A DNA stretch of 64,000 nt, taken from the NCBI RefSeq assembly GCF_001655675.1, contig NZ_LYRP01000022.1, positions 248,001-312,000 on the forward strand, in the 5' to 3' direction. Position numbers and translations under genes: made by a program. The notes under the pieces are model-generated. The model did not search any database. It was not told the DNA's origin and was given only the letters and a program-made list of their open reading frames with translations. Shown here in pieces: positions 1 through 64,000 of this stretch (the first letter of the stretch is position 1; each line of letters starts with the position of its first letter). The stretch is from Mangrovibacter phragmitis (GTDB lineage: Bacteria; Pseudomonadota; Gammaproteobacteria; Enterobacterales; Enterobacteriaceae).

Positions 1-1464
1 GCGCATCTTGTGTCACCACTACCGGTCATGATGCCGCGTGAGGCGTTAATCGCCATTGGGCAAAATAAAAGCTATGCAATGAATTTTGCCACCAATGCCG
101 TAGAAGAACTGAGCGATATTCCCACCTCACTGGCACAGCCCTGGCTGGTGACGTTGCGCCAGTTGCAGCGGTTGTCCCACGAGAATGATATGGCAACGCT
201 ACTACGTCGCGCTGCACAGACAGACAACCGCATGCGCCAGTCTCTTGGTTCATGGTTGAAAGGATTCCCGGATGTTAAACCCACCTGGAATCTGCAACAG
301 TCGGAGCAGGCCTGGCGCAAATGGCTGGATATACGTAACAAATCTGTACAGGATGCGGTGGCGCAGAGCCAGTCAGGTGGCCGGTTAACCCGGGGGTTGT
401 TTTCAGGCAACGAAGAGAATGACGCCAGCAATCCATTAGTGGAGCTGTTGCCTGCTATGCAAGTGTTACAAGGGCATTTTTCAGCCGGAAGTGACGATAC
501 CGCAGTGGCGGCCATATGGGCCATTTTCGAAGATGATGCCCGCCGCCTTCTGGGGAATGCCATGGCGCACAGTGCGTGTTGGCTTAATTCACAGTGGAAG
601 ACCACGGTCATCAGGCCTCTGGGCAACCAGGCTGAAGTCCGTAGTTATGCCGACCAACAATCATTAAGTCATCAAATTGTCAGCGACTTCTTGAGTGGGC
701 CGGCGAAAGCTTTATTAACTCTGGGGCCACAGGGTGTGGACGCGGCCGAATATGCAGATATGCGCGTACCTCTTGAAGACGACTTCCTGTATCTGGTGCG
801 TCACGCTTTTCCTGCTGAGCTTTTTCTGGATGTACCTGAACGGGCAACCACGCGGGAAGGTGACTTACGTGCCTCCCTGCAGGCCCAGGTTGATGACCTG
901 GTGGCCCAGCAGCGGGCACTGGAGAAAGACGCCCTGAAACTACAGGTGACCAGCCACCCGGCGACTATTCCGGGGGGAGCGGCAGTCATGCCCACTGGCA
1001 CCCGGCTGACACTGAATTGCCAGAAAAACAGCCAGCAATTAACCAACATGAATTTCACCGAGCGGGCCGATTTCTCCTGGCAACCAGGGCAGTGCAATAG
1101 TGTCAGTCTTGATATTAATTTTCCTGATTTTTCAGTTAAATATGCATTAACTGGTGACGATGCCTGGCCCTGGTTTGTACAGCGCTTTGCTTCGGGAGAA
1201 GCCTACTTCGACAGCCATGAATTTGGAGAAGATGAATCATTGCTTAATCAGCTCGGCATTAAGCAAATCCTCGTACGCCTGAGTGTTTCTGACCCTTATG
1301 CGCTGGATGAAGGCTGGCAACGCTGGCTGGAACTGGCCAGCTACCTGAGTGATGCCCGCGAACAACTCGCTAATCTTGATGCACATTCTGCCCGCCAGCA
1401 GTCACGCGCTACGCTGGCAAGCCCCATTTCAGCACTGCCGGGTGATATCGCCCAGTGCCTGTAA
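1..1464 (+). CDS. tssM: Type VI secretion inner-membrane protein TssM/IcmF, C-terminal part (5' end outside window)
   Basis: The reading frame is open from base 1, so this is the last 487 codons of a longer gene. TssM is the inner-membrane ring component that, with TssL and TssJ, anchors the T6SS sheath and tube to the envelope; its C-terminal part is periplasmic. The fragment has no membrane segment, as expected for the periplasmic IcmF-related and C-terminal domains, and contains the helical stretch ending in FLSGPAKALL that precedes a beta-rich tail. The call leans on the immediately following tssH and VasL-like genes, with which it appears co-transcribed. Similarity to canonical TssM is only moderate by eye, so another large T6SS envelope protein is the alternative. 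Confidence 0.6.
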   Translation, partial: AHLVSPLPVMMPREALIAIGQNKSYAMNFATNAVEELSDIPTSLAQPWLVTLRQLQRLSHENDMATLLRRAAQTDNRMRQSLGSWLKGFPDVKPTWNLQQSEQAWRKWLDIRNKSVQDAVAQSQSGGRLTRGLFSGNEENDASNPLVELLPAMQVLQGHFSAGSDDTAVAAIWAIFEDDARRLLGNAMAHSACWLNSQWKTTVIRPLGNQAEVRSYADQQSLSHQIVSDFLSGPAKALLTLGPQGVDAAEYADMRVPLEDDFLYLVRHAFPAELFLDVPERATTREGDLRASLQAQVDDLVAQQRALEKDALKLQVTSHPATIPGGAAVMPTGTRLTLNCQKNSQQLTNMNFTERADFSWQPGQCNSVSLDINFPDFSVKYALTGDDAWPWFVQRFASGEAYFDSHEFGEDESLLNQLGIKQILVRLSVSDPYALDEGWQRWLELASYLSDAREQLANLDAHSARQQSRATLASPISALPGDIAQCL

Positions 1465-1481
1465 ATATGACAAGGACCGTT

Positions 1482-4025
1482 ATGAGCCATTATCTGAAAT
1501 CTATTATGAGTAAACTCAGCAATGAAGGGCGTAGCGCACTGGATGCCGCCGTGTGCCATGCCGCGTCACGCCGCCAGGCGGAAGTTATGCCAGAGCATGT
1601 ATTGCTGGCGTTAATCCAGCAGGAGAGTGCGCTGCTGGAGTCTCTTGGCTTACAGGCGGGGTTGCCGGCAAACATGTTGCTGGCGGAGACACAAAAAGTC
1701 CTCGATGGAATTAACCGGGGGACAGCCTCTATGCCGGTGTTCTCAGCGGAACTGGAGAGATGGCTGACCGATAGCTGGTTGCTTGCCAGTGCGTCCTGGG
1801 GACAGGCGCAGATTAACCCTGCCGTGTTGCTGGCAAGTTTGTTACATGATGAAGGTGAGCATGTTTGCGCACCGGGTGTACAACATGCGCTGAACTGCGA
1901 ACGGGATAAGGCGCTTCAGCTGCTGCGTACGTCCGGGGCTGACCAGGCTCCATCACTTCCAGAGAGGGCTGTGTCTGGTGCCAGTGGCGCTTTAGCGAAA
2001 TATACCCGGAATCTGAGTGAACTGGCGCGCACAGGGAGCCTTGATCCGGTTCTGGGGCGGGAAGCGGAGATTCGCCAGATGGTGGATATCTTGCTGCGCC
2101 GCAGGCAAAACAACCCCATTCTCACCGGGGAACCCGGCGTGGGGAAAACTGCGCTGGTTGAAGGGCTGGCGCTGCGTATTGCCGCCGGTACAGTGCCGCC
2201 ACGGCTGAAAAATATGGAAGTGATGACCCTTGACCTGGGGCTGTTGCAGGCCGGAGCAAGTGTAAAAGGTGAGTTTGAAAATCGTCTCCAGTCTTTACTC
2301 AAAGAGGTTGCCTGTGCCCCACAGCCGATTATTTTATTTATTGATGAAGCACATACGCTGATTGGCGCGGGTGGTCAGGCAGGGCAAAATGATGCCGCTA
2401 ACCTGTTGAAACCTGCACTGGCAAGGGGGGAGTTACGGGTAGTTGCTGCAACCACATGGGCAGAATATAAAAAATATTTCGAAAAAGATGCCGCCCTGAC
2501 ACGGCGGTTCCAGGTAGTGAAAGTCGCTGAACCGGATATTGAGAATGCGACAACCATGTTACGCGCCATGGCCCCCGCAATGTCGGCACATCATGGTATT
2601 CCTGTACTGGAAAATGCCATTCACGCGGCGGTTCATCTCGCCAGCCGCTATATTGGCGGGCGGCAACTGCCTGATAAGTCAGTCAGCTTGCTGGATACCG
2701 CCTGCGCCAGGGTTGCCGTTTCACAGACACATGAGCCGAAAGAAATTGAAGCTATTAATGTACAACTGCGTGCTATTGAGAGTGAGCATGAGGCTTTGGT
2801 GCGGGAGCAATCCGGGGCCGAACGCCAGGTAAAACTGGCGAGCCAGACTGTTACTTTGCAAAAACAGCGAGAGAGTTTGCTGGCCGAATGGCAACGCCAG
2901 CGTGAACTGGTGCAACAATTATTGCGCTGTGAAGATGCCAGTGAACTGGCTCAGGGGCGTGAAACGCTGGCGGCCTGGCATCAACACCACGCGATGGTGT
3001 TTGAATGCGTGGATGCTACCTGTGTGGCAGATGTGGTTGCAGACTGGACCGGTATCCCTCTTGGCCGCATGCTGGAGAAAGAACACCAGCAATCCGAGGC
3101 GCTGTTCGGGCGTCTTGCAGAACGCATCATTGGCCAGTCTTATGCGCTGGAACAGATAACTCAACAAATCCGCATCAACCGCGCCGGGCTGGGCGACCCG
3201 CTAAAACCCGCAGGGGTTTACCTGTTAGCCGGGCCATCCGGTACCGGGAAAACGGAAACAGCCCTGGCGCTTGCCGGGCTGTTGTTTGGTGGTGAGCATA
3301 GCCTGGTCACGATTAATATGTCTGAATACCAGGAGGCGCACTCTGTCTCCGGGTTGAAAGGTTCGCCTCCTGGTTATGTGGGGTACGGGCAAGGCGGGAT
3401 ACTGACAGAGGCTGTGCGCCGTAACCCCTATAGTGTGGTTTTGCTTGATGAGGTAGAAAAAGCACATCCGGATGTCATGGAATTGTTCTACCAAATTTTT
3501 GATAAGGGGCTGATTGAAGATGCAGAAGGCCAGGTCATTAACTTCCGTAATACCCTGATTCTGATGACGTCCAACCTCGCCAGTGCCAAGCTGACCGAAG
3601 CATGTGACCGTGGTGAACAGTCTCCAGTGACGTTGGTGCAACTTATTCGGCCTGAGTTTGAACGTGTTTTCACACCTGCGCTGATGGGAAGAATGGTGCT
3701 GATCCCCTATCTGCCACTACAACCAGAGACACTGAGAAAAATTATTGACCTGAAGTTACAGTGCCTGTGTCAGCGGTATCAGCAGGCGACCGAAGGCCAG
3801 ATATTGCCCGTCTATACCCGGCGTGTTGTGAACTGGGTGGCGGAACGCTGCCAGGTGAAACAGAGTGGCGGGAGGGACATCGATCAGGTCCTTAATCAGC
3901 ACTTGTTACCGCGTCTGGCTGGCAATATTGGTAAACGTGGTTCTTCAGGTTCACTAAAAATTGATGCGGGAAAAAATGGGATAACCTTGCGTTTTGGCCG
4001 GGAGGTTAAATGCGCTCAGCCATAA
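1482..4025 (+). CDS. tssH: T6SS sheath-disassembly ATPase ClpV
   Basis: Hexameric AAA+ ATPase that unfolds and recycles contracted TssB/TssC sheaths in the cytoplasm. The frame encodes 847 residues, normal for ClpV. It has an N-terminal Clp repeat domain (residues 1-150), a first Walker A GEPGVGKT with a DEAH-type Walker B (FIDEAH), a coiled-coil middle region, and a second Walker A GPSGTGKT with LLDEVEKAH. The ATG at 1482 is chosen because AAGGA lies five bases upstream (1472-1476); the frame is open back to a GTG at 1455 that overlaps tssM. The N-terminus ([12 protein letters not shown]) matches ClpV rather than ClpB. The last 16 bases overlap the next gene, indicating translational coupling. 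No key motif is missing. Confidence 0.93.
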
Positions 4026-5083
4026 TTGATGAGAGTTTAACCGCTATCCGGTTTAATTGTTTCGACCCGCGCTGCCACCAGGTTTTTCTTCAGCTCAGCC
4101 ACAATATGAGCCGCTGGAAGCAGCATGCCAGCGAACGGGCATGGTGGCTGGAGCAAGAAAAACAGTGCCACACGCTGTTTCGCCAGCATGGGTATGACCT
4201 GCAAAGTGGTGTCTGGTACTGCATGATTGCCTGCCAGTGCCATGGCTGGCAAGGTCTGACACATTCGCTCCAGTTACTGGTAAAAGGCCTGGTGAGCCAA
4301 CAAAACCCTTGCTGGCCGCCACTGGCGGCAAAGGACTTGCGGCGCAATTTGCTGGAGTGGTGTTGTTCACAGCTGTTGCCTGTTATTTATGCCTTGCCAG
4401 GGAAAAATCGCAGTGCGGCTTCGCGTATTCAGTTACTGGAAGTGGTGGATCAGTTATACCACCAGGCCGTGGCTCACCAACTGGTGTCTGCCAGCGAATT
4501 TAAGGTGCTGTTTCGCTGGCTGGAAAATGCCGCGCCGTCGGAGAGAGTACCCCAACCCCTTCCGCCAGTTGAGCCAGTGGCGCAGCCTGACAGCAGCACA
4601 GCCAGCATCCCGTTACTGACATGGCGGGCGCGTTGTATATGGGGGGCTTTGGGTGGGGTGGTTGCAGTGATGTTTATGGGAGGTATTTGGGGGCTGGGTA
4701 ATTCCCGTGCGGCATACTATTCTCACCAGCTATGGCCTGATAATGCATGGTATATAAAATGGCGCAAGCAGGCCGAAAAGCATGTGGCCCTTTATCCTGC
4801 TAATCACTCTTATGAGCGGCTAAGCCAGCAGCTAATTGACCTGGAACAGCGCTTACTGGATGCAGAGCATAAACGTACGCCTTATATGACGATTTCTGCA
4901 TTGAAAACCCATGTTTACCAGATGCGTGAAACCTTAAAAATGCAGGAGGCTTTGCTCGAAAACCAACTGAACCAGTTACAGGTACAGCGCAATGACCAGC
5001 AACCTGTTTCGCCTGCAGTGATACAGGCGTTAGAGTTACAACTGGAAGCGCTGCAATACCGTGTGTTGCTTCTCTCCTGGTAG
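4010..5083 (+). CDS. T6SS-associated ImpA_N/VasL-domain membrane protein (TagA/VasL-like)
   Basis: This 357-residue protein combines an N-terminal ImpA-type region (about 1-170, Trp/Cys-rich), a Pro-rich linker (about 180-200), one strong transmembrane segment (about 209-228, rich in Gly, Val and Met) and a C-terminal helical VasL-like domain (about 235-357). That architecture is typical of TagA/VasL proteins, which are related to TssA and, where studied, stop or stabilise the distal end of the growing sheath at the opposite membrane. It overlaps tssH by 16 bases and is the last gene of the operon, followed by a hairpin. Assignment to TagA rather than another TssA class is by architecture and position only. 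Confidence 0.75.
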   Translation: MRSAIIDESLTAIRFNCFDPRCHQVFLQLSHNMSRWKQHASERAWWLEQEKQCHTLFRQHGYDLQSGVWYCMIACQCHGWQGLTHSLQLLVKGLVSQQNPCWPPLAAKDLRRNLLEWCCSQLLPVIYALPGKNRSAASRIQLLEVVDQLYHQAVAHQLVSASEFKVLFRWLENAAPSERVPQPLPPVEPVAQPDSSTASIPLLTWRARCIWGALGGVVAVMFMGGIWGLGNSRAAYYSHQLWPDNAWYIKWRKQAEKHVALYPANHSYERLSQQLIDLEQRLLDAEHKRTPYMTISALKTHVYQMRETLKMQEALLENQLNQLQVQRNDQQPVSPAVIQALELQLEALQYRVLLLSW

Positions 5084-5112
5084 CCATTGTTGGGGCCGGA
5101 TACTGGTCACCG

Positions 5113-5160
5113 GCCTTAACAGCAGACACGGTTTTCTGTTAAGGCTGTTTGGTTTTCTTT
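5113..5160. terminator. Hairpin terminator between the T6SS operon and the convergent membrane-protein gene
   Basis: The arms GCCTTAACAG (5113-5122) and CTGTTAAGGC (5136-5145) form a perfect 10-bp stem with a 13-base loop. On the + strand it is followed by a T-rich tract (5146-5160), so it should end T6SS operon transcription. The stop codon of the opposite-strand gene lies inside the right arm. Confidence 0.75.
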
Positions 5161-5734
5161 TGCCGCAGGCGGCGGCGTTCTTTGGCGCGCTGGCTGTATA
5201 ATTGCTTTGCATGGCGTGCCTGAATACCCAGTTCAGTTTGTTTACGCATAGCCCGGTTATACAGTGCCATATTTGCAACAGTGCGAAAACGGCGAGCATT
5301 CAGCATGGCGTAACTAAAAGTAATCCCACCCAGAGCGATAACTGCCGTGAGCAGATAAGAATGCGCACTGTCACTTTGCCCTGCCAGTGAATACAGGCAG
5401 GCGAAAATCACATACCCGGCCACTATCACCACCGTCACACCAAACTGAATTAAATAGCCTTTCATTGCCCGGTAGTACCCCCGGACACAAAAGCTGAGTA
5501 ATGTTATTAAGCTGGCAATAAACAAGGCAGGGAGCGCAAGCATACCAATAATCTGTATCTGAACAGGCCAGTTAAACAGATGGCATAGCCATTGCCAGAA
5601 CATCCCATGAGCAAGGAGATAACTCAGCAAGGCAAACCCGGCATTCAGGGCCAGGTTATAGGGAGCATCTGGGTGCTTACTGCCGGAATCCAGTGAGTGA
5701 GTGCCAACCAATGCAGCTAATTCCTGAGTGTTGG

Positions 5735-5794
5735 CCTGCCTGATTTGCGCCTCTGTCTGCTTTATCCAGGCCAGAGTGGTGGAGAAGTGTTTCA
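5735..5794. repeat. 60-bp direct repeat, copy 1
   Basis: This copy encodes the conserved KHFSTTLAW-KQTEAQIRQ segment that opens unit 2 of the two-unit membrane protein. It matches 6375-6434 at 58 of 60 positions, while the flanking coding DNA of the two units has diverged strongly. Confidence 0.9.
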
Positions 5795-6374
5795 GGCTGA
5801 TTCTCTTCACAAGCGAGGTTTGCTGCACCCGCTTTTTCGGTGGGAGTGAAGCCAGTTGTGCCTGTTTAAACTCTGCATGGTGATACAGAACCACTTGCGC
5901 CAGTGTGCGAAAACGCCGGGCGCTGAGTAGCCAGAAGCTTAGCCCGGTAAACCCTGCACCTGATGTTGAGGCGACTAATTCCCAGATCTGAATATTCCTC
6001 CCATACAAAAACCGCCCCCAGGTACAGGTAAAAAATCCGGTGGCAATGATGGCGATACCCGCAGCCATAAAAAGGATACTTTTCAGCACGCCAATATATC
6101 CACGCACGCCAGCAATCCCCATAGCAATGATCAACACCAGAAAGCAGCCACCGAACGGCAGAATATGGGTAAAAAAAAGCAGATACAGGCCAGCCAACAA
6201 AGTTAAAAATTGCCGCCCATAGTTTAAGTTGCAAGATAACGAAGGTGTATAAAACCAGACACACAGCCAGCACGTTTGCCAGACCGGGGGGGCTGGGCCA
6301 GAAAGTTTTGAGTGTAAGCCAGATACCTGGCGGTGCCAGGCGTTGCATAATTTCCTTTAGCGCTGTGGCATCTG

Positions 6375-6434
6375 CCTGCCTGATTTGTGCCTCTGTCTGC
6401 TTCATCCAGGCCAGAGTGGTGGAGAAGTGTTTCA
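6375..6434. repeat. 60-bp direct repeat, copy 2
   Basis: This is the partner of 5735-5794 at an offset of exactly 640 bases. It encodes the N-terminus of unit 1. The offset is one base more than a multiple of three, which independently agrees with one extra base between the two units. Confidence 0.9.
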
Positions 6435-6594
6435 TTGTAAGGGGTATCACTCAGGGGTAAATGAATCCGTGGAGAAAGACTGCAGGAAGCCTACAGCATA
6501 ACGCCCGGAATGGAACGGGTCTGCCAGAGGGTGAAATGTACCTGTCAGCCAAGGGCTGGGGCAACCTTTTGGGGTAAAAATCAGACCAGGTATT

Positions 6595-6618
6595 CAGGCC
6601 ATTCTGAAAGATGGCCTG
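6595..6618 (-). terminator. Hairpin downstream of the M20 hydrolase gene
   Basis: CAGGCCAT (6595-6602) and ATGGCCTG (6611-6618) form a perfect 8-bp stem with an 8-base loop, 33 bases beyond the stop of the last gene of the leftward operon. There is no clear U-run on the minus strand, so intrinsic termination is plausible but not certain. Confidence 0.45.
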
Positions 6619-6650
6619 TGTGTTAGGCTGGGTGGTGTGTGCGGGCGTCT

Positions 6651-7790
6651 TTACGCTGATGATGCCATGGGGTCTTTCATCCAGCCCGCAATGATTTCAC
6701 CATACAGGCTTTGTGCCTGTTCCAGTTTGTTCACCTCACAATATTCATCCGTTTGGTGTGCCATGGCGGGTTCCCCTGGCCCGAGAATAATACAGGGTGG
6801 ATTTCCCAGCGCAGGTAACAGCAGCGAGGCATCGGTAAAGTAAGGCACGATTCGCGGTGTAAGTGGTGTGCCATGTAGTGGCTGGCAGAGCGCGAAAACC
6901 GCCTGAATCCACGGGTCTTGCGGGTCCGTCAGAACGGCGGGCAGGTCGACCTGCGCTTCCAGGCGAATATGTTCGCCAATATGGTGATGCAGCCGCTGGC
7001 AGATATCACTGTGGCTCAGATTCGGGGCGGTGCGGATATCCACATCAAACACAGCGCGGTCCGGGACTGAATTAATGTTCAGCCCACCGTGAATGCGGCC
7101 AACATTCAGAGTTGGGTGGCGCATTAACGGGTGATCCGGCCCGGGTGAAAAATGCTGGATTTTTTGCAGTGCGTCTGCCGCCAGGTAGATGGCATTGACA
7201 CCCAGTTCAGGCATGGCTCCGTGGGCTGTCTTGCCAGTTGTTTCTGCCCGCAGCCAGAGCGCACCTTTATGCCCAATCACCGGGTAATTGGCTGTGGGTT
7301 CGCCCACAATCAACGCTCCTGGCGCGGTACCGGCCAGGCCCGACTCCAGCAATGCCCGCGCACCATCACACCCGGTTTCTTCGCCACCGGTCAGCCACAA
7401 GGTGACCCCCGTACCAGCACGAATGGCCGCCCGTTGTGCATCACAGGCACCAATAAATGCGGCAATGGCGGCTTTCATATCGCTGCTGCCACGCCCATAC
7501 AGGCGGCCGCCCACGATATCTTTGCCGAACGGGTCATACTGCCACTGTTGCTGGCCCAGCGGCACGGTATCCAGATGCCCGGTAAACCCAAGTGGCGCAC
7601 CTTGAGTATCGCCCGGTAACCGGGCAACCAGGTTGGTACGATTTTCGCCAAAGGGTAACAGGCTTACTTCAAACCCGCGCTCTTCCAGGTGGCTGGCAAG
7701 AAATGCCATGCAGGCGTGTTCATTGCCCGGCGGGTTTATGGTGTTGAACCCGAGTAACTGCCGGGAAAGGGCGATGAGTGGTGTCGTCAT
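6651..7790 (-). CDS. M20-family metallo-amidohydrolase (ArgE/DapE/YlmB-like)
   Basis: This 379-residue zinc-dependent hydrolase cleaves an amide bond (N-acyl, N-formyl or peptide) in the cytoplasm. Metal-site motifs of the M20 family are visible: GHLDTVP (His), SSDMKAA (bridging Asp), GGEETGCDG (catalytic Glu pair), GEPTAN (Glu/Asp) and MAHQTDEY near the C-terminus (His). The central dimerisation domain with HGGLNINSVPD is intact. The start at 7790 gives an ATGA overlap with the stop of the preceding gene; the frame could extend upstream to 7856 inside that gene, which is unlikely to be used. It is the last gene of the LacI-controlled operon. ArgE itself is an alternative name, but the context of a sugar-type importer and TenA argues for a dedicated catabolic or salvage role such as deacylation. 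Confidence 0.85.
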   Translation of the reverse strand: MTTPLIALSRQLLGFNTINPPGNEHACMAFLASHLEERGFEVSLLPFGENRTNLVARLPGDTQGAPLGFTGHLDTVPLGQQQWQYDPFGKDIVGGRLYGRGSSDMKAAIAAFIGACDAQRAAIRAGTGVTLWLTGGEETGCDGARALLESGLAGTAPGALIVGEPTANYPVIGHKGALWLRAETTGKTAHGAMPELGVNAIYLAADALQKIQHFSPGPDHPLMRHPTLNVGRIHGGLNINSVPDRAVFDVDIRTAPNLSHSDICQRLHHHIGEHIRLEAQVDLPAVLTDPQDPWIQAVFALCQPLHGTPLTPRIVPYFTDASLLLPALGNPPCIILGPGEPAMAHQTDEYCEVNKLEQAQSLYGEIIAGWMKDPMASSA

Positions 7791-8545
7791 GAGCGGGCCT
7801 GAGTGAGCCAGTCCAGCGCATTGATCCACAGGCGGCGGTAACCGTCCCACTGGCAAAATTCATCGGGGAGCCAGTGAGCAGACATATCGCTGGTCCAGGC
7901 CAGAGTACGGCCTTTTTGGTATTCCCGCACCGCCAAAAGTGGGTGCCCGGTGCCAGATACGGTAGCAAGCAACTGGCCATCCGGGTGCATTTCGACTTCG
8001 TTATAGCCCAGCAGCCACGGCCATTCGCCTGCCAGCCCGTCCAGCACCGGGTGTTGGGTAATGCACTCTGCGCTGGCGCCTTCCGGCACTTCTACCCGGT
8101 CATCCCAGGGCAGGCAGCGCACCGGCAAAACTTTCTCGACTGCGGTATTGCGGTAGCGGGCACCGCCATTGATACCCTGAAAGCTGAAGTAACCGCCAAC
8201 CATCATCAGGTTCCCGCCCCCGGCAACATAATCATGCAGTAACGTTAAGCGATTGGGGGTTCGGCGGCTTTTCAGCCAGGTGTCCGGGTGCAGCAGCAAG
8301 GTGTTCGCACCAATGTCGGACAAAATAATCACATCCCACGCCTGTAATGCTTCAAGAGTGGTGGGAAACTGGGCCTGGGCCTCATGCGCGGGCATGTGGG
8401 TGACCTGGTAGTCACTCTCTTTCAGTGCCACGAGAAAAGCATCAGCCCCGGTGTGGTAAGTGGCCGTGTAGAACTGGTCAAACCCTTTTACATGTGTGGC
8501 GCTACTGGTCCAGGATTCGCCGACCAGTAAAACAGACTTTTGCAT
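7787..8545 (-). CDS. Glutamine amidotransferase-like protein (class-I GATase fold)
   Basis: The 252-residue product resembles the putative cytoplasmic class-I glutamine-amidotransferase-like family often found beside sugar ABC transporters. It starts with a beta strand and a GESW loop (VLLVGESWTSS), carries a flavodoxin-like core (WDVIILSDIGANTLLL) and a Gly-rich turn (GGGNLMMVGGYFSFQG). I do not see a convincing GATase nucleophile-elbow Cys, so catalysis by the classical Cys-His-Glu triad is doubtful; ligand binding or a different hydrolytic role is possible. The start at 8545 is supported by AGGAG about eight bases upstream. It overlaps the M20 gene by four bases and lies 13 bases after the phosphotriesterase-family gene. 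Confidence 0.7.
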   Translation of the reverse strand: MQKSVLLVGESWTSSATHVKGFDQFYTATYHTGADAFLVALKESDYQVTHMPAHEAQAQFPTTLEALQAWDVIILSDIGANTLLLHPDTWLKSRRTPNRLTLLHDYVAGGGNLMMVGGYFSFQGINGGARYRNTAVEKVLPVRCLPWDDRVEVPEGASAECITQHPVLDGLAGEWPWLLGYNEVEMHPDGQLLATVSGTGHPLLAVREYQKGRTLAWTSDMSAHWLPDEFCQWDGYRRLWINALDWLTQARS

Positions 8546-8558
8546 GGATAAACTCCTG

Positions 8559-9638
8559 TTACCCGCCAAATACGCGTTGCGGGTTGGTTATCATTAGTGT
8601 TTCCAGTTGTTCGCCAGTAACGCCGTGGCGGCGTAAGCGGGGCACGAAATGTTTGAGGATGTAGCCATAACCATGGCCGCCATAACGGGTGAGCATGGTT
8701 TTCAAAAACACATCCTGGGAAAGCAGCACCTGGTGAATAAAACCGGCGTCAATCAGTTCGCGAACAGCACGGGCATTTTCTTCATCGGAAGGCGACTGGG
8801 CAGATTCGTCGGCATAGTAGTAGCTCATGCCAATCATGTCGTACTCCAGAAACGCGCCCCGTTTCGCCAGGCTGTGTTGGTAGGCTTTGTCGGCAAAACT
8901 GGGGTTCATGTGGCACAGCACGGTATGGCGCAGGTCTGCCCCTTCTTCTTCCAGAATATCCAGCACCTTGTGGCCCAGCCGCTCCCAACCCGGCAGGTGG
9001 ACTTCAATGGGGACCTGGGTTGCGGCATTGGCGCGCCCGGCAGCCCGCAGCGATTTCTCTTCTTCCGGTGTGAAGCGGCTGGAGATGCCAATTTCGCCAA
9101 TTAACCCGGCGATCACGTCTGGTTTTTCATCCATACCGCCCAGGTCGTAAATCAGTTTGTCGGCCAGCGTCTGGATATCCAGGGTTTTGGCCCAGTCCGG
9201 GTGTGATGGCTCCAGGTATAACCCGGTGCCCATCACAATATTCAGACCAGTGAGCCGCGAGATACGCTGCAACGCATGGGGATCCCGGCCAATGCCAAGG
9301 TTAGTTGGGTCAACTACGGTTTCTCCACCCAGCGCGCGGTATTTCATGAGCTCTTCAATAGCGACATCTGCATCGAACAACTGGCAGTTATCACGGCTCA
9401 TTAACGGGTTAAGCGATAATTCCCCAAGGTTCTCGATACTGACCGGCGCTTCGGCAATATGACGGTCGCTGCAACAGCACGGCGGAACCCACTTGCCTGC
9501 CGCATCCAGCAAAATATGTTCATGCATCAGTGTGACGCCCATTTCCCCAACAGGCAGTGGCCCGAGCACGGTCATCACACTGCCACTGTTCACACCAACG
9601 GGCAGCGGTGTGGGGTGGCGAAAAATTGAACCCTTCAT
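8559..9638 (-). CDS. Phosphotriesterase-family metal-dependent hydrolase (PHP-type)
   Basis: This is a 359-residue amidohydrolase-superfamily TIM barrel. The binuclear metal site reads as HEH near residue 39-41, then Glu in LIGEIG at the position where true phosphotriesterases carry a carboxylated Lys, His in IEVHLPG, His in VLCHMNP and Asp in LLSQDVF. A Glu bridge is a feature of phosphotriesterase homology proteins, many of which hydrolyse lactones or phosphorylated sugar lactones rather than organophosphates. The start at 9638 has AGGAT six bases upstream. It is four bases after the permease gene and part of the LacI-regulated operon. A lactonase or esterase step on the imported compound is the most reasonable inference; the substrate is unknown. 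Confidence 0.85.
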   Translation of the reverse strand: MKGSIFRHPTPLPVGVNSGSVMTVLGPLPVGEMGVTLMHEHILLDAAGKWVPPCCCSDRHIAEAPVSIENLGELSLNPLMSRDNCQLFDADVAIEELMKYRALGGETVVDPTNLGIGRDPHALQRISRLTGLNIVMGTGLYLEPSHPDWAKTLDIQTLADKLIYDLGGMDEKPDVIAGLIGEIGISSRFTPEEEKSLRAAGRANAATQVPIEVHLPGWERLGHKVLDILEEEGADLRHTVLCHMNPSFADKAYQHSLAKRGAFLEYDMIGMSYYYADESAQSPSDEENARAVRELIDAGFIHQVLLSQDVFLKTMLTRYGGHGYGYILKHFVPRLRRHGVTGEQLETLMITNPQRVFGG

Positions 9639-9641
9639 GAG

Positions 9642-10652
9642 CTATCCTTTTGCGGCAGAACGGGTGGGGTTAAGAATGCGGGTGTTAAGCCAGATGGCGA
9701 GCAGGATGATGCAGCCCGTGGCAATCTGGGTATAGAACGGTGAAATATGGGACAGGATCAGGCCGTTCTGGATAACCGCAATGGAGAGCGCGCCCAACAA
9801 AGTGCCGATGATAGTGCCAAACCCGCCAAACAGGCTGGTACTGCCCAACACCACAGCGGCAATAACCTGGAGTTCGAAACCTTCGCCCTGGTTGGATGAG
9901 CCACTACCGAGGCGGGCGGTGATTATCATGCCAGCCAGTGCCGCGGCCATGCCACTGAGCATGTAAACACGCATCGTCACTGACTGGGTTTTGATTCCGC
10001 TGCGGCGTGCACCTTCGTTATTTGCACCAATCGCGGTGACATAGCGGCCAAAACGCATATGGTTCAGCGCAAAATGGGCAATGATCAACACCGCGATACC
10101 GATCAGTGCGGGCATTGGGATGCCAACCACCCATGCCCTGCCCATAAAGGTAAAACCACTCCCGGCCGGAACCGGTATGGAATAGCCCTGGGTTATCAGC
10201 AGTGCCACACCACGAACGACCGCCAGCGTTGCCAGCGTGACAATAAACGCGGGGATCCCTTCACGGGCGATGAAAAAGCCATTAATAAGGCCTATCAGTG
10301 CGCCAACCGCCAGGCCGCCAATAAATACGACAGGCCAGGGCAGGCCCCAGTGATTCAGCGCAATAGCCGACAGCGCGCCCACCAGAGCCAGTGTGGATCC
10401 TACGGAAAGATCAATACCGCCAGTGGTTATCACAAAGGTCATGGCGCTGGCGACAATCAATAGTGGCGCAGTCTGGCGGATAATATTCAGCCAGTTATTG
10501 CCAGTCAGAAAGTAGTTGGTGATGAGCGTGAACACCAGGCAGCAGAACACGAAAAATAGCGCGATACTCACCACGCCGGAGTGGTTGTGCAAAATGCGTT
10601 TGGGCAGGCTGTGCTGCAGGACGCGGGGGCTGGACATATTAATGGTACTCAT
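9642..10652 (-). CDS. Ribose-type ABC transporter permease (RbsC-like)
   Basis: The 336-residue inner-membrane permease of a carbohydrate-uptake (CUT2) ABC importer has eight to ten hydrophobic segments and the RbsC-family hallmarks TTGGIDLSVGS (about residues 76-86), ARRSGI and AVVLGSTSLFGGFGT. It would form a homodimer with the ATPase encoded just upstream and receive substrate from the binding protein at 13087. The start at 10652 is chosen for GAGGGG eight bases upstream; an upstream extension to 10706 overlaps the ATPase gene and lacks a ribosome-binding site. Ten bases separate it from the ATPase gene. Confidence 0.92.
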   Translation of the reverse strand: MSTINMSSPRVLQHSLPKRILHNHSGVVSIALFFVFCCLVFTLITNYFLTGNNWLNIIRQTAPLLIVASAMTFVITTGGIDLSVGSTLALVGALSAIALNHWGLPWPVVFIGGLAVGALIGLINGFFIAREGIPAFIVTLATLAVVRGVALLITQGYSIPVPAGSGFTFMGRAWVVGIPMPALIGIAVLIIAHFALNHMRFGRYVTAIGANNEGARRSGIKTQSVTMRVYMLSGMAAALAGMIITARLGSGSSNQGEGFELQVIAAVVLGSTSLFGGFGTIIGTLLGALSIAVIQNGLILSHISPFYTQIATGCIILLAIWLNTRILNPTRSAAKG

Positions 10653-10662
10653 GGTTATCCCC

Positions 10663-11442
10663 TCAATGAGCCTGAGCGGAGTGGGCGGTGAATTTCTCGC
10701 CAACAATCAGGTTGACGATATCGCTCAGGCTGGTTTCGGCAACGCGACGGTCGGCAACGTTGGTGCCCTCGTACATCACCATGATGCGATCACAGACCAG
10801 GAACAGATCCTGTAAGCGGTGAGTTATCAGGATCACGCTGACACCACGGGCACTGACACGTTTGATCAACTCCAGCACGGCCTCCACTTCGGCAACGGCC
10901 AGGGCGGCAGTGGGCTCATCCATAATGAGCACTTTAGGGTTGAACGCCGCTGCACGGGCAATGGCGATGGCCTGGCGCTGCCCACCGGACAGGTTACGCA
11001 CCATTAGCCGGGTATCCGGAATAGAAATTCCCAGTCCCCTGAGCATCTCCTGGGCTTCTTTGTGCATGCGCTGCTCATCCAGGAAAGGAATACCCAACAC
11101 CTGTTTCATTGGTTCGCGGCCCATAAACAGGTTGCCGGCAACATCAACGGTGTCGCACAGTGATAAGTCCTGGTAAACCATTTCTATTTGGCAACGCCGG
11201 GCATCCGCCGGGGTCTGGAAACTGTGTTCTTCACCATCAATGCGAATTGCCCCACTGGTGGGGACTACAGCCCCCGACAGGATTTTGGTGAGTGTGGATT
11301 TGCCCGCACCATTATCGCCGACCAGCCCGAGAACTTCACCGGGGGCCAGGCGCAGGTTTACGCCACGTAATGAACGTATAGAGCCGTAAGTTTTGGTGAT
11401 ATTCATCATCTCGACTCTTGCCGGGACTGCCTGTTGTTGCAT
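10663..11442 (-). CDS. Sugar ABC transporter ATP-binding protein, single NBD (FrcA-like)
   Basis: This 259-residue cytoplasmic ATPase energises the adjacent CUT2 permease. Walker A is GDNGAGKST, the signature motif is LSGGQRQ, Walker B is VLIMDEPTAAL and the switch His lies in LITHRL. RbsA-type proteins have two fused nucleotide-binding domains of about 500 residues; this one has a single domain, as in FrcA-type systems. Starts at 11442 and 11409 (MMNITKTYG) are both possible; the first is annotated because of a GGGAG upstream, though its spacing is short. It is the first gene of the leftward operon, downstream of two LacI-type operators. Confidence 0.9.
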   Translation of the reverse strand: MQQQAVPARVEMMNITKTYGSIRSLRGVNLRLAPGEVLGLVGDNGAGKSTLTKILSGAVVPTSGAIRIDGEEHSFQTPADARRCQIEMVYQDLSLCDTVDVAGNLFMGREPMKQVLGIPFLDEQRMHKEAQEMLRGLGISIPDTRLMVRNLSGGQRQAIAIARAAAFNPKVLIMDEPTAALAVAEVEAVLELIKRVSARGVSVILITHRLQDLFLVCDRIMVMYEGTNVADRRVAETSLSDIVNLIVGEKFTAHSAQAH

Positions 11443-11516
11443 GCCATTACTCCCAATGTCGTGTGACGGTAGATGACGTTGCGTATTCGGATGGTCGCCA
11501 CACCGGTCCACTTCTT

Positions 11517-11530
11517 GTAAACCGGTTTAC
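11517..11530. promoter_or_regulatory. LacI-family operator, proximal
   Basis: GTAAACCGGTTTAC is a perfect 14-bp palindrome with the central CG pair typical of LacI-family operators. It lies 75 bases upstream of the ATPase start codon, suited to repressing the operon promoter. Confidence 0.8.
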
Positions 11531-11676
11531 TTAATGGTGACGACCATCCGTCAGGTTTGCTGTGTTCGTTACTTGTTCGCCGCATTTACCCAAGCAGTAA
11601 CCATGCCAGGTTAAAAAATGCCCACTTGATATTTTTATAACCTATTGAATTTAAATTATTAGAATTGATATTTTTT

Positions 11677-11692
11677 AGTAAACCGGTTTACT
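11677..11692. promoter_or_regulatory. LacI-family operator, distal
   Basis: AGTAAACCGGTTTACT is a perfect 16-bp palindrome sharing its central 14 bases with the site at 11517-11530. The centres are 161 bp apart, so DNA looping between the two is possible. It lies just downstream of the regulator's stop codon. Confidence 0.8.
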
Positions 11693-11760
11693 AAGCAGCG
11701 GATGGGAGTGATGTCTTAACAGGGCGTGTTGCGCTAAAACTGAGCAGGCATTGCACACAA

Positions 11761-12780
11761 TTAGCGCAGCCCGGGGGGCGGCATGATGGAATCACGGGCA
11801 ACCCATTCAACCGGGAAACGGGTATGCTCGGGCACGGTTTCGCCGTTAAGTAGACGCAACATCAGTTGCACCGCCGTGCGCCCCATTTGGTGAGCAGGCT
11901 GGCGGATAGTGGAAATGCGTGGTTGGGTGAAATTAGCGTAACTGGCATCATCGAACCCTACCAGTGACAGGGCCTCAGGAGCCTGAAGCTGGCGTGCCCG
12001 TAAGCCATCAAGAATGCCTAATACCAGGTAATCACTGGCCGCGAAAATCGCCGTGGGGCATTGTGCACCACGGAATAACTGATCCAGCGCTTTGCTACCA
12101 TATTCACGCTGGTATTCGCCATACAGCACCCATTCCGGTGGGCATGACAGGCCCGCAGCTGCCAGTGCTTCACAAAAACCCAGGTAGCGTTCGCGTACAC
12201 TCATCAGGGCATCCGGCCCACCAACAAACGCGATGTGGCGGTGCCCGGCGCGGATTAACTGCTCTGTTGCGAGGCGCCCACCTTGTTGATTGTCGGCGAA
12301 CACTTTCGGAACCTGGCTGCCCGGGATGTCTTCATCGAGCAAAATTATCCGCTGGTGGTGCTGCACCTCGCGGCGCAGCAGGCCGTCATCCGGGCGGTTG
12401 GTGGTAAACAACAGGCCATCGACCTGGCAGGTATCCAGCCAGCGAATAAACTGCCGTTCTTTTTCAGGGTTATTCCGTGTGACACACAGCACCAGGCTGT
12501 AACCTTGTGCAGAGGCGGCTTCTTCGGCGGCATCGGCCAGTTCAGCAAAGAAAGGGTTGGTGATATCCGGCAGCACCAGACCGAGTGTTTCACTGCCACC
12601 TTTGCTCAGGCGGCGTGCCAGGCTGTTGCGCTGGTAATCCAGCTTACGAATGGCTGCCTCAATCCGCGCTGCCGTTTCCTGAGGCAACACCAGATTATGG
12701 TTGAGGTAGCGTGAGACAGTGGCTTTCGACAGCCCTGCCAGGTTTGCAACGTCTGAAAGAACAACCCGTTTTTTGGTCAT
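11761..12780 (-). CDS. LacI-family transcriptional repressor of the sugar/TenA locus
   Basis: The 339-residue regulator has an N-terminal helix-turn-helix (VANLAGLSKATVSRYLN), a hinge helix region (NSLARRLSKG) and a periplasmic-binding-protein-like effector domain with PDITNPFF and LVGFDD. Most LacI members repress sugar catabolic genes and release DNA on binding a sugar or derivative. It lies directly upstream of, and on the same strand as, the operon carrying the twin GTAAACCGGTTTAC sites, and divergent from the binding-protein gene, so local control is the natural inference. The binding protein's effector-domain similarity to ribose binders fits a pentose-like inducer, which is unproven. 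Confidence 0.9.
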   Translation of the reverse strand: MTKKRVVLSDVANLAGLSKATVSRYLNHNLVLPQETAARIEAAIRKLDYQRNSLARRLSKGGSETLGLVLPDITNPFFAELADAAEEAASAQGYSLVLCVTRNNPEKERQFIRWLDTCQVDGLLFTTNRPDDGLLRREVQHHQRIILLDEDIPGSQVPKVFADNQQGGRLATEQLIRAGHRHIAFVGGPDALMSVRERYLGFCEALAAAGLSCPPEWVLYGEYQREYGSKALDQLFRGAQCPTAIFAASDYLVLGILDGLRARQLQAPEALSLVGFDDASYANFTQPRISTIRQPAHQMGRTAVQLMLRLLNGETVPEHTRFPVEWVARDSIMPPPGLR

Positions 12781-13086
12781 GATCGCCGTTATCGTATTGA
12801 GTGTTCATATCAGTAACACAGATAGCGCTCAGGAATATAGCGTTTTGTCACCTTTTCCGGGCGATGAAAATTAGCACTTGACAAGAGATGCTAAAGCGCG
12901 AATTTTAATAACCTGTTCCCGACGTTGCCTTTGCTGTGTTTTCTTTGGTTAAGGAACACCTGAGAAAACAAGTTTCGTTTCTCTCGCAGGCCCATTTTTG
13001 GCGTCTGTGTTCTTTATTTGTCCCGCCAAAATACACCTTGTTACTTTGTAAACAAGTTCATAATTTTTCTGACGAGGGCATGACCA
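12781..13086. promoter_or_regulatory. Divergent promoter region between the LacI regulator and the sugar-binding-protein gene
   Basis: This gap has no gene. It contains a consensus -35 hexamer TTGACA (12878-12883) in rightward orientation with an AT-rich but non-consensus -10 zone (12901-12910). An inverted repeat TTAGCA (12871-12876) / TGCTAA (12889-12894) brackets the -35. None of the GTAAACC palindromes found upstream of the ABC operon occurs here. Confidence 0.5.
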
Positions 13087-14031
13087 ATGTTATTCAACAC
13101 CAGCAAAAAAAATGTTATTTCTGGCGCACTGATACTTTCTGCACTCTTGTTCGGTAAAGCAATGGCGGCAACGCCGGGCTATGCATTGGTGCAAATTAAC
13201 CAGCAGGCGCTATTTTTCAACCTGATGAATAAAGGCGCACAAGAAGAAGCAAAATCTACCGGGAAAAATTTAGTTATCTTTAATGCTAACGACAACCCTG
13301 TATCGCAAAATGATGCCATTGAAAACTATATTGAACAGGGTGTTAAAGGCATTATGGTTGATGCCATTGATGTGAATGGCATCATGCCCGCTATTAAAGA
13401 AGCCGCGGCGAAAAATATTCCTGTCATTGCTATTGATGCGGTATTGCCTGCCGGGCCTCAGGCTGCTCAGGTTGGGGTGAATAATGAAGAAGGTGGCAAA
13501 ATTTTAGGCAAATTCTTTGTTGATTACATTAATAAAAACGCCGCTGGCAAGGCTCGCGTTGGTATTGTCGGCGCACTTAACTCCGCGATTCAGAACCAGC
13601 GCCAGAAAGGGTTTGAAGAAACACTGAAAGGCCATAAAGGCATCAGTGTGGCGGATGTAGTCGATGGCCGAAATATCCAGGATGACGCCATGACCGCGGC
13701 TGAAAACCTGATAACCGGTAACCCGGATTTGACGGCTATTTATGCCACTGGAGAACCCGCATTGCTGGGGGCGATTGCCGCAGTGGAAAACCAGGGAAAA
13801 CAGAGCCAAATCAAGGTGTTTGGCTGGGATCTCACCGCCCGTGCCATTAGTGGTATTGATGCCGGTTACGTGACTGCTGTATTGCAACAGGACCCGGAAA
13901 AAATGGGCCAGGAAGCGGTGAAAGCGCTGAATGCGATTAACAGCGGTAAGACTGTCAGTAAGAACATCCTTGTTCCGGCAACTGTGGTGACAAAAGCGAA
14001 CGTTGATACGTTCCGCCCACTGTTTAAATAA
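13087..14031 (+). CDS. Periplasmic sugar-binding protein of the ribose-type importer (RbsB-like)
   Basis: The 314-residue product begins with a signal peptide (Lys-rich start, hydrophobic core ISGALILSALLFG, cleavage after AMA) and continues as a type-I periplasmic binding protein with the two-lobe pattern of RbsB, for example VDAIDVNG and VFGWDLTA. It should deliver substrate to the permease/ATPase pair encoded on the other side of the regulator. GAGGG at 13074-13078 places the start at 13087. The gene is separated from its transporter partners by the lacI-type gene. A convergent kinase gene follows after 13 bases. Several key positions seem to carry small residues, so the ligand may not be ribose. 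Confidence 0.88.
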   Translation: MLFNTSKKNVISGALILSALLFGKAMAATPGYALVQINQQALFFNLMNKGAQEEAKSTGKNLVIFNANDNPVSQNDAIENYIEQGVKGIMVDAIDVNGIMPAIKEAAAKNIPVIAIDAVLPAGPQAAQVGVNNEEGGKILGKFFVDYINKNAAGKARVGIVGALNSAIQNQRQKGFEETLKGHKGISVADVVDGRNIQDDAMTAAENLITGNPDLTAIYATGEPALLGAIAAVENQGKQSQIKVFGWDLTARAISGIDAGYVTAVLQQDPEKMGQEAVKALNAINSGKTVSKNILVPATVVTKANVDTFRPLFK

Positions 14032-14034
14032 CCC

Positions 14035-14075
14035 ACTGGCAGCGCTACCCGGCTTGTGCCAGTAGCGCCGCCAGT
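14035..14075. terminator. Bidirectional hairpin between binding-protein and kinase genes
   Basis: ACTGGCAGCGCTAC (14035-14048) pairs with GTAGCGCCGCCAGT (14062-14075) with one mismatch across a 13-base loop. It overlaps the last codons of the convergent kinase gene. The stem is strong, but neither side has a long U-run. Confidence 0.5.
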
Positions 14076-14914
14076 GTCGCCCTGCTCGGGAAAGCCTGGC
14101 GTGTTCCTGCGCGGCTGATGGTGATAGCCGCCGCCTGGCTTGCATGATGCAGGGCAAGGGCATCTGGCCGGGTGTTGCGCAGCAGTGCAGAGGCCAGCAT
14201 CACCGCCAAAAATGTATCGCCAGCACCAGTGGTATCGGCCACGGTGGCAGCCACCGAAGGAACATGCTCTGTGTGGCCGTGGGCGTGTAACCGGGAGCCC
14301 TGGCTACCCAGCGTTTCCACCACCAGGGTGTGAGCGGTGTCGGGCTGCAGTAAACGGGATTCATGCTCGTTGACGACGGCGATGTCCACCAGGGGCCACA
14401 ACTGGCGAAAATCCTCCTGGACAGGCGAAGGGTTAAAAACAGTCAGCATCTGCTTGCGCCGGGCGCAGGTAAATAATTCCCGGGTTTTTTCCGGTGTGAA
14501 ATTACCTTGTTGCACCAGTACATCACCCGGGCGAGCTGTTTCCAGTAATGCAGTAATGGTTGCTGTTTCCAGTGCACTGGCGGCATCGCAACTGGTAATA
14601 ATTGCGTTGTCGTCATCATTGGTAGTGAAAATAATTGAGGTGTCGGTGTGAACAGGTAATGGTGTTTCTGGAAATAACTGTAATGTTTCGGCCTGAAGTT
14701 GTTGGTAAATCCATTCTCCGTAGTGGTCATTTCCCCTTGCGGCAATTAACGTTACAGGTAATCCACAGCGGGATAAAACAATGGCCTGGTTTGCACCTTT
14801 GCCGCCAGTATCGGCCATTATTTTTTTTCCGTGCAACGATTCACCTTTATGCGGTAAGGCAGAGCATTGCCAGGTTTCATCGACAGTAATATTCCCGGCA
14901 ACATAGATATGCAT
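14045..14914 (-). CDS. PfkB-family carbohydrate kinase (ribokinase-like)
   Basis: This 289-residue cytoplasmic kinase phosphorylates a sugar or nucleoside-like alcohol with ATP. PfkB signatures are intact: the GGKGANQA Gly-rich motif near residue 37 and the C-terminal DTTGAGDTF with the catalytic Asp. AAGGAA six bases upstream supports the start at 14914. The gene lies antisense between the binding-protein gene and the btpA-tenA pair; only 27 bases separate its start codon from that of the BtpA-family gene. Ribokinase is the closest general class, but other PfkB substrates (inosine, hydroxymethylpyrimidine, pseudouridine) cannot be excluded. Confidence 0.88.
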   Translation of the reverse strand: MHIYVAGNITVDETWQCSALPHKGESLHGKKIMADTGGKGANQAIVLSRCGLPVTLIAARGNDHYGEWIYQQLQAETLQLFPETPLPVHTDTSIIFTTNDDDNAIITSCDAASALETATITALLETARPGDVLVQQGNFTPEKTRELFTCARRKQMLTVFNPSPVQEDFRQLWPLVDIAVVNEHESRLLQPDTAHTLVVETLGSQGSRLHAHGHTEHVPSVAATVADTTGAGDTFLAVMLASALLRNTRPDALALHHASQAAAITISRAGTRQAFPSRATLAALLAQAG

Positions 14915-14941
14915 AGCCGATTCCTTTTTTAGAGGGTTAAC

Positions 14942-15784
14942 ATGGGTTCTATATCAGCAACAAAAACGAGCGCAATTCAAGATATTTTTTCACGAGATAA
15001 AGCAGTGATTGGTGTTATTCATTGTGAAGCCTTTCCTGGTGCGCCAAAATATAATGGCAAAGCTTTTAGTGGTATTGTTGAGCGTGCACTGCGTGACGCT
15101 GAAAATTATATTGAAGGTGGTGTTCATGGTTTGATTGTGGAAAACCATGGCGATATTCCTTTTTCCAAACCCGAAGATATTGGCCCGGAAACAGCGGCAT
15201 TTATGGCAGTGATTACCGATAATATCCGCCAACGTTTTTCTGTTCCCCTGGGGATTAATGTGCTGGCTAATGCTGCTATTCCGGCTCTGGCGACGGCGCT
15301 GGCGTGCGGGGCCGATTTTGTACGGGTTAACCAGTGGGCTAATGCCTATATTGCCAATGAAGGTTTTGTGGAAGGGGCCGCGGCAAAAGCTCTGCGCTAC
15401 CGTAACCAACTTCAGGCGAACCACATTCGTGTTTTTGCCGACAGCCACGTTAAACATGGCAGCCATGCCATTGTGGCAGACCGCTCCGTTGCTGAGCTAA
15501 CCCGCGATGTTGAGTTTTTTGAAGCCGATGCAGTGATTGCCACCGGGCAACGTACTGGTGACAGCGCCACATTGAGTGAAATTGACGATATTCGCAGTGC
15601 CACGTCGCTGCCTTTGTTGGTGGGCTCAGGTGTGACGCCGGACAACGTGGCGACCATTTTAGGCCGTACACAGGGCGTGATTGTTGCCAGTGCGCTGAAA
15701 GAAGGTGGCGTCTGGTGGAACCCGGTAGAACGTGAACGGGTGGTGAAGTTTATGGCAGCGGCACGCCCCGCGCTGGAGGCCTGA
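14942..15784 (+). CDS. BtpA/SgcQ-family TIM-barrel protein
   Basis: The 280-residue product belongs to the BtpA family, which includes E. coli SgcQ from a cryptic sugar operon and cyanobacterial BtpA. The fold is a (beta/alpha)8 barrel with recognisable strands: IGVIHCEAFPG, GLIVENHGD, GINVLANA, FVRVNQW and the phosphate-binding-like LLVGSGVT plus GVIVASALK at the C-terminus. Members are suspected sugar-phosphate or nucleoside-cleaving enzymes, but no activity is firmly assigned. AGAGG seven bases upstream supports the ATG at 14942. Its stop overlaps the ATG of the TenA gene, so the two products are made together. Confidence 0.85.
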   Translation: MGSISATKTSAIQDIFSRDKAVIGVIHCEAFPGAPKYNGKAFSGIVERALRDAENYIEGGVHGLIVENHGDIPFSKPEDIGPETAAFMAVITDNIRQRFSVPLGINVLANAAIPALATALACGADFVRVNQWANAYIANEGFVEGAAAKALRYRNQLQANHIRVFADSHVKHGSHAIVADRSVAELTRDVEFFEADAVIATGQRTGDSATLSEIDDIRSATSLPLLVGSGVTPDNVATILGRTQGVIVASALKEGGVWWNPVERERVVKFMAAARPALEA

Positions 15785-16425
15785 TGACCGCATTCAGTGA
15801 CCAACTGCTGGCCGGGCATAGTGATGTATGGAACGAGATGCAGCAACACCCCTTTGTTCAGGCCATAGAGCAGGGAACCTTGCCGGAAACCGCTTTTCAC
15901 CGCTACCTGGTTTTCGAAGGGGAGTTTGTGTTCAGTGCGGTGGAAATTTTGGCTCAGGGGTTGAGCCATGCGCCGGATGTATCACGCCAGCGCCGGTTAA
16001 TCCAGGGGCTGAATGGCCTGGTGGATACTCAACTTGGCTGGTTTGAACGCGTAATGGCAAAGCGCGGTGTGGTTGCTGAGCACTGGCAACCCGCGCCTGC
16101 CGGGTTTATTCGGTTTCGTGATGGCATGCTACAGGCCGCCCGTACTGGCGGGTACGCCGATATCATGGTTCTGATGTTTGGCGCCGAGTGGATGTATTAC
16201 CACTGGTGCGCGCGTGCTGCTTCACGGGCACAGTACGATGAAGACCTGCACGACTGGTTATCTATGCATGCGGATGATGCTTTTTACCAGCAGGCGTGCT
16301 GGTTAAAACAGGAAGTGGACCAGTGCGGTTTAACGCTTTCCGGGCAGGAAAAGCAGCGGCTCAGCCAGTTATATGGGGATGTGCTGGCGTGGGAAATTGA
16401 TTTTCACCAGGCGATGCTGGGTTAA
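15784..16425 (+). CDS. TenA-family protein (thiaminase-II-like), catalytic Cys absent
   Basis: This 213-residue all-helical TenA/haem-oxygenase-fold protein belongs to a family that hydrolyses aminopyrimidine derivatives in thiamine salvage. The family context is clear from the N-terminal helix with HPFVQAI, the YLVFEG segment, and GAEWMYYHW near residues 133-141. The position of the Bacillus TenA Cys135 appears to be Ala134-Glu135 here, and the pyrimidine-binding Asp44 is replaced by Glu45. This recalls the TenA_E class, which uses Glu and can act on N-formyl or amino pyrimidines. The ATG overlaps the upstream stop by one base, and a hairpin follows. Its pairing with an M20 amidohydrolase and a PfkB kinase is suggestive of a salvage pathway. 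Confidence 0.82.
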   Translation: MTAFSDQLLAGHSDVWNEMQQHPFVQAIEQGTLPETAFHRYLVFEGEFVFSAVEILAQGLSHAPDVSRQRRLIQGLNGLVDTQLGWFERVMAKRGVVAEHWQPAPAGFIRFRDGMLQAARTGGYADIMVLMFGAEWMYYHWCARAASRAQYDEDLHDWLSMHADDAFYQQACWLKQEVDQCGLTLSGQEKQRLSQLYGDVLAWEIDFHQAMLG

Positions 16426-16432
16426 AAATAAT

Positions 16433-16466
16433 ACCCTGCCACGGGGAATTGACTCCGTGGCAGGGT
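16433..16466 (+). terminator. Intrinsic terminator after the TenA-family gene
   Basis: ACCCTGCCACGG (16433-16444) and CCGTGGCAGGGT (16455-16466) form a perfect 12-bp stem with a 10-base loop, followed by GTTTGT. It ends the btpA-tenA unit. Confidence 0.8.
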
Positions 16467-16938
16467 GTTTGTAACTGGCTGGTTAAAGCCTGAGGCAAAA
16501 AGAGATCTAATGACTCGCCCGGGCACAGGCTGGTTTGTGAATATTCTCCATAAACATCTGTGGCGGGTTATGCAGTTGCCGGGTCAGCAGAAGATTTCCC
16601 GCATTGGCCACATCCGACAGCCAGCCCCAGTGTTTTTTCAGGTATGGAGCTCATCCGCCACCTCATCCGCCTCGTGTCTGGGGGCTTTTGGTATAGTGGA
16701 GAGCCTTCCAGCCGGCTTGCGGTCTGCCGTGAAGCACCCAGGGGAGGCATAAGTTTTTTACCCATATGGTCAGTAACTACAGGCGAACAAGCGCAATCGG
16801 GTACGGCCAGGTAGACTAAGTAAAAAATGAGAAATCCTGCGCAAAATGACAATGGAGGCAGATGAAAGATGACCGGCTTTAACTTATGCTCATCTCTGTT
16901 CCATTCAACAGAACTATTCCATTCAAGGGAACTGAACT
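16467..16938. other. Gene-poor stretch with a possible gene remnant and an 18-bp tandem repeat
   Basis: No intact gene is visible. On the minus strand 16507-16650 is an open stretch of 47 codons without a start, reading like real protein (it begins APYLKKHWGWLSD and ends KPACARASH before a TAG), which may be the 3' end of a lost gene. Just before the next gene lie two 18-bp tandem copies (16899-16916 and 16917-16934). Confidence 0.35.
16899..16934 (+). repeat. 18-bp tandem repeat in front of the GNAT gene
   Basis: Copy 1 is TTCCATTCAACAGAACTA and copy 2 is TTCCATTCAAGGGAACTG (15 of 18 identical). The changed bases in copy 2 create the AAGGGAA ribosome-binding site of the downstream gene, whose ATG is five bases beyond the repeat. 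Confidence 0.75.
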
Positions 16939-17751
16939 ATGCAACCGGAATTCAGCCTTGCGAGTACCTGGAGCAGTACACAACTTTGTGATTTGCTGAA
17001 TGCCTGCTTTACTGGCTACACCGTTCCGGTTTCCTTTTCGGAGCCGGTTTTTACGCGCCGTTTCAGTGCTGAAGGTGTTTGTCTTGCGGATTCTGGTGTA
17101 TGGCTTTCCCGGGGGGAGCCGGTGGCTGTTGGGTTGGTGGCGCGCCGTGGGTGGGGAGCCAGGCTGGCGGCTTTTGCTGTGGCGGAACCCTGGCGTGGTA
17201 AAGGGGTTGCAAGGCCTTGCCTGAACAAGTTATTCGGCAGCATTCGGGAACAGGGTGCCCGTACATTATGCCTGGAAGTGCTGGTTAACAATGTTCCGGC
17301 AATTCGCCTGTATCAGTCTTTGGGGTTTCAGATTACACAGCGGTTGGTGGGGTTTACTGCTCCTCAGGGCAACGGCCTGTCTGGTGAATCATTGCTGAGT
17401 GAAACCTGTGATCCTCGCCAGTTGCTGGCGGCTGTCTGTGCTGAGGGCCTGGCGGACCTTCCCTGGATGCTGGCACCAGAAACACTCTGTGGGCTACCTT
17501 GCCAGGCATGGGTTCTCGGCCATTGTACCGCGGTGGTGAGTGAACTGGGCGGTGTACCACAACTGCGTTTTATCTATACGGCACCTGAATTCCGCCGCCA
17601 GGGTGAAGCATGTGCCATGTTATCTGCCCTGGCGATGCATTATCCGCACCTTACTTCGGCAGTCTCAGTACCTGAGCATTTTTCTGCGTTGTTTTTGCGT
17701 GCCGGGTATCGCCTGTTGCCTGTCATACAGTATGAAATGTCAACCCATTGA
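16939..17751 (+). CDS. GNAT-family N-acetyltransferase
   Basis: The 270-residue product has a GNAT acetyl-CoA-binding core in its first 150 residues: AFAVAEPWRGKGVAR (motif A, with the pyrophosphate-binding R-G-G pattern R-G-K-G) followed by LEVLVNNVPAIRLYQSLGF (motif B). The C-terminal half (about 165-270) looks like a second, weaker GNAT-like module (LRFIYTAPEFRRQGEA, then FLRAGYRL), so this may be a tandem GNAT. The substrate is unknown. The start at 16939 has AAGGGAA upstream, formed by the second tandem repeat copy. The gene stands alone. Confidence 0.8.
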   Translation: MQPEFSLASTWSSTQLCDLLNACFTGYTVPVSFSEPVFTRRFSAEGVCLADSGVWLSRGEPVAVGLVARRGWGARLAAFAVAEPWRGKGVARPCLNKLFGSIREQGARTLCLEVLVNNVPAIRLYQSLGFQITQRLVGFTAPQGNGLSGESLLSETCDPRQLLAAVCAEGLADLPWMLAPETLCGLPCQAWVLGHCTAVVSELGGVPQLRFIYTAPEFRRQGEACAMLSALAMHYPHLTSAVSVPEHFSALFLRAGYRLLPVIQYEMSTH

Positions 17752-18119
17752 GTGTGGCGTGTACCTGGCTGTCAGCATTATTTGCCCGCCTTGCAGGGGG
17801 GATATTCCTTTTCTCATTGGCCTGGTTGAAAACGGGGATGGGGAAATGTGCCAGGTAAGGTATGGGATCCGCATGGTTCCGGTAGGTTGTGGTTTTGCTG
17901 GCTCAATGAACAATGCAGTGCCGCCATGCCAGTATCCTGAACCTGACTGGTTACCTGAACTGGATATGACTTCAACAATCACTCAATAATCGATGAGATT
18001 TTCCTTAAGTTTCTTTGCAGTTATGTATTCATTGTGATAATACTTCTCATTCTGATTTATATTCCCCAGCTAATGGGTTATGGGTGTGAGTACACCTGTT
18101 AAGGGATGAGTGACTGAAG
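17752..18119. other. Intergenic region with a Fur box; no convincing gene
   Basis: Open frames exist on both strands over 17740-17989 (80 codons minus, the tail of a longer frame plus), but neither has a ribosome-binding site or a recognisable family. The AT-rich right half (about 18000-18100) carries the promoter and Fur-box-like site of the siderophore-binding gene. Confidence 0.4.
18036..18054. promoter_or_regulatory. Fur-box-like site upstream of the siderophore-binding protein
   Basis: GATAATACTTCTCATTCTG matches the 19-bp Fur consensus at about 13-14 positions, including GATAAT and TCATT halves. It lies 66 bases upstream of the ATG, fitting iron-repressed expression. Confidence 0.6.
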
Positions 18120-19256
18120 ATGATTAAACAATGGGCTGGCCGGTTACTGCACAGTTGCTTGATGGCTCTGGTGCTGCTTCCTGCCGCGGCGATTGCCACG
18201 CAATATCCACTAACCGTAAAAGATATCGATGGCCGTACAGTTGTACTGAACCACGAACCGCAACATATTATTTTGCAGGACGGGCGCGACCTGATGGCGC
18301 TGGCTTTGCTGGACCGGGATAACCCGTTTCACCGGGTCATTGCCTGGAATAACTTGTTAAAGAAACAAGATGAACAAACCTGGGATATTCTGCGTAAGGC
18401 CTGGCCGGCAGCGGAAAAAATACCGGATATGGGGTTCTCCGACCAGGGCGAAGTCAATAATGAAACGGTCATTGCCAGTGAGCCAGACCTGATGATTGCG
18501 CAGTTGCGGGCAAAACCTGCGCTGGAACAAACCGGTGTGCTTGGGCGCTTAAAAGAGCTGCATATTCCGGTATTGTTTGTTGATTACGAATTGCACCCGG
18601 TACAAAACACGCTGCCCAGTATTACGTTGTTAGGCAAAGTTCTGAACCGGGAATCACAGGCAAAAGCCTATACCGATTTCTACCAACAGCGCCTGGCTAA
18701 ACTCCAGCAGATTGTTGCCGTGCAAAAGAAAAAGCCCGAGGTCTTTATTGAACCTATCGCCGGTATTGGCGGCACATCCGGAGCCTGTTGCTTTACCCAT
18801 GGGCACAATGGCTGGGGTGGGCTGGTGGAAGCCGCGGGTGGGCGTAACATTGGCTCTTCCTTGTTAACGGGCGCCAGTGGGTACATCAACCCGGAGAAAA
18901 TTATTGCCATGAAACCGGATTTTTACCTGATGACCGGTTCCAAACGCGGTAATGCGCAGAACCCGTTGATCCCGTTTGGTTACAATACGGACCCGGCGGC
19001 CATTAAAACCAAGTTTGATGCTTTACTGGCACGTAATGCAGTCGCTGGTATTCCGGCAGTGCAGGCCGGGCATGTGGCAGGAATTTACCACCACTTCTAT
19101 AACCACCCGTGGAATATTATTGGCCTGGAGATCCTGGGTAAGATTTTCTACCCTGAAGCGATGAAAGATATCGACCCAACAGCCGATTACCACTATATCG
19201 TAACCCACTTTACGCATCTGCCTGATGCACCAATTAACCTGAGTTACCAGCCCTGA
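18120..19256 (+). CDS. Periplasmic iron-siderophore-type substrate-binding protein
   Basis: This 378-residue class-III (FepB/BtuF-fold) binding protein has an N-terminal signal peptide (LLHSCLMALVLLPAAAIA) and a mature start of the type YPLTVKDIDGRTVVL, usual for ferric-siderophore and cobalamin binders. Two lobes joined by a long helix are suggested by IASEPDLMIAQ and NPEKIIAMKPDFYLM. The CC in GGTSGACCFTHGH and the His-rich segment IYHHFYNHPW are notable and may bear on ligand choice. There is a Fur-box-like site upstream and a terminator directly after, and no permease, ATPase or TonB receptor nearby, so its partners must be elsewhere. Confidence 0.82.
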   Translation: MIKQWAGRLLHSCLMALVLLPAAAIATQYPLTVKDIDGRTVVLNHEPQHIILQDGRDLMALALLDRDNPFHRVIAWNNLLKKQDEQTWDILRKAWPAAEKIPDMGFSDQGEVNNETVIASEPDLMIAQLRAKPALEQTGVLGRLKELHIPVLFVDYELHPVQNTLPSITLLGKVLNRESQAKAYTDFYQQRLAKLQQIVAVQKKKPEVFIEPIAGIGGTSGACCFTHGHNGWGGLVEAAGGRNIGSSLLTGASGYINPEKIIAMKPDFYLMTGSKRGNAQNPLIPFGYNTDPAAIKTKFDALLARNAVAGIPAVQAGHVAGIYHHFYNHPWNIIGLEILGKIFYPEAMKDIDPTADYHYIVTHFTHLPDAPINLSYQP

Positions 19257-19262
19257 TAACGT

Positions 19263-19292
19263 AACCCGCTTCCGGTATGCCGGTAGCGGGTT
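19263..19292 (+). terminator. Intrinsic terminator after the siderophore-binding gene
   Basis: AACCCGCT (19263-19270) and AGCGGGTT (19285-19292) enclose an inner CCGG/CCGG stem, followed by TTGCTCTGTTTATT. Confidence 0.75.
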
Positions 19293-19926
19293 TGCTCTGT
19301 TTATTCCCAACAACGCTTAGTTTTCTGGCGAAAAATCACTGCCAGTAATAAAGCTGATTCTGTCTGTTCAGTACCCACTGGCGCCCGATTTCGTGAGTTG
19401 CACGTTGTGCCTGCTCCGGCAACATACCTCTGGCGGAGACCAGCCCTGCAGAAGATTGCAGCCCCGGGCCACCAGGCAGAATGGGTAACCGTCTGCGCAA
19501 TAATAACCATCAATATTTGGCTTGTCTGGCATTTATTCTATTTCTGATAATCCCGGTTAAATACCCGTCAATTATCTGCCGCCAAAAATGAAGTAATTTT
19601 TTTGTCTGGAATGGGTATTTGGGGTGGAATAAAACCCTTATTTTATTCAGGTGTTTGAGACTGCTCCTGGTGAACGTTTGCAAAATCAGATATGTTCAGG
19701 TTTTTCATTTTTTTTACATTAAATTCAATTGGTTGTTCTTTTGTTTTTTTAGAGAGTTATTTTGTTTGCTTACTATCTGGGCAAATGTAATGCCCTGAAT
19801 CTGCTATTCTGTAACCATTCACCTGAACGTGTGATGTAAGGGGAATGCGTGTAATCGCTCCCGGCTACAGGGTTCTGTAAACCTGCCTGTAAGAGGAAAA
19901 TAGTTAATAAAAAAAAGAGGATACAA
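19293..19926. other. Long upstream region of proP with a possible gene remnant
   Basis: On the minus strand 19336-19512 is an open stretch of about 58 codons bounded by stops. It contains LPGGPGLQSSAGLVSARGM and ends QNQLYYWQ, has no good start, and may be the tail of a decayed gene. The rest (19520-19926) is AT-rich and presumably holds the osmoregulated proP promoters; I cannot place individual -10/-35 elements with confidence. Confidence 0.35.
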
Positions 19927-21432
19927 ATGATACGAGCAAGGAAAAAAATTAAGCCAATCGCCCTGAGCGATGTCACGATTATTGATGATGCTAAATTAAA
20001 AAAAGCCATTACCGCAGCGTCTTTAGGAAATGCTATGGAGTGGTTTGATTTTGGTGTTTATGGCTTCGTTGCTTATGCGCTGGGTAAAGTCTTTTTCCCG
20101 GATGCCAGCCCTGGGGTGCAGATGATAGCAGCCTTAGCGACATTCTCTGTTCCCTTCTTAATTCGCCCTTTGGGTGGGCTGTTCTTCGGCATGCTGGGTG
20201 ATAAATATGGTCGCCAGCGAATTCTCTCTATTACGATAGTGATTATGTCGCTCAGTACTTTCGGTATTGGTTTAATTCCGGGTTATGAAACGATTGGGGT
20301 TTGGGCTCCAGTGCTGTTGTTAGTGTGCAAAATGGCGCAGGGCTTTTCGGTCGGCGGGGAGTACACAGGGGCTTCCATTTTCGTGGCTGAATATTCGCCG
20401 GACCGGCGGCGTGGTTTTATGGGGAGCTGGCTGGATTTTGGGTCGATCGCCGGGTTTGTTTTGGGGGCTGGCCTGGTTGTACTGATTTCCGCCATTGTTG
20501 GTCAGGATCATTTTATGGCCTGGGGATGGCGTCTGCCTTTTTTCCTGGCGTTGCCGCTTGGGATTATTGGGCTCTATCTGAGAAATGCCCTGGAGGAAAC
20601 CCCGGCCTTTCAGCAACATGTCGATAAGCTTGAACAGGGCGACCGCCAGGGGTTACAGGAAGGGCCGAAGATTTCATTTAAAGAAATCGCCACACAGCAC
20701 TGGCGCAGCCTGCTGGCGTGTATTGGGTTAGTCATTGCAACTAATGTCACCTATTACATGCTGCTGACCTATATGCCGAGCTATTTGTCCCACAACCTGC
20801 ATTATTCGGAAGACCATGGTGTGCTGATTATTATCGCCATCATGATTGGGATGCTGTTTGTGCAACCTGTTATGGGGCTGCTCAGCGACCGCTTTGGTCG
20901 TCGTCCGTTTGTGATTTGTGGCAGTATTGCCTTATTAGTACTGGCGATTCCTGCGTTTAAATTGATTAACAGCGATGTGATTGGGTTAATTTTTGCCGGG
21001 TTGCTGATTCTGGCTGTGATACTGAATGCGTTTACCGGGGTAATGGCCTCTTCACTCCCGGCGATGTTCCCCACGCATATTCGTTACAGTGCGCTTGCCA
21101 GTGCTTTCAATATCTCCATATTAATCGCGGGGCTGACTCCCACACTTGCTGCCTGGCTGGTGGAAACCTCCGGTAACCTGATGATGCCAGCATGGTATCT
21201 GATGGTGATAGCCGTGATTGGGTTGATTACCGGGTTGACGATGAAAGAAACCGCGAATTTACCGTTAAAAGGCGCAACGCCTGCGGCATCGGACATTCAG
21301 GAAGCCAAAGAGATCCTCAAAGAGCACCACGATAACATTGAGCAGAAAATTGAGGAAATTGATGCAGAAATTGCTGAACTCCAGGCTAAACGAACCAAAC
21401 TGGTTCAGCAACACCCGCATATCAACGAATAA
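19927..21432 (+). CDS. proP: Osmosensory proline/glycine-betaine:H+ symporter ProP
   Basis: Inner-membrane major-facilitator transporter that senses osmolality and accumulates proline, glycine betaine and ectoine. The 501 residues align along the whole length with E. coli ProP: the start VTIIDDAKLKKAITAASLG, MFS signature GDKYGRQR, QGFSVGGEYTG, EYSPDRRRGF, and the C-terminal antiparallel coiled coil (heptads from about residue 455: EAKEILKEHHDNIEQKIEEI). The ATG at 19927 has GAGG six bases upstream. The gene stands alone between two terminator-like hairpins; proP is at a different map position in E. coli K-12. Confidence 0.97.
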   Translation: MIRARKKIKPIALSDVTIIDDAKLKKAITAASLGNAMEWFDFGVYGFVAYALGKVFFPDASPGVQMIAALATFSVPFLIRPLGGLFFGMLGDKYGRQRILSITIVIMSLSTFGIGLIPGYETIGVWAPVLLLVCKMAQGFSVGGEYTGASIFVAEYSPDRRRGFMGSWLDFGSIAGFVLGAGLVVLISAIVGQDHFMAWGWRLPFFLALPLGIIGLYLRNALEETPAFQQHVDKLEQGDRQGLQEGPKISFKEIATQHWRSLLACIGLVIATNVTYYMLLTYMPSYLSHNLHYSEDHGVLIIIAIMIGMLFVQPVMGLLSDRFGRRPFVICGSIALLVLAIPAFKLINSDVIGLIFAGLLILAVILNAFTGVMASSLPAMFPTHIRYSALASAFNISILIAGLTPTLAAWLVETSGNLMMPAWYLMVIAVIGLITGLTMKETANLPLKGATPAASDIQEAKEILKEHHDNIEQKIEEIDAEIAELQAKRTKLVQQHPHINE

Positions 21433-21447
21433 CCAGGTGTGATTACC

Positions 21448-21476
21448 CGCCACCGCCAGTTTGCCCGGCGGTGGCG
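21448..21476. terminator. Hairpin between proP and the convergent doxX-type gene
   Basis: CGCCACCGCC (21448-21457) pairs perfectly with GGCGGTGGCG (21467-21476) over a 9-base loop. It is very GC-rich and has no U-run on either strand, so it probably acts as an mRNA end-stabiliser or weak terminator. Confidence 0.55.
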
Positions 21477-21483
21477 CACCCGA

Positions 21484-21906
21484 TTAACGCAATGCCGGGT
21501 TGCTCACCAGGCTGAACCGGCCACACCCCAGTAACGCAATGGTAATACCGCCAAAAAAGAATAACGCAATCTCTTCAAGCCCCCATGCACCCACTTTGGT
21601 AGTGGTGAAAATCAGCCCCGGGTCTGTACTCAACCAGGCGAATAACATGGTAAAGCACATCACCAGCGCCGCCGGGCGAACCAGCAGGCCGATTATCAAC
21701 AGAACGGGTGCCACCACTTCTCCCAGGTACACGCCCCAGGCAACAAAGCCTGGCATACCGTGGCTTTCCACAATGTTGATAATTGGCCCAATGCCGTCTA
21801 TCACTTTGTGGATACCGTGAAACAACATCATACAACCGATAGCCAGGCGTAACAGGAGCTTGCCAGTATCGGGTTTGTCCAATAATACATTGAGTTGCCT
21901 GAGCAT
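21484..21906 (-). CDS. DoxX-family inner-membrane protein
   Basis: This 140-residue protein has four hydrophobic segments (LLLRLAIGCMMLFHG, FVAWGVYLGEVVAPVLLIIGLL, AALVMCFTMLFAW, ALFFFGGITIALLGCG), the layout of DoxX/YphA proteins. FHGIHKVIDG after helix 1 corresponds to the family's F-G-x-x-K motif. Proposed roles include membrane redox or thiol-stress functions, none certain. GGGAGGG five bases upstream supports the start at 21906. A perfect inverted repeat lies upstream and could be an operator. Confidence 0.8.
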   Translation of the reverse strand: MLRQLNVLLDKPDTGKLLLRLAIGCMMLFHGIHKVIDGIGPIINIVESHGMPGFVAWGVYLGEVVAPVLLIIGLLVRPAALVMCFTMLFAWLSTDPGLIFTTTKVGAWGLEEIALFFFGGITIALLGCGRFSLVSNPALR

Positions 21907-21942
21907 GATGCCCTCCCTCCAGTGTCCTGGTAAGTATGCTAA

Positions 21943-21962
21943 ATAATTAGTGTATTAATTAT
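21943..21962. promoter_or_regulatory. Inverted repeat upstream of the doxX-type gene
   Basis: ATAATTA (21943-21949) and TAATTAT (21956-21962) flank six bases, a spacing and composition usual for MarR-type operators. It lies 37 bases upstream of the DoxX start codon. Confidence 0.4.
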
Positions 21963-22055
21963 GAGTCGCATTTTAATTCTGCAGGAGAACTGCTCGAAAA
22001 AAACTGCGCTAAATCAACCTGAATGCAGGGAAAGCCAGGCAGATTTTGGCAGGTA

Positions 22056-22083
22056 GCGGTTTCATCCTGTTCAATGAAACCGC
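22056..22083. terminator. Hairpin downstream of the first Pip-like hydrolase gene
   Basis: GCGGTTTCAT (22056-22065) and ATGAAACCGC (22074-22083) form a perfect 10-bp stem with an 8-base loop 26 bases beyond the stop codon of the leftward gene. Confidence 0.55.
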
Positions 22084-22108
22084 AAGGGAGTGGTGTTGGC
22101 GCTAAAAA

Positions 22109-23002
22109 TTATAAATTGGCGGTTAAAAAGTTACTGACGGTTTTCATACACTGCTCGCGTTCTTCAACATGAGGCATGTGGCTTGAATCTTCAAAAATAA
22201 CCCACTGCGCACCGGCAATATTGTCGGCAAAGGGCTGTACCACCTCGGGGGCGGCTTCGTCGTAACGGCCTGAAATCAATAAGGTGGGAACGTTAATGGC
22301 GCTTAACCGGTCGATAATCGTCCAGTCTTTCATGGTGCCAATAACATGAAATTCTGTCGGTCCGTTCATTGCGTGGTAAACCGTAGGGTCTTCATCCATA
22401 GCGTCAAAAGTACGGCGCACTTCCACCGGCCAGGGGTCGAGTCGGCAAACATGGCGCTGGTAAAATACCTGGCTGGCGGTTTTATAGGCTTCGCTGTTCA
22501 GTGTGCCTGCGGTTTCATGCTCCAGCAGGGTAGCCTGAACCTCTGGTGGTAATTCAGAACGTAGTCTGGCCGCCGCCGACAACCAGAGTGCCATAGATGC
22601 CGGGGAATTGGCGATGACCAGTGCTTTCAGTCCGGCAGGCTGGCGTACTGCGTGCTCGGCTGCCAGCATCCCTCCCCAGGATTGCCCCAGAAGCGCATAG
22701 TCCTGTTCAATACCTAAATGCTTAAGCAGGTTATCCAGTTCTTCCAGAAAGAGTGCCGGGTTCCAGAAATCTGTGGGCATGTCGGGCAAGTGTGTGGAGT
22801 TACCATTACCGAGTTGATCATAGTGAATAACAGGCCGTCCGGTGCGGGCGATATCACGAAAAGCATCAACATAGTCGTGGGTACAACCCGGGCCACCATG
22901 GGCGACCACCAGAGGCGTGCGCCCCGTATGGAGACTGCCGCAAATACGAAACCAGGTCTGGTATTCCCGAAACGGAGCATAGCCCTCTTGGATGGTATAC
23001 AT
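22109..23002 (-). CDS. Proline-iminopeptidase-like alpha/beta hydrolase (left copy)
   Basis: The 297-residue S33-family hydrolase has the oxyanion motif HGGPG (about residues 35-39), the nucleophile elbow GQSWGG (Ser near 109), the acid in ISGRYDE and the catalytic His in SSHMPH. Pip genes beside LuxR solos of the OryR/XccR/PipR class are a known pattern, and their activity is needed for virulence or signal processing in some plant pathogens. A lux-box-like palindrome sits 65-82 bases upstream of the start codon, right after the regulator gene, so transcription from that site should give only this gene. A paralogue lies on the other side of the regulator. The start at 23002 lacks a strong ribosome-binding site. 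Confidence 0.88.
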
Positions 23003-23066
23003 GGCTGCTGTTTACCCTGTGATGTGAATGTTTGCTCAGGGTAGAACGCAGCCGCATGCAGTGAAT

Positions 23067-23084
23067 ACTAGTAAAAATGCTAGT
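23067..23084. promoter_or_regulatory. lux-box-like palindrome, left
   Basis: ACTAGTAAAAATGCTAGT has perfect ACTAG/CTAGT arms around eight bases. It lies between the 3' end of the LuxR gene and the left hydrolase gene, its centre 73 bases from that start codon. A TTCTAC -10-like hexamer on the minus strand (23041-23046) sits where a class II activator would need it. Confidence 0.7.
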
Positions 23085-23086
23085 TC

Positions 23087-23839
23087 TTAACTGTCCAGTA
23101 AACGGTAGTGCAATGCGCGTACCACCGCCTGAACCCGGTTACTGGCTCCCAGTTTCTTCGCCGCGGTGTTCAGGTGCAATGTTACGGTGGCTACTGAGCG
23201 GTGTAACTTGCGGGCAATTTCTTTGGCTGTCAGCCCTTCTGCGGACCAGGTAAGACATTCGCGCTCGCGGTTGCTGAGTTTGACATGGCGACAGGTCAGC
23301 ATTGATGCATCGAATAGCGGGAATGCGCTTTCCTGGAAACGGTGGGCGATAAAGGTCAGTTGCGCCAGGTTGTCAATGACATCCCGTTCCTGATGGGGTG
23401 CGGTCAGGATACCGGTCAGGGTGACAAAACCACCCTGAGGCAAGTGGAGCGGTACAGTTGCGCCGCATGGCATATCGTGGTCACGCATGTAATGAGTCAC
23501 CGGTTTATGCTGGTCGTTAAGCCGCCCGCGCAGAGAGGTGTAATCCGGGCGTTGATAAGACCACACAAAAGGCGCGCAGCTTTCCAGTGCGCAGTGTTGT
23601 ACCGGGTCAACCTGGTAATAGCCCTGATCGCACCAGCGCTGGCGCATATCGTCCGGTACGTTGTGCATCCGTAACAATGACGGCGTGATCAATTCCCCTT
23701 CCAGTGAACGGGGGACGGGTGTGTAGTCATAAATAACCGCGTCAAAGCCCAGCGTCTGTGTCTGGTCAAAAAGCGCAGCGAACGCATTATCCAGTCCATT
23801 GGGAAATGATGAACCAGGGTGCTGAATAGCGGGTTGCAT
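23087..23839 (-). CDS. LuxR solo of the plant-responsive (OryR/XccR/PipR) subfamily
   Basis: The 250-residue regulator has an N-terminal autoinducer-binding domain and a C-terminal LuxR helix-turn-helix (LSNRERECLTWSAEGLTAKEIA). No luxI is present nearby. At the TraR Trp57/Tyr61 positions it carries Met and Trp (DDMRQRW), the substitution pair that defines the plant-associated LuxR solos, while Asp70-Pro71 (VDP), Trp85 (FVW) and Gly113 (PCG) equivalents remain. Such proteins respond to plant-derived compounds rather than acyl-homoserine lactones; Pseudomonas PipR responds to an ethanolamine derivative. The start at 23839 is set by GGAGGGG a few bases upstream. It is flanked by two Pip-like hydrolase genes and followed across the intergenic region by a peptide-type ABC importer. 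Confidence 0.93.
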   Translation of the reverse strand: MQPAIQHPGSSFPNGLDNAFAALFDQTQTLGFDAVIYDYTPVPRSLEGELITPSLLRMHNVPDDMRQRWCDQGYYQVDPVQHCALESCAPFVWSYQRPDYTSLRGRLNDQHKPVTHYMRDHDMPCGATVPLHLPQGGFVTLTGILTAPHQERDVIDNLAQLTFIAHRFQESAFPLFDASMLTCRHVKLSNRERECLTWSAEGLTAKEIARKLHRSVATVTLHLNTAAKKLGASNRVQAVVRALHYRLLDS

Positions 23840-23967
23840 GTTCCCCTCCATTTTCTGTCTGTGCCGTGAACGGCATGGTTTGTGCAAAACCTTTTCAGTC
23901 TGTAACGCTTTATATGCAAATACAGTGCCATTAATTGACTGTTTTTTGTACTGACCTGGCAGGCAAA

Positions 23968-23985
23968 ACTAGTATTTTTGCTAAC
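23968..23985. promoter_or_regulatory. lux-box-like site, right
   Basis: ACTAGTATTTTTGCTAAC matches the left site at ACTAGTA, the central T-G and CTA, with an imperfect right arm. Its centre is 82 bases upstream of the right hydrolase start, so it probably drives the hydrolase-ABC operon. Confidence 0.65.
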
Positions 23986-24058
23986 TGTTCAGTGCCTGAC
24001 GAAGCCGTTAGCGTAAGGAAAACACCCGCGAATTGAATAACGGGCACCGGAGGGAAAT

Positions 24059-24958
24059 ATGTGGAGCGAAATTCAGCCAGATAAACGCCATGATATTACG
24101 GTTAATGGCTACAACGTGGTTGCCTGGGAGTTTGGTGAAGGTGACGACGTCGTTCTTTGCCTGAATGGCGGGCCGGGGTTGCCCTGCGATTACTTGCGTG
24201 AAGCCCACTCCTGCCTGAAACAGCAGGGCTACCGGGTGGTGGCTTTTGACCAACTGGGGACGGGAAAATCCGACCGTCCGCAGGACCCGCGCTTCTGGAC
24301 AATGGAGCGCTATGTTCAGGAAGTTGAAACAGTACGCCGTGCGCTGAATCTTGGGAAAGTGCATTTGTTGGGGCATTCATGGGGCGGCTGGCTGGCTATT
24401 GAAGTGGCATTGCACCACCCTGGTGCGATTCGTAGCCTGATCCTCGAAAACACGGTGGCGGATATGCCCCATTTGGTGCAAGAGCTCAACCGCCTGCGCG
24501 AGGCTCTGGGGCCAGAAACGGTTGCGATGATGCAACGTTATGAAGCTCTGGGCTGGCTGAGTCACCCACAATACCAGGCCGCAGTCACCTTGCTGAATTA
24601 CCGCCATGTTTGCCGGCTTGATGTCTGGCCTGCTCCGGTAAAGCGTTCCCTGGAAGACTGGAATATGGGGCCTTACGAGACAATGCAGGGGCCGAATGAG
24701 TTTCTCTATACCGGTAATTTAAAAGACTGGGACCGCAGTGCTGATTTGCACATGATTCAGGTGCCCTGCCTGATTACCACCGGCCAGCATGATGAACTGA
24801 CACCTGCCTGTGCGATGAAAATGAAGCAGGGTCTGCCCCAGGCGGAACTGCATGTATTCCCCAATAGTAGCCACATGCCGTTTTATGAAGAACCCCAGGC
24901 CTATTACCCGGTCCTGCTGGATTTTCTTGAACGGCAGCGTAGCAGAGGAGGCGACTGA
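24059..24958 (+). CDS. Proline-iminopeptidase-like alpha/beta hydrolase (right copy)
   Basis: This 299-residue paralogue of the left hydrolase has the motifs NGGPG (residues 36-40), GHSWGG (nucleophile Ser near 109), TGQHDE (acid) and SSHMPF (His). The two copies share the segment NYRHVCRLDVWP / [12 protein letters not shown], so they come from a common ancestor, but they are well diverged. GGAGGG seven bases upstream gives the start at 24059. It is the first gene of a six-gene operon: its TGA overlaps the ATG of the first ABC permease. It may cleave a peptide or amide taken up by the importer, or process a signal; the substrate is unknown. Confidence 0.88.
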   Translation: MWSEIQPDKRHDITVNGYNVVAWEFGEGDDVVLCLNGGPGLPCDYLREAHSCLKQQGYRVVAFDQLGTGKSDRPQDPRFWTMERYVQEVETVRRALNLGKVHLLGHSWGGWLAIEVALHHPGAIRSLILENTVADMPHLVQELNRLREALGPETVAMMQRYEALGWLSHPQYQAAVTLLNYRHVCRLDVWPAPVKRSLEDWNMGPYETMQGPNEFLYTGNLKDWDRSADLHMIQVPCLITTGQHDELTPACAMKMKQGLPQAELHVFPNSSHMPFYEEPQAYYPVLLDFLERQRSRGGD

Positions 24959-25896
24959 TGCACCGTTACCGGTTTCTGCTGTTTCGCCCCCTGCAATTGC
25001 TGCCAGTTTTGCTGGGAATAAGCATTATCACGTTTGCCATGGTGCGCGCCATCCCGGGTGACCCGGCGCGCATTTTACTTGGTGTGCGCAGTACTCCTGC
25101 AGCACTGGCCCGTATTCGCGCCCAGTTTGGCCTCGATGAACCCTTATGGGTGCAGTATCTCTATTTTCTGCGCAACCTGCTCCATGGAGAACTGGGTAAG
25201 TCCATTGTTTACCGGGTTGATACCCTGAAGTTAATAAGCTCCCGGCTGGAGCCAACAATCTGGCTGGTGGCAGGGAGTGTCCTGTTGGCAATTGTGATTA
25301 CCATTCCTCTGGCTGCCATGGCTTCACGTCATAGAGGAGGAGTGTGGGATCAGTGTATTCGCTTGTTTACCACCGCCGGGCTGGGTTTTCCTGCCTTTTG
25401 GCTGGGAATAATGATGATAATCGTGTTCAGCGTGACGCTGGGCTGGTTCCCGGTTTCGGGTTATGGCGATGACCTGACCGAACGCCTGCACCACATGGCT
25501 TTGCCGTGTTTTACGGTGGCGCTGGCGTTATCGGCGGTGCTGATTCGCAACCTGCGCGCCAGCCTGCTGATGGAAATGAGCAGTGATTATGTGGTGGCTG
25601 CCCGGGCACGGGGCCAGCGGGAATCACGTATCTTCTGGCGGCATGTGTTACCGAATTCACTGGTGCCAACCATTAACCTGCTGGCGGTTAACATTGGCTG
25701 GCTGATTGGCAGCACGGTAGTGATAGAAAGTGTGTTTGCCATACCCGGAATGGGGCAGTTACTTATCAAAGCGATTTTCAGCCGGGACTATATGGTGGTT
25801 CAGGGCGTGGTGATTGTTTTTGCACTGGCGACGGTCACCGTTAACCTGGTGGCGGATGTGCTCACAGTTGCTCTGGACTCGAGGGTGAAACTATGA
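24958..25896 (+). CDS. Oligopeptide-type ABC importer permease 1 (DppB-like)
   Basis: This is a 312-residue inner-membrane permease with six predicted helices. Family marks include the N-terminal LLPVLLGISIITFAMVRAIPGDPAR, the EAA-loop region AARARGQRESRIFWRHVLPNS and the final segment IPGMGQLLIKAI. It pairs with the DppC-like gene that overlaps its end by four bases. GGAGGC upstream supports the start, which overlaps the hydrolase stop. Substrates of this family include di- and oligopeptides, opines, glutathione and nickel complexes. Confidence 0.93.
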   Translation: MHRYRFLLFRPLQLLPVLLGISIITFAMVRAIPGDPARILLGVRSTPAALARIRAQFGLDEPLWVQYLYFLRNLLHGELGKSIVYRVDTLKLISSRLEPTIWLVAGSVLLAIVITIPLAAMASRHRGGVWDQCIRLFTTAGLGFPAFWLGIMMIIVFSVTLGWFPVSGYGDDLTERLHHMALPCFTVALALSAVLIRNLRASLLMEMSSDYVVAARARGQRESRIFWRHVLPNSLVPTINLLAVNIGWLIGSTVVIESVFAIPGMGQLLIKAIFSRDYMVVQGVVIVFALATVTVNLVADVLTVALDSRVKL

Positions 25897-26744
25897 ACCT
25901 GACCTTGTCTGCAAGTGTGGCGCAGTGGCGGCGGCGTTTTATTCCGCGCCAGCACGCGCTGGTAGCTGGTGCCTGCATTATCGGGTTGTGGTTACTGGCC
26001 GCAATTTTTGCGCCATGGCTGGCACCTTTCGACCCTATAAACCAGGACCCGTCAGTGAGCCTGCTCCCTCCTGGTGGTGTTCATTTGTTTGGTACCGATA
26101 ACTTCGGGCGCGATATTTTTTCCCGCGTAGTGTGGGGCGCACGCGTGGATCTGCAAATTTGCCTGCTGGGGGTGATTTTCCCGTTCTCGCTGGGAACAGT
26201 GCTGGGGGCTCTTTCTGGTTACCTGGGCGGTGTTGTGGATGCAGTCGTTATGCGCGTCATTGATATCGTCCTGGCTTTTCCTTTCCTGGTTCTGATGCTG
26301 GCAATCATCGCCATTCTGGGGCCCGGGCTCGGCAGTTTTTATATTGCGATGGCAATGGTGGGCTGGGTGTCATATGCCCGCCTGGTGAGGGCGCAGGTGT
26401 TAACCCTGAAACAGCGTGATTTTATTCTCGCCGCGCGCAGCCTGGGGTACAGCCACACCCGTATTCTGTTTCGCCACTTATTGCCCAACGCGCTGACGGG
26501 CGCACTGGTGTTCTCCATGTCTGACTGTGTTCTGGTTCTGCTGAACGGGGCCGCGGTGAGTTACCTCGGCTTAGGCGTTCAGCCGCCAACTGCTGAATGG
26601 GGCGTGATGGTGGCTGAAGGGCAGAGCTTTATTACCACCGCCTGGTGGATAACCACCTTCCCCGGGCTGGCAATTGTAATGCTGGCAATGGGGTTCAGCC
26701 TGCTGGCTGATGGGTTAGGTGACCGGTTAGGAGAGCGCGTATGA
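25893..26744 (+). CDS. Oligopeptide-type ABC importer permease 2 (DppC-like)
   Basis: The 283-residue second permease has an N-terminal OppC_N-like segment (WLLAAIFAPWLAPFDP), followed by HLFGTDNFGRDIFSRVVWGAR, which is the family hallmark, and the EAA loop AARSLGYSHTRILFRHLLPN. Five to six helices are visible. It overlaps its neighbours by four bases on each side, so the operon is translationally coupled. Confidence 0.93.
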   Translation: MNLTLSASVAQWRRRFIPRQHALVAGACIIGLWLLAAIFAPWLAPFDPINQDPSVSLLPPGGVHLFGTDNFGRDIFSRVVWGARVDLQICLLGVIFPFSLGTVLGALSGYLGGVVDAVVMRVIDIVLAFPFLVLMLAIIAILGPGLGSFYIAMAMVGWVSYARLVRAQVLTLKQRDFILAARSLGYSHTRILFRHLLPNALTGALVFSMSDCVLVLLNGAAVSYLGLGVQPPTAEWGVMVAEGQSFITTAWWITTFPGLAIVMLAMGFSLLADGLGDRLGERV

Positions 26745-27724
26745 CCTTACTGGATGTCTCACAACTGACCGTGACAACCGCAAACCAGGTGACGCTGGTG
26801 GATGGCATCAGCTTTCGTCTGGCTGAAGGGGAAATGTTAGGCCTGGTTGGGGAAAGTGGTTCAGGTAAAACAGTGACCTGCCGTGCGCTGATGCGTTTGT
26901 TACCAGGGCAGGGGCTGCGCATTAGCGGGGGAAGTATCATCCTTGCCGGGCGTGATCTTGTTGCCCTGAGTGAGGCGCAGATGGCGGGTGTTCGCGGGCG
27001 GGAAATCGGTATGATTTTCCAAAACCCGACCAGCCACCTTAACCCGGTGATGACGGTGGGTGAGCAAATTGCCGAGAGCCGCCGCCTGCACTTTGGCGCC
27101 AGCCGCAGGCAGGCGCGGGCCGATGCCCTGGATTTTTTGCGCCAGGTGGGGATCCCTGACCCACAAAACCGGGCAAAAAATTACCCACATGAGTTTTCTG
27201 GGGGCATGCGGCAACGGGCAATGATTGCGGTTGCACTGGCGGCAGAACCACGCCTGTTAATTGCCGATGAGCCGACGACTGCGCTGGATGTCACCGTGCA
27301 GATGCAGATCCTGCGTTTGCTGAGCGATTTACGCAGTGAACTGGGCGTGGCGATGATAATGATTACCCACGACCTTGGAGTGGTGGCGCAAACCTGTGAC
27401 CGTATCGCAGTAATGTATGGCGGCCGGTTGTGTGAATCAGGCGGAAAACGCGAAGTGCTCCACCACGCGGCGCACCCCTACACTCAGGGCCTTATTGATT
27501 GCCAGCCACAAAGTGAAGGCAGTGCCGGGTATTTGAAAACCATTCCCGGCCAGCCACCAGTGGCAAACCATTTTCCTGAAGGGTGCCGGTTTCACCCGCG
27601 TTGCCATGCAGCCAGTGAAGCCTGTCGCCAGCAACAACCCGCACTGCACTATACACAGAACAGCCTGTCTCATGCCGCGGCCTGTTTTCACCCCTTTCAA
27701 CCACTAACACAGCGGGAGGGATAA
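26741..27724 (+). CDS. Oligopeptide-type ABC importer ATPase 1 (DppD-like)
   Basis: The 327-residue nucleotide-binding protein has Walker A GESGSGKT, signature [12 protein letters not shown], Walker [13 protein letters not shown] and the switch His in ITHDLGV. The C-terminal oligopeptide_HPY domain carries the Cys-rich motif [15 protein letters not shown], which in relatives binds an iron-sulfur cluster. It would form a heterodimer with the DppF-like ATPase encoded directly after it. Confidence 0.94.
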
Positions 27725-28761
27725 TGGCGAAACAGGAAAGCTGGCCGCTTTTGGAAGCGGAAAACCTGAGCGTAACTTTTCCGGCCGGAGGCGGTTGGGG
27801 ACGCGCGCGGCGCGTTGTTCACGCGGTTAATCAGGTAAGCCTGGCAATTTCACCAGGAGAAACACTCGGGCTGGTGGGTGAGTCTGGTAGTGGCAAAAGT
27901 ACTCTTGGCCGGGCGCTGTTGCAACTGGAACGTCCGGCAAGTGGCGAAGTACGGTTTGATGGTATGCGTATTACCCATGGGTTGCGCAGCGACGTAGCTC
28001 GCCTGCGCCAGCAAACTGCCATGATTTTTCAGGACCCGTTCTCATCACTGAACCCGCGCCAGACTATTGGCGAAAGCATTGCCGAAGTGCTGCGGGTGCA
28101 TCGCAAAGTCCCCACGGAGAATATTGCCGGGCGAGTGGATGAATTGCTGACGCTGGTGGGTTTAAGCCCCATGCAGGCAGCATCCAAACCCGGCCAGCTC
28201 AGTGGCGGGCAATGCCAGCGGGCAGGTATTGCCAGGGCGCTGGCGATTGAACCACGCTTAATTGTGGCAGATGAATGTGTGGCGGCGCTGGATGTTTCTA
28301 TTCAGGGGCAAATCATTAATTTGCTGATGAGCTTACGCGAGAAAATGGGGCTGGCGATTCTGTTTATCGCCCACGACCTGGCCATTGTGCGCCACTTATG
28401 TGACCGCGTGGCGGTGATGTATTTGGGGCGTATTGTTGAACAGGGGCCGTCTGAAACGGTGTTCTCTCATCCGCGCCACCCGTATACCGCTGCACTGGTA
28501 GCCGCGATTCCCGAAATCGACCCGGATAAACCGCTCCCTGCCCAACCATTGGGCGGCGAGCCTCCCAGCCCGATAGCGATTCCGGCCGGGTGTGCGTTTC
28601 ATCCGCGTTGTCCATATGCCCAGGCACAATGTTGCACTGGCGCACCACCACAGACCCGGCATGTTGCCGACCATAGCTGGACCTGCGTGTTAGCTCATGC
28701 AGGCGAAGAGACTGTATTTCCGTTGACTGGGGGAGTGTTGAATGAAGCGCAAGCACGTTAA
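27724..28761 (+). CDS. Oligopeptide-type ABC importer ATPase 2 (DppF-like)
   Basis: The 345-residue ATPase partner has Walker A GESGSGKST, signature LSGGQCQRAGIA, Walker B LIVADECVAALD and the switch His in IAHDLAI. One feature is unusual: Walker B reads DECVAALD where the family normally has DEPVSALD, so the Pro after the catalytic Glu is replaced by Cys. The Glu itself is kept, so activity is expected. The C-terminal HPY motif GCAFHPRCPYAQAQC is present. It overlaps the DppD-like gene by one base and the binding-protein gene by 20. Confidence 0.94.
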   Translation: MAKQESWPLLEAENLSVTFPAGGGWGRARRVVHAVNQVSLAISPGETLGLVGESGSGKSTLGRALLQLERPASGEVRFDGMRITHGLRSDVARLRQQTAMIFQDPFSSLNPRQTIGESIAEVLRVHRKVPTENIAGRVDELLTLVGLSPMQAASKPGQLSGGQCQRAGIARALAIEPRLIVADECVAALDVSIQGQIINLLMSLREKMGLAILFIAHDLAIVRHLCDRVAVMYLGRIVEQGPSETVFSHPRHPYTAALVAAIPEIDPDKPLPAQPLGGEPPSPIAIPAGCAFHPRCPYAQAQCCTGAPPQTRHVADHSWTCVLAHAGEETVFPLTGGVLNEAQAR

Positions 28762-30256
28762 ATTGGCAGCAGCAGGGTTATTGTTGGCATTGAGCGCCAT
28801 GAGTGAACTGGCACAGGCAGCCGGTATTTTAACCATTGGCCGTCGTGAAGACAGTACCACGTTCGACCCGATTAAATCGGCGCAAAATGCGGATAATTGG
28901 GTGTTTTCCAATGTGTTCGACCCACTTATTCGGGTAGATAAGACTGGCACCAAACTTGAACCTGGTGTGGCGGAAAGCTGGACTATCTCACCCGATGGTA
29001 AGGTGTATACATTCAAAATCCGTGATACCAAATTTTCTGATGGCTCACCACTGACCTCTCACGATGCGGCCTTCAGCTTGTTACGTATTCGGGACAACGC
29101 AGGATCACTGTGGCGCGATTCCTACAGTAATATCGCTAAAGTGGAAACCCCGGATGACCGCACACTGGTGATTACCCTGAAAGCGCCAGCGGCACCTTTC
29201 TTATCGCAACTGGCATTGCCTAATGCTTCGGTGATTTCAGAAAAAGCACTGAAAGCGGAAGGGGAAGATGAGTTTGCTGAAAAACCTGTCGGCTCTGGCG
29301 CGTTTCGTGTGAAAGAGTGGGTGCGTGGTGAGAAAGTGGTTCTGGAGAAGAACCCACTGTTCTGGCAGGCGAAAGATGTCAGCCTGGATGGAGTCGAGTG
29401 GCTGACCATCCCGGATGATAATACCCGTATGCTGAAAGTGCAGGCTGGCGAACTGGACGCTGCGCTCACCGTGCCGTTTTCGCGCATCGCTTCCTTACAA
29501 AAAGATAAAAACCTGACAGTTGAACTGGATCCTTCTACCCGTGAAGATCACTTGTTGATCAACCATTCTCACGGCGCCCTTGGCAAAGTAGCGGTACGCC
29601 AGGCACTGGATTTTGCCATTGATAAAGACGCGATTGTTAAAACGGTGACTTTTGGTTACGGCCAGGTGGCGAATTCCTATATTCCTGCGGGCGCGCTGTA
29701 CCACTACAGTGATAACCTGCGCCGCCCTTATGATCCGGAAAAAGCCAAAGCGATGCTGAAAGCTGCCGGGGCATCGGATTTGGCGCTGAACTATGTGGTG
29801 AATGCGGGCGATGAAGTGGATGAACAAATCGCTATTCTGCTGCAGCAGCAACTGGCAAAAGCCGGGGTGAAAGTTAACTTACAGAAAGTGGATCCAAGCC
29901 AAAGCTGGGACATGCTGGTGGCCGGTGATTACGATATTTCTGTGATGTACTGGACCAACGATATTCTCGACCCGGACCAAAAAACCACATTTGTGCTAGG
30001 CCATGACGCGAACATGAACTACATGACCCGCTACCACAATGAGAAAGTGAAAGCGCTGGTTGCTGCGGCTCGCCTGGAAATGGACCCGAAAAAACGTGAG
30101 CAGATGTACATCAGTCTGCAAAAAATGGCCAAAGCCGACGTGAACTGGATCGATCTGTATTACAGCCCGTACCGTAATGTCAGCCGTAAGAATATTAAGG
30201 GTTTCTACCAGAATCCGTTAGGCCGTTTTTTCCTGGAAAATACAGTTAAAGAGTAA
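28742..30256 (+). CDS. Periplasmic peptide-type substrate-binding protein (DppA/SBP_bac_5)
   Basis: The 504-residue binding protein is the last gene of the Pip-ABC operon. It has a signal peptide (MKRKHVKLAAAGLLLALSAM, cleavage after QAA or QA) with no lipobox Cys, so it is a free periplasmic protein. The cluster C binding-protein pattern is visible: FDPIKSAQNADNW, EPGVAESWTISPDGKVYTFKIRD in part, and GSGAFRVKEW. Its place at the end of the operon, after the ATPases, is uncommon, since the binding protein is more often first. It probably sets the specificity for the compound perceived by the LuxR solo. Confidence 0.93.
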   Translation: MKRKHVKLAAAGLLLALSAMSELAQAAGILTIGRREDSTTFDPIKSAQNADNWVFSNVFDPLIRVDKTGTKLEPGVAESWTISPDGKVYTFKIRDTKFSDGSPLTSHDAAFSLLRIRDNAGSLWRDSYSNIAKVETPDDRTLVITLKAPAAPFLSQLALPNASVISEKALKAEGEDEFAEKPVGSGAFRVKEWVRGEKVVLEKNPLFWQAKDVSLDGVEWLTIPDDNTRMLKVQAGELDAALTVPFSRIASLQKDKNLTVELDPSTREDHLLINHSHGALGKVAVRQALDFAIDKDAIVKTVTFGYGQVANSYIPAGALYHYSDNLRRPYDPEKAKAMLKAAGASDLALNYVVNAGDEVDEQIAILLQQQLAKAGVKVNLQKVDPSQSWDMLVAGDYDISVMYWTNDILDPDQKTTFVLGHDANMNYMTRYHNEKVKALVAAARLEMDPKKREQMYISLQKMAKADVNWIDLYYSPYRNVSRKNIKGFYQNPLGRFFLENTVKE

Positions 30257-30269
30257 CGGTTTTATCCTT

Positions 30270-30285
30270 AAAATGGCGCCATTTT
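30270..30285. promoter_or_regulatory. Perfect palindrome, copy 1
   Basis: AAAATGGCGCCATTTT is a perfect 16-bp palindrome with a central CG, 14 bases after the binding-protein stop codon. Function is unknown; a LacI-type operator or a terminator-like hairpin is possible. A matching copy lies at 30428-30441. Confidence 0.5.
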
Positions 30286-30380
30286 GAGTCTGGTGACAAA
30301 CCTCATGTCTGCACAGAACGATAGTATGTCACCCAATAAAAAATCAGGAAAATCAATTTATTGATTTTCGGCTGCTAACT

Positions 30381-30416
30381 AAAAAGAAGGAAAAACCACG
30401 CTTTTTCCTTCTTTTT
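30381..30416. terminator. Bidirectional terminator between the ABC operon and idnR
   Basis: AAAAAGAAGGAAAAA (30381-30395) pairs perfectly with TTTTTCCTTCTTTTT (30402-30416) around a 6-base loop, giving A- and T-tracts on both sides. It should end both the rightward operon and leftward idnR transcription. Confidence 0.85.
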
Positions 30417-30427
30417 CATCAATCTGA

Positions 30428-30441
30428 AAATGGCGCCATTT
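30428..30441. promoter_or_regulatory. Perfect palindrome, copy 2
   Basis: AAATGGCGCCATTT repeats the centre of the site at 30270-30285. It runs up to the idnR stop codon, and the two copies flank the bidirectional terminator. Confidence 0.5.
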
Positions 30442-31439
30442 CACAAGGTATCGCCCATATAGATTTGGTAGCCCAAATCAACACTGTTACCCACTATTTC
30501 GTCATCCTCTATTTTCTTTAATAGCATCTGTGCCGCAGTGCGGCCAATGTCAAACCTGGGAGTAATCACACTGGCAAGGCTTGGTATCATGCGCTTACCC
30601 ATTTCCAGCCCGTGGAAACCGGCAATTGACAGGGTTTGCGGTACACAGATATTTTGCATGTGGCACCATAGTAAAGCCCCCATCGCAATGTCGTCATTGG
30701 TACAAAATACACCGTCTAAATCGGGGTATTGTGCCAGTGCATCTTGCAGCATTCGGGAGCCGAGATGAATAGATGAGATAGAGTGAGGGTTGATGCGCAG
30801 GCAAGGTAACCCGGCTTCTGCCATAGCTTCACTGTAGCCCTGAAAACGTTGTTCATCTCTGACGTCGTCTTTTGAACCAAGGTAGACAATTTTTTTCCGC
30901 TGGCGTTTTTCCAGCATAGTATTGACCATATCGTAAGCGGCCAGTTTATTGTTGAACCCCACTTCCATGTCCAGCCTGTTACCCTGGGTATCCATGACTT
31001 CAACCACGGGGATCTTTGCCGCACGCAGGAACTTGCTGGTACGTAATGTATGGTGTTTTTCACTGAGAATAATACCGTCAATATTGTAAGAGAGCAGGTT
31101 GATAACCTGTTCCTCTTCTGAATGCTGGCAGTAATTGTAATTTGCTATCAGTGTCTGGTAATTATGGCCCGATGTGACAGATTCAATCCCTGCCAGAATG
31201 TCGGAAAAGAGTTGATTTTGAAAGGAAGGAATCAGGATGCCAATGGTATAGCTCCGGGCATTAAGCAGCATTTCTGGTGCGCGGTTTGGTACGTAATTTA
31301 TCTCTTCAATGATGCTGGCAATTTTTTCTCCGGTCTCCCGTGAAACTTTGTGCGGCGTACGCAGATAACGGCTGATGGTCATTTTTGTGACGCCTGCCAG
31401 CGTAGCAATATCCTGTAATGAAATGCGATGGTTTCTCAT
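30441..31439 (-). CDS. idnR: L-idonate regulator IdnR (LacI/GntR-type)
   Basis: This 332-residue LacI-family regulator activates the idonate genes in response to L-idonate or 5-ketogluconate in E. coli and can repress gluconate genes. The sequence follows E. coli IdnR from the first residue (MRNHRISLQDIATLAGVTK) through LNARSYTIGILIPSFQNQLF, HNYQTLIANYNY and SLASVITPRFDIGR to the C-terminus DLGYQIYMGDTL. It is the last gene of the leftward idnDOTR cluster, as in E. coli. Confidence 0.96.
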   Translation of the reverse strand: MRNHRISLQDIATLAGVTKMTISRYLRTPHKVSRETGEKIASIIEEINYVPNRAPEMLLNARSYTIGILIPSFQNQLFSDILAGIESVTSGHNYQTLIANYNYCQHSEEEQVINLLSYNIDGIILSEKHHTLRTSKFLRAAKIPVVEVMDTQGNRLDMEVGFNNKLAAYDMVNTMLEKRQRKKIVYLGSKDDVRDEQRFQGYSEAMAEAGLPCLRINPHSISSIHLGSRMLQDALAQYPDLDGVFCTNDDIAMGALLWCHMQNICVPQTLSIAGFHGLEMGKRMIPSLASVITPRFDIGRTAAQMLLKKIEDDEIVGNSVDLGYQIYMGDTL

Positions 31440-31545
31440 GATGTTTGGATAACACTCGCCTGCCAGTGGAATGAGCCGGGTGGCAAAAGCAGACGACCTG
31501 CTCAGGTTTTGCCCGGAATACGCGTCCTGCCACCCGTTGTCTGTA

Positions 31546-32865
31546 TTAGTGGATAATTGCGTTAATGGCCAGAACGCCAGCCAGACCCATAAATGAAATC
31601 AGTGTTTCCATGACTGTCCAGGTTTTCAATGTTTCTGTGACACTCAGGTTAAAATAACCTTTGAATAACCAGAAGCCCGGGTCATTCACATGGGAGGCGA
31701 TAACACTGCCAGCCCCGGTTGCCAGCACCATAAGCGCCGGGTCTGCATGGGTGACACCAATAATAGGTAGTACAACCCCTGCTGTCGTAATGGCGGCAAC
31801 GGTTGCGGACCCCAGAGCAATACGTAGCACTGCGGCTACCGTCCAGCACATCAATAACGGCGAGAGTGTGGTGCCACTCATCAGGTCAGCGATATATTTC
31901 CCCACACCGCTATCTACCAGAACCTGCTTAAATGCGCCACCGCCAGCAATTATGAATACAATCATTGCGATAGCGCCAATGGAATCGCCAGTGATGTTCA
32001 TCACCTGTTCCAGAGACCGGCCATTGCGCAAACCCAGGGTAAAGACAGCAATCACAATTGCGATAAAGAGCGCGACGGCTGGGTTACCAATGAATTCGAA
32101 GAATACACGGACGGGGTGTTCTTTGGGCAGTGTTATCTCACAAATAGCGGCTATTGCCATCAGTACCACAGGGATAATGGCGGCAAAAATACTGTTCCAA
32201 AAGCCCGGCATCTCTTCTTCAGTGAACAGATGTGGGTTGAACAACCCTTCAGGCGGTGTTTTTTCATATTTGGTGAGAAAGCGCGAAAATATAGGGCCTG
32301 CGACTATTACAGTTGGAATAGTGATGATAATACCGTACAGCAATGTTGTACCCAGGTTGGCATTATAGATGGCAGCAATAGCCGTTGGGCCTGGATGTGG
32401 TGGTAAGAAACAATGCGTGACGGACAGCGCCGTAACCATTGGTACGCCGACATACAGCAACGGCAAACGTGATGCGGCAACAATGGTAAATACCAGTGGC
32501 AATAAAAGAACAAAGCCAACTTCGAAAAACATGGCCAGCCCAACCACTAAACCGGTAATAACCAGCGCCCATTGAACGCGTTCGCGGCCAAATGAGTGAA
32601 TGAGTGTTGTGGCAATGCGTTGTGCTGCGCCCGTATCGGAAATCAGGCGCCCCAACATTGCGCCAAACCCTAAAATCATGGCCAGACCACCAAGGGTTCC
32701 GCCAATGCCGGATTGAATAGAATGAATAACGTCATGGGCTGGCATTCCTTCTGCAAAGCCCACGACGGTCGCAACAAGTATCAGGGCAATAAAGCCGTTG
32801 ATTTTAAAACCAATCATAAGCAATAACAGCAACGCTACGCCTATGGCGATAATAATCAGTGGCAT
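31546..32865 (-). CDS. idnT: L-idonate/5-ketogluconate/gluconate permease IdnT
   Basis: The 439-residue inner-membrane permease of the GntP family has about 12 hydrophobic segments. Conserved stretches include VGFAEGMPAHDVIHSIQSG, GFGAMLGRLISDTGAAQRIA, HCFLPPHPGPTAIA and ASHVNDPGFWLFK. Position between idnR and idnO, in the E. coli order, selects IdnT among GntP paralogues (GntT, GntU, GntP). AGAGAT upstream supports the start at 32865. Confidence 0.94.
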   Translation of the reverse strand: MPLIIIAIGVALLLLLMIGFKINGFIALILVATVVGFAEGMPAHDVIHSIQSGIGGTLGGLAMILGFGAMLGRLISDTGAAQRIATTLIHSFGRERVQWALVITGLVVGLAMFFEVGFVLLLPLVFTIVAASRLPLLYVGVPMVTALSVTHCFLPPHPGPTAIAAIYNANLGTTLLYGIIITIPTVIVAGPIFSRFLTKYEKTPPEGLFNPHLFTEEEMPGFWNSIFAAIIPVVLMAIAAICEITLPKEHPVRVFFEFIGNPAVALFIAIVIAVFTLGLRNGRSLEQVMNITGDSIGAIAMIVFIIAGGGAFKQVLVDSGVGKYIADLMSGTTLSPLLMCWTVAAVLRIALGSATVAAITTAGVVLPIIGVTHADPALMVLATGAGSVIASHVNDPGFWLFKGYFNLSVTETLKTWTVMETLISFMGLAGVLAINAIIH

Positions 32866-32944
32866 GATGTTTTATCTCTTTTATGGTTAATCGGGCGGTG
32901 GGTAAAACCGCCCGCATATATAGGGAAAGGGTTAATAAGTAAAA

Positions 32945-33709
32945 TCAGACTGCGACCAGCATGCCGCCATCGACAAACAATAGATGGCCGTTTACAAAGT
33001 CAGACGCTTTAGCTGACAGGAACACAGCAGCACCAATTAATTCTTCAGGGTCACCCCAACGTGCGGCCGGTGTGCGTTTACATAACCAGTCAGTGAATGC
33101 CTGGTCATCAACCAGCGCTTTGGTCATTTCAGTTTTGAAGTAACCAGGAGCAATACCATTGACCTGAATGTTGTAGCGGGCCAGTTCTACGCACATGCCG
33201 CGAGTAAGCATTTTTACTGCGCCTTTGGATGCCGCGTAGGGGGTGATGGTGTCCCGGCCTAATTCACTTTGCATAGAACAGATGTTGATAACTTTGCCTG
33301 CTTTGCGCTCCATCATGTGGCGAGTGACTGCCTGAGAAACCAAAAAAACAGCAGTCTGGTTGACGGCGATAACCTCATTCCACTCTTGTTCCGGAAATTC
33401 GGTAAATGGGTGGCGGCGCTGGATCCCGGCATTATTAATCAGTACATCAATGGGGCCAATATCTTGTTCAATCTGGCTGACGGCTTTATCAATATCTGCT
33501 TTATTGGTGACATTAAAAGCCACCGCTTTTGCCACATAACCGGCCTGAGTCAGTTTATTGGCTGCGGCTTCTGCTCGTTCCTGAGTAATATCATTAACGA
33601 TAATTTGCGCACCATATTTCGCCAGACCATTTGCCAGTAAGAAACCAATCCCCTGGGCTGAACCGGTAATAAGAATACGTTTTCCCTGAAGAGAAAATAA
33701 ATCGTTCAT
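32945..33709 (-). CDS. idnO: 5-keto-D-gluconate 5-reductase IdnO
   Basis: This 254-residue short-chain dehydrogenase reduces 5-ketogluconate to D-gluconate with NAD(P)H, the second step of idonate breakdown. The cofactor motif is TGSAQGIGF; catalytic Ser lies in ICSMQSE and the Tyr/Lys pair in YAASKGA. The C-terminus has the SDR cofactor loop PGYFKTEMT. The start at 33709 (MNDLFSLQGKRILITG) gives exactly the E. coli length and has AGGAC upstream; the open frame extends further but without support. Confidence 0.96.
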   Translation of the reverse strand: MNDLFSLQGKRILITGSAQGIGFLLANGLAKYGAQIIVNDITQERAEAAANKLTQAGYVAKAVAFNVTNKADIDKAVSQIEQDIGPIDVLINNAGIQRRHPFTEFPEQEWNEVIAVNQTAVFLVSQAVTRHMMERKAGKVINICSMQSELGRDTITPYAASKGAVKMLTRGMCVELARYNIQVNGIAPGYFKTEMTKALVDDQAFTDWLCKRTPAARWGDPEELIGAAVFLSAKASDFVNGHLLFVDGGMLVAV

Positions 33710-33731
33710 TATGTAATGTCCTGTATTGGTA

Positions 33732-34763
33732 TTAAAAAACAAGTTGGACTTTCGCTGCTCTGGTTTTATCGCCGGCAAATTTAAGTGCATTTTCCAGATC
33801 AGTAAATGGATATTCCGCAGACAGCAGCGGGAGTGGATTGATAGTATTATTGCTCAGCCAGTTGACGGCGGTGGAAAATTCAGTGGTGAAACGGAATGAT
33901 CCTTTCAGAACCAGTTCTTTGGCAATAATATTCATTAGCGGGAAATCAGGAATATTGCCGCCCATACCAACTTGTACCAGCACGCCGCGAGCACGGGTAA
34001 CTGCAATACAGCGTTGTACCGATGCTGCATTACCTGAAACTTCAAAGGCGATATCGAAATAGCCTTTCTCTTCTTCCCAGGCAGTAAAATCACCGTTTTT
34101 GGCATCCACAGTTTGTGTTGCGCCCATCTCTTGCGCCAGTTGGCGTGAGCGTTCACTGATGTCGGCGCACACCACTTCAGCAGCGCCAAGGGTGCGAACC
34201 GCTGCGGCAATCAGACATCCTATTGGCCCCACACCAGAGATGAACACACGTTTACCTTCTAAATCCCCCGCCTGGTGAGCGGCATGAATAGCGACAGCCA
34301 GGGGTTCCGCGAAGGCGACTATTTTGTCATCAGCGTGCTCGGCATAGGGCACACACTGTGCAGTATCAACCACTTTATATTGTGTGAACCCGCCATCAAC
34401 ATGAGGAAAATACATTGCACTACCGAAAAATCGCATGGTGGTACACTGATTTTCCTCGTGATTAAGACAATATTTACATTGTCCACAAGGGCGCGATGGA
34501 TTAATGGCAACGCGTTGTCCTTTTTGTAAGTCAGGTGAGTCTGTTGCTACCACACGGCCAATAACTTCATGACCAAGAATCATAGGTTGTTTAACCTGAA
34601 AATTACCTACTTTACCTTCCTGGTAATAATGAAGGTCAGACCCGCAAATACCACCACGCACTATTTCTACTAAAGTTTCCTGGTTATTCCAGATAACATT
34701 TTGCTGAATAACTGACACGTCTTCTTTGCCTGAAACAACACAGGACCTGGTCGTAATTTCCAT
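33732..34763 (-). CDS. idnD: L-idonate 5-dehydrogenase IdnD
   Basis: This 343-residue zinc medium-chain alcohol dehydrogenase oxidises L-idonate to 5-ketogluconate. Catalytic zinc ligands are seen in GGICGSDLHYY and GHEVIGR, the structural zinc Cys cluster in CGQCKYCLNHEENQC, and the Rossmann motif GVGPIGCL. The start at 34763 (MEITTRSCVVSGK) matches the E. coli protein length of 343 residues. It is the promoter-proximal gene of idnDOTR, with a CRP site 63-78 bases upstream. Confidence 0.96.
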   Translation of the reverse strand: MEITTRSCVVSGKEDVSVIQQNVIWNNQETLVEIVRGGICGSDLHYYQEGKVGNFQVKQPMILGHEVIGRVVATDSPDLQKGQRVAINPSRPCGQCKYCLNHEENQCTTMRFFGSAMYFPHVDGGFTQYKVVDTAQCVPYAEHADDKIVAFAEPLAVAIHAAHQAGDLEGKRVFISGVGPIGCLIAAAVRTLGAAEVVCADISERSRQLAQEMGATQTVDAKNGDFTAWEEEKGYFDIAFEVSGNAASVQRCIAVTRARGVLVQVGMGGNIPDFPLMNIIAKELVLKGSFRFTTEFSTAVNWLSNNTINPLPLLSAEYPFTDLENALKFAGDKTRAAKVQLVF

Positions 34764-34825
34764 GATGTGCATTCTCTGATTGGTTTTGACACAAATCATT
34801 AAAACGCACTTTTTTGATGTTTATT

Positions 34826-34841
34826 TGTGACCGTTGTCACA
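34826..34841. promoter_or_regulatory. CRP site in the idnD-idnK divergent region
   Basis: TGTGACCGTTGTCACA is a perfect TGTGA-N6-TCACA CRP operator. It lies between divergent idnD and idnK and can serve both promoters, matching the catabolite control of idonate genes known in E. coli. Confidence 0.88.
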
Positions 34842-34862
34842 TTGTATGGCTGTTACAAAACA

Positions 34863-34878
34863 ATGTTACGCATAACGT
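34863..34878. promoter_or_regulatory. IdnR/GntR-type operator
   Basis: ATGTTACGCATAACGT is a near-palindrome with ATGTTA and TAACGT halves resembling the ATGTTAC-N-GTAACAT class operators shared by GntR and IdnR. It lies 22 bases from the CRP site, on the idnK side. Confidence 0.65.
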
Positions 34879-34977
34879 GATGAAGCCATAAATTCTGAAA
34901 CGTGGCTGAAAAAAGGGTGTATGACATTACCATTGGTGAGTTAGTATTCTGGCAATTCAATCGCTGGGAGTCGAATA

Positions 34978-35496
34978 ATGGCGGGGAAAAGTATTATTTT
35001 AATGGGCGTTTCTGGTAGTGGTAAATCATTGGTGGGAACAAAACTGGCACAGCAGTTACCCGCAAAGTTTATTGATGGTGATGATCTTCATCCGCGAAAT
35101 AATATTGATAAAATGTCTCGTGGTGAATCACTAAATGATGATGACCGTTTTCCCTGGTTAGCAAGGTTAAATGATGTTTCTTATAGCCTTTATAAGAAAA
35201 ATGAAGTGGGAATTATTGTCTGTTCATCATTAAAAAGAATTTACCGCGATAAATTACGTGAAGGCAGCCCTAATATTATATTCCTGTGGTTAAAGGGTGA
35301 TTATGAAACAATTTACTCTCGTATGGCTGACAGGGCGGGGCACTTTATGCCGGTGACATTATTGCAAAGCCAGTTTGCCACACTGGAGGAGCCTCAGGCG
35401 GATGAGACAGATGTGTTTGCTGTAGATGTGAATGCCACTGTTGAAGAGGTTACTGCGCGTTGTATCGCTGTGCTACAGAGCCTGAATCCAGAGTGA
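34978..35496 (+). CDS. idnK: Gluconokinase IdnK
   Basis: The 172-residue P-loop kinase phosphorylates D-gluconate to 6-phosphogluconate for the Entner-Doudoroff and pentose phosphate pathways. Walker A is GVSGSGKS; other family marks are DGDDLHPRNNIDKMSRGE, CSSLKRIYRD and RAGHFMPVTLL. It resembles E. coli IdnK (the thermosensitive gluconokinase), which is about 15 residues longer at the C-terminus. It is divergent from idnD, as in E. coli, and ends 32 bases from the convergent dsdA stop. Confidence 0.95.
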   Translation: MAGKSIILMGVSGSGKSLVGTKLAQQLPAKFIDGDDLHPRNNIDKMSRGESLNDDDRFPWLARLNDVSYSLYKKNEVGIIVCSSLKRIYRDKLREGSPNIIFLWLKGDYETIYSRMADRAGHFMPVTLLQSQFATLEEPQADETDVFAVDVNATVEEVTARCIAVLQSLNPE

Positions 35497-35528
35497 ATTA
35501 CGGCCTGCGGTGGAGCAGGCCGGAAGGT

Positions 35529-36845
35529 TTACTGGCCCGACTGGAGTAGTAATGCTTCGCGCTCCGCTTGTGGCACCATGCCGCCACCTGTAGCCCAAAG
35601 AATATGGGTGGCACCAGCCAGTTGTTGCGCGCTGAAGGATTTGGCACTTTCAGCCGCAGTCACCCATGGGCCAGAAATACTTGCCGCAGCTGAAGGTTCG
35701 AGAAAAATATTTTCATGGCGCCAGACATCGCCCAACAGGGAAAGCAACGTTTCGTCAGACTGAGTGTAATACCCTGAAATCAGGCGTGCCATCGTTTTAC
35801 CGACAAAACCAGACGCCCGGCCAACAGCAAGTCCATCAGCAACGGTATGGTTATCAAGGCCAATATCCTGAACACTTATCTGGTCATGCAGGCCGCTATA
35901 CACGCCAAGGAACATACAGGGTGAGTGTGTTGGCTCAGCAAAAAAACAGTGCACATTATCGCCAAACGCCAGTTTCAGCCCAAAGCTGATTCCACCCGGT
36001 GCACCACCCACACCACATGGCAGGTAGACAAATAGCGGGTGTTCATGGTCGACAATAATACCTTGTTCATCACACTGTTTTTTGAGGCGCTCGCCAGCTA
36101 CGGCGTACCCCAGAAACAGAGTACGTGAATGTTCATCATCAACAAACAATGTATTTTCATGGTGTTTGGCCGCTTCCCGGCCATGGCTGACGGCCACACT
36201 GTAATCATCCTGATATTCAATGACATTAGCACCACATTCCCGCAGTAGTGCTTTCTTCCATGCTTTTGCATCGGCAGACATATGCACAGTGACACGAAAT
36301 CCCAGTTTTTTCCCCATCAGACCAATAGACAGCCCGAGGTTTCCTGTGGAGCCGACGGCAATTTCGTAATCGCTGAAGCACTGGCGGGCCACATCGCTGT
36401 CCAGTTTGCTGTAATCGTCATGAGGGTTGAGTAACCCGGTACGAAAAGCCAGGTGTTCAGCCCAGGTGAGCACTTCATAAATACCTCCCCGGGCTTTTAC
36501 CGACCCGGCAACAGGCAAATGGCTGTCCTTTTTTAGCATTACCCGGCCGGGCACCGCGTGACCATATTTCTGGTTCAGGGCTGCCTTGAGAGCGGGTATG
36601 TCAACCAGTTCCGATTCAATCATACCCTCGGCAGCCGCTGTCTCCGGGAAGAGCTGTTTCAGGCAGGGAGCAAAACGTGTCAGACGTTGCTCTGCGCTCT
36701 GTACATCCCTGCGGGTCAGCCCACTATAGCGCAGCCCTTCTTCGGCGGAGGTGATATCCGGGTTGCACCAAACCGTTTCTTTCATTGCAACCAGGTCATC
36801 CAGTAAAGGGCGGGTTTCACGTAGCATTGCAATCGTTGTTGTCAT
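35529..36845 (-). CDS. dsdA: D-serine dehydratase DsdA
   Basis: PLP-dependent enzyme that converts D-serine to pyruvate and ammonia and so detoxifies D-serine. The 438 residues follow E. coli DsdA: PLP-binding Lys in [12 protein letters not shown], phosphate loop [20 protein letters not shown] and the C-terminal ATGGGMVP. The start at 36845 ([10 protein letters not shown]) has GGAC upstream and avoids a 12-codon unsupported extension. In E. coli the gene is preceded by the permease dsdX and the activator dsdC; neither is present here, so induction by D-serine must work differently or the genes are elsewhere. Confidence 0.96.
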
Positions 36846-37135
36846 GACTGTGTCCTTATTGCTCAAGGATAAAAGGAGCATAGCAGTTATCCTCTTACTT
36901 TTTCACATTGCAGGTGTATATGCGTGCACAGTTCTCCGGGTCGCAGGCAAAAAATCCATTAAGTACCGGATATTATCAGAGATGAATATTGTTTTTTTAT
37001 GAAGCCGTTGTAAGTGGCGCAAATACAATTTTAAACCATACTCAATTAAAAGCCATGGTAAGAAAAAATAACTTTGTATGGGGAATGATTCTTCATTCTC
37101 TCTATTTGGCTTAAGTAATGCTTTCAGGCAAAACG

Positions 37136-38974
37136 ATGATGACAACACAGCACAATAATTATGAGCAACACATTGTTTCATTTGGTGATTCCAGTCAGCT
37201 ATTACTTGATAGTGGCTGGGCGATGGCTGAGTTTGATTTGTCCGGTAATGTTATTTCAGCAAATCAACAGTTTGCTAATTTAATGGGTTTCTCTCATGCT
37301 GAAGAAATGGCGAATATTAACCATTCGCAATTTGTATTAAGTCATGGTTACGGTGATGTTTTCTGGCAGGATGTGCTGGCCGGGAATATTACCTGTGGCG
37401 AATTTAAACGTTGCCATCATGATGATTGTGTTGTGTGGCTACATGCATCTTATTCACCCGTACTGAATAAAAATAATGAATTACAAAGTATTTTGATGAT
37501 GGCAATGGACATTACTCAAGAAAAATTGATGTATGTGGAATATCATGCTCGTTTGCAGGCGCTCGATAGTGCTCAGGGTGTGATTGAATTTGATAAAAAC
37601 GGTTTCATTCTGTGTGCCAATGACAATTACCTGGCGATGACGGGGTACACTGAGCGTGAGTTGGTGGGGCGCCATCATGCTTTTTTGTGTGCCAAAGATG
37701 AAGTATCTGCCAGCGGATACAAGCGTTTCTGGAAAGCGTTGCGCAGTGGTGAAGGCTGGAAAGGGCGATTTAAACGAATCCGTAAGAACGGCCAGCCATT
37801 ATGGATCCAGGCCAATTATAACCCTATCTTTGATTCTGAAGGCCGCTTGTGCCGCATAGTGAAGTATGCTCATGACATTACTGAGCATGTAGCGAATGAA
37901 AAGAAAATGGTTCAGCAACGTGCATTACTGGATATTTTACTGGATGCACAGAACCGTTTTTTGCACGATCACGACCTGGCTTCGGCTTGTGACCATGTTT
38001 TCACGCCATTACTGAATATGACCCAGTGTGAATTCGGCTTTATTGGTATTGTGCAGGATACCGAAGGAGGGCTGTCTTTACATATTCCGGCTATTTCAAA
38101 TATATCGTGGAATGACTCTGTTACTCAGTGGTTTGATGAGCAGATGCGGGCGAATAACGCGCTGATTTTTCACCGGCTGGATAACATGTTTGGCCAAGTT
38201 ATTACGCACAACAAAATTATATGTGTGAACGATGTGCCAGCATTTCCGGGAAAACGCCGTTTTCCTCCGGGCCATCCTCCTTTGCATAATTTCCTGGGTA
38301 TTCCCATTGTGTTTAATCAGCAGCCTGTAGGTATGATAGCCCTGGCGAACAGGCCACAAGGGATGGATGACGATCTGGTCGCACAACTGAAACCGATAGT
38401 CACCACCCTGGGAACACTCATTCGGGCCCGCAGTCTCGAAGACAAACGTTCGGAAATGGAAGACCGGTTACGCTTCAACGCCACCCACGACGGGTTGACC
38501 CGGTTACCAAATCGTATTGCTTTTTTTGAATCATTACATGCTTTGCCTGATCTCAACTTACCTTCACAAGGGATGTCCAGGCATTGCCTGGCGCTGGTTG
38601 ATGTGGACTTCTTCAAGCGGATTAATGATAAATATGGCCACCTGGCGGGCGATGCTTTATTGCAGGAACTGGCACGCTTACTGGAGACGCATACCCGGGG
38701 CACGGATCTGGTGGCCCGCCTGGGTGGCGAGGAGTTTATTGTGTTATTGCGGGATGTGACGACGCGGGATGCCTGCCTGGCAATGGAGCGGCTACGGGCA
38801 GCAATTGCAGCTTATTCCTTTGACTGGGAAGCAGTTTCTGTCTCATTTACGGTAAGTATTGGTGTGGCACCCTGGCAGCCAGAGTTTGCCTCAATGGATG
38901 ACTGGGTACAACGGGCAGATACCAACCTTTATCAGGCGAAATCTGCCGGGCGTAACCAGGTTTGTGGGCCGTAA
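37136..38974 (+). CDS. Diguanylate cyclase with PAS-PAS-GAF-GGDEF domains
   Basis: This 612-residue soluble signalling protein makes cyclic-di-GMP. Domains in order: PAS (about 25-135, from MAEFDLSGNVISANQQF), PAS with PAC (about 145-260, ending KYAHDITEH), GAF (about 285-430, with RRFPPGHPPLHNFLGIPI) and GGDEF (about 450-610). The active site reads RLGGEEF, so it should be catalytic, and an RxxD inhibitory site (RGTD) lies five residues upstream. No membrane segment is seen. Start choice is between 37118, 37136 and 37139; 37136 is preferred because CAGG lies about seven bases before it. It is transcribed alone, and PAS/GAF sensing suggests a small-molecule or redox input. Confidence 0.92.
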   Translation: MMTTQHNNYEQHIVSFGDSSQLLLDSGWAMAEFDLSGNVISANQQFANLMGFSHAEEMANINHSQFVLSHGYGDVFWQDVLAGNITCGEFKRCHHDDCVVWLHASYSPVLNKNNELQSILMMAMDITQEKLMYVEYHARLQALDSAQGVIEFDKNGFILCANDNYLAMTGYTERELVGRHHAFLCAKDEVSASGYKRFWKALRSGEGWKGRFKRIRKNGQPLWIQANYNPIFDSEGRLCRIVKYAHDITEHVANEKKMVQQRALLDILLDAQNRFLHDHDLASACDHVFTPLLNMTQCEFGFIGIVQDTEGGLSLHIPAISNISWNDSVTQWFDEQMRANNALIFHRLDNMFGQVITHNKIICVNDVPAFPGKRRFPPGHPPLHNFLGIPIVFNQQPVGMIALANRPQGMDDDLVAQLKPIVTTLGTLIRARSLEDKRSEMEDRLRFNATHDGLTRLPNRIAFFESLHALPDLNLPSQGMSRHCLALVDVDFFKRINDKYGHLAGDALLQELARLLETHTRGTDLVARLGGEEFIVLLRDVTTRDACLAMERLRAAIAAYSFDWEAVSVSFTVSIGVAPWQPEFASMDDWVQRADTNLYQAKSAGRNQVCGP

Positions 38975-38990
38975 CATCGGGGGCAGATAA

Positions 38991-39009
38991 CAAGGGCTCA
39001 GGGCCCTTG
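38991..39009. terminator. Hairpin between the diguanylate cyclase and opgB
   Basis: CAAGGGC (38991-38997) pairs with GCCCTTG (39003-39009) over five bases in a 45-base convergent gap. There is no T-tract, so the call is tentative. Confidence 0.45.
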
Positions 39010-39019
39010 CTGAGCCTGT

Positions 39020-41308
39020 TCAGGATAACGGGACAATTTCCACGCTTATCAGACCAACCCCTAATTTACGCGGCGAGTGCCCGAGGATATTGTCCATATT
39101 GGATTCCTGCGGTGCTGGCGGTGTAATGGTCAGCGTACTGCTGTTGCCCGGGTTATCAAAGCGCAATGTTGTTGTGACTGGGGTATCACCGACAGTCAGA
39201 ACCTGTTCCTGGTCACCTACACGCACTGGAATTGGCTGGTTGATATTGGGGCCATAGGCTTTGGCCTTAATCACCACATCAAAGTGCGCTGGCAAGGGCC
39301 GTGTATATTCAATTTTCACTTCAGGAGAGATATTGGCATTAGACCAGCGCCCCCATGCTTCCGGGCGGGAAATTCCGGTGAAGCTTTTCACTTCTTCCGG
39401 TGCCCCGGCTACATTGAAAATGAAACTGTCTGCTTTGTAGCGGATGTCATTATCGACAATTTTTAGCTTATCGATATTTTGCCGGTAACGCGCCATATCA
39501 ATGACAGTGTCAGGGAAATGAGCCTTGCCTTGCCAGGCCTGAGTGTTGACTGCCTGAACCTGTTGTTGGCCCCCCAACTGCCCTTGCGCCACGCACAAAT
39601 CGCTGGAAAGCGCGAGTTCTGGCAACCACAGGCGCGCCATTTTGTAGCAGGTATCAACCCAAATAAAGTTATCCCGGGGCGCGAAGTCTGCCAGTTGGTA
39701 GCGCAATGGAGCGGAATATTCACTCTCTGGCAATGGCTCGATTTTTTTGTCGGACACGCGTAACAGTAACGGCAGGCGGAAGGTGCTGCCGGAGAAACTG
39801 ATTGTGTTTTTGCCTTTATCAATATTGAAGGTGTCAATATGCGTTGGGAAATTCCACAAGCGAATCACGTCTGGCTTCCAGGCGAGGATTTTGTCCTTCA
39901 TATTCAAAAAGAGCGAAGAGAGCGACTGCCCGGACAGGCTGCTGCGCCCTAAGCCGAGGTAGTTATCTCCACCCAGAATATCCAGCACGGTTGCGCCGTT
40001 ATCCATGGGGTTACGTTTCACGGAAACCAGCTGTTGCGTAGGTTTGTCTCCACGAATGATGAAGAACAGATTTTCCCTGTCTTGTTTATTGAGATAGGGC
40101 CATGCGGTATTTTTCATTGCCAGATGATCCGAAGACACCACGATGACAGTGTTCTTAAACCAGGGCGATGCTTTAATTTTTTCAATTAACGCGGCGATAT
40201 GCTGTTGGCTGCAGGTGACAGCGCTGAACGACTGATTTGCCTTACCGTCTATTTTATAACTGCGGCGTGTACAGGAACGGGAAATAAACCCATCCGGGTG
40301 GTGAGTATCCACTGTCAGAGTAAACAAAGCGAAGCGTTTATTTTGGCTGGATAGCGTGACAAACTGCTGCCACACTTCATCCAGTACGGTGTCGTCGTAG
40401 TAACCCCAGTCATTTTTATACGCCGGATCACTGACTCTCTGCTTGAGTTCTTCCGAACCGTAGAGGTAGTCGAAACCGTGAGATTTGAGGAATACATCTT
40501 TCCCGGCAAAACGTAGATTGGCGCCCTGCATAAAATAGTTTTCGTAGCCAGAATTCTTCAGAATGTCGCCAAGGCAAATGTTTTGTGGGAAAAAAGTGGA
40601 CATCGAGGCCGATGAATTACCTTCAAATGGCGCAAAAAGGGGAATGCCACACTGTGACGCCACCATACCTGCGATGGTGTAGTCCATGCCCGGTAGCTGA
40701 CCGGTTTTGCTGAAATCAATGGCATCCTGCTTGAGTGCGCCAAGTTCAGGCGTCAGGCCGGGAAATGCCTCGTTATCAAAGTAAGTGCGCTCAAGGCTTT
40801 CCCCATAGATGTACACCAAATTCAGATGAGGGGAAGGAATCGTTTTGTTGGGTTCTTTATAGTAAACAGCAAAATCCGGGTCACCCTGACGGGATTGGGA
40901 TTTCACCAGTTCAGACAGCTGGCGAAATGCCGGGCTGGCATCAACAGAGGCCAGCGCCAGAATTAACGCCAGCAAGCTGTAGCCACGGTGATGTGGTGCG
41001 TATTTACGGCGGCGTAACAACCAGGACAACCCGAAAAAAAGGCCCACCAGAAGCGCAACAAGAGCGATACCCGGTAGGATATATTTGTGTATACCTGCAC
41101 CTGTGAGGCTACTGGTGAGAGTGTACAGCACAGCATCGTTGATCCCTTCGCCAGTAAAATAATTGCTGGCATAAAGCACGATATTCAGCAAAACAAAGAC
41201 AATAAGTACCACAATCGTAGAGATAAACCACCAGGTGTGGCGGCCAGCCTTCCACGTATAAACAACGATAGATGCGACAAACAGAAAAAACGAGATAACT
41301 TCTGACAC
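39020..41308 (-). CDS. opgB: Phosphoglycerol transferase I OpgB (MdoB)
   Basis: Membrane enzyme that moves phosphoglycerol from phosphatidylglycerol to osmoregulated periplasmic glucans. At 762 residues it is one shorter than E. coli OpgB and colinear with it. Four or five N-terminal helices (within residues 1-110) are followed by an alkaline-phosphatase-superfamily catalytic domain with the nucleophile Thr in [20 protein letters not shown] and metal-site stretches [11 protein letters not shown] and VVSSDHLAM. The C-terminal region ends [16 protein letters not shown]. It marks the left edge of the block syntenic with E. coli. Confidence 0.97.
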
Positions 41309-41670
41309 TACGGGTTCCTCATCTGAATACCCGGGGGCTCTTCAGGCGAGCGACTATCCTGGGCAGCCTAATCTAGCCTGAGTTAATACGCCGTGCAATT
41401 TTTCTGCAACAAAAATGTGCTGCAGTAAGAGGTTTTTTTAATGTGTATGTGGGTATGTCATCAAACAGAGAAACTTCGGACTTCCCTTAGTGATTTAGCC
41501 AGGAAAGTTTATTGTGGTGTGGCGCTTTATTCTGGACTTATCCCCTGAAACAGGTTTTTTTTTAGTGTTTAATCTGGATTAGTGCGGTTTTGTCTGATCT
41601 TCTTTAGCAAGATATCATGTTAAAACATAATGATTTTCAGACTTTCCTCAGGATAATCTGAAAGGTCTCC
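41309..41670. other. Gap between opgB and a small membrane-protein gene
   Basis: No conserved gene is seen. It holds the opgB promoter on the minus strand (AT-rich, about 41380-41480) and, on the plus strand, a short CCTG-AAA-CAGG hairpin (41544-41554) followed by nine T (41555-41563), which could be a weak terminator or attenuator ahead of the small ORF. Confidence 0.35.
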
Positions 41671-41871
41671 ATGCTACATTACTGCAACTTTATTGGGGAT
41701 ATTTTCCCTTTATTCCGCACAGCAATCGTGGATACCTTTATGTGGTTATATATTATTAGTCTTGCGGGACTGTTTGCTTTCGTAATGTTTTGTTTTTTCA
41801 AACATTATCGTGAAGTCAGTAAACGTATGCTGGATACAGATCGTGTGCGGCATCGTGTAAAACGGCGTTGA
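41671..41871 (+). CDS. Small single-pass membrane protein of unknown function
   Basis: The 66-residue product has one strong transmembrane helix (about residues 26-45, LYIISLAGLFAFVMFCFF) and a very basic C-terminal tail (KHYREVSKRMLDTDRVRHRVKRR in outline, net strongly positive). That gives an N-out, C-in topology by the positive-inside rule. AAGG seven bases upstream of the ATG and a strong terminator 28 bases after the stop support a real gene. No E. coli counterpart is known to me at this locus. Confidence 0.55.
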   Translation: MLHYCNFIGDIFPLFRTAIVDTFMWLYIISLAGLFAFVMFCFFKHYREVSKRMLDTDRVRHRVKRR

Positions 41872-41899
41872 TAGTTGAACAGCGCGTTGCATTTGAGAA

Positions 41900-41930
41900 A
41901 AAAAGCGCAGATTTCTGCGCTTTTTCTTTT
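41900..41930. terminator. Bidirectional terminator between small ORF and yjjA
   Basis: AAAAAGCGCAG (41900-41910) and CTGCGCTTTTT (41915-41925) form a perfect 11-bp stem with a 4-base loop and T/A tracts on both sides. Confidence 0.85.
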
Positions 41931-41941
41931 TATACAGTAAG

Positions 41942-42424
41942 TTAAGATATGAAACTGGCTCCCTGCTTCAGTACCAAATCACAGGCTTTGGCTTTCACCT
42001 TTTTACCCAGTTCTGAATTACCCAGTGAATCAAGGTTAATTTGTTGACCCTCTTTGCTGTTCAGCAGGCCAGCTAACCCTTGTTGGTAATCCTGTGAGGT
42101 GCTGCTACTCTGGTTTTCCAGCCCAAGCTTATTAAGTAACTGATTTTTTACGTTATCTGCGGAGGTTGCATTCACCAGTTTTTGTTTCATGCAATACTGC
42201 AGTATTCCCGCCGCATTGTTCATATTTCCCGCACTCAGGGAATTACTGCTGCCCAGCAGGCTGGTCAGTGAAGAGGTGTTGCTATTGTTCGCACTGCCAG
42301 TGCTACTGCCCATTAATTGCTCTGCTGAGCTGGAGAGTTGCTGCAGATTTACGGCGCTGGCTGTTGCCGATACCAGCCCAAAGGCTAGCGCAAGAGAAAG
42401 ACGTACAGGTTGCTTAACGCTCAT
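41942..42424 (-). CDS. yjjA: Periplasmic DUF2501-family protein YjjA
   Basis: The 160-residue protein has a signal peptide (SVKQPVRLSLALAFGLVSATASA) and a Ser/Asn-rich mature part (SSTGSANNSNTSSLTSLLGSSNS), then a conserved helical region with two Cys (LQYCMKQKL and KAKACDLVLKQG). This is the YjjA/DUF2501 pattern, and gene order opgB-yjjA-dnaC matches E. coli. Function is unknown. The start at 42424 (MSVKQ) is chosen by analogy; ATGs at 42436 and 42448 are in frame. Confidence 0.85.
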   Translation of the reverse strand: MSVKQPVRLSLALAFGLVSATASAVNLQQLSSSAEQLMGSSTGSANNSNTSSLTSLLGSSNSLSAGNMNNAAGILQYCMKQKLVNATSADNVKNQLLNKLGLENQSSSTSQDYQQGLAGLLNSKEGQQINLDSLGNSELGKKVKAKACDLVLKQGASFIS

Positions 42425-42512
42425 AAGAAAATCCATCAGGGAAGCCAATCATTGTGGCTCTAGTATAAACCTGATTTCGGGCAGTGCTGCTGCCTGCCCA
42501 ATAATTCGGATT

Positions 42513-43259
42513 TTAGTACTCTTTTCCGGTAACCCGGCTGCGGTGACTGTCCCAGTTGAAAATGACCCACAGGCTGTTGCCCAGCCGCATACGATCCATT
42601 ACCCGCTCGCCCAATAGCTGGTTCATCTCGTTAATATTCAAATTGGTAAGCATGCCTGTTGGCCTCTTGGAAGAAGAGCGCCGGTCAACAATCTGGTTAA
42701 TAATGACTTTTTCGTAACGGGATTCTGTCTGGACACCAATTTCATCAATGACCAGTAAGTCCACTCTGCTCAGGTCTTCTATCAGGCGCTCTTCTGTGGT
42801 TTCAGCCCCTTCACTGAAGGTGCCTTTCATCGCCGACATGATATCTGCCACGGTTATAATCAGTACAGATTTCCCATGTAATAACAATGCGTTGCAAATA
42901 GCTGCAGCCAGGTGGTTTTTCCCGGTGCCGGGTTTGCCTGAAAAGACAAAGCTGGCAATGTTTCCTTCGAATTCATCGGCATACTTACGTGCACGCGCCA
43001 GTGCCAGAGCCTGGCCTTCACACTCGACAAGATAATTATCAAACGAGCAATTAATATGCAATTCACGAATGCCTGAGCGCTTGAAGGTGCGTTGCATTTT
43101 CATCGCCTGGTTTTCCCGTGCGAGCGCCAGCGAGCGCTGTCGGCCTTGTTCAAGTTGCCACTGGTGCCACTCCTGGGGTGTGGTAAACGCGGGGCGAACG
43201 CCATCAGGAATATGGCGCCGGACACGGGATAGCAGGTCGGTTGCTTTTTTTACCATCAT
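42513..43259 (-). CDS. dnaC: DNA replication helicase loader DnaC
   Basis: AAA+ protein that escorts and loads the DnaB helicase at oriC and during PriA-dependent restart. The 248 residues match E. coli DnaC nearly throughout from residue 40: AMKMQRTFKRSGI, Walker A SGKPGTGKNHLAAAICN, Walker B LLVIDEIGVQTES, sensor region RPTGMLTNLN and the C-terminus WDSHRSRVTGKEY. The N-terminal DnaB-binding segment is more diverged. The start overlaps the dnaT stop (TAATG), giving tight coupling as in E. coli; ATG at 43256 is an equally good start. Confidence 0.97.
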   Translation of the reverse strand: MMVKKATDLLSRVRRHIPDGVRPAFTTPQEWHQWQLEQGRQRSLALARENQAMKMQRTFKRSGIRELHINCSFDNYLVECEGQALALARARKYADEFEGNIASFVFSGKPGTGKNHLAAAICNALLLHGKSVLIITVADIMSAMKGTFSEGAETTEERLIEDLSRVDLLVIDEIGVQTESRYEKVIINQIVDRRSSSKRPTGMLTNLNINEMNQLLGERVMDRMRLGNSLWVIFNWDSHRSRVTGKEY

Positions 43260-43804
43260 TACCCCCGGAAACCGTCAGGAATGCTTTCGTCCGGACGTGA
43301 TATTTGCGAAATATCCCGCCGTGCTGTGTTGCCGTTGGCCTGACGGCTGATTTGCAGATGGCGCGCCAGTTTTTGTTGCCACTGAATATGATGGAATACT
43401 TTGCCTTCCGCCTGCCAGTATGCTGTGAATGCCGCCAGTTCCTCTGCCGCAACGGGTGTGGCTAATATAATGCCCCACAATGCAGCCTGGCGGAGAAAAT
43501 CGGCATCCGGCGCCCAGCCTGAATACATAGCAAATTTCCCCAGGGGAACCGGGCCGGTGGGTAAAGGGGCGTCACTGAAAAGTGAGTCATCCAGAGTAAT
43601 ATCTGCCAGGGGGACGGGTTGCTGTTGTGCCGCTTCAATAGCTAACAGTGCAGCAAGCCTTTGCGGTGTCAGTGCATAGAATGCCGGGCGGTTGTTATGG
43701 AAAACAGCAATAGCACCGTTTTCCGCCTGCTTCAGAGCAGAAAGCGGGTCATCATTAAATTGATCAAGACCAATAACATCCGGGGTAAGCGTTCTGGAAG
43801 ACAT
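43259..43804 (-). CDS. dnaT: Primosomal protein DnaT (protein i)
   Basis: The 181-residue primosome component transfers the DnaB-DnaC complex to PriA/PriB-marked forks during replication restart. E. coli DnaT is 179 residues, and the start [16 protein letters not shown], the segment [23 protein letters not shown] and the C-terminal [17 protein letters not shown] correspond to it. It is cotranscribed with dnaC. Confidence 0.96.
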
Positions 43805-43941
43805 AACACCATCTCAAAGCTGAATTTGACTGCGCCCTTTCAGGCAAAAAAGAACGGGAACATACCAGCAGATAGTAGCATAACCTGTGGGACAGATTGA
43901 AAGGAAAGCATTGAATCAGTGTGACGAGAAAAACAGATATC

Positions 43942-43965
43942 GCCAGACCGCACAAGCGGCCTGGC
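43942..43965 (-). terminator. Terminator of the ohr gene
   Basis: GCCAGACCGC (43942-43951) pairs with GCGGCCTGGC (43956-43965) with one mismatch over a 4-base loop. On the minus strand it is followed by GATATCTGTTTTTC, a modest U-tract. Confidence 0.65.
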
Positions 43966-43982
43966 TGCCGGGGTAACAACGC

Positions 43983-44411
43983 TTAGTTAATGATATTCAG
44001 CGTCACATCAATGTTACCGCGGGTGGCATTGGAATACGGGCAGACGATATGAGCGGCATCAACCAGTTTTTTGGCTTCAGCACTGTCCATGCCGGGCAGG
44101 TGGATATTCAGCGTAGCTTCAATGCCAAAGCCGTCAGGAATCGGGCCTATGCCCACTTCACCTTCAATAAAGGCCTCTTTTGGCAGAGCGATTTTATCGC
44201 GGCCAGCAACGAATTTCATCGCGCCTAAAAAGCATGCCGAGTAACCAGCGGCAAAAAGTTGTTCGGGGTTGGTAACTTCACCACCGGCTCCGCCCATTTC
44301 TTTTGGCACACCGAGTTTGACATCCAGTACTCCATCAGATGAAACAGCGCGGCCGTCACGGCCCCCGGTGGCTTTTGCTTTTGCCCGGTAAACCACTTGT
44401 TCTAAAGACAT
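43983..44411 (-). CDS. ohr: Organic hydroperoxide resistance protein Ohr
   Basis: This 142-residue thiol peroxidase of the OsmC/Ohr family reduces organic and fatty-acid hydroperoxides using lipoyl proteins. Both catalytic cysteines are in place: [11 protein letters not shown] and [14 protein letters not shown]. Start at 44411 ([17 protein letters not shown]) is fixed by GGAG six bases upstream; the longer frame is unsupported. The gene is inserted between dnaT and yjjB, where E. coli K-12 has none, and no ohrR is adjacent. A 20-bp inverted repeat upstream is a likely MarR/OhrR-type operator. Confidence 0.93.
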
Positions 44412-44571
44412 GTTTACTCCTTTGTATATTTCGCTATTAAGTCGTAAGCGACTTATCTGGCGGTGATAAAAGTGACTGAAACGATGCCGTAGATAGCTCC
44501 CGAATCTCTGGGCTGCAGGGCACAATGTTGATTGCCTGCGCGCGACAGTTCAGCCTTGCTCTGTCGATAAT

Positions 44572-44591
44572 TTAAATAGCGCACTATTTAA
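44572..44591. promoter_or_regulatory. MarR/OhrR-type operator upstream of ohr
   Basis: TTAAATAG-CGCA-CTATTTAA is a perfect 8-bp inverted repeat with a 4-base centre, about 160 bases upstream of the ohr start codon. Its A/T-rich arms around GC resemble OhrR operators. The yjjB stop is 83 bases away on the other side, so it can only plausibly serve ohr. Confidence 0.6.
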
Positions 44592-44674
44592 TTGCAAGTT
44601 ATTTTTTATTTCATCTAAGCTCTATCAATCCTGGCACAACTTTGTGATTTGTGGTGAAAACCCGCCGCCGCCGG

Positions 44675-45148
44675 TTAAACCCGCGGGCGTTTGCGATACA
44701 ACCATAAGCCAGGCAGGGATAAACCAATAGATAGCGCACCGACAATAAATGCGGCTTTCAGAAAATTGGTCACCAGCATTATCATCAGTGGTTGTGTGTA
44801 GCCAAAGTGGCTCAGTTTTACTGCGGATATCATGGCGGTATAGGCATAAATACCCGGAAACATGGGTATGACAGCCGCAACAGTGAAAACTTTGGGATGA
44901 GCTAGGTACCAGCGCGACCACTGAATCCCAATGCAGCCGACCAGAATGGATGCGAGAAATGTGCTCCACTCAATGTTGCCACCAAAGTGCATCAGAATAA
45001 ACCGGGCTCCGTGACCAATGGCTCCCAACAAAGCACAGTAAGGCAATGCTCTGAGTGGCACGTTGAACACCATGGCAAAACCGACTGCCGGAATAGAGGC
45101 CAGCGCCATATCCTGCAGCAGACTCAATAAGAACGTCATTATGCCCAT
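44675..45148 (-). CDS. yjjB: Membrane protein YjjB (YjjPB succinate exporter subunit)
   Basis: The 157-residue protein has four or five helices and is half of the split ThrE-type exporter YjjPB, reported to export succinate in E. coli under anaerobic conditions. Conserved stretches include [37 protein letters not shown] and [15 protein letters not shown]. The start at 45148 (MGIMTFLLS) equals the E. coli length and overlaps yjjP by 10 bases. Confidence 0.95.
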
Positions 45149-45915
45149 CCGCGTAACCCCCACAGTGCCAGTGCCGTGACCACACCAATGCAGGTTGCCA
45201 GGGTAAGCAGGCTTGCCATAGCCCAGCGAGCAAGACCGGTATTGATATGGCCTTTGAACATATCAGCAACGGCATTAATCAATGGAAAACCCGGCACTAA
45301 TAGTAAAACACTGGCCGCCATGGCAATGGTGGACGTGTTGCGAAACAAAGGAGTGGAAAGCAATAACCCGGATAGCGTTGTTGCAACAAACGCGGTGATA
45401 CAAAAGTTAATCTGAGGGTGGAAATGGCGGTGAGTGAGCACCTGGCGAACAAACATAGCAACGCTACTGGCAAGGAAAGCGATAAAAGCGCCATCCCAAC
45501 CACCATTATTCAGTTTACAAAAGCACCCACAAGAGAGCCCCACCATTAGCACGACCAGCCAGCGGGGATAACGCAAAGGGCGGATATGAGCAAAACGGCG
45601 CCTGACGTCTTTATCATCCAATAGTTTGTGTTCAGCCATAATGACAATGTGCTGTACCTGGGTAACCACATGCATATTGATCCCGCGGTCAATATTTTTG
45701 CGCGTGGAGGTCAGACAATGATCATCAACGATAGTGGTCAGAACAATGGCATTAGCTGAAATAGCGCTTTCCACGCTATCCATTCCGAGGGCTTTGCCCA
45801 GACGCCCGGAGAGTTCTTCCACCAGTGCGCTTTCTGCGCCGTGCTGAAGCAGAAAGAGTGCGCACTGAATACACAGCCGGGTTACTTCACGCTGTTTAAC
45901 CGCTATTGCTTCCAT
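45139..45915 (-). CDS. yjjP: Membrane protein YjjP (YjjPB succinate exporter subunit)
   Basis: The 258-residue partner of YjjB carries the N-terminal cytoplasmic ThrE domain ([39 protein letters not shown]) followed by about five helices ([30 protein letters not shown], then [20 protein letters not shown] in part). It aligns with E. coli YjjP (256 residues). The start at 45915 is chosen for the AGG upstream and length; the frame extends 16 codons further. Confidence 0.94.
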
Positions 45916-46674
45916 TTTCAGACCTGCCAAAACCAAAAGTAGAGATAAAAGCGCGGCTACCAATGCGCACGCGAGGTGCCGGAGATTTTGTGCAGAGCGG
46001 CTACCCGCACAAACTGCCGGGTGTATGACCTGTTTTAAGAGGTACAGGCACTGTTAGTGAGAAGGTTTCTCCGTTCAACACTTATTCAATTTAAGATATT
46101 TACCTGCAATGGGAAACCGTCTGGTGAACATTTTGCTGATGATGGCAGAGTAAAAGTTACACGGAAAAGTGTGCCCGGGCAGTGGAGGTGATTTATGTCC
46201 TGAATGTGTGTTTTCTTTAACGTTGTATTAATGATTTTTTTACTTTTTGACTTTTCAAGCCAGGAATATTCCATCAAAACTTTTTTACTGTGGTCTATTA
46301 ATTATTTGCTTAAATGTGCCGTGTTATAATTGTAAAGCACCCTGGTTGTATTCATCTTGCTGCATATTGCGTAGTGTTTAGGTTTTATTCATGTGTGGCG
46401 TGGGATTATAGGCATAATGTTCATCTGAACAGGTTCTGTATTTAAATATAGTTCTGGTTTTTTAAAGTTATGTCTTTTCTATTCAACTTATCCAGGTCTG
46501 TACTCCGTGTCATGCGGTTTTCTGGTGCCCATCGTTATCATGATGATGTGGGTTTTTTCTAGTTAATTGATTTTTAAAAATTAATGTCATTTTAAATGCC
46601 AGAGTTGCATAGGGCTCTGTAAGTCATCAGAAACGACGCAGGGTATAGATTTCAGATATCAACAGGAGAAAAAT
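45916..46674. other. Long AT-rich regulatory region between yjjP and yjjQ
   Basis: No gene is supported in these 759 bases. The right two thirds (about 46080-46670) are strikingly A/T-rich with many T-runs and curved-DNA-like tracts. In E. coli the yjjQ promoter is silenced by H-NS, and this composition fits the same control. Confidence 0.5.
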
Positions 46675-47334
46675 ATGACAGCAGGAAGCTATAAAGACGG
46701 TGTGATTATTAGTCGTTCAGCAATAATCGCAGCCGGGATTGAAACGTTGATTTTAAGAAATTTCGATAATATTAATCTGAATGTTTTTGATGAAAAACTC
46801 GATGGTCAGGTTAGTATAACCACTAATAACGATATCATTTTTTATGATCTTTCCGATGAAAGACAAAGTGATAATGTTTATTATCACTATTTGGAAAGTG
46901 TTCATAGTGGGCAAAGATGCCAGTGGGTAATGTTGATCTCTGCAGATGAGCAACAATATGAAAAATGGCATGGCTTACCCAATATCCATTTGATTCCTTT
47001 ACTGGTTCCTGAATCTGAACTGGTAGATTTGTTGCATCCACTTCTGGATTGTATGTATTCCTCTGGGGAAACAGATGTAGACACTGACGCGTGCGGCAAC
47101 CTCCGGGCAACCAGGGGGCAATATAAACTGACAGCGTCGGAAAAACGTGTTTTGCGCTTGCTTGGGCGTGGGCTTGGAGTGAACCAGGTGGCGAATGTGC
47201 TGCAAAAAAGCAATAAAACGATCAGCGCGCAGAAACGGAGTGCCTTGCGTCGTTTATCGCTGCGAAGCAATGCTGATATGTATGCATGGATTAACAGTGA
47301 AGCCGGAAAAGTAGAGCTCTCTACTGAGTTTTGA
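46675..47334 (+). CDS. yjjQ: LuxR/FixJ-type regulator YjjQ
   Basis: The 219-residue regulator has a diverged receiver-like N-terminal part (DGVIISRSAIIAAGIETL) and a C-terminal LuxR helix-turn-helix: LTASEKRVLRLLGRGLGVNQ followed by VLQKSNKTISAQKRSALRRL. This C-terminal part matches E. coli YjjQ, not BglJ. In E. coli YjjQ is an RcsB-related repressor of flagellar, capsule and other genes, co-encoded with bglJ. Here it ends about 20 residues earlier and bglJ is absent downstream. An AGGAG-containing leader (AACAGGAGAAAAAT) precedes the ATG. The 5' flank is AT-rich. Confidence 0.88.
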   Translation: MTAGSYKDGVIISRSAIIAAGIETLILRNFDNINLNVFDEKLDGQVSITTNNDIIFYDLSDERQSDNVYYHYLESVHSGQRCQWVMLISADEQQYEKWHGLPNIHLIPLLVPESELVDLLHPLLDCMYSSGETDVDTDACGNLRATRGQYKLTASEKRVLRLLGRGLGVNQVANVLQKSNKTISAQKRSALRRLSLRSNADMYAWINSEAGKVELSTEF

Positions 47335-47341
47335 GGCATGG

Positions 47342-47355
47342 CAACCAGTCTGTCG
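47342..47355. repeat. 14-bp direct repeat, copy 1 (with copy 2 at 47501-47514)
   Basis: CAACCAGTCTGTCG occurs here, seven bases after the yjjQ stop, and again at 47501-47514, flanking the 145-base stretch where bglJ would start in E. coli. It may mark a past deletion or insertion end. Confidence 0.5.
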
Positions 47356-47366
47356 TCGCATTTCTG

Positions 47367-47391
47367 CAAATGGGCCTTTGTGGCCCATTTG
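47367..47391 (+). terminator. Intrinsic terminator after yjjQ
   Basis: CAAATGGGCC (47367-47376) and GGCCCATTTG (47382-47391) form a perfect 10-bp stem with a 5-base loop, followed by TGTTTTCCC. Confidence 0.75.
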
Positions 47392-47528
47392 TGTTTTCCC
47401 GCAAACCAGTGTCTGTTTGTATAACCGGTTAATGGCAGGCACCTTACTCTGGTAATCTGCACGGGTTCAGCAGGGTGTGCCCCAGAGGCAAGCGCAACTA
47501 CAACCAGTCTGTCGCGGCTTACTGACAC

Positions 47529-48314
47529 TTATGCAAGTGTGCAGTCACCGCATTGTTGCACGCCCGGCAGGCGGTTACGCTGGCAGCATGTGCGCCGTAC
47601 CCACTGACCTTCCCGTTCCAGCATGGTGCGAAAAAGTGGGTTAGCACGCCCGGTGCGTAATTGCGCTGAGCAGAAGCAGTGGTGATGCAGTGTATTGAGC
47701 TCTTCCTGGGAGTGGAATTTGCTCATTTCATTAAGAAACCAGTTAACAATGTAACCCAGGTTGCTCCAGACAAGCTTGCCGTTGATATGGCCGGTTGCTT
47801 CCAGGGCGGAGATCACAGGAGTGATCCCGGTTTCTATCAGGTCTTCTATGCGGGCAATGGCATCCTGTGGTGCACTGTGTTGTGCTGGCTGAACATTCAG
47901 CCAGAATTTTTCTGCCCGGCCTGTTTCATGAAAACGCACACGGACCCGTTCTGGTGAGAGGTCAAGAGAGCATGGCATGGTCAGTTGCGCCAGCATCAGA
48001 GGGGGAACCAGTAGCCCGGTGTACCATTGAGCCCATAGAGAAAGCAGGGGCTTATTCTGCTGTTTTTTCTCGGGCGTATCACGGTAACAATGGCTGGCGT
48101 AGCGTTCCAGTAAGGCGGCCAGTTCCGCTGGCTGCGACCACTCAGCCAGCGTCAGGGTGCCTGAGGGCGTAGAGGTGCCCGGGAAAATAAAATCATTAAA
48201 CCATGGACTATAGCGCGTAAAGGTTATCTTTACTTTGTCAGACAGGGTGCGGGGGAATAAGCGGGGAACTGTTTCCCATTTTTCTGCTGGTTCGCGAAAC
48301 GCAAGATAAGCCAT
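47529..48314 (-). CDS. fhuF: Ferric-siderophore reductase FhuF
   Basis: The 261-residue cytoplasmic [2Fe-2S] protein reduces ferric hydroxamate siderophores to release iron. The unusual cluster ligand motif is present at the C-terminus: RRTCCQRNRLPGVQQCGDC, i.e. C-C-x10-C-x2-C. Length equals E. coli FhuF within one residue. A strong Fur box 20 bases upstream of the start supports iron repression. Confidence 0.96.
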   Translation of the reverse strand: MAYLAFREPAEKWETVPRLFPRTLSDKVKITFTRYSPWFNDFIFPGTSTPSGTLTLAEWSQPAELAALLERYASHCYRDTPEKKQQNKPLLSLWAQWYTGLLVPPLMLAQLTMPCSLDLSPERVRVRFHETGRAEKFWLNVQPAQHSAPQDAIARIEDLIETGITPVISALEATGHINGKLVWSNLGYIVNWFLNEMSKFHSQEELNTLHHHCFCSAQLRTGRANPLFRTMLEREGQWVRRTCCQRNRLPGVQQCGDCTLA

Positions 48315-48333
48315 AGTGGTTAGTAATGTAAAT

Positions 48334-48352
48334 ATTAATGATAATAATTACC
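48334..48352. promoter_or_regulatory. Fur box upstream of fhuF
   Basis: ATTAATGATAATAATTACC agrees with the 19-bp Fur consensus at 15 positions. It lies 20 bases before the fhuF start codon, so it must overlap the promoter. Confidence 0.82.
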
Positions 48353-48399
48353 AATACTAACCACGATATTGAACACATACAAGCGTTGCTACCCGGGTA

Positions 48400-49470
48400 T
48401 CAGGCTACACTCCAGGTATCGAAGGACAGAATACTGTTGCGCCCCTGATTTTTTGCACTGTAAAGCGCCTGGTCTGCCTGGCTCAGGGCTGTTTCCATAT
48501 CATTATTTTTGACCTGCGCGGTACCAATGCTGATTGTTACATTGGTTGCGACACTTTCATTAAACATATGTGGAATAGAGAGATCATAAACCCGCTGGCG
48601 AATGCGTTCCGCCGTTTCGCTGGCTTGCTGCGGCGTTGTATTGACCAGTAAGACCATAAACTCTTCACCACCATAGCGGCCAACAATGTCTCTGGAACGA
48701 ACGGCATCGCGAATGGCCGCAGAAACACGCGTCAATGCCTGGTCGCCCATCATGTGCCCGTAATGGTCGTTATAAGCTTTGAAATGGTCAATATCCAACA
48801 GTAATAATGTATGTACAGACGAGGGATCCGCTAAGGCGTTTTCTGTCCGGTTCTCAAAACCCCGCCGATTATACAGCCCGGTGAGAGGGTCTATCATACT
48901 GAGATCGATTAACGTTTCTTTTTCTGCTTCCAGAGTGTTAAGCAGGCTCAGAATAAACCGGTCGTTACGCTGTTTAATTATCTGGTGAATGGCGATGCCA
49001 ATGGTTGGTAATGCGAAAGCAAACAACACCGGCACCCAGTATTCCCAGTTGGAAAGAAACAGAATGGTTAGTGTGGTAGGCAGACAATGCAGCAGGAAAC
49101 TGACTAAGTTATTGATAAACGCAATTGCCCCAATAAACAGAACCGCCAGCAATGTGACCATAAACCATGAAAGGTCTGTGGTCTGTAAAGCATGTTGTGC
49201 CAGTACGGCATTCCAGGCCCAAAAAATACCGAATATCAGTGAGATGATATTTATATGGACACGTAAATTTTTATTTTTAACATTTGTGATAAGCAGAAAA
49301 GTACTGCCAATGAAAATCATTGCAACAGGAGTACGCACAATAATATGCGCTTTGTTGGCTAACGGGTTGAGCATGCAATAAATTGAGCTCAGCGCGTTCA
49401 GGAGCAAAAACAGGCGTAATGAAAGTCGATATTTTTCTTTCATCAGGCCTTGCCATGATGGTGTTGTCAT
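48400..49470 (-). CDS. Membrane diguanylate cyclase (GGDEF)
   Basis: The 356-residue protein has six or so N-terminal hydrophobic segments (within residues 15-165, for example TPVAMIFIGSTFLLI and WFMVTLLAVLFIGAIAFI), a short coiled linker and a GGDEF domain from about 195 (DPLTGLYNRRGFENR). The active site is RYGGEEF and an RxxD I-site (RSRD) sits five residues before it, so both synthesis and product inhibition are likely. Start sites at 49470 and 49443 are both possible; neither has a strong ribosome-binding site. It is inserted between fhuF and yjjZ relative to E. coli, separated by short gaps on both sides. Confidence 0.9.
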   Translation of the reverse strand: MTTPSWQGLMKEKYRLSLRLFLLLNALSSIYCMLNPLANKAHIIVRTPVAMIFIGSTFLLITNVKNKNLRVHINIISLIFGIFWAWNAVLAQHALQTTDLSWFMVTLLAVLFIGAIAFINNLVSFLLHCLPTTLTILFLSNWEYWVPVLFAFALPTIGIAIHQIIKQRNDRFILSLLNTLEAEKETLIDLSMIDPLTGLYNRRGFENRTENALADPSSVHTLLLLDIDHFKAYNDHYGHMMGDQALTRVSAAIRDAVRSRDIVGRYGGEEFMVLLVNTTPQQASETAERIRQRVYDLSIPHMFNESVATNVTISIGTAQVKNNDMETALSQADQALYSAKNQGRNSILSFDTWSVA

Positions 49471-49697
49471 AAAAATTAGTGATAAGAATAAAATATATAG
49501 CAATATCAAAGATATTACATGGCTTCACGTCCAGACCTTATCTAAAGGCTTAAACCGTGGGCGTTCAGCCAGAACGAGGTCGGATGAGTGTTATGCGTAA
49601 TCGCTCAATTTATCATCTTAAGAATAATCTGTCACCCTGGCCTTATTTGTCATTTTGATAACGCTGTGTCCCGGTTCCTGGAATTCAAGATTTAATT

Positions 49698-49716
49698 GAA
49701 AATGATAACCATTAGC
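49698..49716. promoter_or_regulatory. Fur box upstream of yjjZ
   Basis: GAAAATGATAACCATTAGC matches the Fur consensus at 16 of 19 positions. It lies 44 bases before the yjjZ-type start codon. E. coli yjjZ is also iron-regulated. Confidence 0.82.
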
Positions 49717-49759
49717 ATATGATACTTGTTATCAATTTGCTGCCTGTAGTGGGGAAGTG

Positions 49760-50005
49760 ATGTGCAAGTATCTTGAAGGGGGATGGGGAGTAATACTGGG
49801 AAGCGGGGTGATTCTTGGCCTCGCGTTTATTGACCTGCCATTTTCGTTATGGAGAGTGTTAACTGCGGTGGCGTTATTAATCACGGCCGCCATGTTGTGG
49901 CACCCCCGGCTGCGGCATTTTATTTTACTCTCTTCTGCGATGGCGCTGGGGAGCGGTGCTGTATTGTTGCTAAAAGCTATGCTGGCATGGCCAGTTTTCC
50001 CCTGA
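49760..50005 (+). CDS. yjjZ: Small membrane protein YjjZ-like (DUF1435)
   Basis: The 81-residue protein has three hydrophobic segments (VILGSGVILGLAFI, WRVLTAVALLITAAMLW, FILLSSAMALGSGAVLLL) and opens MCKYLEGGWGVI. Position between fhuF and the leucine tRNA cluster and the Fur box point to YjjZ, whose function is unknown but which is part of the iron-starvation response. An ATG at 49760 with GGGGA upstream is preferred to the GTG at 49757. Confidence 0.7.
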   Translation: MCKYLEGGWGVILGSGVILGLAFIDLPFSLWRVLTAVALLITAAMLWHPRLRHFILLSSAMALGSGAVLLLKAMLAWPVFP

Positions 50006-50115
50006 GCACAAGTTATGCAGTATCGCCGCCGGTAATGCGCTTTGATATAGAGAAACGGAGAGATAAAGGCAAACAGACAATAATGACACAAGACGACAGG
50101 GAAAATTCAGAGAAC

Positions 50116-50202
50116 TGGTGCGAGGGGAGGGACTTGAACCCTCACGTCCGAAAGGACACTAACACCTGAAGCTAGCGCGTCTACCAATTCCGCCACCTTC
50201 GC
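50116..50202 (-). tRNA. leuQ: tRNA-Leu (anticodon CAG), third of the array
   Basis: An 87-base tRNA with encoded CCA: acceptor GCGAAGG, anticodon loop with CAG in CTTCAGGT, long class II variable arm (GTCC-TTTC-GGAC) and GTTCAAGTCC T-loop. Same position and anticodon as E. coli leuQ/leuP/leuV upstream of rsmC; the individual letter is assigned by order. Confidence 0.95.
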
Positions 50203-50229
50203 ACAGTAAGAGATATATCGTTTTCGCAT

Positions 50230-50316
50230 TGGTGCGAGGGGAGGGACTTGAACCCTCACGTCCGTAAGAACACTAACACCTGAAGCTAGCGCGTCTACCA
50301 ATTCCGCCACCTTCGC
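50230..50316 (-). tRNA. leuP: tRNA-Leu (anticodon CAG), second of the array
   Basis: Same 87-base tRNA as its neighbours except in the variable arm, which reads GTTC-TTAC-GGAC: one stem C is replaced by T, giving a G-U wobble. All else, including the encoded CCA, is identical by eye. Confidence 0.95.
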
Positions 50317-50342
50317 GCAGTGCGAACGATATCAGTGATTAT

Positions 50343-50429
50343 TGGTGCGAGGGGAGGGACTTGAACCCTCACGTCCGAAAGGACACTAACACCTGAAGCT
50401 AGCGCGTCTACCAATTCCGCCACCTTCGC
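50343..50429 (-). tRNA. leuV: tRNA-Leu (anticodon CAG), promoter-proximal
   Basis: An 87-base tRNA identical by eye to the third copy. It is first in the transcript driven by the promoter at 50470-50497. Spacers between copies are 26-27 bases. Confidence 0.95.
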
Positions 50430-50469
50430 ATACCATCAACACATGAAAGTGTTGTAACCACGGAGGCGC

Positions 50470-50497
50470 ATTCTAGTGGTTTTCTGCTATTCGTCAA
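50470..50497 (-). promoter_or_regulatory. Promoter of the tRNA-Leu array
   Basis: On the minus strand TTGACG (50492-50497) and TAGAAT (50470-50475) are separated by 16 bases and followed by a GC-rich discriminator (GCGCCTCCG), the form of stringently controlled stable-RNA promoters. Confidence 0.75.
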
Positions 50498-50565
50498 CTG
50501 TTAATTACATGCCGTTTTTCTGAATGGTGTAAAAAACGGCATCAGGAAACACCCCACACTTTGCG

Positions 50566-51594
50566 TTATTTTTTACCAGGACGTCGCAGTATGGCGCTAT
50601 AGACTTTAAAACGCCCGGTTTGAGCAATGACTTCATGGCTGCCAAAGGTTTCATCCAACACCTTTGGATAAGGAAGAAAAGCGTTGGCGACGATGCGTAA
50701 CTCCCCACCAATATTCAGGTGACGCGCCGCACCGCGGATTAACTGCTGGGCCGCGTCCAGACTGGTCTGGATCCCATCATGAAACGGTGGGTTTGAGATT
50801 ATCATGTCAAACCGGCCCTGGATGTCACTAAATACATTACTGGCCAGAACCTGGCCTTCTACTTCATTAGCCTGCAGCGTGGCTTTAGTGGCTTCAATCG
50901 CCGCAGCGCTGACATCGCATAATGTCAGACGCACTTTAGGCGAGTGTGCCGCCAGTGATGCGGCCAGTACACCAGCACCACAACCGACATCCAGCACTTT
51001 GCCTTTGGTGTGCGGTGTGAAGGTGGACAGGAGCAGTTGACTGCCAGAGTCCAGACCGTCACGGCTAAAAACGCCCGGGAGTGTTTTTACCGTAACACCG
51101 TCGGCCTGGTATTCACCCCACCAGGCGTCAGGAGAGAATGTGGGGTATTTTTCAAGTTGACCATGGTAAAGACCACAACGGCGTGCGCTGTCAACTTTGG
51201 TTAATGGGCTAAATGCTTCAATCATTTGTTCTGCGCTACGGATCCCACTACGGTTTTCACCCACAACAAAAATATGGCTGCCAATGGGGAGCAGAGCCAG
51301 CAGGTTCATTAACTGGTAATGTGCCTCAGGCTTGTTTTTCGGCCAGTAATAAATCAGCGTATCGCAGCCAGCAACCTGTTCGGCCTCTGCATACATACCC
51401 CAACTAGCCTGTTCACCCATTTGCGCATGTAGCTGTTGCCAGTGATGATATTGTTGAGTAAATACTCTGGCTGAGGCGCAGGGGAGTTGTGCGGGCAACA
51501 TGTCTTGCAGGTCACCTGCAAATAAAATATGGCTGTCCTGAAAATCATCACTGTTGCGCAGCAGTACTTCACTGGCAGGGGTATACGCTGACAT
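50566..51594 (-). CDS. rsmC: 16S rRNA m2G1207 methyltransferase RsmC
   Basis: The 342-residue two-domain enzyme methylates G1207 of 16S rRNA in the 30S subunit. The SAM-binding motif I is [16 protein letters not shown] and the catalytic motif IV is [11 protein letters not shown], both in the C-terminal domain; the N-terminal half is a degenerate methyltransferase-like domain. Length and gene order equal E. coli. It is divergent from holD with a 104-base gap. Confidence 0.97.
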
Positions 51595-51698
51595 TAATTG
51601 TCTCCTTAATATTCTGAGGCGTGATTATAGTGGTTTGTTGGCGCAGATTCGACGGATTTGCTATATTTGCGCCCTTCTGACGAGAAACAAGGCTACAC

Positions 51699-52112
51699 AT
51701 GACATCCCGACGAGACTGGCAATTGCAGCAACTGGGCATCACCCAATGGGTGCTACGTCGCCCGGGCGTGTTGCAAGGTGAGGTTGCTATCACAGTGCCG
51801 TCTGCGGTGCGGCTATTGATAGTCGCCCGGCCATTACCTGAATTACACAACCCTTTTATTCAGGATGTTCTGCGTAGTTTGCAACTCTCAGCAGAGCAGG
51901 TCATGTTGTTATCCCCTGAACGGGTTGGCATGTTACCGTCTGGCAGCCGCTGCCATACCTGGTGGCTGGGGGCCTCATGCACTGTGGCGTTACCCGGGGT
52001 AAATTTGTCTTCGCCCGGGCTGGATGAACTTTATCAGGACCACCAGGCGCGCCAGGCGCTGTGGAAACAAATTTGCCAACATGAACACGATCTCTTCCCT
52101 GACGCAGGCTGA
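51699..52112 (+). CDS. holD: DNA polymerase III psi subunit HolD
   Basis: The 137-residue psi subunit bridges the chi subunit (and so SSB) to the clamp loader. Recognisable parts are the N-terminal clamp-loader-binding peptide (RRDWQLQQLGITQWVLRRP) and the chi-contacting region (LSSPGLDELYQDHQARQALWKQI in outline). Same length as in E. coli. The end overlaps rimI by 32 bases. Confidence 0.95.
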   Translation: MTSRRDWQLQQLGITQWVLRRPGVLQGEVAITVPSAVRLLIVARPLPELHNPFIQDVLRSLQLSAEQVMLLSPERVGMLPSGSRCHTWWLGASCTVALPGVNLSSPGLDELYQDHQARQALWKQICQHEHDLFPDAG

Positions 52113-52524
52113 TCTCGCCGCTGCCTGGGCGATTGAACAACGCAGCCATGCTTTCCCATGGAGTGAAAAAACGCTTATCAGCAACCAGGGTGAGCGTTAC
52201 CGCAATTATGGCTTATGGGTGGATGGTCAGTTGGTGGCGTTTGCCATCACCCAGGTCGTGCTGGATGAGGCGACCTTGTTCAATATTGCCGTTGATCCTG
52301 CCTGGCAACGTAAAGGGCTGGGGCGAGAGCTGCTTGATTATTTAATAGCGGCGCTGGAACAGTCTGATGTTTTAACATTGTGGCTGGAAGTCCGTGAATC
52401 GAACCAGGGCGCCCGCGCCTTATATGAGCGATTAGGGTTTAACGAAGTCACCGTGCGCCGTAATTACTATCCGTGCGCAACCGGGCGTGAGGATGCCATT
52501 GTCATGGCTCTGCCGCTGGGGTGA
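52081..52524 (+). CDS. rimI: Ribosomal protein S18 alanine N-acetyltransferase RimI
   Basis: The 147-residue GNAT enzyme acetylates the N-terminal Ala of S18. Motif A is [19 protein letters not shown], and the C-terminal part has [20 protein letters not shown] and [17 protein letters not shown]. Start at 52081 ([12 protein letters not shown]) gives the normal length; it lies inside the end of holD, as in E. coli. Confidence 0.96.
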
Positions 52525-52553
52525 GTAAAAACGAGAAACAACGGAGCGAAGCC

Positions 52554-53231
52554 ATGCAGTGGGACTGGATTCTGTTTGATGCCGATGAAACGCTGTTTAC
52601 ATTTGACGCATTCAGCGGCTTACAAAGAATGTTTCTGGATTATAGCGTTACATTCACATCCGAAGATTTCCAGGATTATCAGGCGGTAAATAAACCGTTG
52701 TGGGTGGATTATCAAAATGGTGCGATTAGCGCGTTACAATTACAGCACCAACGCTTCCAGGGGTGGGCCGATAAACTACGTGTGCCACCTGCTGAACTGA
52801 ATGATGCCTTTTTAAATGCCATGGCGGAAATTTGTATGCCTTTGCCTGGCGCTATCTCCCTGCTCAATGCTCTGCATGGCAAAGTGAAAATGGGTATCAT
52901 CACCAACGGATTTACGGCGCTACAGGAACGCCGCCTGGCGCGAACGGGTACCGCGCATTTGTTCGACCTGCTGGTGATTTCTGAGCAGGTGGGTGTGGCG
53001 AAACCGGATGTTTCAATCTTCGATTACGCACTGAATAAAATGGGAAATCCGCCCCGGGAACGTGTGTTAATGGTTGGGGATACACCCGAGTCCGATATTC
53101 TTGGTGGAATCAATGCAGGTCTGGCAACTTGCTGGGTCAACAGCCATCAGCGCACACTCCCCGAAGGGATTACACCAGACTGGCAGGTGACAACGCTTAG
53201 CGAACTGGAGCAACGCCTGTGTAAACAATGA
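52554..53231 (+). CDS. yjjG: HAD-family nucleotidase YjjG
   Basis: The 225-residue haloacid-dehalogenase phosphatase hydrolyses dUMP, dTMP and UMP and, in E. coli, protects against non-canonical pyrimidines. Motif I is [10 protein letters not shown] (DxD nucleophile), motif II IITNGF and motif [16 protein letters not shown] upstream supports the start at 52554 ([11 protein letters not shown]), identical in length to E. coli; a longer in-frame start overlaps rimI. Confidence 0.95.
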
Positions 53232-53325
53232 TTGTCTGGCCCGGACTGTTGGGTAAAATAGCGCACATTTTTACCAATCCTTGTGGCGTGAACATGCTTC
53301 GCGCCCTGACACAGAAGACTGAATT

Positions 53326-54915
53326 ATGACGTTGTCTCCTTTCGAGCAAGAGGTGGCCCGCCGCCGCACTTTTGCCATTATTTCTCACCCGGATGCGGGT
53401 AAAACAACCATTACTGAGAAAGTATTGTTGTTCGGACAGGCTATTCAGACCGCAGGGACCGTGAAAGGCCGTGGCTCCAGCCATCATGCAAAATCTGACT
53501 GGATGGAAATGGAAAAGCAGCGTGGGATTTCTATCACCACATCGGTCATGCAGTTCCCGTATCACGACTGTCTGGTTAACCTGCTCGATACCCCAGGGCA
53601 CGAAGACTTCTCTGAAGATACTTACCGTACTCTGACCGCGGTAGACTGCTGCCTGATGGTGATTGATGCGGCCAAAGGTGTTGAAGACCGTACCCGTAAA
53701 CTGATGGAGGTCACACGCTTGCGTGATACGCCTATCCTGACGTTTATGAACAAACTCGACCGTGATATCCGCGACCCAATGGAGTTGCTGGATGAAGTCG
53801 AAAACGAACTGAAGATCTCCTGCGCACCCATCACCTGGCCGATTGGTTGTGGAAAATTGTTTAAAGGCGTGTATCACCTGTATAAAGACGAAACCTACCT
53901 GTACCAGAGCGGCCAGGGCCACACTATTCAGGAAGTTCGCATTGTTAAAGGCCTGGATAATCCTGAGTTGGATAAAGCTGTGGGTGATGATTTGGCCGGG
54001 CAATTACGTGATGAGCTGGAACTGGTGAAAGGGGCTTCCAATGAGTTTGATGAAGACCTGTTCCTGAGCGGTGATATTACGCCAGTATTCTTCGGTACCG
54101 CGCTGGGTAACTTTGGTGTTGATCATATGCTTGATGGCCTGGTTTCCTGGGCTCCAACGCCTATGCCACGCCAGACTGATGCGCGTACAGTTGAAGCCCG
54201 GGAAGAGAAATTCACCGGCTTTGTTTTCAAAATTCAGGCCAATATGGACCCGAAACACCGCGACCGTGTGGCATTTATGCGCGTGGTGTCTGGTAAGTAT
54301 GAAAAAGGTATGAAACTGCGCCAGGTGCGTACTGGCAAAGATGTGGTGATTTCTGATGCCCTGACCTTTATGGCAGGTGACCGCGCTCATGTTGAAGAAG
54401 CCTATCCTGGCGATATCCTTGGTTTGCATAACCATGGCACTATCCAGATTGGTGACACCTTCACGCAGGGTGAAAACATGAAGTTTACCGGGATCCCGAA
54501 CTTCGCCCCTGAGTTGTTCCGCCGCATTCGCCTGCGCGACCCGCTGAAACAAAAACAGTTGCTCAAGGGGTTGGTACAACTGTCGGAAGAAGGTGCGGTG
54601 CAGGTGTTCCGTCCGCTTATCAATAACGATTTGATAGTTGGTGCGGTTGGTGTGCTGCAGTTTGATGTCGTTGTGGCGCGTCTGAAAAGTGAATACAACG
54701 TTGAAGCTATTTATGAATCTGTCAACGTTGCCACTGCCCGTTGGGTTGAATGCTCAGACGTGAAAAAATTCGAAGAATTTAAACGCAAAAATGAAGCACA
54801 ACTGGCGCTGGATGGGGGAGATAACCTGGCATATATCGCACCAACCATGGTTAACCTCAACCTGACCCAGGAACGTTACCCTGACGTGACATTCCGCAAA
54901 ACGCGCGAACACTAA
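53326..54915 (+). CDS. prfC: Peptide chain release factor 3 PrfC
   Basis: GTPase that removes RF1/RF2 from the ribosome after peptide release. The 529 residues are the same length as E. coli RF3. G1 is [10 protein letters not shown]2 [14 protein letters not shown]3 DTPGHEDF, G4 NKLDRD. Domains 2 and 3 follow ([20 protein letters not shown] and [17 protein letters not shown]). Two hairpins follow the stop. Confidence 0.98.
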
Positions 54916-55292
54916 CAGGGTATTTTGCTAACCGGTGAGTACCGGTTTTGCCAGAGCCTGGCCCGCGACATTAATGCTGGTCAGGCTTTTTTATATCCTT
55001 TCTGTCATTGTGTTTTTTGCGCAGAATGTTCTTAAAAACCCTCGAAATTAGCCCTGTTCAGCAGTTTTTTCTGTTTATCCGATCGTTTTTTACTGTCAGT
55101 GAACTATAGTTACTCCTGACAGTAAGTTCTGGTTTAAAACGCTAATAAATATATTTATTACGGTTTTAAATCCTGGTTAATTGTTCTTTTGTTGAATTTA
55201 TTCACCATCATTGCGTTTTTCAGGTGTGGTGAATAGCGGCTGGTTACCACCAGCACTGGCTCAAATACTGAGCAAACATAAGGAAAGAATCG
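54916..55292. other. prfC-osmY intergenic region with terminators and a nested palindrome
   Basis: No gene is visible. Close to prfC are two hairpins (see 54930-54992). At 55092-55123 an outer inverted repeat ACTGTCAG/CTGACAGT encloses an inner palindrome AACTATAGTT (55102-55111) that contains CTATAGT, close to the sigma-S -10 consensus CTATACT. The rest (55125-55200) is AT-rich. Confidence 0.45.
54930..54992 (+). terminator. Tandem terminators after prfC
   Basis: The first hairpin is AACCGGT (54930-54936) / ACCGGTT (54941-54947) followed by TTG. The second is AGCCTG (54955-54960) / CAGGCT (54982-54987) followed by TTTTT, with a longer loop. Confidence 0.6.
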
Positions 55293-55910
55293 ATGAAAAT
55301 GACAAACAAGGTTTCTCACTCTCTGCTGGCAATTACGTTGGGTTCTGTTCTGGCGAGTGGTACAGCATTTGCTGAAAGTACCATCACTTCAGATGCTCAG
55401 ACCATGGCGGATTCAGCGGGACAAAAAATCGATAATTCTGTCACTAAAGTCGGTAATTTCATGGATGACAGTGCCATAACGGCAAAAGTGAAAACGGCTT
55501 TAATGAATAATGATTCGGTTAAAAGTACCGATATTTCCGTCGATACGAACAAAGGTATCGTGACCTTAAGCGGGTTTGTCACCAGCCAGAAACTGGCTGA
55601 AACGGCAGTGAATGTTGCCAGAGGTGTGGATGGCGTGAAATCAGTCAGTGACAAGTTGCAGGTTAAAGACAGCGATTCACAAAGCCTGAAAGGTTATGCC
55701 GGTGATACCGCAACAACCAGTGAAATTAAGGCGAAATTCCTTGCCGATGACATTGTGCCGTCGCGCAAAATAAAAGTGGAAACCACCCAGGGTGTGGTGC
55801 TGCTTACTGGTACGGTGGATAACAATGCGCAGGCGCAGCGTGCAGAAACCATTGCCAAGGCCATTGATGGCGTGAAAAGCGTCAAAAATGAACTAAAAGT
55901 TAAATCGTAA
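55293..55910 (+). CDS. osmY: Periplasmic osmotic-stress protein OsmY
   Basis: The 205-residue protein has a signal peptide ([19 protein letters not shown]) and two BON domains (about 58-125 and 135-203), each with the [12 protein letters not shown] / [10 protein letters not shown] start and a terminal GVKSV motif. OsmY is a sigma-S-dependent periplasmic chaperone or membrane-associated stress protein. It is four residues longer than the E. coli protein. AAGGAAAG upstream supports the start. Confidence 0.96.
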
Positions 55911-56022
55911 GAGTAGTCAGACGGACCCGGGCTTGCTAAAGGCAGGCCCGACGCGAACCAACCAGGTGTTACTGGTGCACTGACCGGTGGCAATCATTAT
56001 TCACTTTGGGTAAGGAGCGTTT

Positions 56023-56184
56023 ATGTTTCGTTGGGGAATTATTTTCTTAATTGTGGCTGTGATTGCGGCGGCTTTAGGCTTTGGTGCTCTGGCAGGTACC
56101 GCCGCATGGGCTGCGAAGATAGTCTTTGTTGTCGGCATTGTACTCTTTTTGGTCAGCCTTTTTACTGGTCGTCGGCGTCCATAG
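56023..56184 (+). CDS. ytjA: Small membrane protein YtjA (DUF1328)
   Basis: A 53-residue gene. The product has two hydrophobic helices ([20 protein letters not shown] and [16 protein letters not shown]) and a basic end (TGRRRP), matching E. coli YtjA residue for residue in most positions. AAGGAG seven bases upstream supports the ATG. The gene is downstream of osmY and followed by a terminator. Function is unknown; DUF1328 proteins are often stress-induced. Confidence 0.95.
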
Positions 56185-56217
56185 ACAGGAAAGTGTGGTA
56201 CAACATGGTTGAGTAAG

Positions 56218-56243
56218 AGCCAGTCCGGGCGACTGGCTTTTTA
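56218..56243 (+). terminator. Intrinsic terminator after ytjA
   Basis: AGCCAGTC (56218-56225) and GACTGGCT (56231-56238) form a perfect 8-bp stem followed by TTTTT, a textbook rho-independent terminator. Confidence 0.88.
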
Positions 56244-56288
56244 ATGTCTGAATCATTCCTTTTGTATCACTAACCAGGCAGAACGCCC

Positions 56289-57353
56289 ATGGGACAATAT
56301 ATACCGGTGACACTCGGGGAACTCTCCCCACTCTCGTTAAGGCCCTTTGAACCAGGTAAAATGGCGCTGGTATGTGAAGGTGGTGGGCAGCGAGGAATTT
56401 TTACTGCTGGTGTGCTTGATGAGTTTCTGCGTGCCGGCTTCAATCCGTTTGATGATTTCTATGGAACATCTGCTGGTGCGCAGAACTTGTCTTCCTGGCT
56501 GTGCGGGCAGCGGGGCTATGCCTGGCGTGTTATCACCCGTTATACCACCCAAAGAGCGTTTTTTGACCCGGTGCGCTTTATGCGCGGTGGGCACCTTATT
56601 GACCTCGACTGGCTGGTGGACTCCACTGCGAAAGCCATGCCGCTGGCAATGGACAAGGCGGCCAGGCTGTTTGACGAGGGTAAACGTTTCTATCTGTGTG
56701 CCTGCCGTAGTGATGATTACACGCCAGAATATTTTACTCCTGATGCAGATACCTGGATGGACCTTATCCGTGCTTCCAGCGCGATACCGGGTTTTTACCG
56801 TCATGGCGTGACGCTGAATGGTATCAGTTATCAGGATGGGGGAATTAGTGATGCTATCCCGGTGAGGGAGGCTGTGCGTCGTGGAGCAAAAACCGTGGTG
56901 GTTATTCGCACGGTGCCTTCGCAAATGTATTACACACCGCAGTGGTTTCAACGTATGCAACGCTGGTTAGGTGAAAGTAGTCTGCAACCTCTGGTTAACC
57001 TGGTTCAGCACCATGAAGCCTGTTACAGCGCAACGCAGCAGTTTATTGAGTCACCCCCCGATGGGGTGAATGTGATTGAAATATACCCACCGGTGGCGCT
57101 GAAAAGTATGGCGCTGGGAAGCCGCCTGCCTGCGTTACGCGCCGACTATAAAACCGGGCGGTTGTGTGGGCGCTATTTTCTGGCGACTATCGCAAAATGG
57201 TTAACTACAGAGCACCCGGCGGCAACGCAGTTACCTGCCGCCAGTAAATTGATTATTCCGGGTGAGGCCGCCAATGATGTTGTGCCAGCAGGCCAGGCAA
57301 ATGATGACACTTTTGGCCGCGATGACTGCCTGGAACAGGGAGACAGTGCGTGA
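56289..57353 (+). CDS. yjjU: Patatin-like phospholipase YjjU
   Basis: The 354-residue protein has the patatin catalytic dyad: oxyanion loop CEGGGQRGIF, nucleophile GTSAGAQ (Ser near residue 60) and Asp in QDGGISDA. E. coli YjjU is of similar length; its physiological substrate is unknown, although lipase and esterase activities are expected. The stop overlaps yjjV by four bases, implying translational coupling. Confidence 0.94.
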   Translation: MGQYIPVTLGELSPLSLRPFEPGKMALVCEGGGQRGIFTAGVLDEFLRAGFNPFDDFYGTSAGAQNLSSWLCGQRGYAWRVITRYTTQRAFFDPVRFMRGGHLIDLDWLVDSTAKAMPLAMDKAARLFDEGKRFYLCACRSDDYTPEYFTPDADTWMDLIRASSAIPGFYRHGVTLNGISYQDGGISDAIPVREAVRRGAKTVVVIRTVPSQMYYTPQWFQRMQRWLGESSLQPLVNLVQHHEACYSATQQFIESPPDGVNVIEIYPPVALKSMALGSRLPALRADYKTGRLCGRYFLATIAKWLTTEHPAATQLPAASKLIIPGEAANDVVPAGQANDDTFGRDDCLEQGDSA

Positions 57354-58141
57354 CATACCGGTTTATCGATACCCACTGCCATTTTGATTTTCCTCCGTTT
57401 ACTGGCAATGAAACGGCAAGCCTGGCGCGTGCCGCAAGCGCAGGTGTGGAGAAAATTATTGTTCCGGCAATCAGTGCCGGGAGGTTTAGCACGGTGTTGT
57501 CGCTGGCAAGCCGACACCCGACGGTCTATGCCGCGCTGGGCCTGCATCCTATGTATATCGAACAGCATCACGATGACGCATTGCCGGCACTGGAACGCCT
57601 GTTAGCGCAGCAGCCTGAAAAAGTAGTGGCGGTGGGGGAAACCGGGCTGGATGCATACCGTGAAACGCCTGACCTGCCGAAGCAGATAGCTATGCTGGAA
57701 GCACAGTTTGCGCTGGCAAAACGCTGGCAGTTGCCGGTTATTCTTCATTCACGGCGCACTCATGACAAACTGGCAATGTTATTACGCCGGGCCTCCTTAC
57801 CTAAAACCGGTGTGGTACATGGTTTTTCCGGTAGTTTTGAACAGGCAATACGTTTTGTGGAGCTTGGTTATTACATTGGTGTGGGGGGGACAATTACCTA
57901 CCCCCGGGCAGCGAAAACACGTAAAGCCATTGCCAGATTGCCGCTTGACGCGCTGGTGCTCGAAACGGATGCGCCGGATATGCCTCTCAATGGCTGGCAG
58001 GGGCAGCCTAACCGCCCGGAGAGGGTTGCGATGATTTTTGACATACTTTGTCAGTTGCGTAGTGAATATCCGGAGGAAATAGCTGAAGCTGTGTGGAAAA
58101 ATACTTGCGCACTTTTCCCATTGGTTGCGCAAACCACTTAA
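57350..58141 (+). CDS. yjjV: TatD-family metal-dependent hydrolase YjjV
   Basis: The 263-residue TIM-barrel DNase-like hydrolase has the metal ligands of the TatD family: DTHCHFDF, the Glu in GETGLDAY, His in PVILHSRRTHD and VVHGFSG, and Asp in ETDAPDMPL. The start is GTG at 57350, inside the end of yjjU. In E. coli yjjW and yjjI come next; here a nucleoside transporter follows. Confidence 0.94.
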   Translation: MTYRFIDTHCHFDFPPFTGNETASLARAASAGVEKIIVPAISAGRFSTVLSLASRHPTVYAALGLHPMYIEQHHDDALPALERLLAQQPEKVVAVGETGLDAYRETPDLPKQIAMLEAQFALAKRWQLPVILHSRRTHDKLAMLLRRASLPKTGVVHGFSGSFEQAIRFVELGYYIGVGGTITYPRAAKTRKAIARLPLDALVLETDAPDMPLNGWQGQPNRPERVAMIFDILCQLRSEYPEEIAEAVWKNTCALFPLVAQTT

Positions 58142-58145
58142 AAGT

Positions 58146-58161
58146 GTGATCTATGTCACTG
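58146..58161. promoter_or_regulatory. CRP site upstream of the nucleoside transporter
   Basis: TGTGATCTATGTCACT differs from the TGTGA-N6-TCACA consensus only in the last base. A TATAAT -10 lies at 58233-58238 with no good -35, so activation is likely; the site is far enough upstream (about -90) to suggest a second, weaker CRP site (GTGATTCATA region near 58200) or CytR-type co-control. Confidence 0.7.
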
Positions 58162-58300
58162 TATAAGATTAACGTTTGTATTTGTTGCGTAGATAACGTG
58201 ATTCATATATCAATTTAGTGATTGCCTGCCGTTATAATGCCTGCGTTTTCAACCAATAATTCTGTTAACGAATATTTCTCTCAGGCGCAGGAATCTATCT

Positions 58301-59578
58301 ATGCAAATCCTCATGGGGTTAGTGGGCATGATCGTGTTGTTACTGATAGGCGTGCTCCTTTCAAGTAACCGTAAAGCTATTAATTTTCGCACTGTAATTG
58401 GTGCCTGGGTTATTCAGGTATTAATTGGTGCACTGGTTCTTTATGTGCCTGTTGGGCGTAAGGTTCTGTTGGCAATGTCGGAAGGCGTTGCGAAAGTGAT
58501 TGCCTACGGCAATGACGGGATTTCATTCCTGTTCGGTGGCCTGGCTTCCGACAAAATGTTCGAGGTGTTTGGTAACCAGGGCTTTGTCTTTGCGTTGCGC
58601 GTTCTGCCCATTATTGTCTTCTTCTCATCACTGATTGCTGTGCTGTATTACCTGGGGATCATGCAACTGGTCATCCGTATTCTTGGCGGTGGTTTGCGTT
58701 ATGTGTTGAAAACCTCGCGCACTGAGTCACTCTCTGCCACAGCGAATATCTTTGTTGGTCAGACTGAAGCGCCGCTGGTTGTACGGCCTTATATAGCCAC
58801 AATGACACGTTCAGAATTGTTTGCCGTCATGTGTGGCGGCCTGGCCTCGGTTGCCGGTTCTGTGCTGGCTGGTTATGCACAGATGGGTGTTCCTCTGGAG
58901 TATTTGATTGCGGCTTCGTTCATGGCGGCTCCTGGTGGCCTGCTGTTTGCCAAACTGATTGTGCCGGAAACTGAAACGCCTCATGATGCGCCGGATCTGA
59001 AAATTGGTGAAAACGATCCTGACCGCCCAAGCAATGTGCTTGATGCTGCGGCCTCTGGTGCCTCTTCTGGTATGCAACTGGCGCTGAATGTCGGGGCAAT
59101 GCTGTTAGCGTTTGTTGCGTTGATTGCTTTGCTCAACGGTATTTTGTCGGGCGTAGGTGGCTGGTTTAATCACCCGGAACTCTCCATGCAGCTGATTCTG
59201 GGCTGGGTATTTTCTCCTCTGGCCTGGATTATTGGTGTGCCGTGGAATGAAGCGACGGTCGCTGGTTCCTTTATTGGGCAGAAACTGATCATTAACGAGT
59301 TTGTAGCCTACCTGAATTTTGGCGCTTACCTCCACGATGACGCAACCGTGGCAGCTGCTGGCCTGCAAGTATTGTCTGCTCACACCAAAGCGATTATCTC
59401 CTTTGCATTGTGTGGTTTTGCCAATCTGTCTTCCATTGCCATCCTGATTGGTGGGTTAGGCAGTATGGCGCCGGGCCGTCGCCATGATGTCGCGCGCATG
59501 GGCTTAAAGGCGGTTGCCGCCGGGACACTATCTAACCTGATGAGTGCAACCATTGCCGGGGTATTCCTGTCAATGTAG
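58301..59578 (+). CDS. NupC-family concentrative nucleoside transporter
   Basis: The 425-residue inner-membrane H+/nucleoside symporter has CNT-family helices and the substrate-site motifs [36 protein letters not shown] and the C-terminal [17 protein letters not shown]. The QTEAP and FANLSS motifs identify the family; it is closer in style to NupX/PsuT (YeiJ/YeiM) than to NupC. Placed directly before deoCABD and after a CRP site, it should feed deoxynucleosides to those enzymes. E. coli has no transporter here. AGGCGCAGGA upstream supports the start. Confidence 0.92.
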
Positions 59579-59615
59579 AACATTTTGTTATTTTTATAAC
59601 ATTTGGCGATGCCAA

Positions 59616-59645
59616 AAAGGCCGGGGGATAACCGGCCTTTCTCAT
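59616..59645 (+). terminator. Intrinsic terminator after the nucleoside transporter
   Basis: AAAGGCCGG (59616-59624) and CCGGCCTTT (59632-59640) form a perfect 9-bp stem over a 7-base loop, followed by CTCATTTTTTG. Confidence 0.8.
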
Positions 59646-59752
59646 TTTTTGCAAACGTGATTTTATCTTGTCTGTCGCATATAATTGTTGCAGGAACATC
59701 GCCAGAGTTCGCTGTTTTGCGAAACCCTCCACAAAACATGGCTGGTGATGAA

Positions 59753-59768
59753 TGTTAGAATTTTAACA
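59753..59768. promoter_or_regulatory. DeoR operator upstream of deoC
   Basis: TGTTAGAATTTTAACA matches the E. coli DeoR palindrome TGTTAGAATTCTAACA with a single change. It lies 85 bases upstream of the deoC start. Only one copy is seen between the transporter and deoC. Confidence 0.85.
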
Positions 59769-59852
59769 TTGCATATTGCGAAACTGAAAGAGTGTGGTGA
59801 GTTTAAGCTCTGATTCCGGGCGCCTGTGCCATGCTTTTCGTTGGAGACGATG

Positions 59853-60632
59853 ATGAATGATTTAACCAGCAGCAGCCTGCGGGCACTGCACTTAATGGAT
59901 TTAACCACCCTGAATGACGATGACACGGATGAAAAAGTTATCGCGTTGTGCCGCCAGGCCAAAACACCCGTGGGAACACCTGCGGCCATTTGTATTTATC
60001 CGCGCTTTATTCCCGTAGCCCGTAAAGCGCTGAAGGCCCAGGGAACGCCGGATGTGCGGATTGCAACAGTGACCAATTTCCCCCATGGCAACGATGACAT
60101 CGAGATTGCGCTGGCAGAAACCCGTGCAGCCATTGCGTATGGCGCGGATGAAGTGGATGTTGTGTTTCCTTACCGCACATTAATGGCTGGTGATGAAGAT
60201 ACCGGGTTTGCGCTGGTCAGTGCCTGTAAAGCTGCCTGCCAGGCTGCGAATGTACTGCTGAAAGTCATTATTGAAACCGGTGAGTTAAAAACGGAAGCAC
60301 TGATTCGCAAGGCTTCTGCCATTGCCATTAATGCTGGAGCCGACTTTATTAAGACATCTACCGGGAAAGTGCCGGTTAACGCGACACCGGAAAGTGCGCG
60401 CCTGATGATGGAAGTCATTCGGGATATGGGCGTTCAGGAAACCGTGGGCTTTAAACCTGCAGGCGGCGTGCGTACCGCCGAAGATGCACAACTGTATTTG
60501 CAAATGGCTGACGACATTCTTGGCGAAAAGTGGGCAGATGCCCGCCATTTCCGCTTCGGTGCTTCCAGCCTGCTTGCCAGTTTATTGAAAGCTCTTGGTC
60601 ACGGTGACGGCCAGAGCAACAGTCAATATTGA
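59853..60632 (+). CDS. deoC: Deoxyribose-phosphate aldolase DeoC
   Basis: Cleaves 2-deoxyribose-5-phosphate to glyceraldehyde-3-phosphate and acetaldehyde. The 259 residues equal E. coli DeoC in length. Schiff-base Lys lies in DFIKTSTGK, the proton-relay Lys in [10 protein letters not shown] and the Asp in DEVDVVFPY. The second of two adjacent ATGs (59850, 59853) is taken as start; GGAG is upstream. Confidence 0.97.
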
Positions 60633-60685
60633 TTCTTCCAGGGAGCAGGCCCGCCCTGGCTCCCTGACACCTTCAGGAGGCGACA

Positions 60686-62008
60686 GTGTTTCTTGCCCAG
60701 GAAATTATCCGTAAAAAACGTGATGGACACCCGCTCAGTGACGAAGAGATCCGTTTTTTTGTCAACGGGATCCGCGATAACACCGTTTCAGAAGGGCAAA
60801 TCGCAGCCCTGGCGATGACAATTTTTTTCCATGATATGACGATGTCTGAACGTGTCTCGCTGACAATGGCAATGCGGGATTCAGGCACGGTGTTGGACTG
60901 GTCAGCGCTCAATTTGCATGGTCCGGTTGTGGATAAGCACTCCACGGGTGGTGTGGGCGATGTGACTTCTCTGATGTTAGGCCCCATGGTAGCAGCCTGT
61001 GGTGGGTATGTGCCGATGATTTCCGGGCGAGGGCTGGGCCACACTGGCGGCACTCTGGATAAACTGGAATCCATTCCCGGCTTTGATATTTACCCGGACG
61101 ATACGCATTTTCGCAACATCATTTCTTCTGTTGGCGTGGCCATTATTGGGCAAACTAATTCCCTGGCTCCGGCTGACCGCCGCTTTTATGCCACCCGGGA
61201 TATCACCGCAACGGTAGATTCTATCCCGTTGATAACTGCCTCTATTCTGGCGAAAAAGCTGGCTGAAGGGCTGGATGCGCTGGTGATGGATATCAAAGTA
61301 GGTAGCGGCGCATTTATGCCAACTTATGAACAGTCTGAAGCACTGGCCCGGGCAATTGTCTCTGTTGCGAATGGCGCAGGTGTGCGCACCACCGCTTTGC
61401 TCACAGACATGAACCAGGTGCTGGCTTCATCGGCGGGGAATGCGCTGGAAGTGCGGGAAGCCGTGCGCTTCCTCACGGGAGAGCAGCGTAATCCGCGCCT
61501 GGAGGCTGTCACTATGGCGTTATGCGTTGAGATGCTGTTGTCTGGCAAACTGGCTCCCAATGAAACAGCCGCCCGGAAGATGCTGAATGACGTGCTGGAT
61601 AACGGTAAAGCCGCAGAGTGTTTTGGCCGCATGGTTGCCGCACAGCGCGGGCCTGCCGATTTCGTTGAGCATTATGACCGTTACCTGCCTGAAGCCATGC
61701 TCAGTAAAGCCGTGTTTGCCGACACCAGTGGCTATGTGAGTGCGATGGATACCCGTATGCTCGGCATGGCTGTGGTGACTTTGGGGGGAGGGCGCCATCA
61801 GGCCAGCGATGAGATTGATTACAGCGTCGGGTTGTCTGATGTTGTGCGTCTGGGCGAGAAAATTGATGAGCAGCGCCCTCTGGCAATTGTCCATGCACGC
61901 GGTGAAGAACAATGGCTGGCTGCGGCACAAATGGTGAAAACTGCCATCACCATCGGTAGCACTCCTGTGGCTGACACTCCGGTGGTATATAGCACTATCA
62001 CCCAATAA
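60686..62008 (+). CDS. deoA: Thymidine phosphorylase DeoA
   Basis: Phosphorolyses thymidine and deoxyuridine to base and deoxyribose-1-phosphate. The 440 residues equal the E. coli length. Conserved motifs: KHSTGGVGD (phosphate site), [16 protein letters not shown] (the family signature) and [17 protein letters not shown]. The start codon is GTG with AGGAGG eight bases upstream (E. coli also uses a non-ATG start). Confidence 0.97.
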
Positions 62009-62081
62009 CTGGCATACTGATCTGATCACTTTCTTTTAGCGCCATCGGTTGCCACTTGCTGGCAACGATGCAGGAGAAATT

Positions 62082-63305
62082 ATGAAACGTGCATTCATTA
62101 TGGTGCTGGACTCGTTCGGCATTGGCGCAACTGAAGATGCCGATAAATTCGGTGATGCAGGCTCAGATACACTGGGCCATATTGCTCAGGCCTGTGCTAA
62201 CGGCGAGGCAGACAAAGGCCGTCATGGCCCGCTTCATTTACCTAATCTGACTCAACTGGGCCTTGCAAAAGCCCACGAAGGTTCCACCGGGAGCCTCCCG
62301 GCTGGTATGGACGGTAATGCAGTAATTACTGGTGCATATGGCTGGGCACACGAACTCTCTTCTGGCAAAGACACGCCTTCCGGGCACTGGGAAATAGCCG
62401 GTGTGCCTGTGTTGTTTGACTGGGGGTATTTCAGCGACGTAGAAAACAGCTTCCCCCAGGAGTTGCTGGATGAGCTGGTACAACGTGCTGACCTGCCTGG
62501 TTACCTGGGTAACTGCCACTCTTCGGGTACCGTCATTCTCGACAAACTGGGGGAAGAGCATATGAAAACCGGGAAACCGATTTTCTATACCTCCGCTGAC
62601 TCCGTTTTCCAGATTGCCTGCCATGAAGAAACCTTCGGTCTGCAACGCCTGTACGACTTGTGCGAAATCGCGCGTGAGGTGCTGACCAACGGGGGCTATA
62701 ACATTGGCCGTGTTATTGCGCGTCCTTTTGTGGGTGAAAAAGCCGGAGCCTTTGAACGTACCGGAAACCGCCATGACCTGGCTGTTGAGCCACCGTCACC
62801 AACCGTGCTGAAAAAGTTGGTGGACGAAAAGCAAGGCCAGGTGGTGTCTGTGGGTAAAATTGCGGATATCTATGCCAATGTGGGTATCACTAAAAAGGTG
62901 AAAGCAACCGGGCTGGATGCGTTATTTGACGCGACGCTGGCAGAAATGAAAGCGGCAGGGGATAACACGATTGTGTTTACCAACTTTGTCGATTTTGACT
63001 CTTCCTGGGGGCACCGCCGTGATGTGGCCGGGTATGCTGCCGGTCTGGAACTGTTCGACCGCCGCCTGCCTGAGTTACTGGCTTTGCTTGAAGGGGATGA
63101 TCTGCTGATCCTGACAGCCGACCATGGTTGCGATCCAACCTGGGCTGGCACTGATCATACTCGCGAGCACATTCCGGTATTAATTGCCGGCCCACATGTG
63201 CAGCCCGGGTCTTTGGGGCATCGCGATACCTTTGCCGATATCGGGCAGACACTGGCCCACTATTTTGGTACCTCTGCCATGGACTATGGCAAAAATATGT
63301 TGTGA
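62082..63305 (+). CDS. deoB: Phosphopentomutase DeoB
   Basis: Converts (deoxy)ribose-1-phosphate to the 5-phosphate; a Mn-dependent alkaline-phosphatase-superfamily enzyme. At 407 residues it equals E. coli DeoB. Metal and nucleophile motifs are [19 protein letters not shown] (phosphothreonine), [21 protein letters not shown] and [14 protein letters not shown] upstream fixes the start at 62082; an earlier in-frame start is unsupported. The 73-base gap after deoA may hold an internal promoter as in E. coli. Confidence 0.97.
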
Positions 63306-63436
63306 GTGACGGTAGCTGTGGGCGGGGAATGAACCGCCCATGTCAGAATGCTGTGCCAGCAGCAGCCTGCTGCGCTCTGTGCCTGGTTTTGACAAGTGAC
63401 CGTCTTGACGCTGATTACTGATTAAGGAATATAACA

Positions 63437-64000
63437 ATGGCAACGCCACATATTAATGCAGAAATGGGTGATTTCGCTGACGTCGTTTTGATGCCGGGGG
63501 ACCCGCTGCGTGCCAAACACATTGCTGAAACCTTCCTGGAAGATGTTCGGGAAGTCAATAATGTTCGTGGTATGTTAGGTTTTACTGGCACTTATAAAGG
63601 CCGCAAAATCTCCGTAATGGGCCACGGTATGGGGATCCCATCCTGCTCTATTTACACCAAAGAGCTGATAACTGAGTTTGGTGTGAAGAAAATTATCCGT
63701 GTCGGCTCATGTGGTGCTGTACGCCAGGACGTCCATTTGCGAGATGTTGTCATTGGTATGGGGGCCAGTACGGATTCCAAAGTAAACCGCATTCGTTTTA
63801 AAGACCATGATTTTGCCGCGCTGGCAGATTTTGACATGGTGCGTAATGCGGTTGATGCCGCAAAAGCATTGGGTGTGGATGCCCGTGTTGGTAATTTGTT
63901 TTCCGCCGACCTGTTCTACTCTCCGGACCCTTCCATGTTTGATGTGATGGAGCAATATGGCATCCTGGGCGTGGAAATGGAGGCGGCGGGTATTTATGGT
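63437..64000 (+). CDS. deoD: Purine nucleoside phosphorylase DeoD (3' end beyond window)
   Basis: The first 188 codons of deoD; E. coli DeoD has 239. It phosphorolyses purine (deoxy)nucleosides. Present motifs: MPGDPLRAK (phosphate binding), [20 protein letters not shown] and the sugar-binding VEMEAAG near the window edge. The frame has no stop before base 64000. AAGGAA upstream supports the ATG at 63437. Confidence 0.97.

Follow-up and report, generated by a model that had tools for sequence, protein, structure and literature searches.

We analysed a 64,000-nucleotide stretch of Mangrovibacter phragmitis DNA (the window), in which positions 22109-30256 hold a LuxR-type regulator gene between two hydrolase genes, the right-hand one leading into the genes of an ABC importer (Table 1). 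All eight genes that a preliminary description had placed there are present, each as an open frame. Its overlapping operon of the right-hand hydrolase, two permeases, two ATPases and a binding protein is likewise borne out by the packing of the genes, with successive gaps of -1, -4, -4, -1 and -20 bases from aapA through the binding-protein gene; 84 bases separate pipA from luxR, and 219 bases luxR from aapA. The start of luxR is best placed at the ATG at 23839, which is preceded by GGAGGGGAAC; an upstream TTG was rejected in its favour. The closest named LuxR proteins are those of M. yixingensis and M. plantisponsor (96% identity), whose neighbourhoods have the same flanking MFS, DoxX, LacI and GntP-like genes. 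Furthermore, all eight genes recur at 96-100% identity, together with the same two operators, in two other Mangrovibacter loci.

Table 1. Genes and predicted operators of the locus (window positions).
Feature	Position	Strand	Evidence
pipA-type proline iminopeptidase-family hydrolase, 297 aa	22109..23002	-	TIGR01250 273.2 bits (cut-off 167.65)
Predicted lux-box-like operator before pipA, AACTAGCATTTTTACTAGTA	23066..23085	-	sequence prediction
PipR/OryR-type LuxR solo, 250 aa from ATG	23087..23839	-	PF03472 88.1 bits, PF00196 58.4 bits
Predicted operator before aapA and importer operon, AACTAGTATTTTTGCTAACT	23967..23986	+	sequence prediction
aapA-type hydrolase, 299 aa	24059..24958	+	TIGR01250 282.7 bits; alignment to 1mt3
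Importer permease aapB	24958..25896	+	PF00528, PF19300
Importer permease aapC	25893..26744	+	PF00528, PF12911
Importer ATPase aapD	26741..27724	+	PF00005, PF08352
Importer ATPase aapE	27724..28761	+	PF00005, PF08352
Periplasmic binding protein, family 5, AapF orthologue, 504 aa	28742..30256	+	match to 7kz8/7kz9

The two hydrolases flanking luxR are diverged, as had been proposed, with 34% identity over 270 residues, and both score above the TIGR01250 cut-off. Each also has the Ser/Asp/His and the two Glu that in 1mt3 form the catalytic triad and the N-terminus pocket. The motifs GxSWGG, DE, GPxEF and SHMP are retained in both. The pipA-type enzyme, whose motifs could be read in its sequence, has 7a6g as its closest solved relative (E 5.5e-146); the aapA-type enzyme carries NGGPG in place of HGGPG, followed by GHSWGG, GPNEF, GQHDELTP and SHMP. 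Among relatives, NGGPG was found in 19 of 20 AapA rows and HGGPG in 46 of 47 PipA rows (some genomes are counted twice, and the two exceptions had no match in the motif search). In GM79, alanine is the residue preferred by AapA and proline that preferred by PipA (PMC4981722).

A Pfam profile search found the Autoind_bind and GerE domains in the luxR product. The claimed Met/Trp pair at the TraR 57/61 positions was recovered by alignment to RhlR and QscR (TraR is not in the alignment shown): M66/W70, in an alignment numbering that starts one codon before the ATG, fall on the Trp and Tyr of these receptors, corresponding to a change of W57/Y61 to M/W. Across the 45 rows of a LuxR tree the pair is M/W in 41 and W/W in four Pseudomonas-like rows. 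Position 58, named as a difference between PsrR (Glu) and PipR (Lys) (PMC7301841), is Arg here and Glu in six Kosakonia rows, and does not sort cleanly because the Pseudomonas-like rows carry Glu or Gln. The reported lack of luxI extends to the whole genome within the scope of PF00765-type synthases, for which no match was obtained; in an order sample of 99 genomes that served as positive control the same profile matched 18 (16 over the cut-off, seven at E < 1e-20), and a separate control set of 14 genomes gave none. The sequence features that mark PAB (OryR/PipR/PsrR) LuxR solos were all found, namely both domains, the M/W pair, an adjacent pip gene, no luxI and a predicted inverted-repeat operator. 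The proposed OryR/PipR-type LuxR solo is supported, along with its two hydrolases of the Pip family, its dedicated importer and the absence of a PF00765-type LuxI; a plant-derived, non-AHL signal is supported on sequence grounds.

The binding protein matches AapF (7kz8, 7kz9) without gaps over 479 residues at E 2e-229, the next-best solved protein reaching E 3.5e-54, and by this measure it is an AapF orthologue. The divergent aapA and the five-gene importer with AapF that characterize a GM79-type Pip system are both in place.

To the preliminary description our analysis adds near-identical predicted operators ahead of both hydrolase genes. On the pipA side, AACTAGCATTTTTACTAGT occupies 23067-23085 (minus strand), within a 20-mer centred 73.5 bases ahead of the start; on the aapA side, AACTAGTATTTTTGCTAAC occupies 23967-23985 (plus strand), within a 20-mer centred 82.5 bases ahead of the start. 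A TANNNT hexamer follows both in the -10 position, 22 bases past the operator (TACCCT for pipA and TAGCGT for aapA), its conservation being clearer in the upper promoter (we call the site on the aapA/importer side of luxR upper and that on the pipA side lower). The scan for sigma-70 promoters returned a single site across the region, which coincides with neither start; shuffled sequences averaged 6.6. Since the operator pattern was written from the two window sites, their own score (two zero-mismatch sites, with two matches at three or fewer mismatches in 2 of 100 shuffles) is circular, whereas scores in other loci are not. In all 30 importer-bearing enterobacterial loci the upper site matches at 17-18 and the lower site at 15-19 of 20 positions; this set includes two same-genome pairs (L003/L087 and L022/L088) and possibly others, and permease C was undetected in L022 and L088. 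In each of seven genomes searched throughout, the two sites at the Pip locus were the only ones with zero or one mismatch. Off-locus sites all had three mismatches, and because total matches fell below the reversed-pattern control in each of these genomes we claim no wider regulon.

The operators were also approached without a motif, by comparing the best 20-mer common to both promoters with 100 shuffles in 27 loci chosen from 48. Nine of 16 enterobacterial loci scored above every shuffle, among them Mangrovibacter L001, the nearest relative tested, whose common 20-mer beats 100 of 100; in two more enterobacterial loci, 2 and 7 of the 100 shuffles attained the observed value. Among six rhizobial-type loci, five were reached by no shuffle and one by 2 of 100. 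Five of the 16 enterobacterial loci, Trabulsiella L015 and all four Pseudomonas-like loci were at chance, the last of which agrees with the small effect of PipR on aapA described for GM79 (PMC4981722); in contrast, the predicted aapA operator of Mangrovibacter is near-identical to that of pipA.

The layout is already known, and the locus is a Mangrovibacter copy of a described Pip system, ordinary in make-up. It shares with GM79 aapA-F/pipR/pipA the gene order, orientation, close-packed importer operon and AapF orthologue, and also an inverted repeat before pipA, which in GM79 is centred 71.5 bases ahead of that gene (PMC4981722); the pocket differs, being Trp/Trp in GM79 PipR (PMC7301841) and Met/Trp in Mangrovibacter. 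The KoyR locus of Klebsiella michiganensis LDS17, another enterobacterium, has Met57/Trp61, pip genes on both sides, an ABC cluster and lux-box-like repeats before both pip genes (PMC11064500, 2024), and in the accessible part of that report we saw a difference of genus but none of layout; the LuxR of K. michiganensis DSM 25444 is 78% identical to that of Mangrovibacter. PsrR of Kosakonia KO348 is also a Met/Trp LuxR with pip downstream and importer genes adjoining (PMC7301841), but the six named Kosakonia loci are without aapA and have Glu58 where Mangrovibacter has Arg58. In Sinorhizobium meliloti, NesR has pip on both sides of luxR (PMC10134790), as do the rhizobial-type plasmid loci L093, L095 and L096, which share the divergent importer but differ in a LuxR only ~50% identical, another operator, CCTATNASTTNTNATAGCT, and a single ~1.7 kb ATPase gene, probably a fusion, instead of two. 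A review describes one conserved subgroup of solos that includes Enterobacter and Kosakonia (PMC10134790). Among the publications listed for LuxR and proline iminopeptidase none mentions Mangrovibacter, in a body of literature that includes few subscription papers.

The two-hydrolase arrangement had been thought less common, and a search for it in other genomes had been proposed. The search found the layout elsewhere, and within the family the expectation stood: LuxR matched at E 1e-40 in 22 of 295 genomes, five of which, three belonging to Mangrovibacter, have both hydrolases, while 14 have the importer permease and no aapA beside luxR and three have neither. No AapA orthologue was found elsewhere at E 1e-12 in the 17 genomes without aapA beside luxR (G123 among them is only 49% complete), the best AapA match in each being the luxR-adjacent PipA paralogue, with 33-39% identity; nor was the binding protein matched at E 1e-60 in the three importer-less genomes, two of Trabulsiella (G175 and G292) and one with the same genus code (G366). 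A named collection of 24 loci, from which L024 (a 62-residue match in Flavobacterium) was dropped, gave a similar division, with both hydrolases in 7 of 23, no aapA in 12 and no importer in four; for L014, no more than 1.5 kb of sequence precedes luxR in this collection.

Outside the family, as far as sampled, the expectation failed. Because a class-level LuxR search at E 1e-30 returned only the own genome among 369, distant loci were reached through the binding protein and plasmids. The binding protein matched at E 1e-150 in 11 of 398 genomes of a phylum sample, with aapA adjoining in ten, including all nine outside the family, and both hydrolases in eight; the three others are G841, cut by a contig end, G758, which has no LuxR, and G129, which lacks aapA. 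When a LuxR is required, eight of the nine outside-family genomes have aapA at the locus, the ninth having aapA and no LuxR. The two-hydrolase form is therefore a minority in the family and usual in the outside-family sample. We rejected the idea that it is rare or new, since GM79, rhizobial-type plasmids, a Klebsiella variicola plasmid and KoyR have the same. Six of 150 plasmid records with this LuxR were inspected. Other arrangements are on record: in the Aureimonas plasmid locus a single hydrolase is accompanied by a different importer, the Xanthomonas loci are described as having no linked ABC importer (PMC4981722), and some members have a single pip, for example PsaR2 (PMC10134790).

The enterobacterial relatives have probably lost aapA on more than one occasion, while retaining the operator. 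The position of aapA is the same in rhizobial-type, Pseudomonas-like and enterobacterial loci. On the LuxR tree of 45 rows (omitting L087-L090, any row identical to an earlier one, and L075, which has no LuxR) the two-hydrolase label needs at least five changes, three of them forced by well-supported branches; the tree cannot separate gain from loss, and transfer of the whole cassette could also scatter the label. We favour loss because L082 (G235) keeps a clear remnant, in which two pieces of aapA, covering residues 1-33 and 115-173, survive in the interval from operator to permease (E down to 1.9e-20); the second of these pieces was recovered again in the AapA orthologue search. Weaker traces are short matches to the start peptide, with E-values relative to a small set of leader sequences: in L003 they range from 1.6e-4 to 0.47 depending on the query, in L083 the value is 0.012, and in the Lonsdalea loci it is 0.025 at best. 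Among the Kosakonia leaders no match had an E-value below 2.3. Importer-bearing loci without aapA retain the operator, and the distance from it to the start of the permease gene ranges from 97 to 436 bases. In Trabulsiella the lower site matches at 19 of 20 in all six loci, and the upper site at 15 of 20 in four of the six (two being the same genome); the upper site of L015 scores no better than chance and is followed by a conserved GTTAGCGTAA at the usual spacing. Loss of the second hydrolase is spoken of in no title or abstract opening among the papers listed for this topic, a survey that takes in little of the subscription literature.

We consider it highly probable that Mangrovibacter has here a complete GM79-type Pip system, combining import, sensing by LuxR, activation through two operators and damping by the hydrolases. 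Judged by orthology, the binding protein and ABC importer would take up a small compound, peptide-like or an amide and probably of plant origin, which would bind the LuxR solo inside the cell; the LuxR solo may then bind the two near-identical predicted operators and activate both pipA and aapA with the importer. The importer would in this way reinforce its own expression, and both hydrolases would cut the signal or its product and damp the response, by analogy with GM79, in which the importer mutant is unresponsive and hydrolase mutants over-respond (PMC4981722).

A lesser possibility, though one to be taken seriously and overlapping with the above, is that the locus serves mainly to scavenge proline- or alanine-headed peptides or amides as nutrients, the LuxR being a substrate-sensing regulator of the pathway. 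The aapA-importer operon of L075/G758, in a genome without a LuxR match at E 1e-15, would fit such a role, as would the stimulation of GM79 PipR by peptone and the peptide Ser-His-Ser; the same PipR, however, responds to leaf macerate (PMC4981722), and the plasmid records with this LuxR come mostly from plant-associated genera, Rhizobium accounting for 121 of the 150. Decay or silence of the locus in this lineage is improbable: in related lineages aapA or the importer is absent, and in one of them luxR contains stops, but here eight open frames are intact and the two other Mangrovibacter loci preserve genes and operators alike. Least probable is an AHL eavesdropper like SdiA, for which the Autoind_bind fold speaks, against the replacement of the AHL-receptor Trp and Tyr, the six AHLs ignored by GM79 PipR (PMC4981722) and a second autoinducer-binding protein already encoded in the genome (C1:561217-561624), which resembles SdiA on inspection and in having an ABC ATPase gene next to its own.

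The ethanolamine-derived ligand of Pseudomonas, which the preliminary description carried over, cannot be assumed for Mangrovibacter. HEHEAA is the effector for GM79. In Kosakonia, the PsrR system did not switch on pip in response to rice root macerate, ethanolamine or HEHEAA, and PsrR-dependent pip activity was absent under every condition tried (PMC7301841); as PsrR is the nearest tested relative, activation by plant material is no more than a possibility in this branch. Orthology to AapF does not settle HEHEAA as effector either, since a close homologue of the binding protein from another species does not bind it, according to a review (PMC10134790). An intact Met/Trp-type two-hydrolase system in a plant-associated enterobacterium stands beside a natural series of related loci without aapA or importer. 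This series could reveal the separate contributions of the importer and of either hydrolase, as well as any relation between aapA loss and the reported unresponsiveness of the Kosakonia relative.

The synthesis of HEHEAA joins hydroxyethylglycine to ethanolamine (PMC7046293); as an N-alkylated-glycine amide it is prolinamide-like, and a proline-type aminopeptidase could therefore split it and release ethanolamine. We suggest, tentatively and as something rather unlikely at present, that the hydrolases destroy the signal itself and that enterobacterial lineages then retune the sensor by deleting aapA, one of two off-switches, and keep its operator to drive importer expression. Independent selection on the two promoters would also account for Trabulsiella, which has no importer and in which the upper operator seems degraded next to an intact lower one.

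A complete copy of the Pip system, comprising all eight genes (pipA, luxR, and the divergent aapA with the importer genes aapB-F), was carried at positions 2614-10833 of the Klebsiella variicola plasmid NZ_CP103421.1, a 378-kb replicon classified as conjugative by typing; this copy was flanked on both sides by transposase genes, of the IS110 and IS1 families. Another plasmid, pAU20c of Aureimonas, held at 7889-15592 a LuxR gene of the same family as that of the window together with a single divergent pip gene, and the downstream pip position was occupied by another, distantly related ABC importer. The operon of aapA and the importer was also found at 3694-9900 of locus L075 in genome G758, and a search of this genome for the LuxR of the window returned no match at an E-value of 1e-15.

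Four Trabulsiella loci (L014, L015, L023 and L089) had lost the importer. Upstream of luxR in these loci there is a possible, degraded version of the upper operator, which is predicted in the window before aapA and the importer; it matches the window pattern at 15/20, a score not above chance. The predicted lower operator, before pipA, is intact at 19/20. In Enterobacter sp. EA-1, three in-frame stops interrupt luxR (10001-10750 of its locus), and a search for the hydrolase motif GxSWGG gave no match in the pip gene that follows it.

Repeat and tRNA features located in the window
Feature	Position	Strand	Remarks
Inverted repeat, 17-base, 82% complementary	23003-23053		pipA leader, directly before the start codon
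tRNA-Leu (CAG) genes, three, tandem	50116-50429	minus	

The record of one compared locus, L003, bears the name of an alphaproteobacterium, Martelella alba; this name looks wrong, since an apparent counterpart of its contig lies in a genome (G329) assigned to the window's own family.
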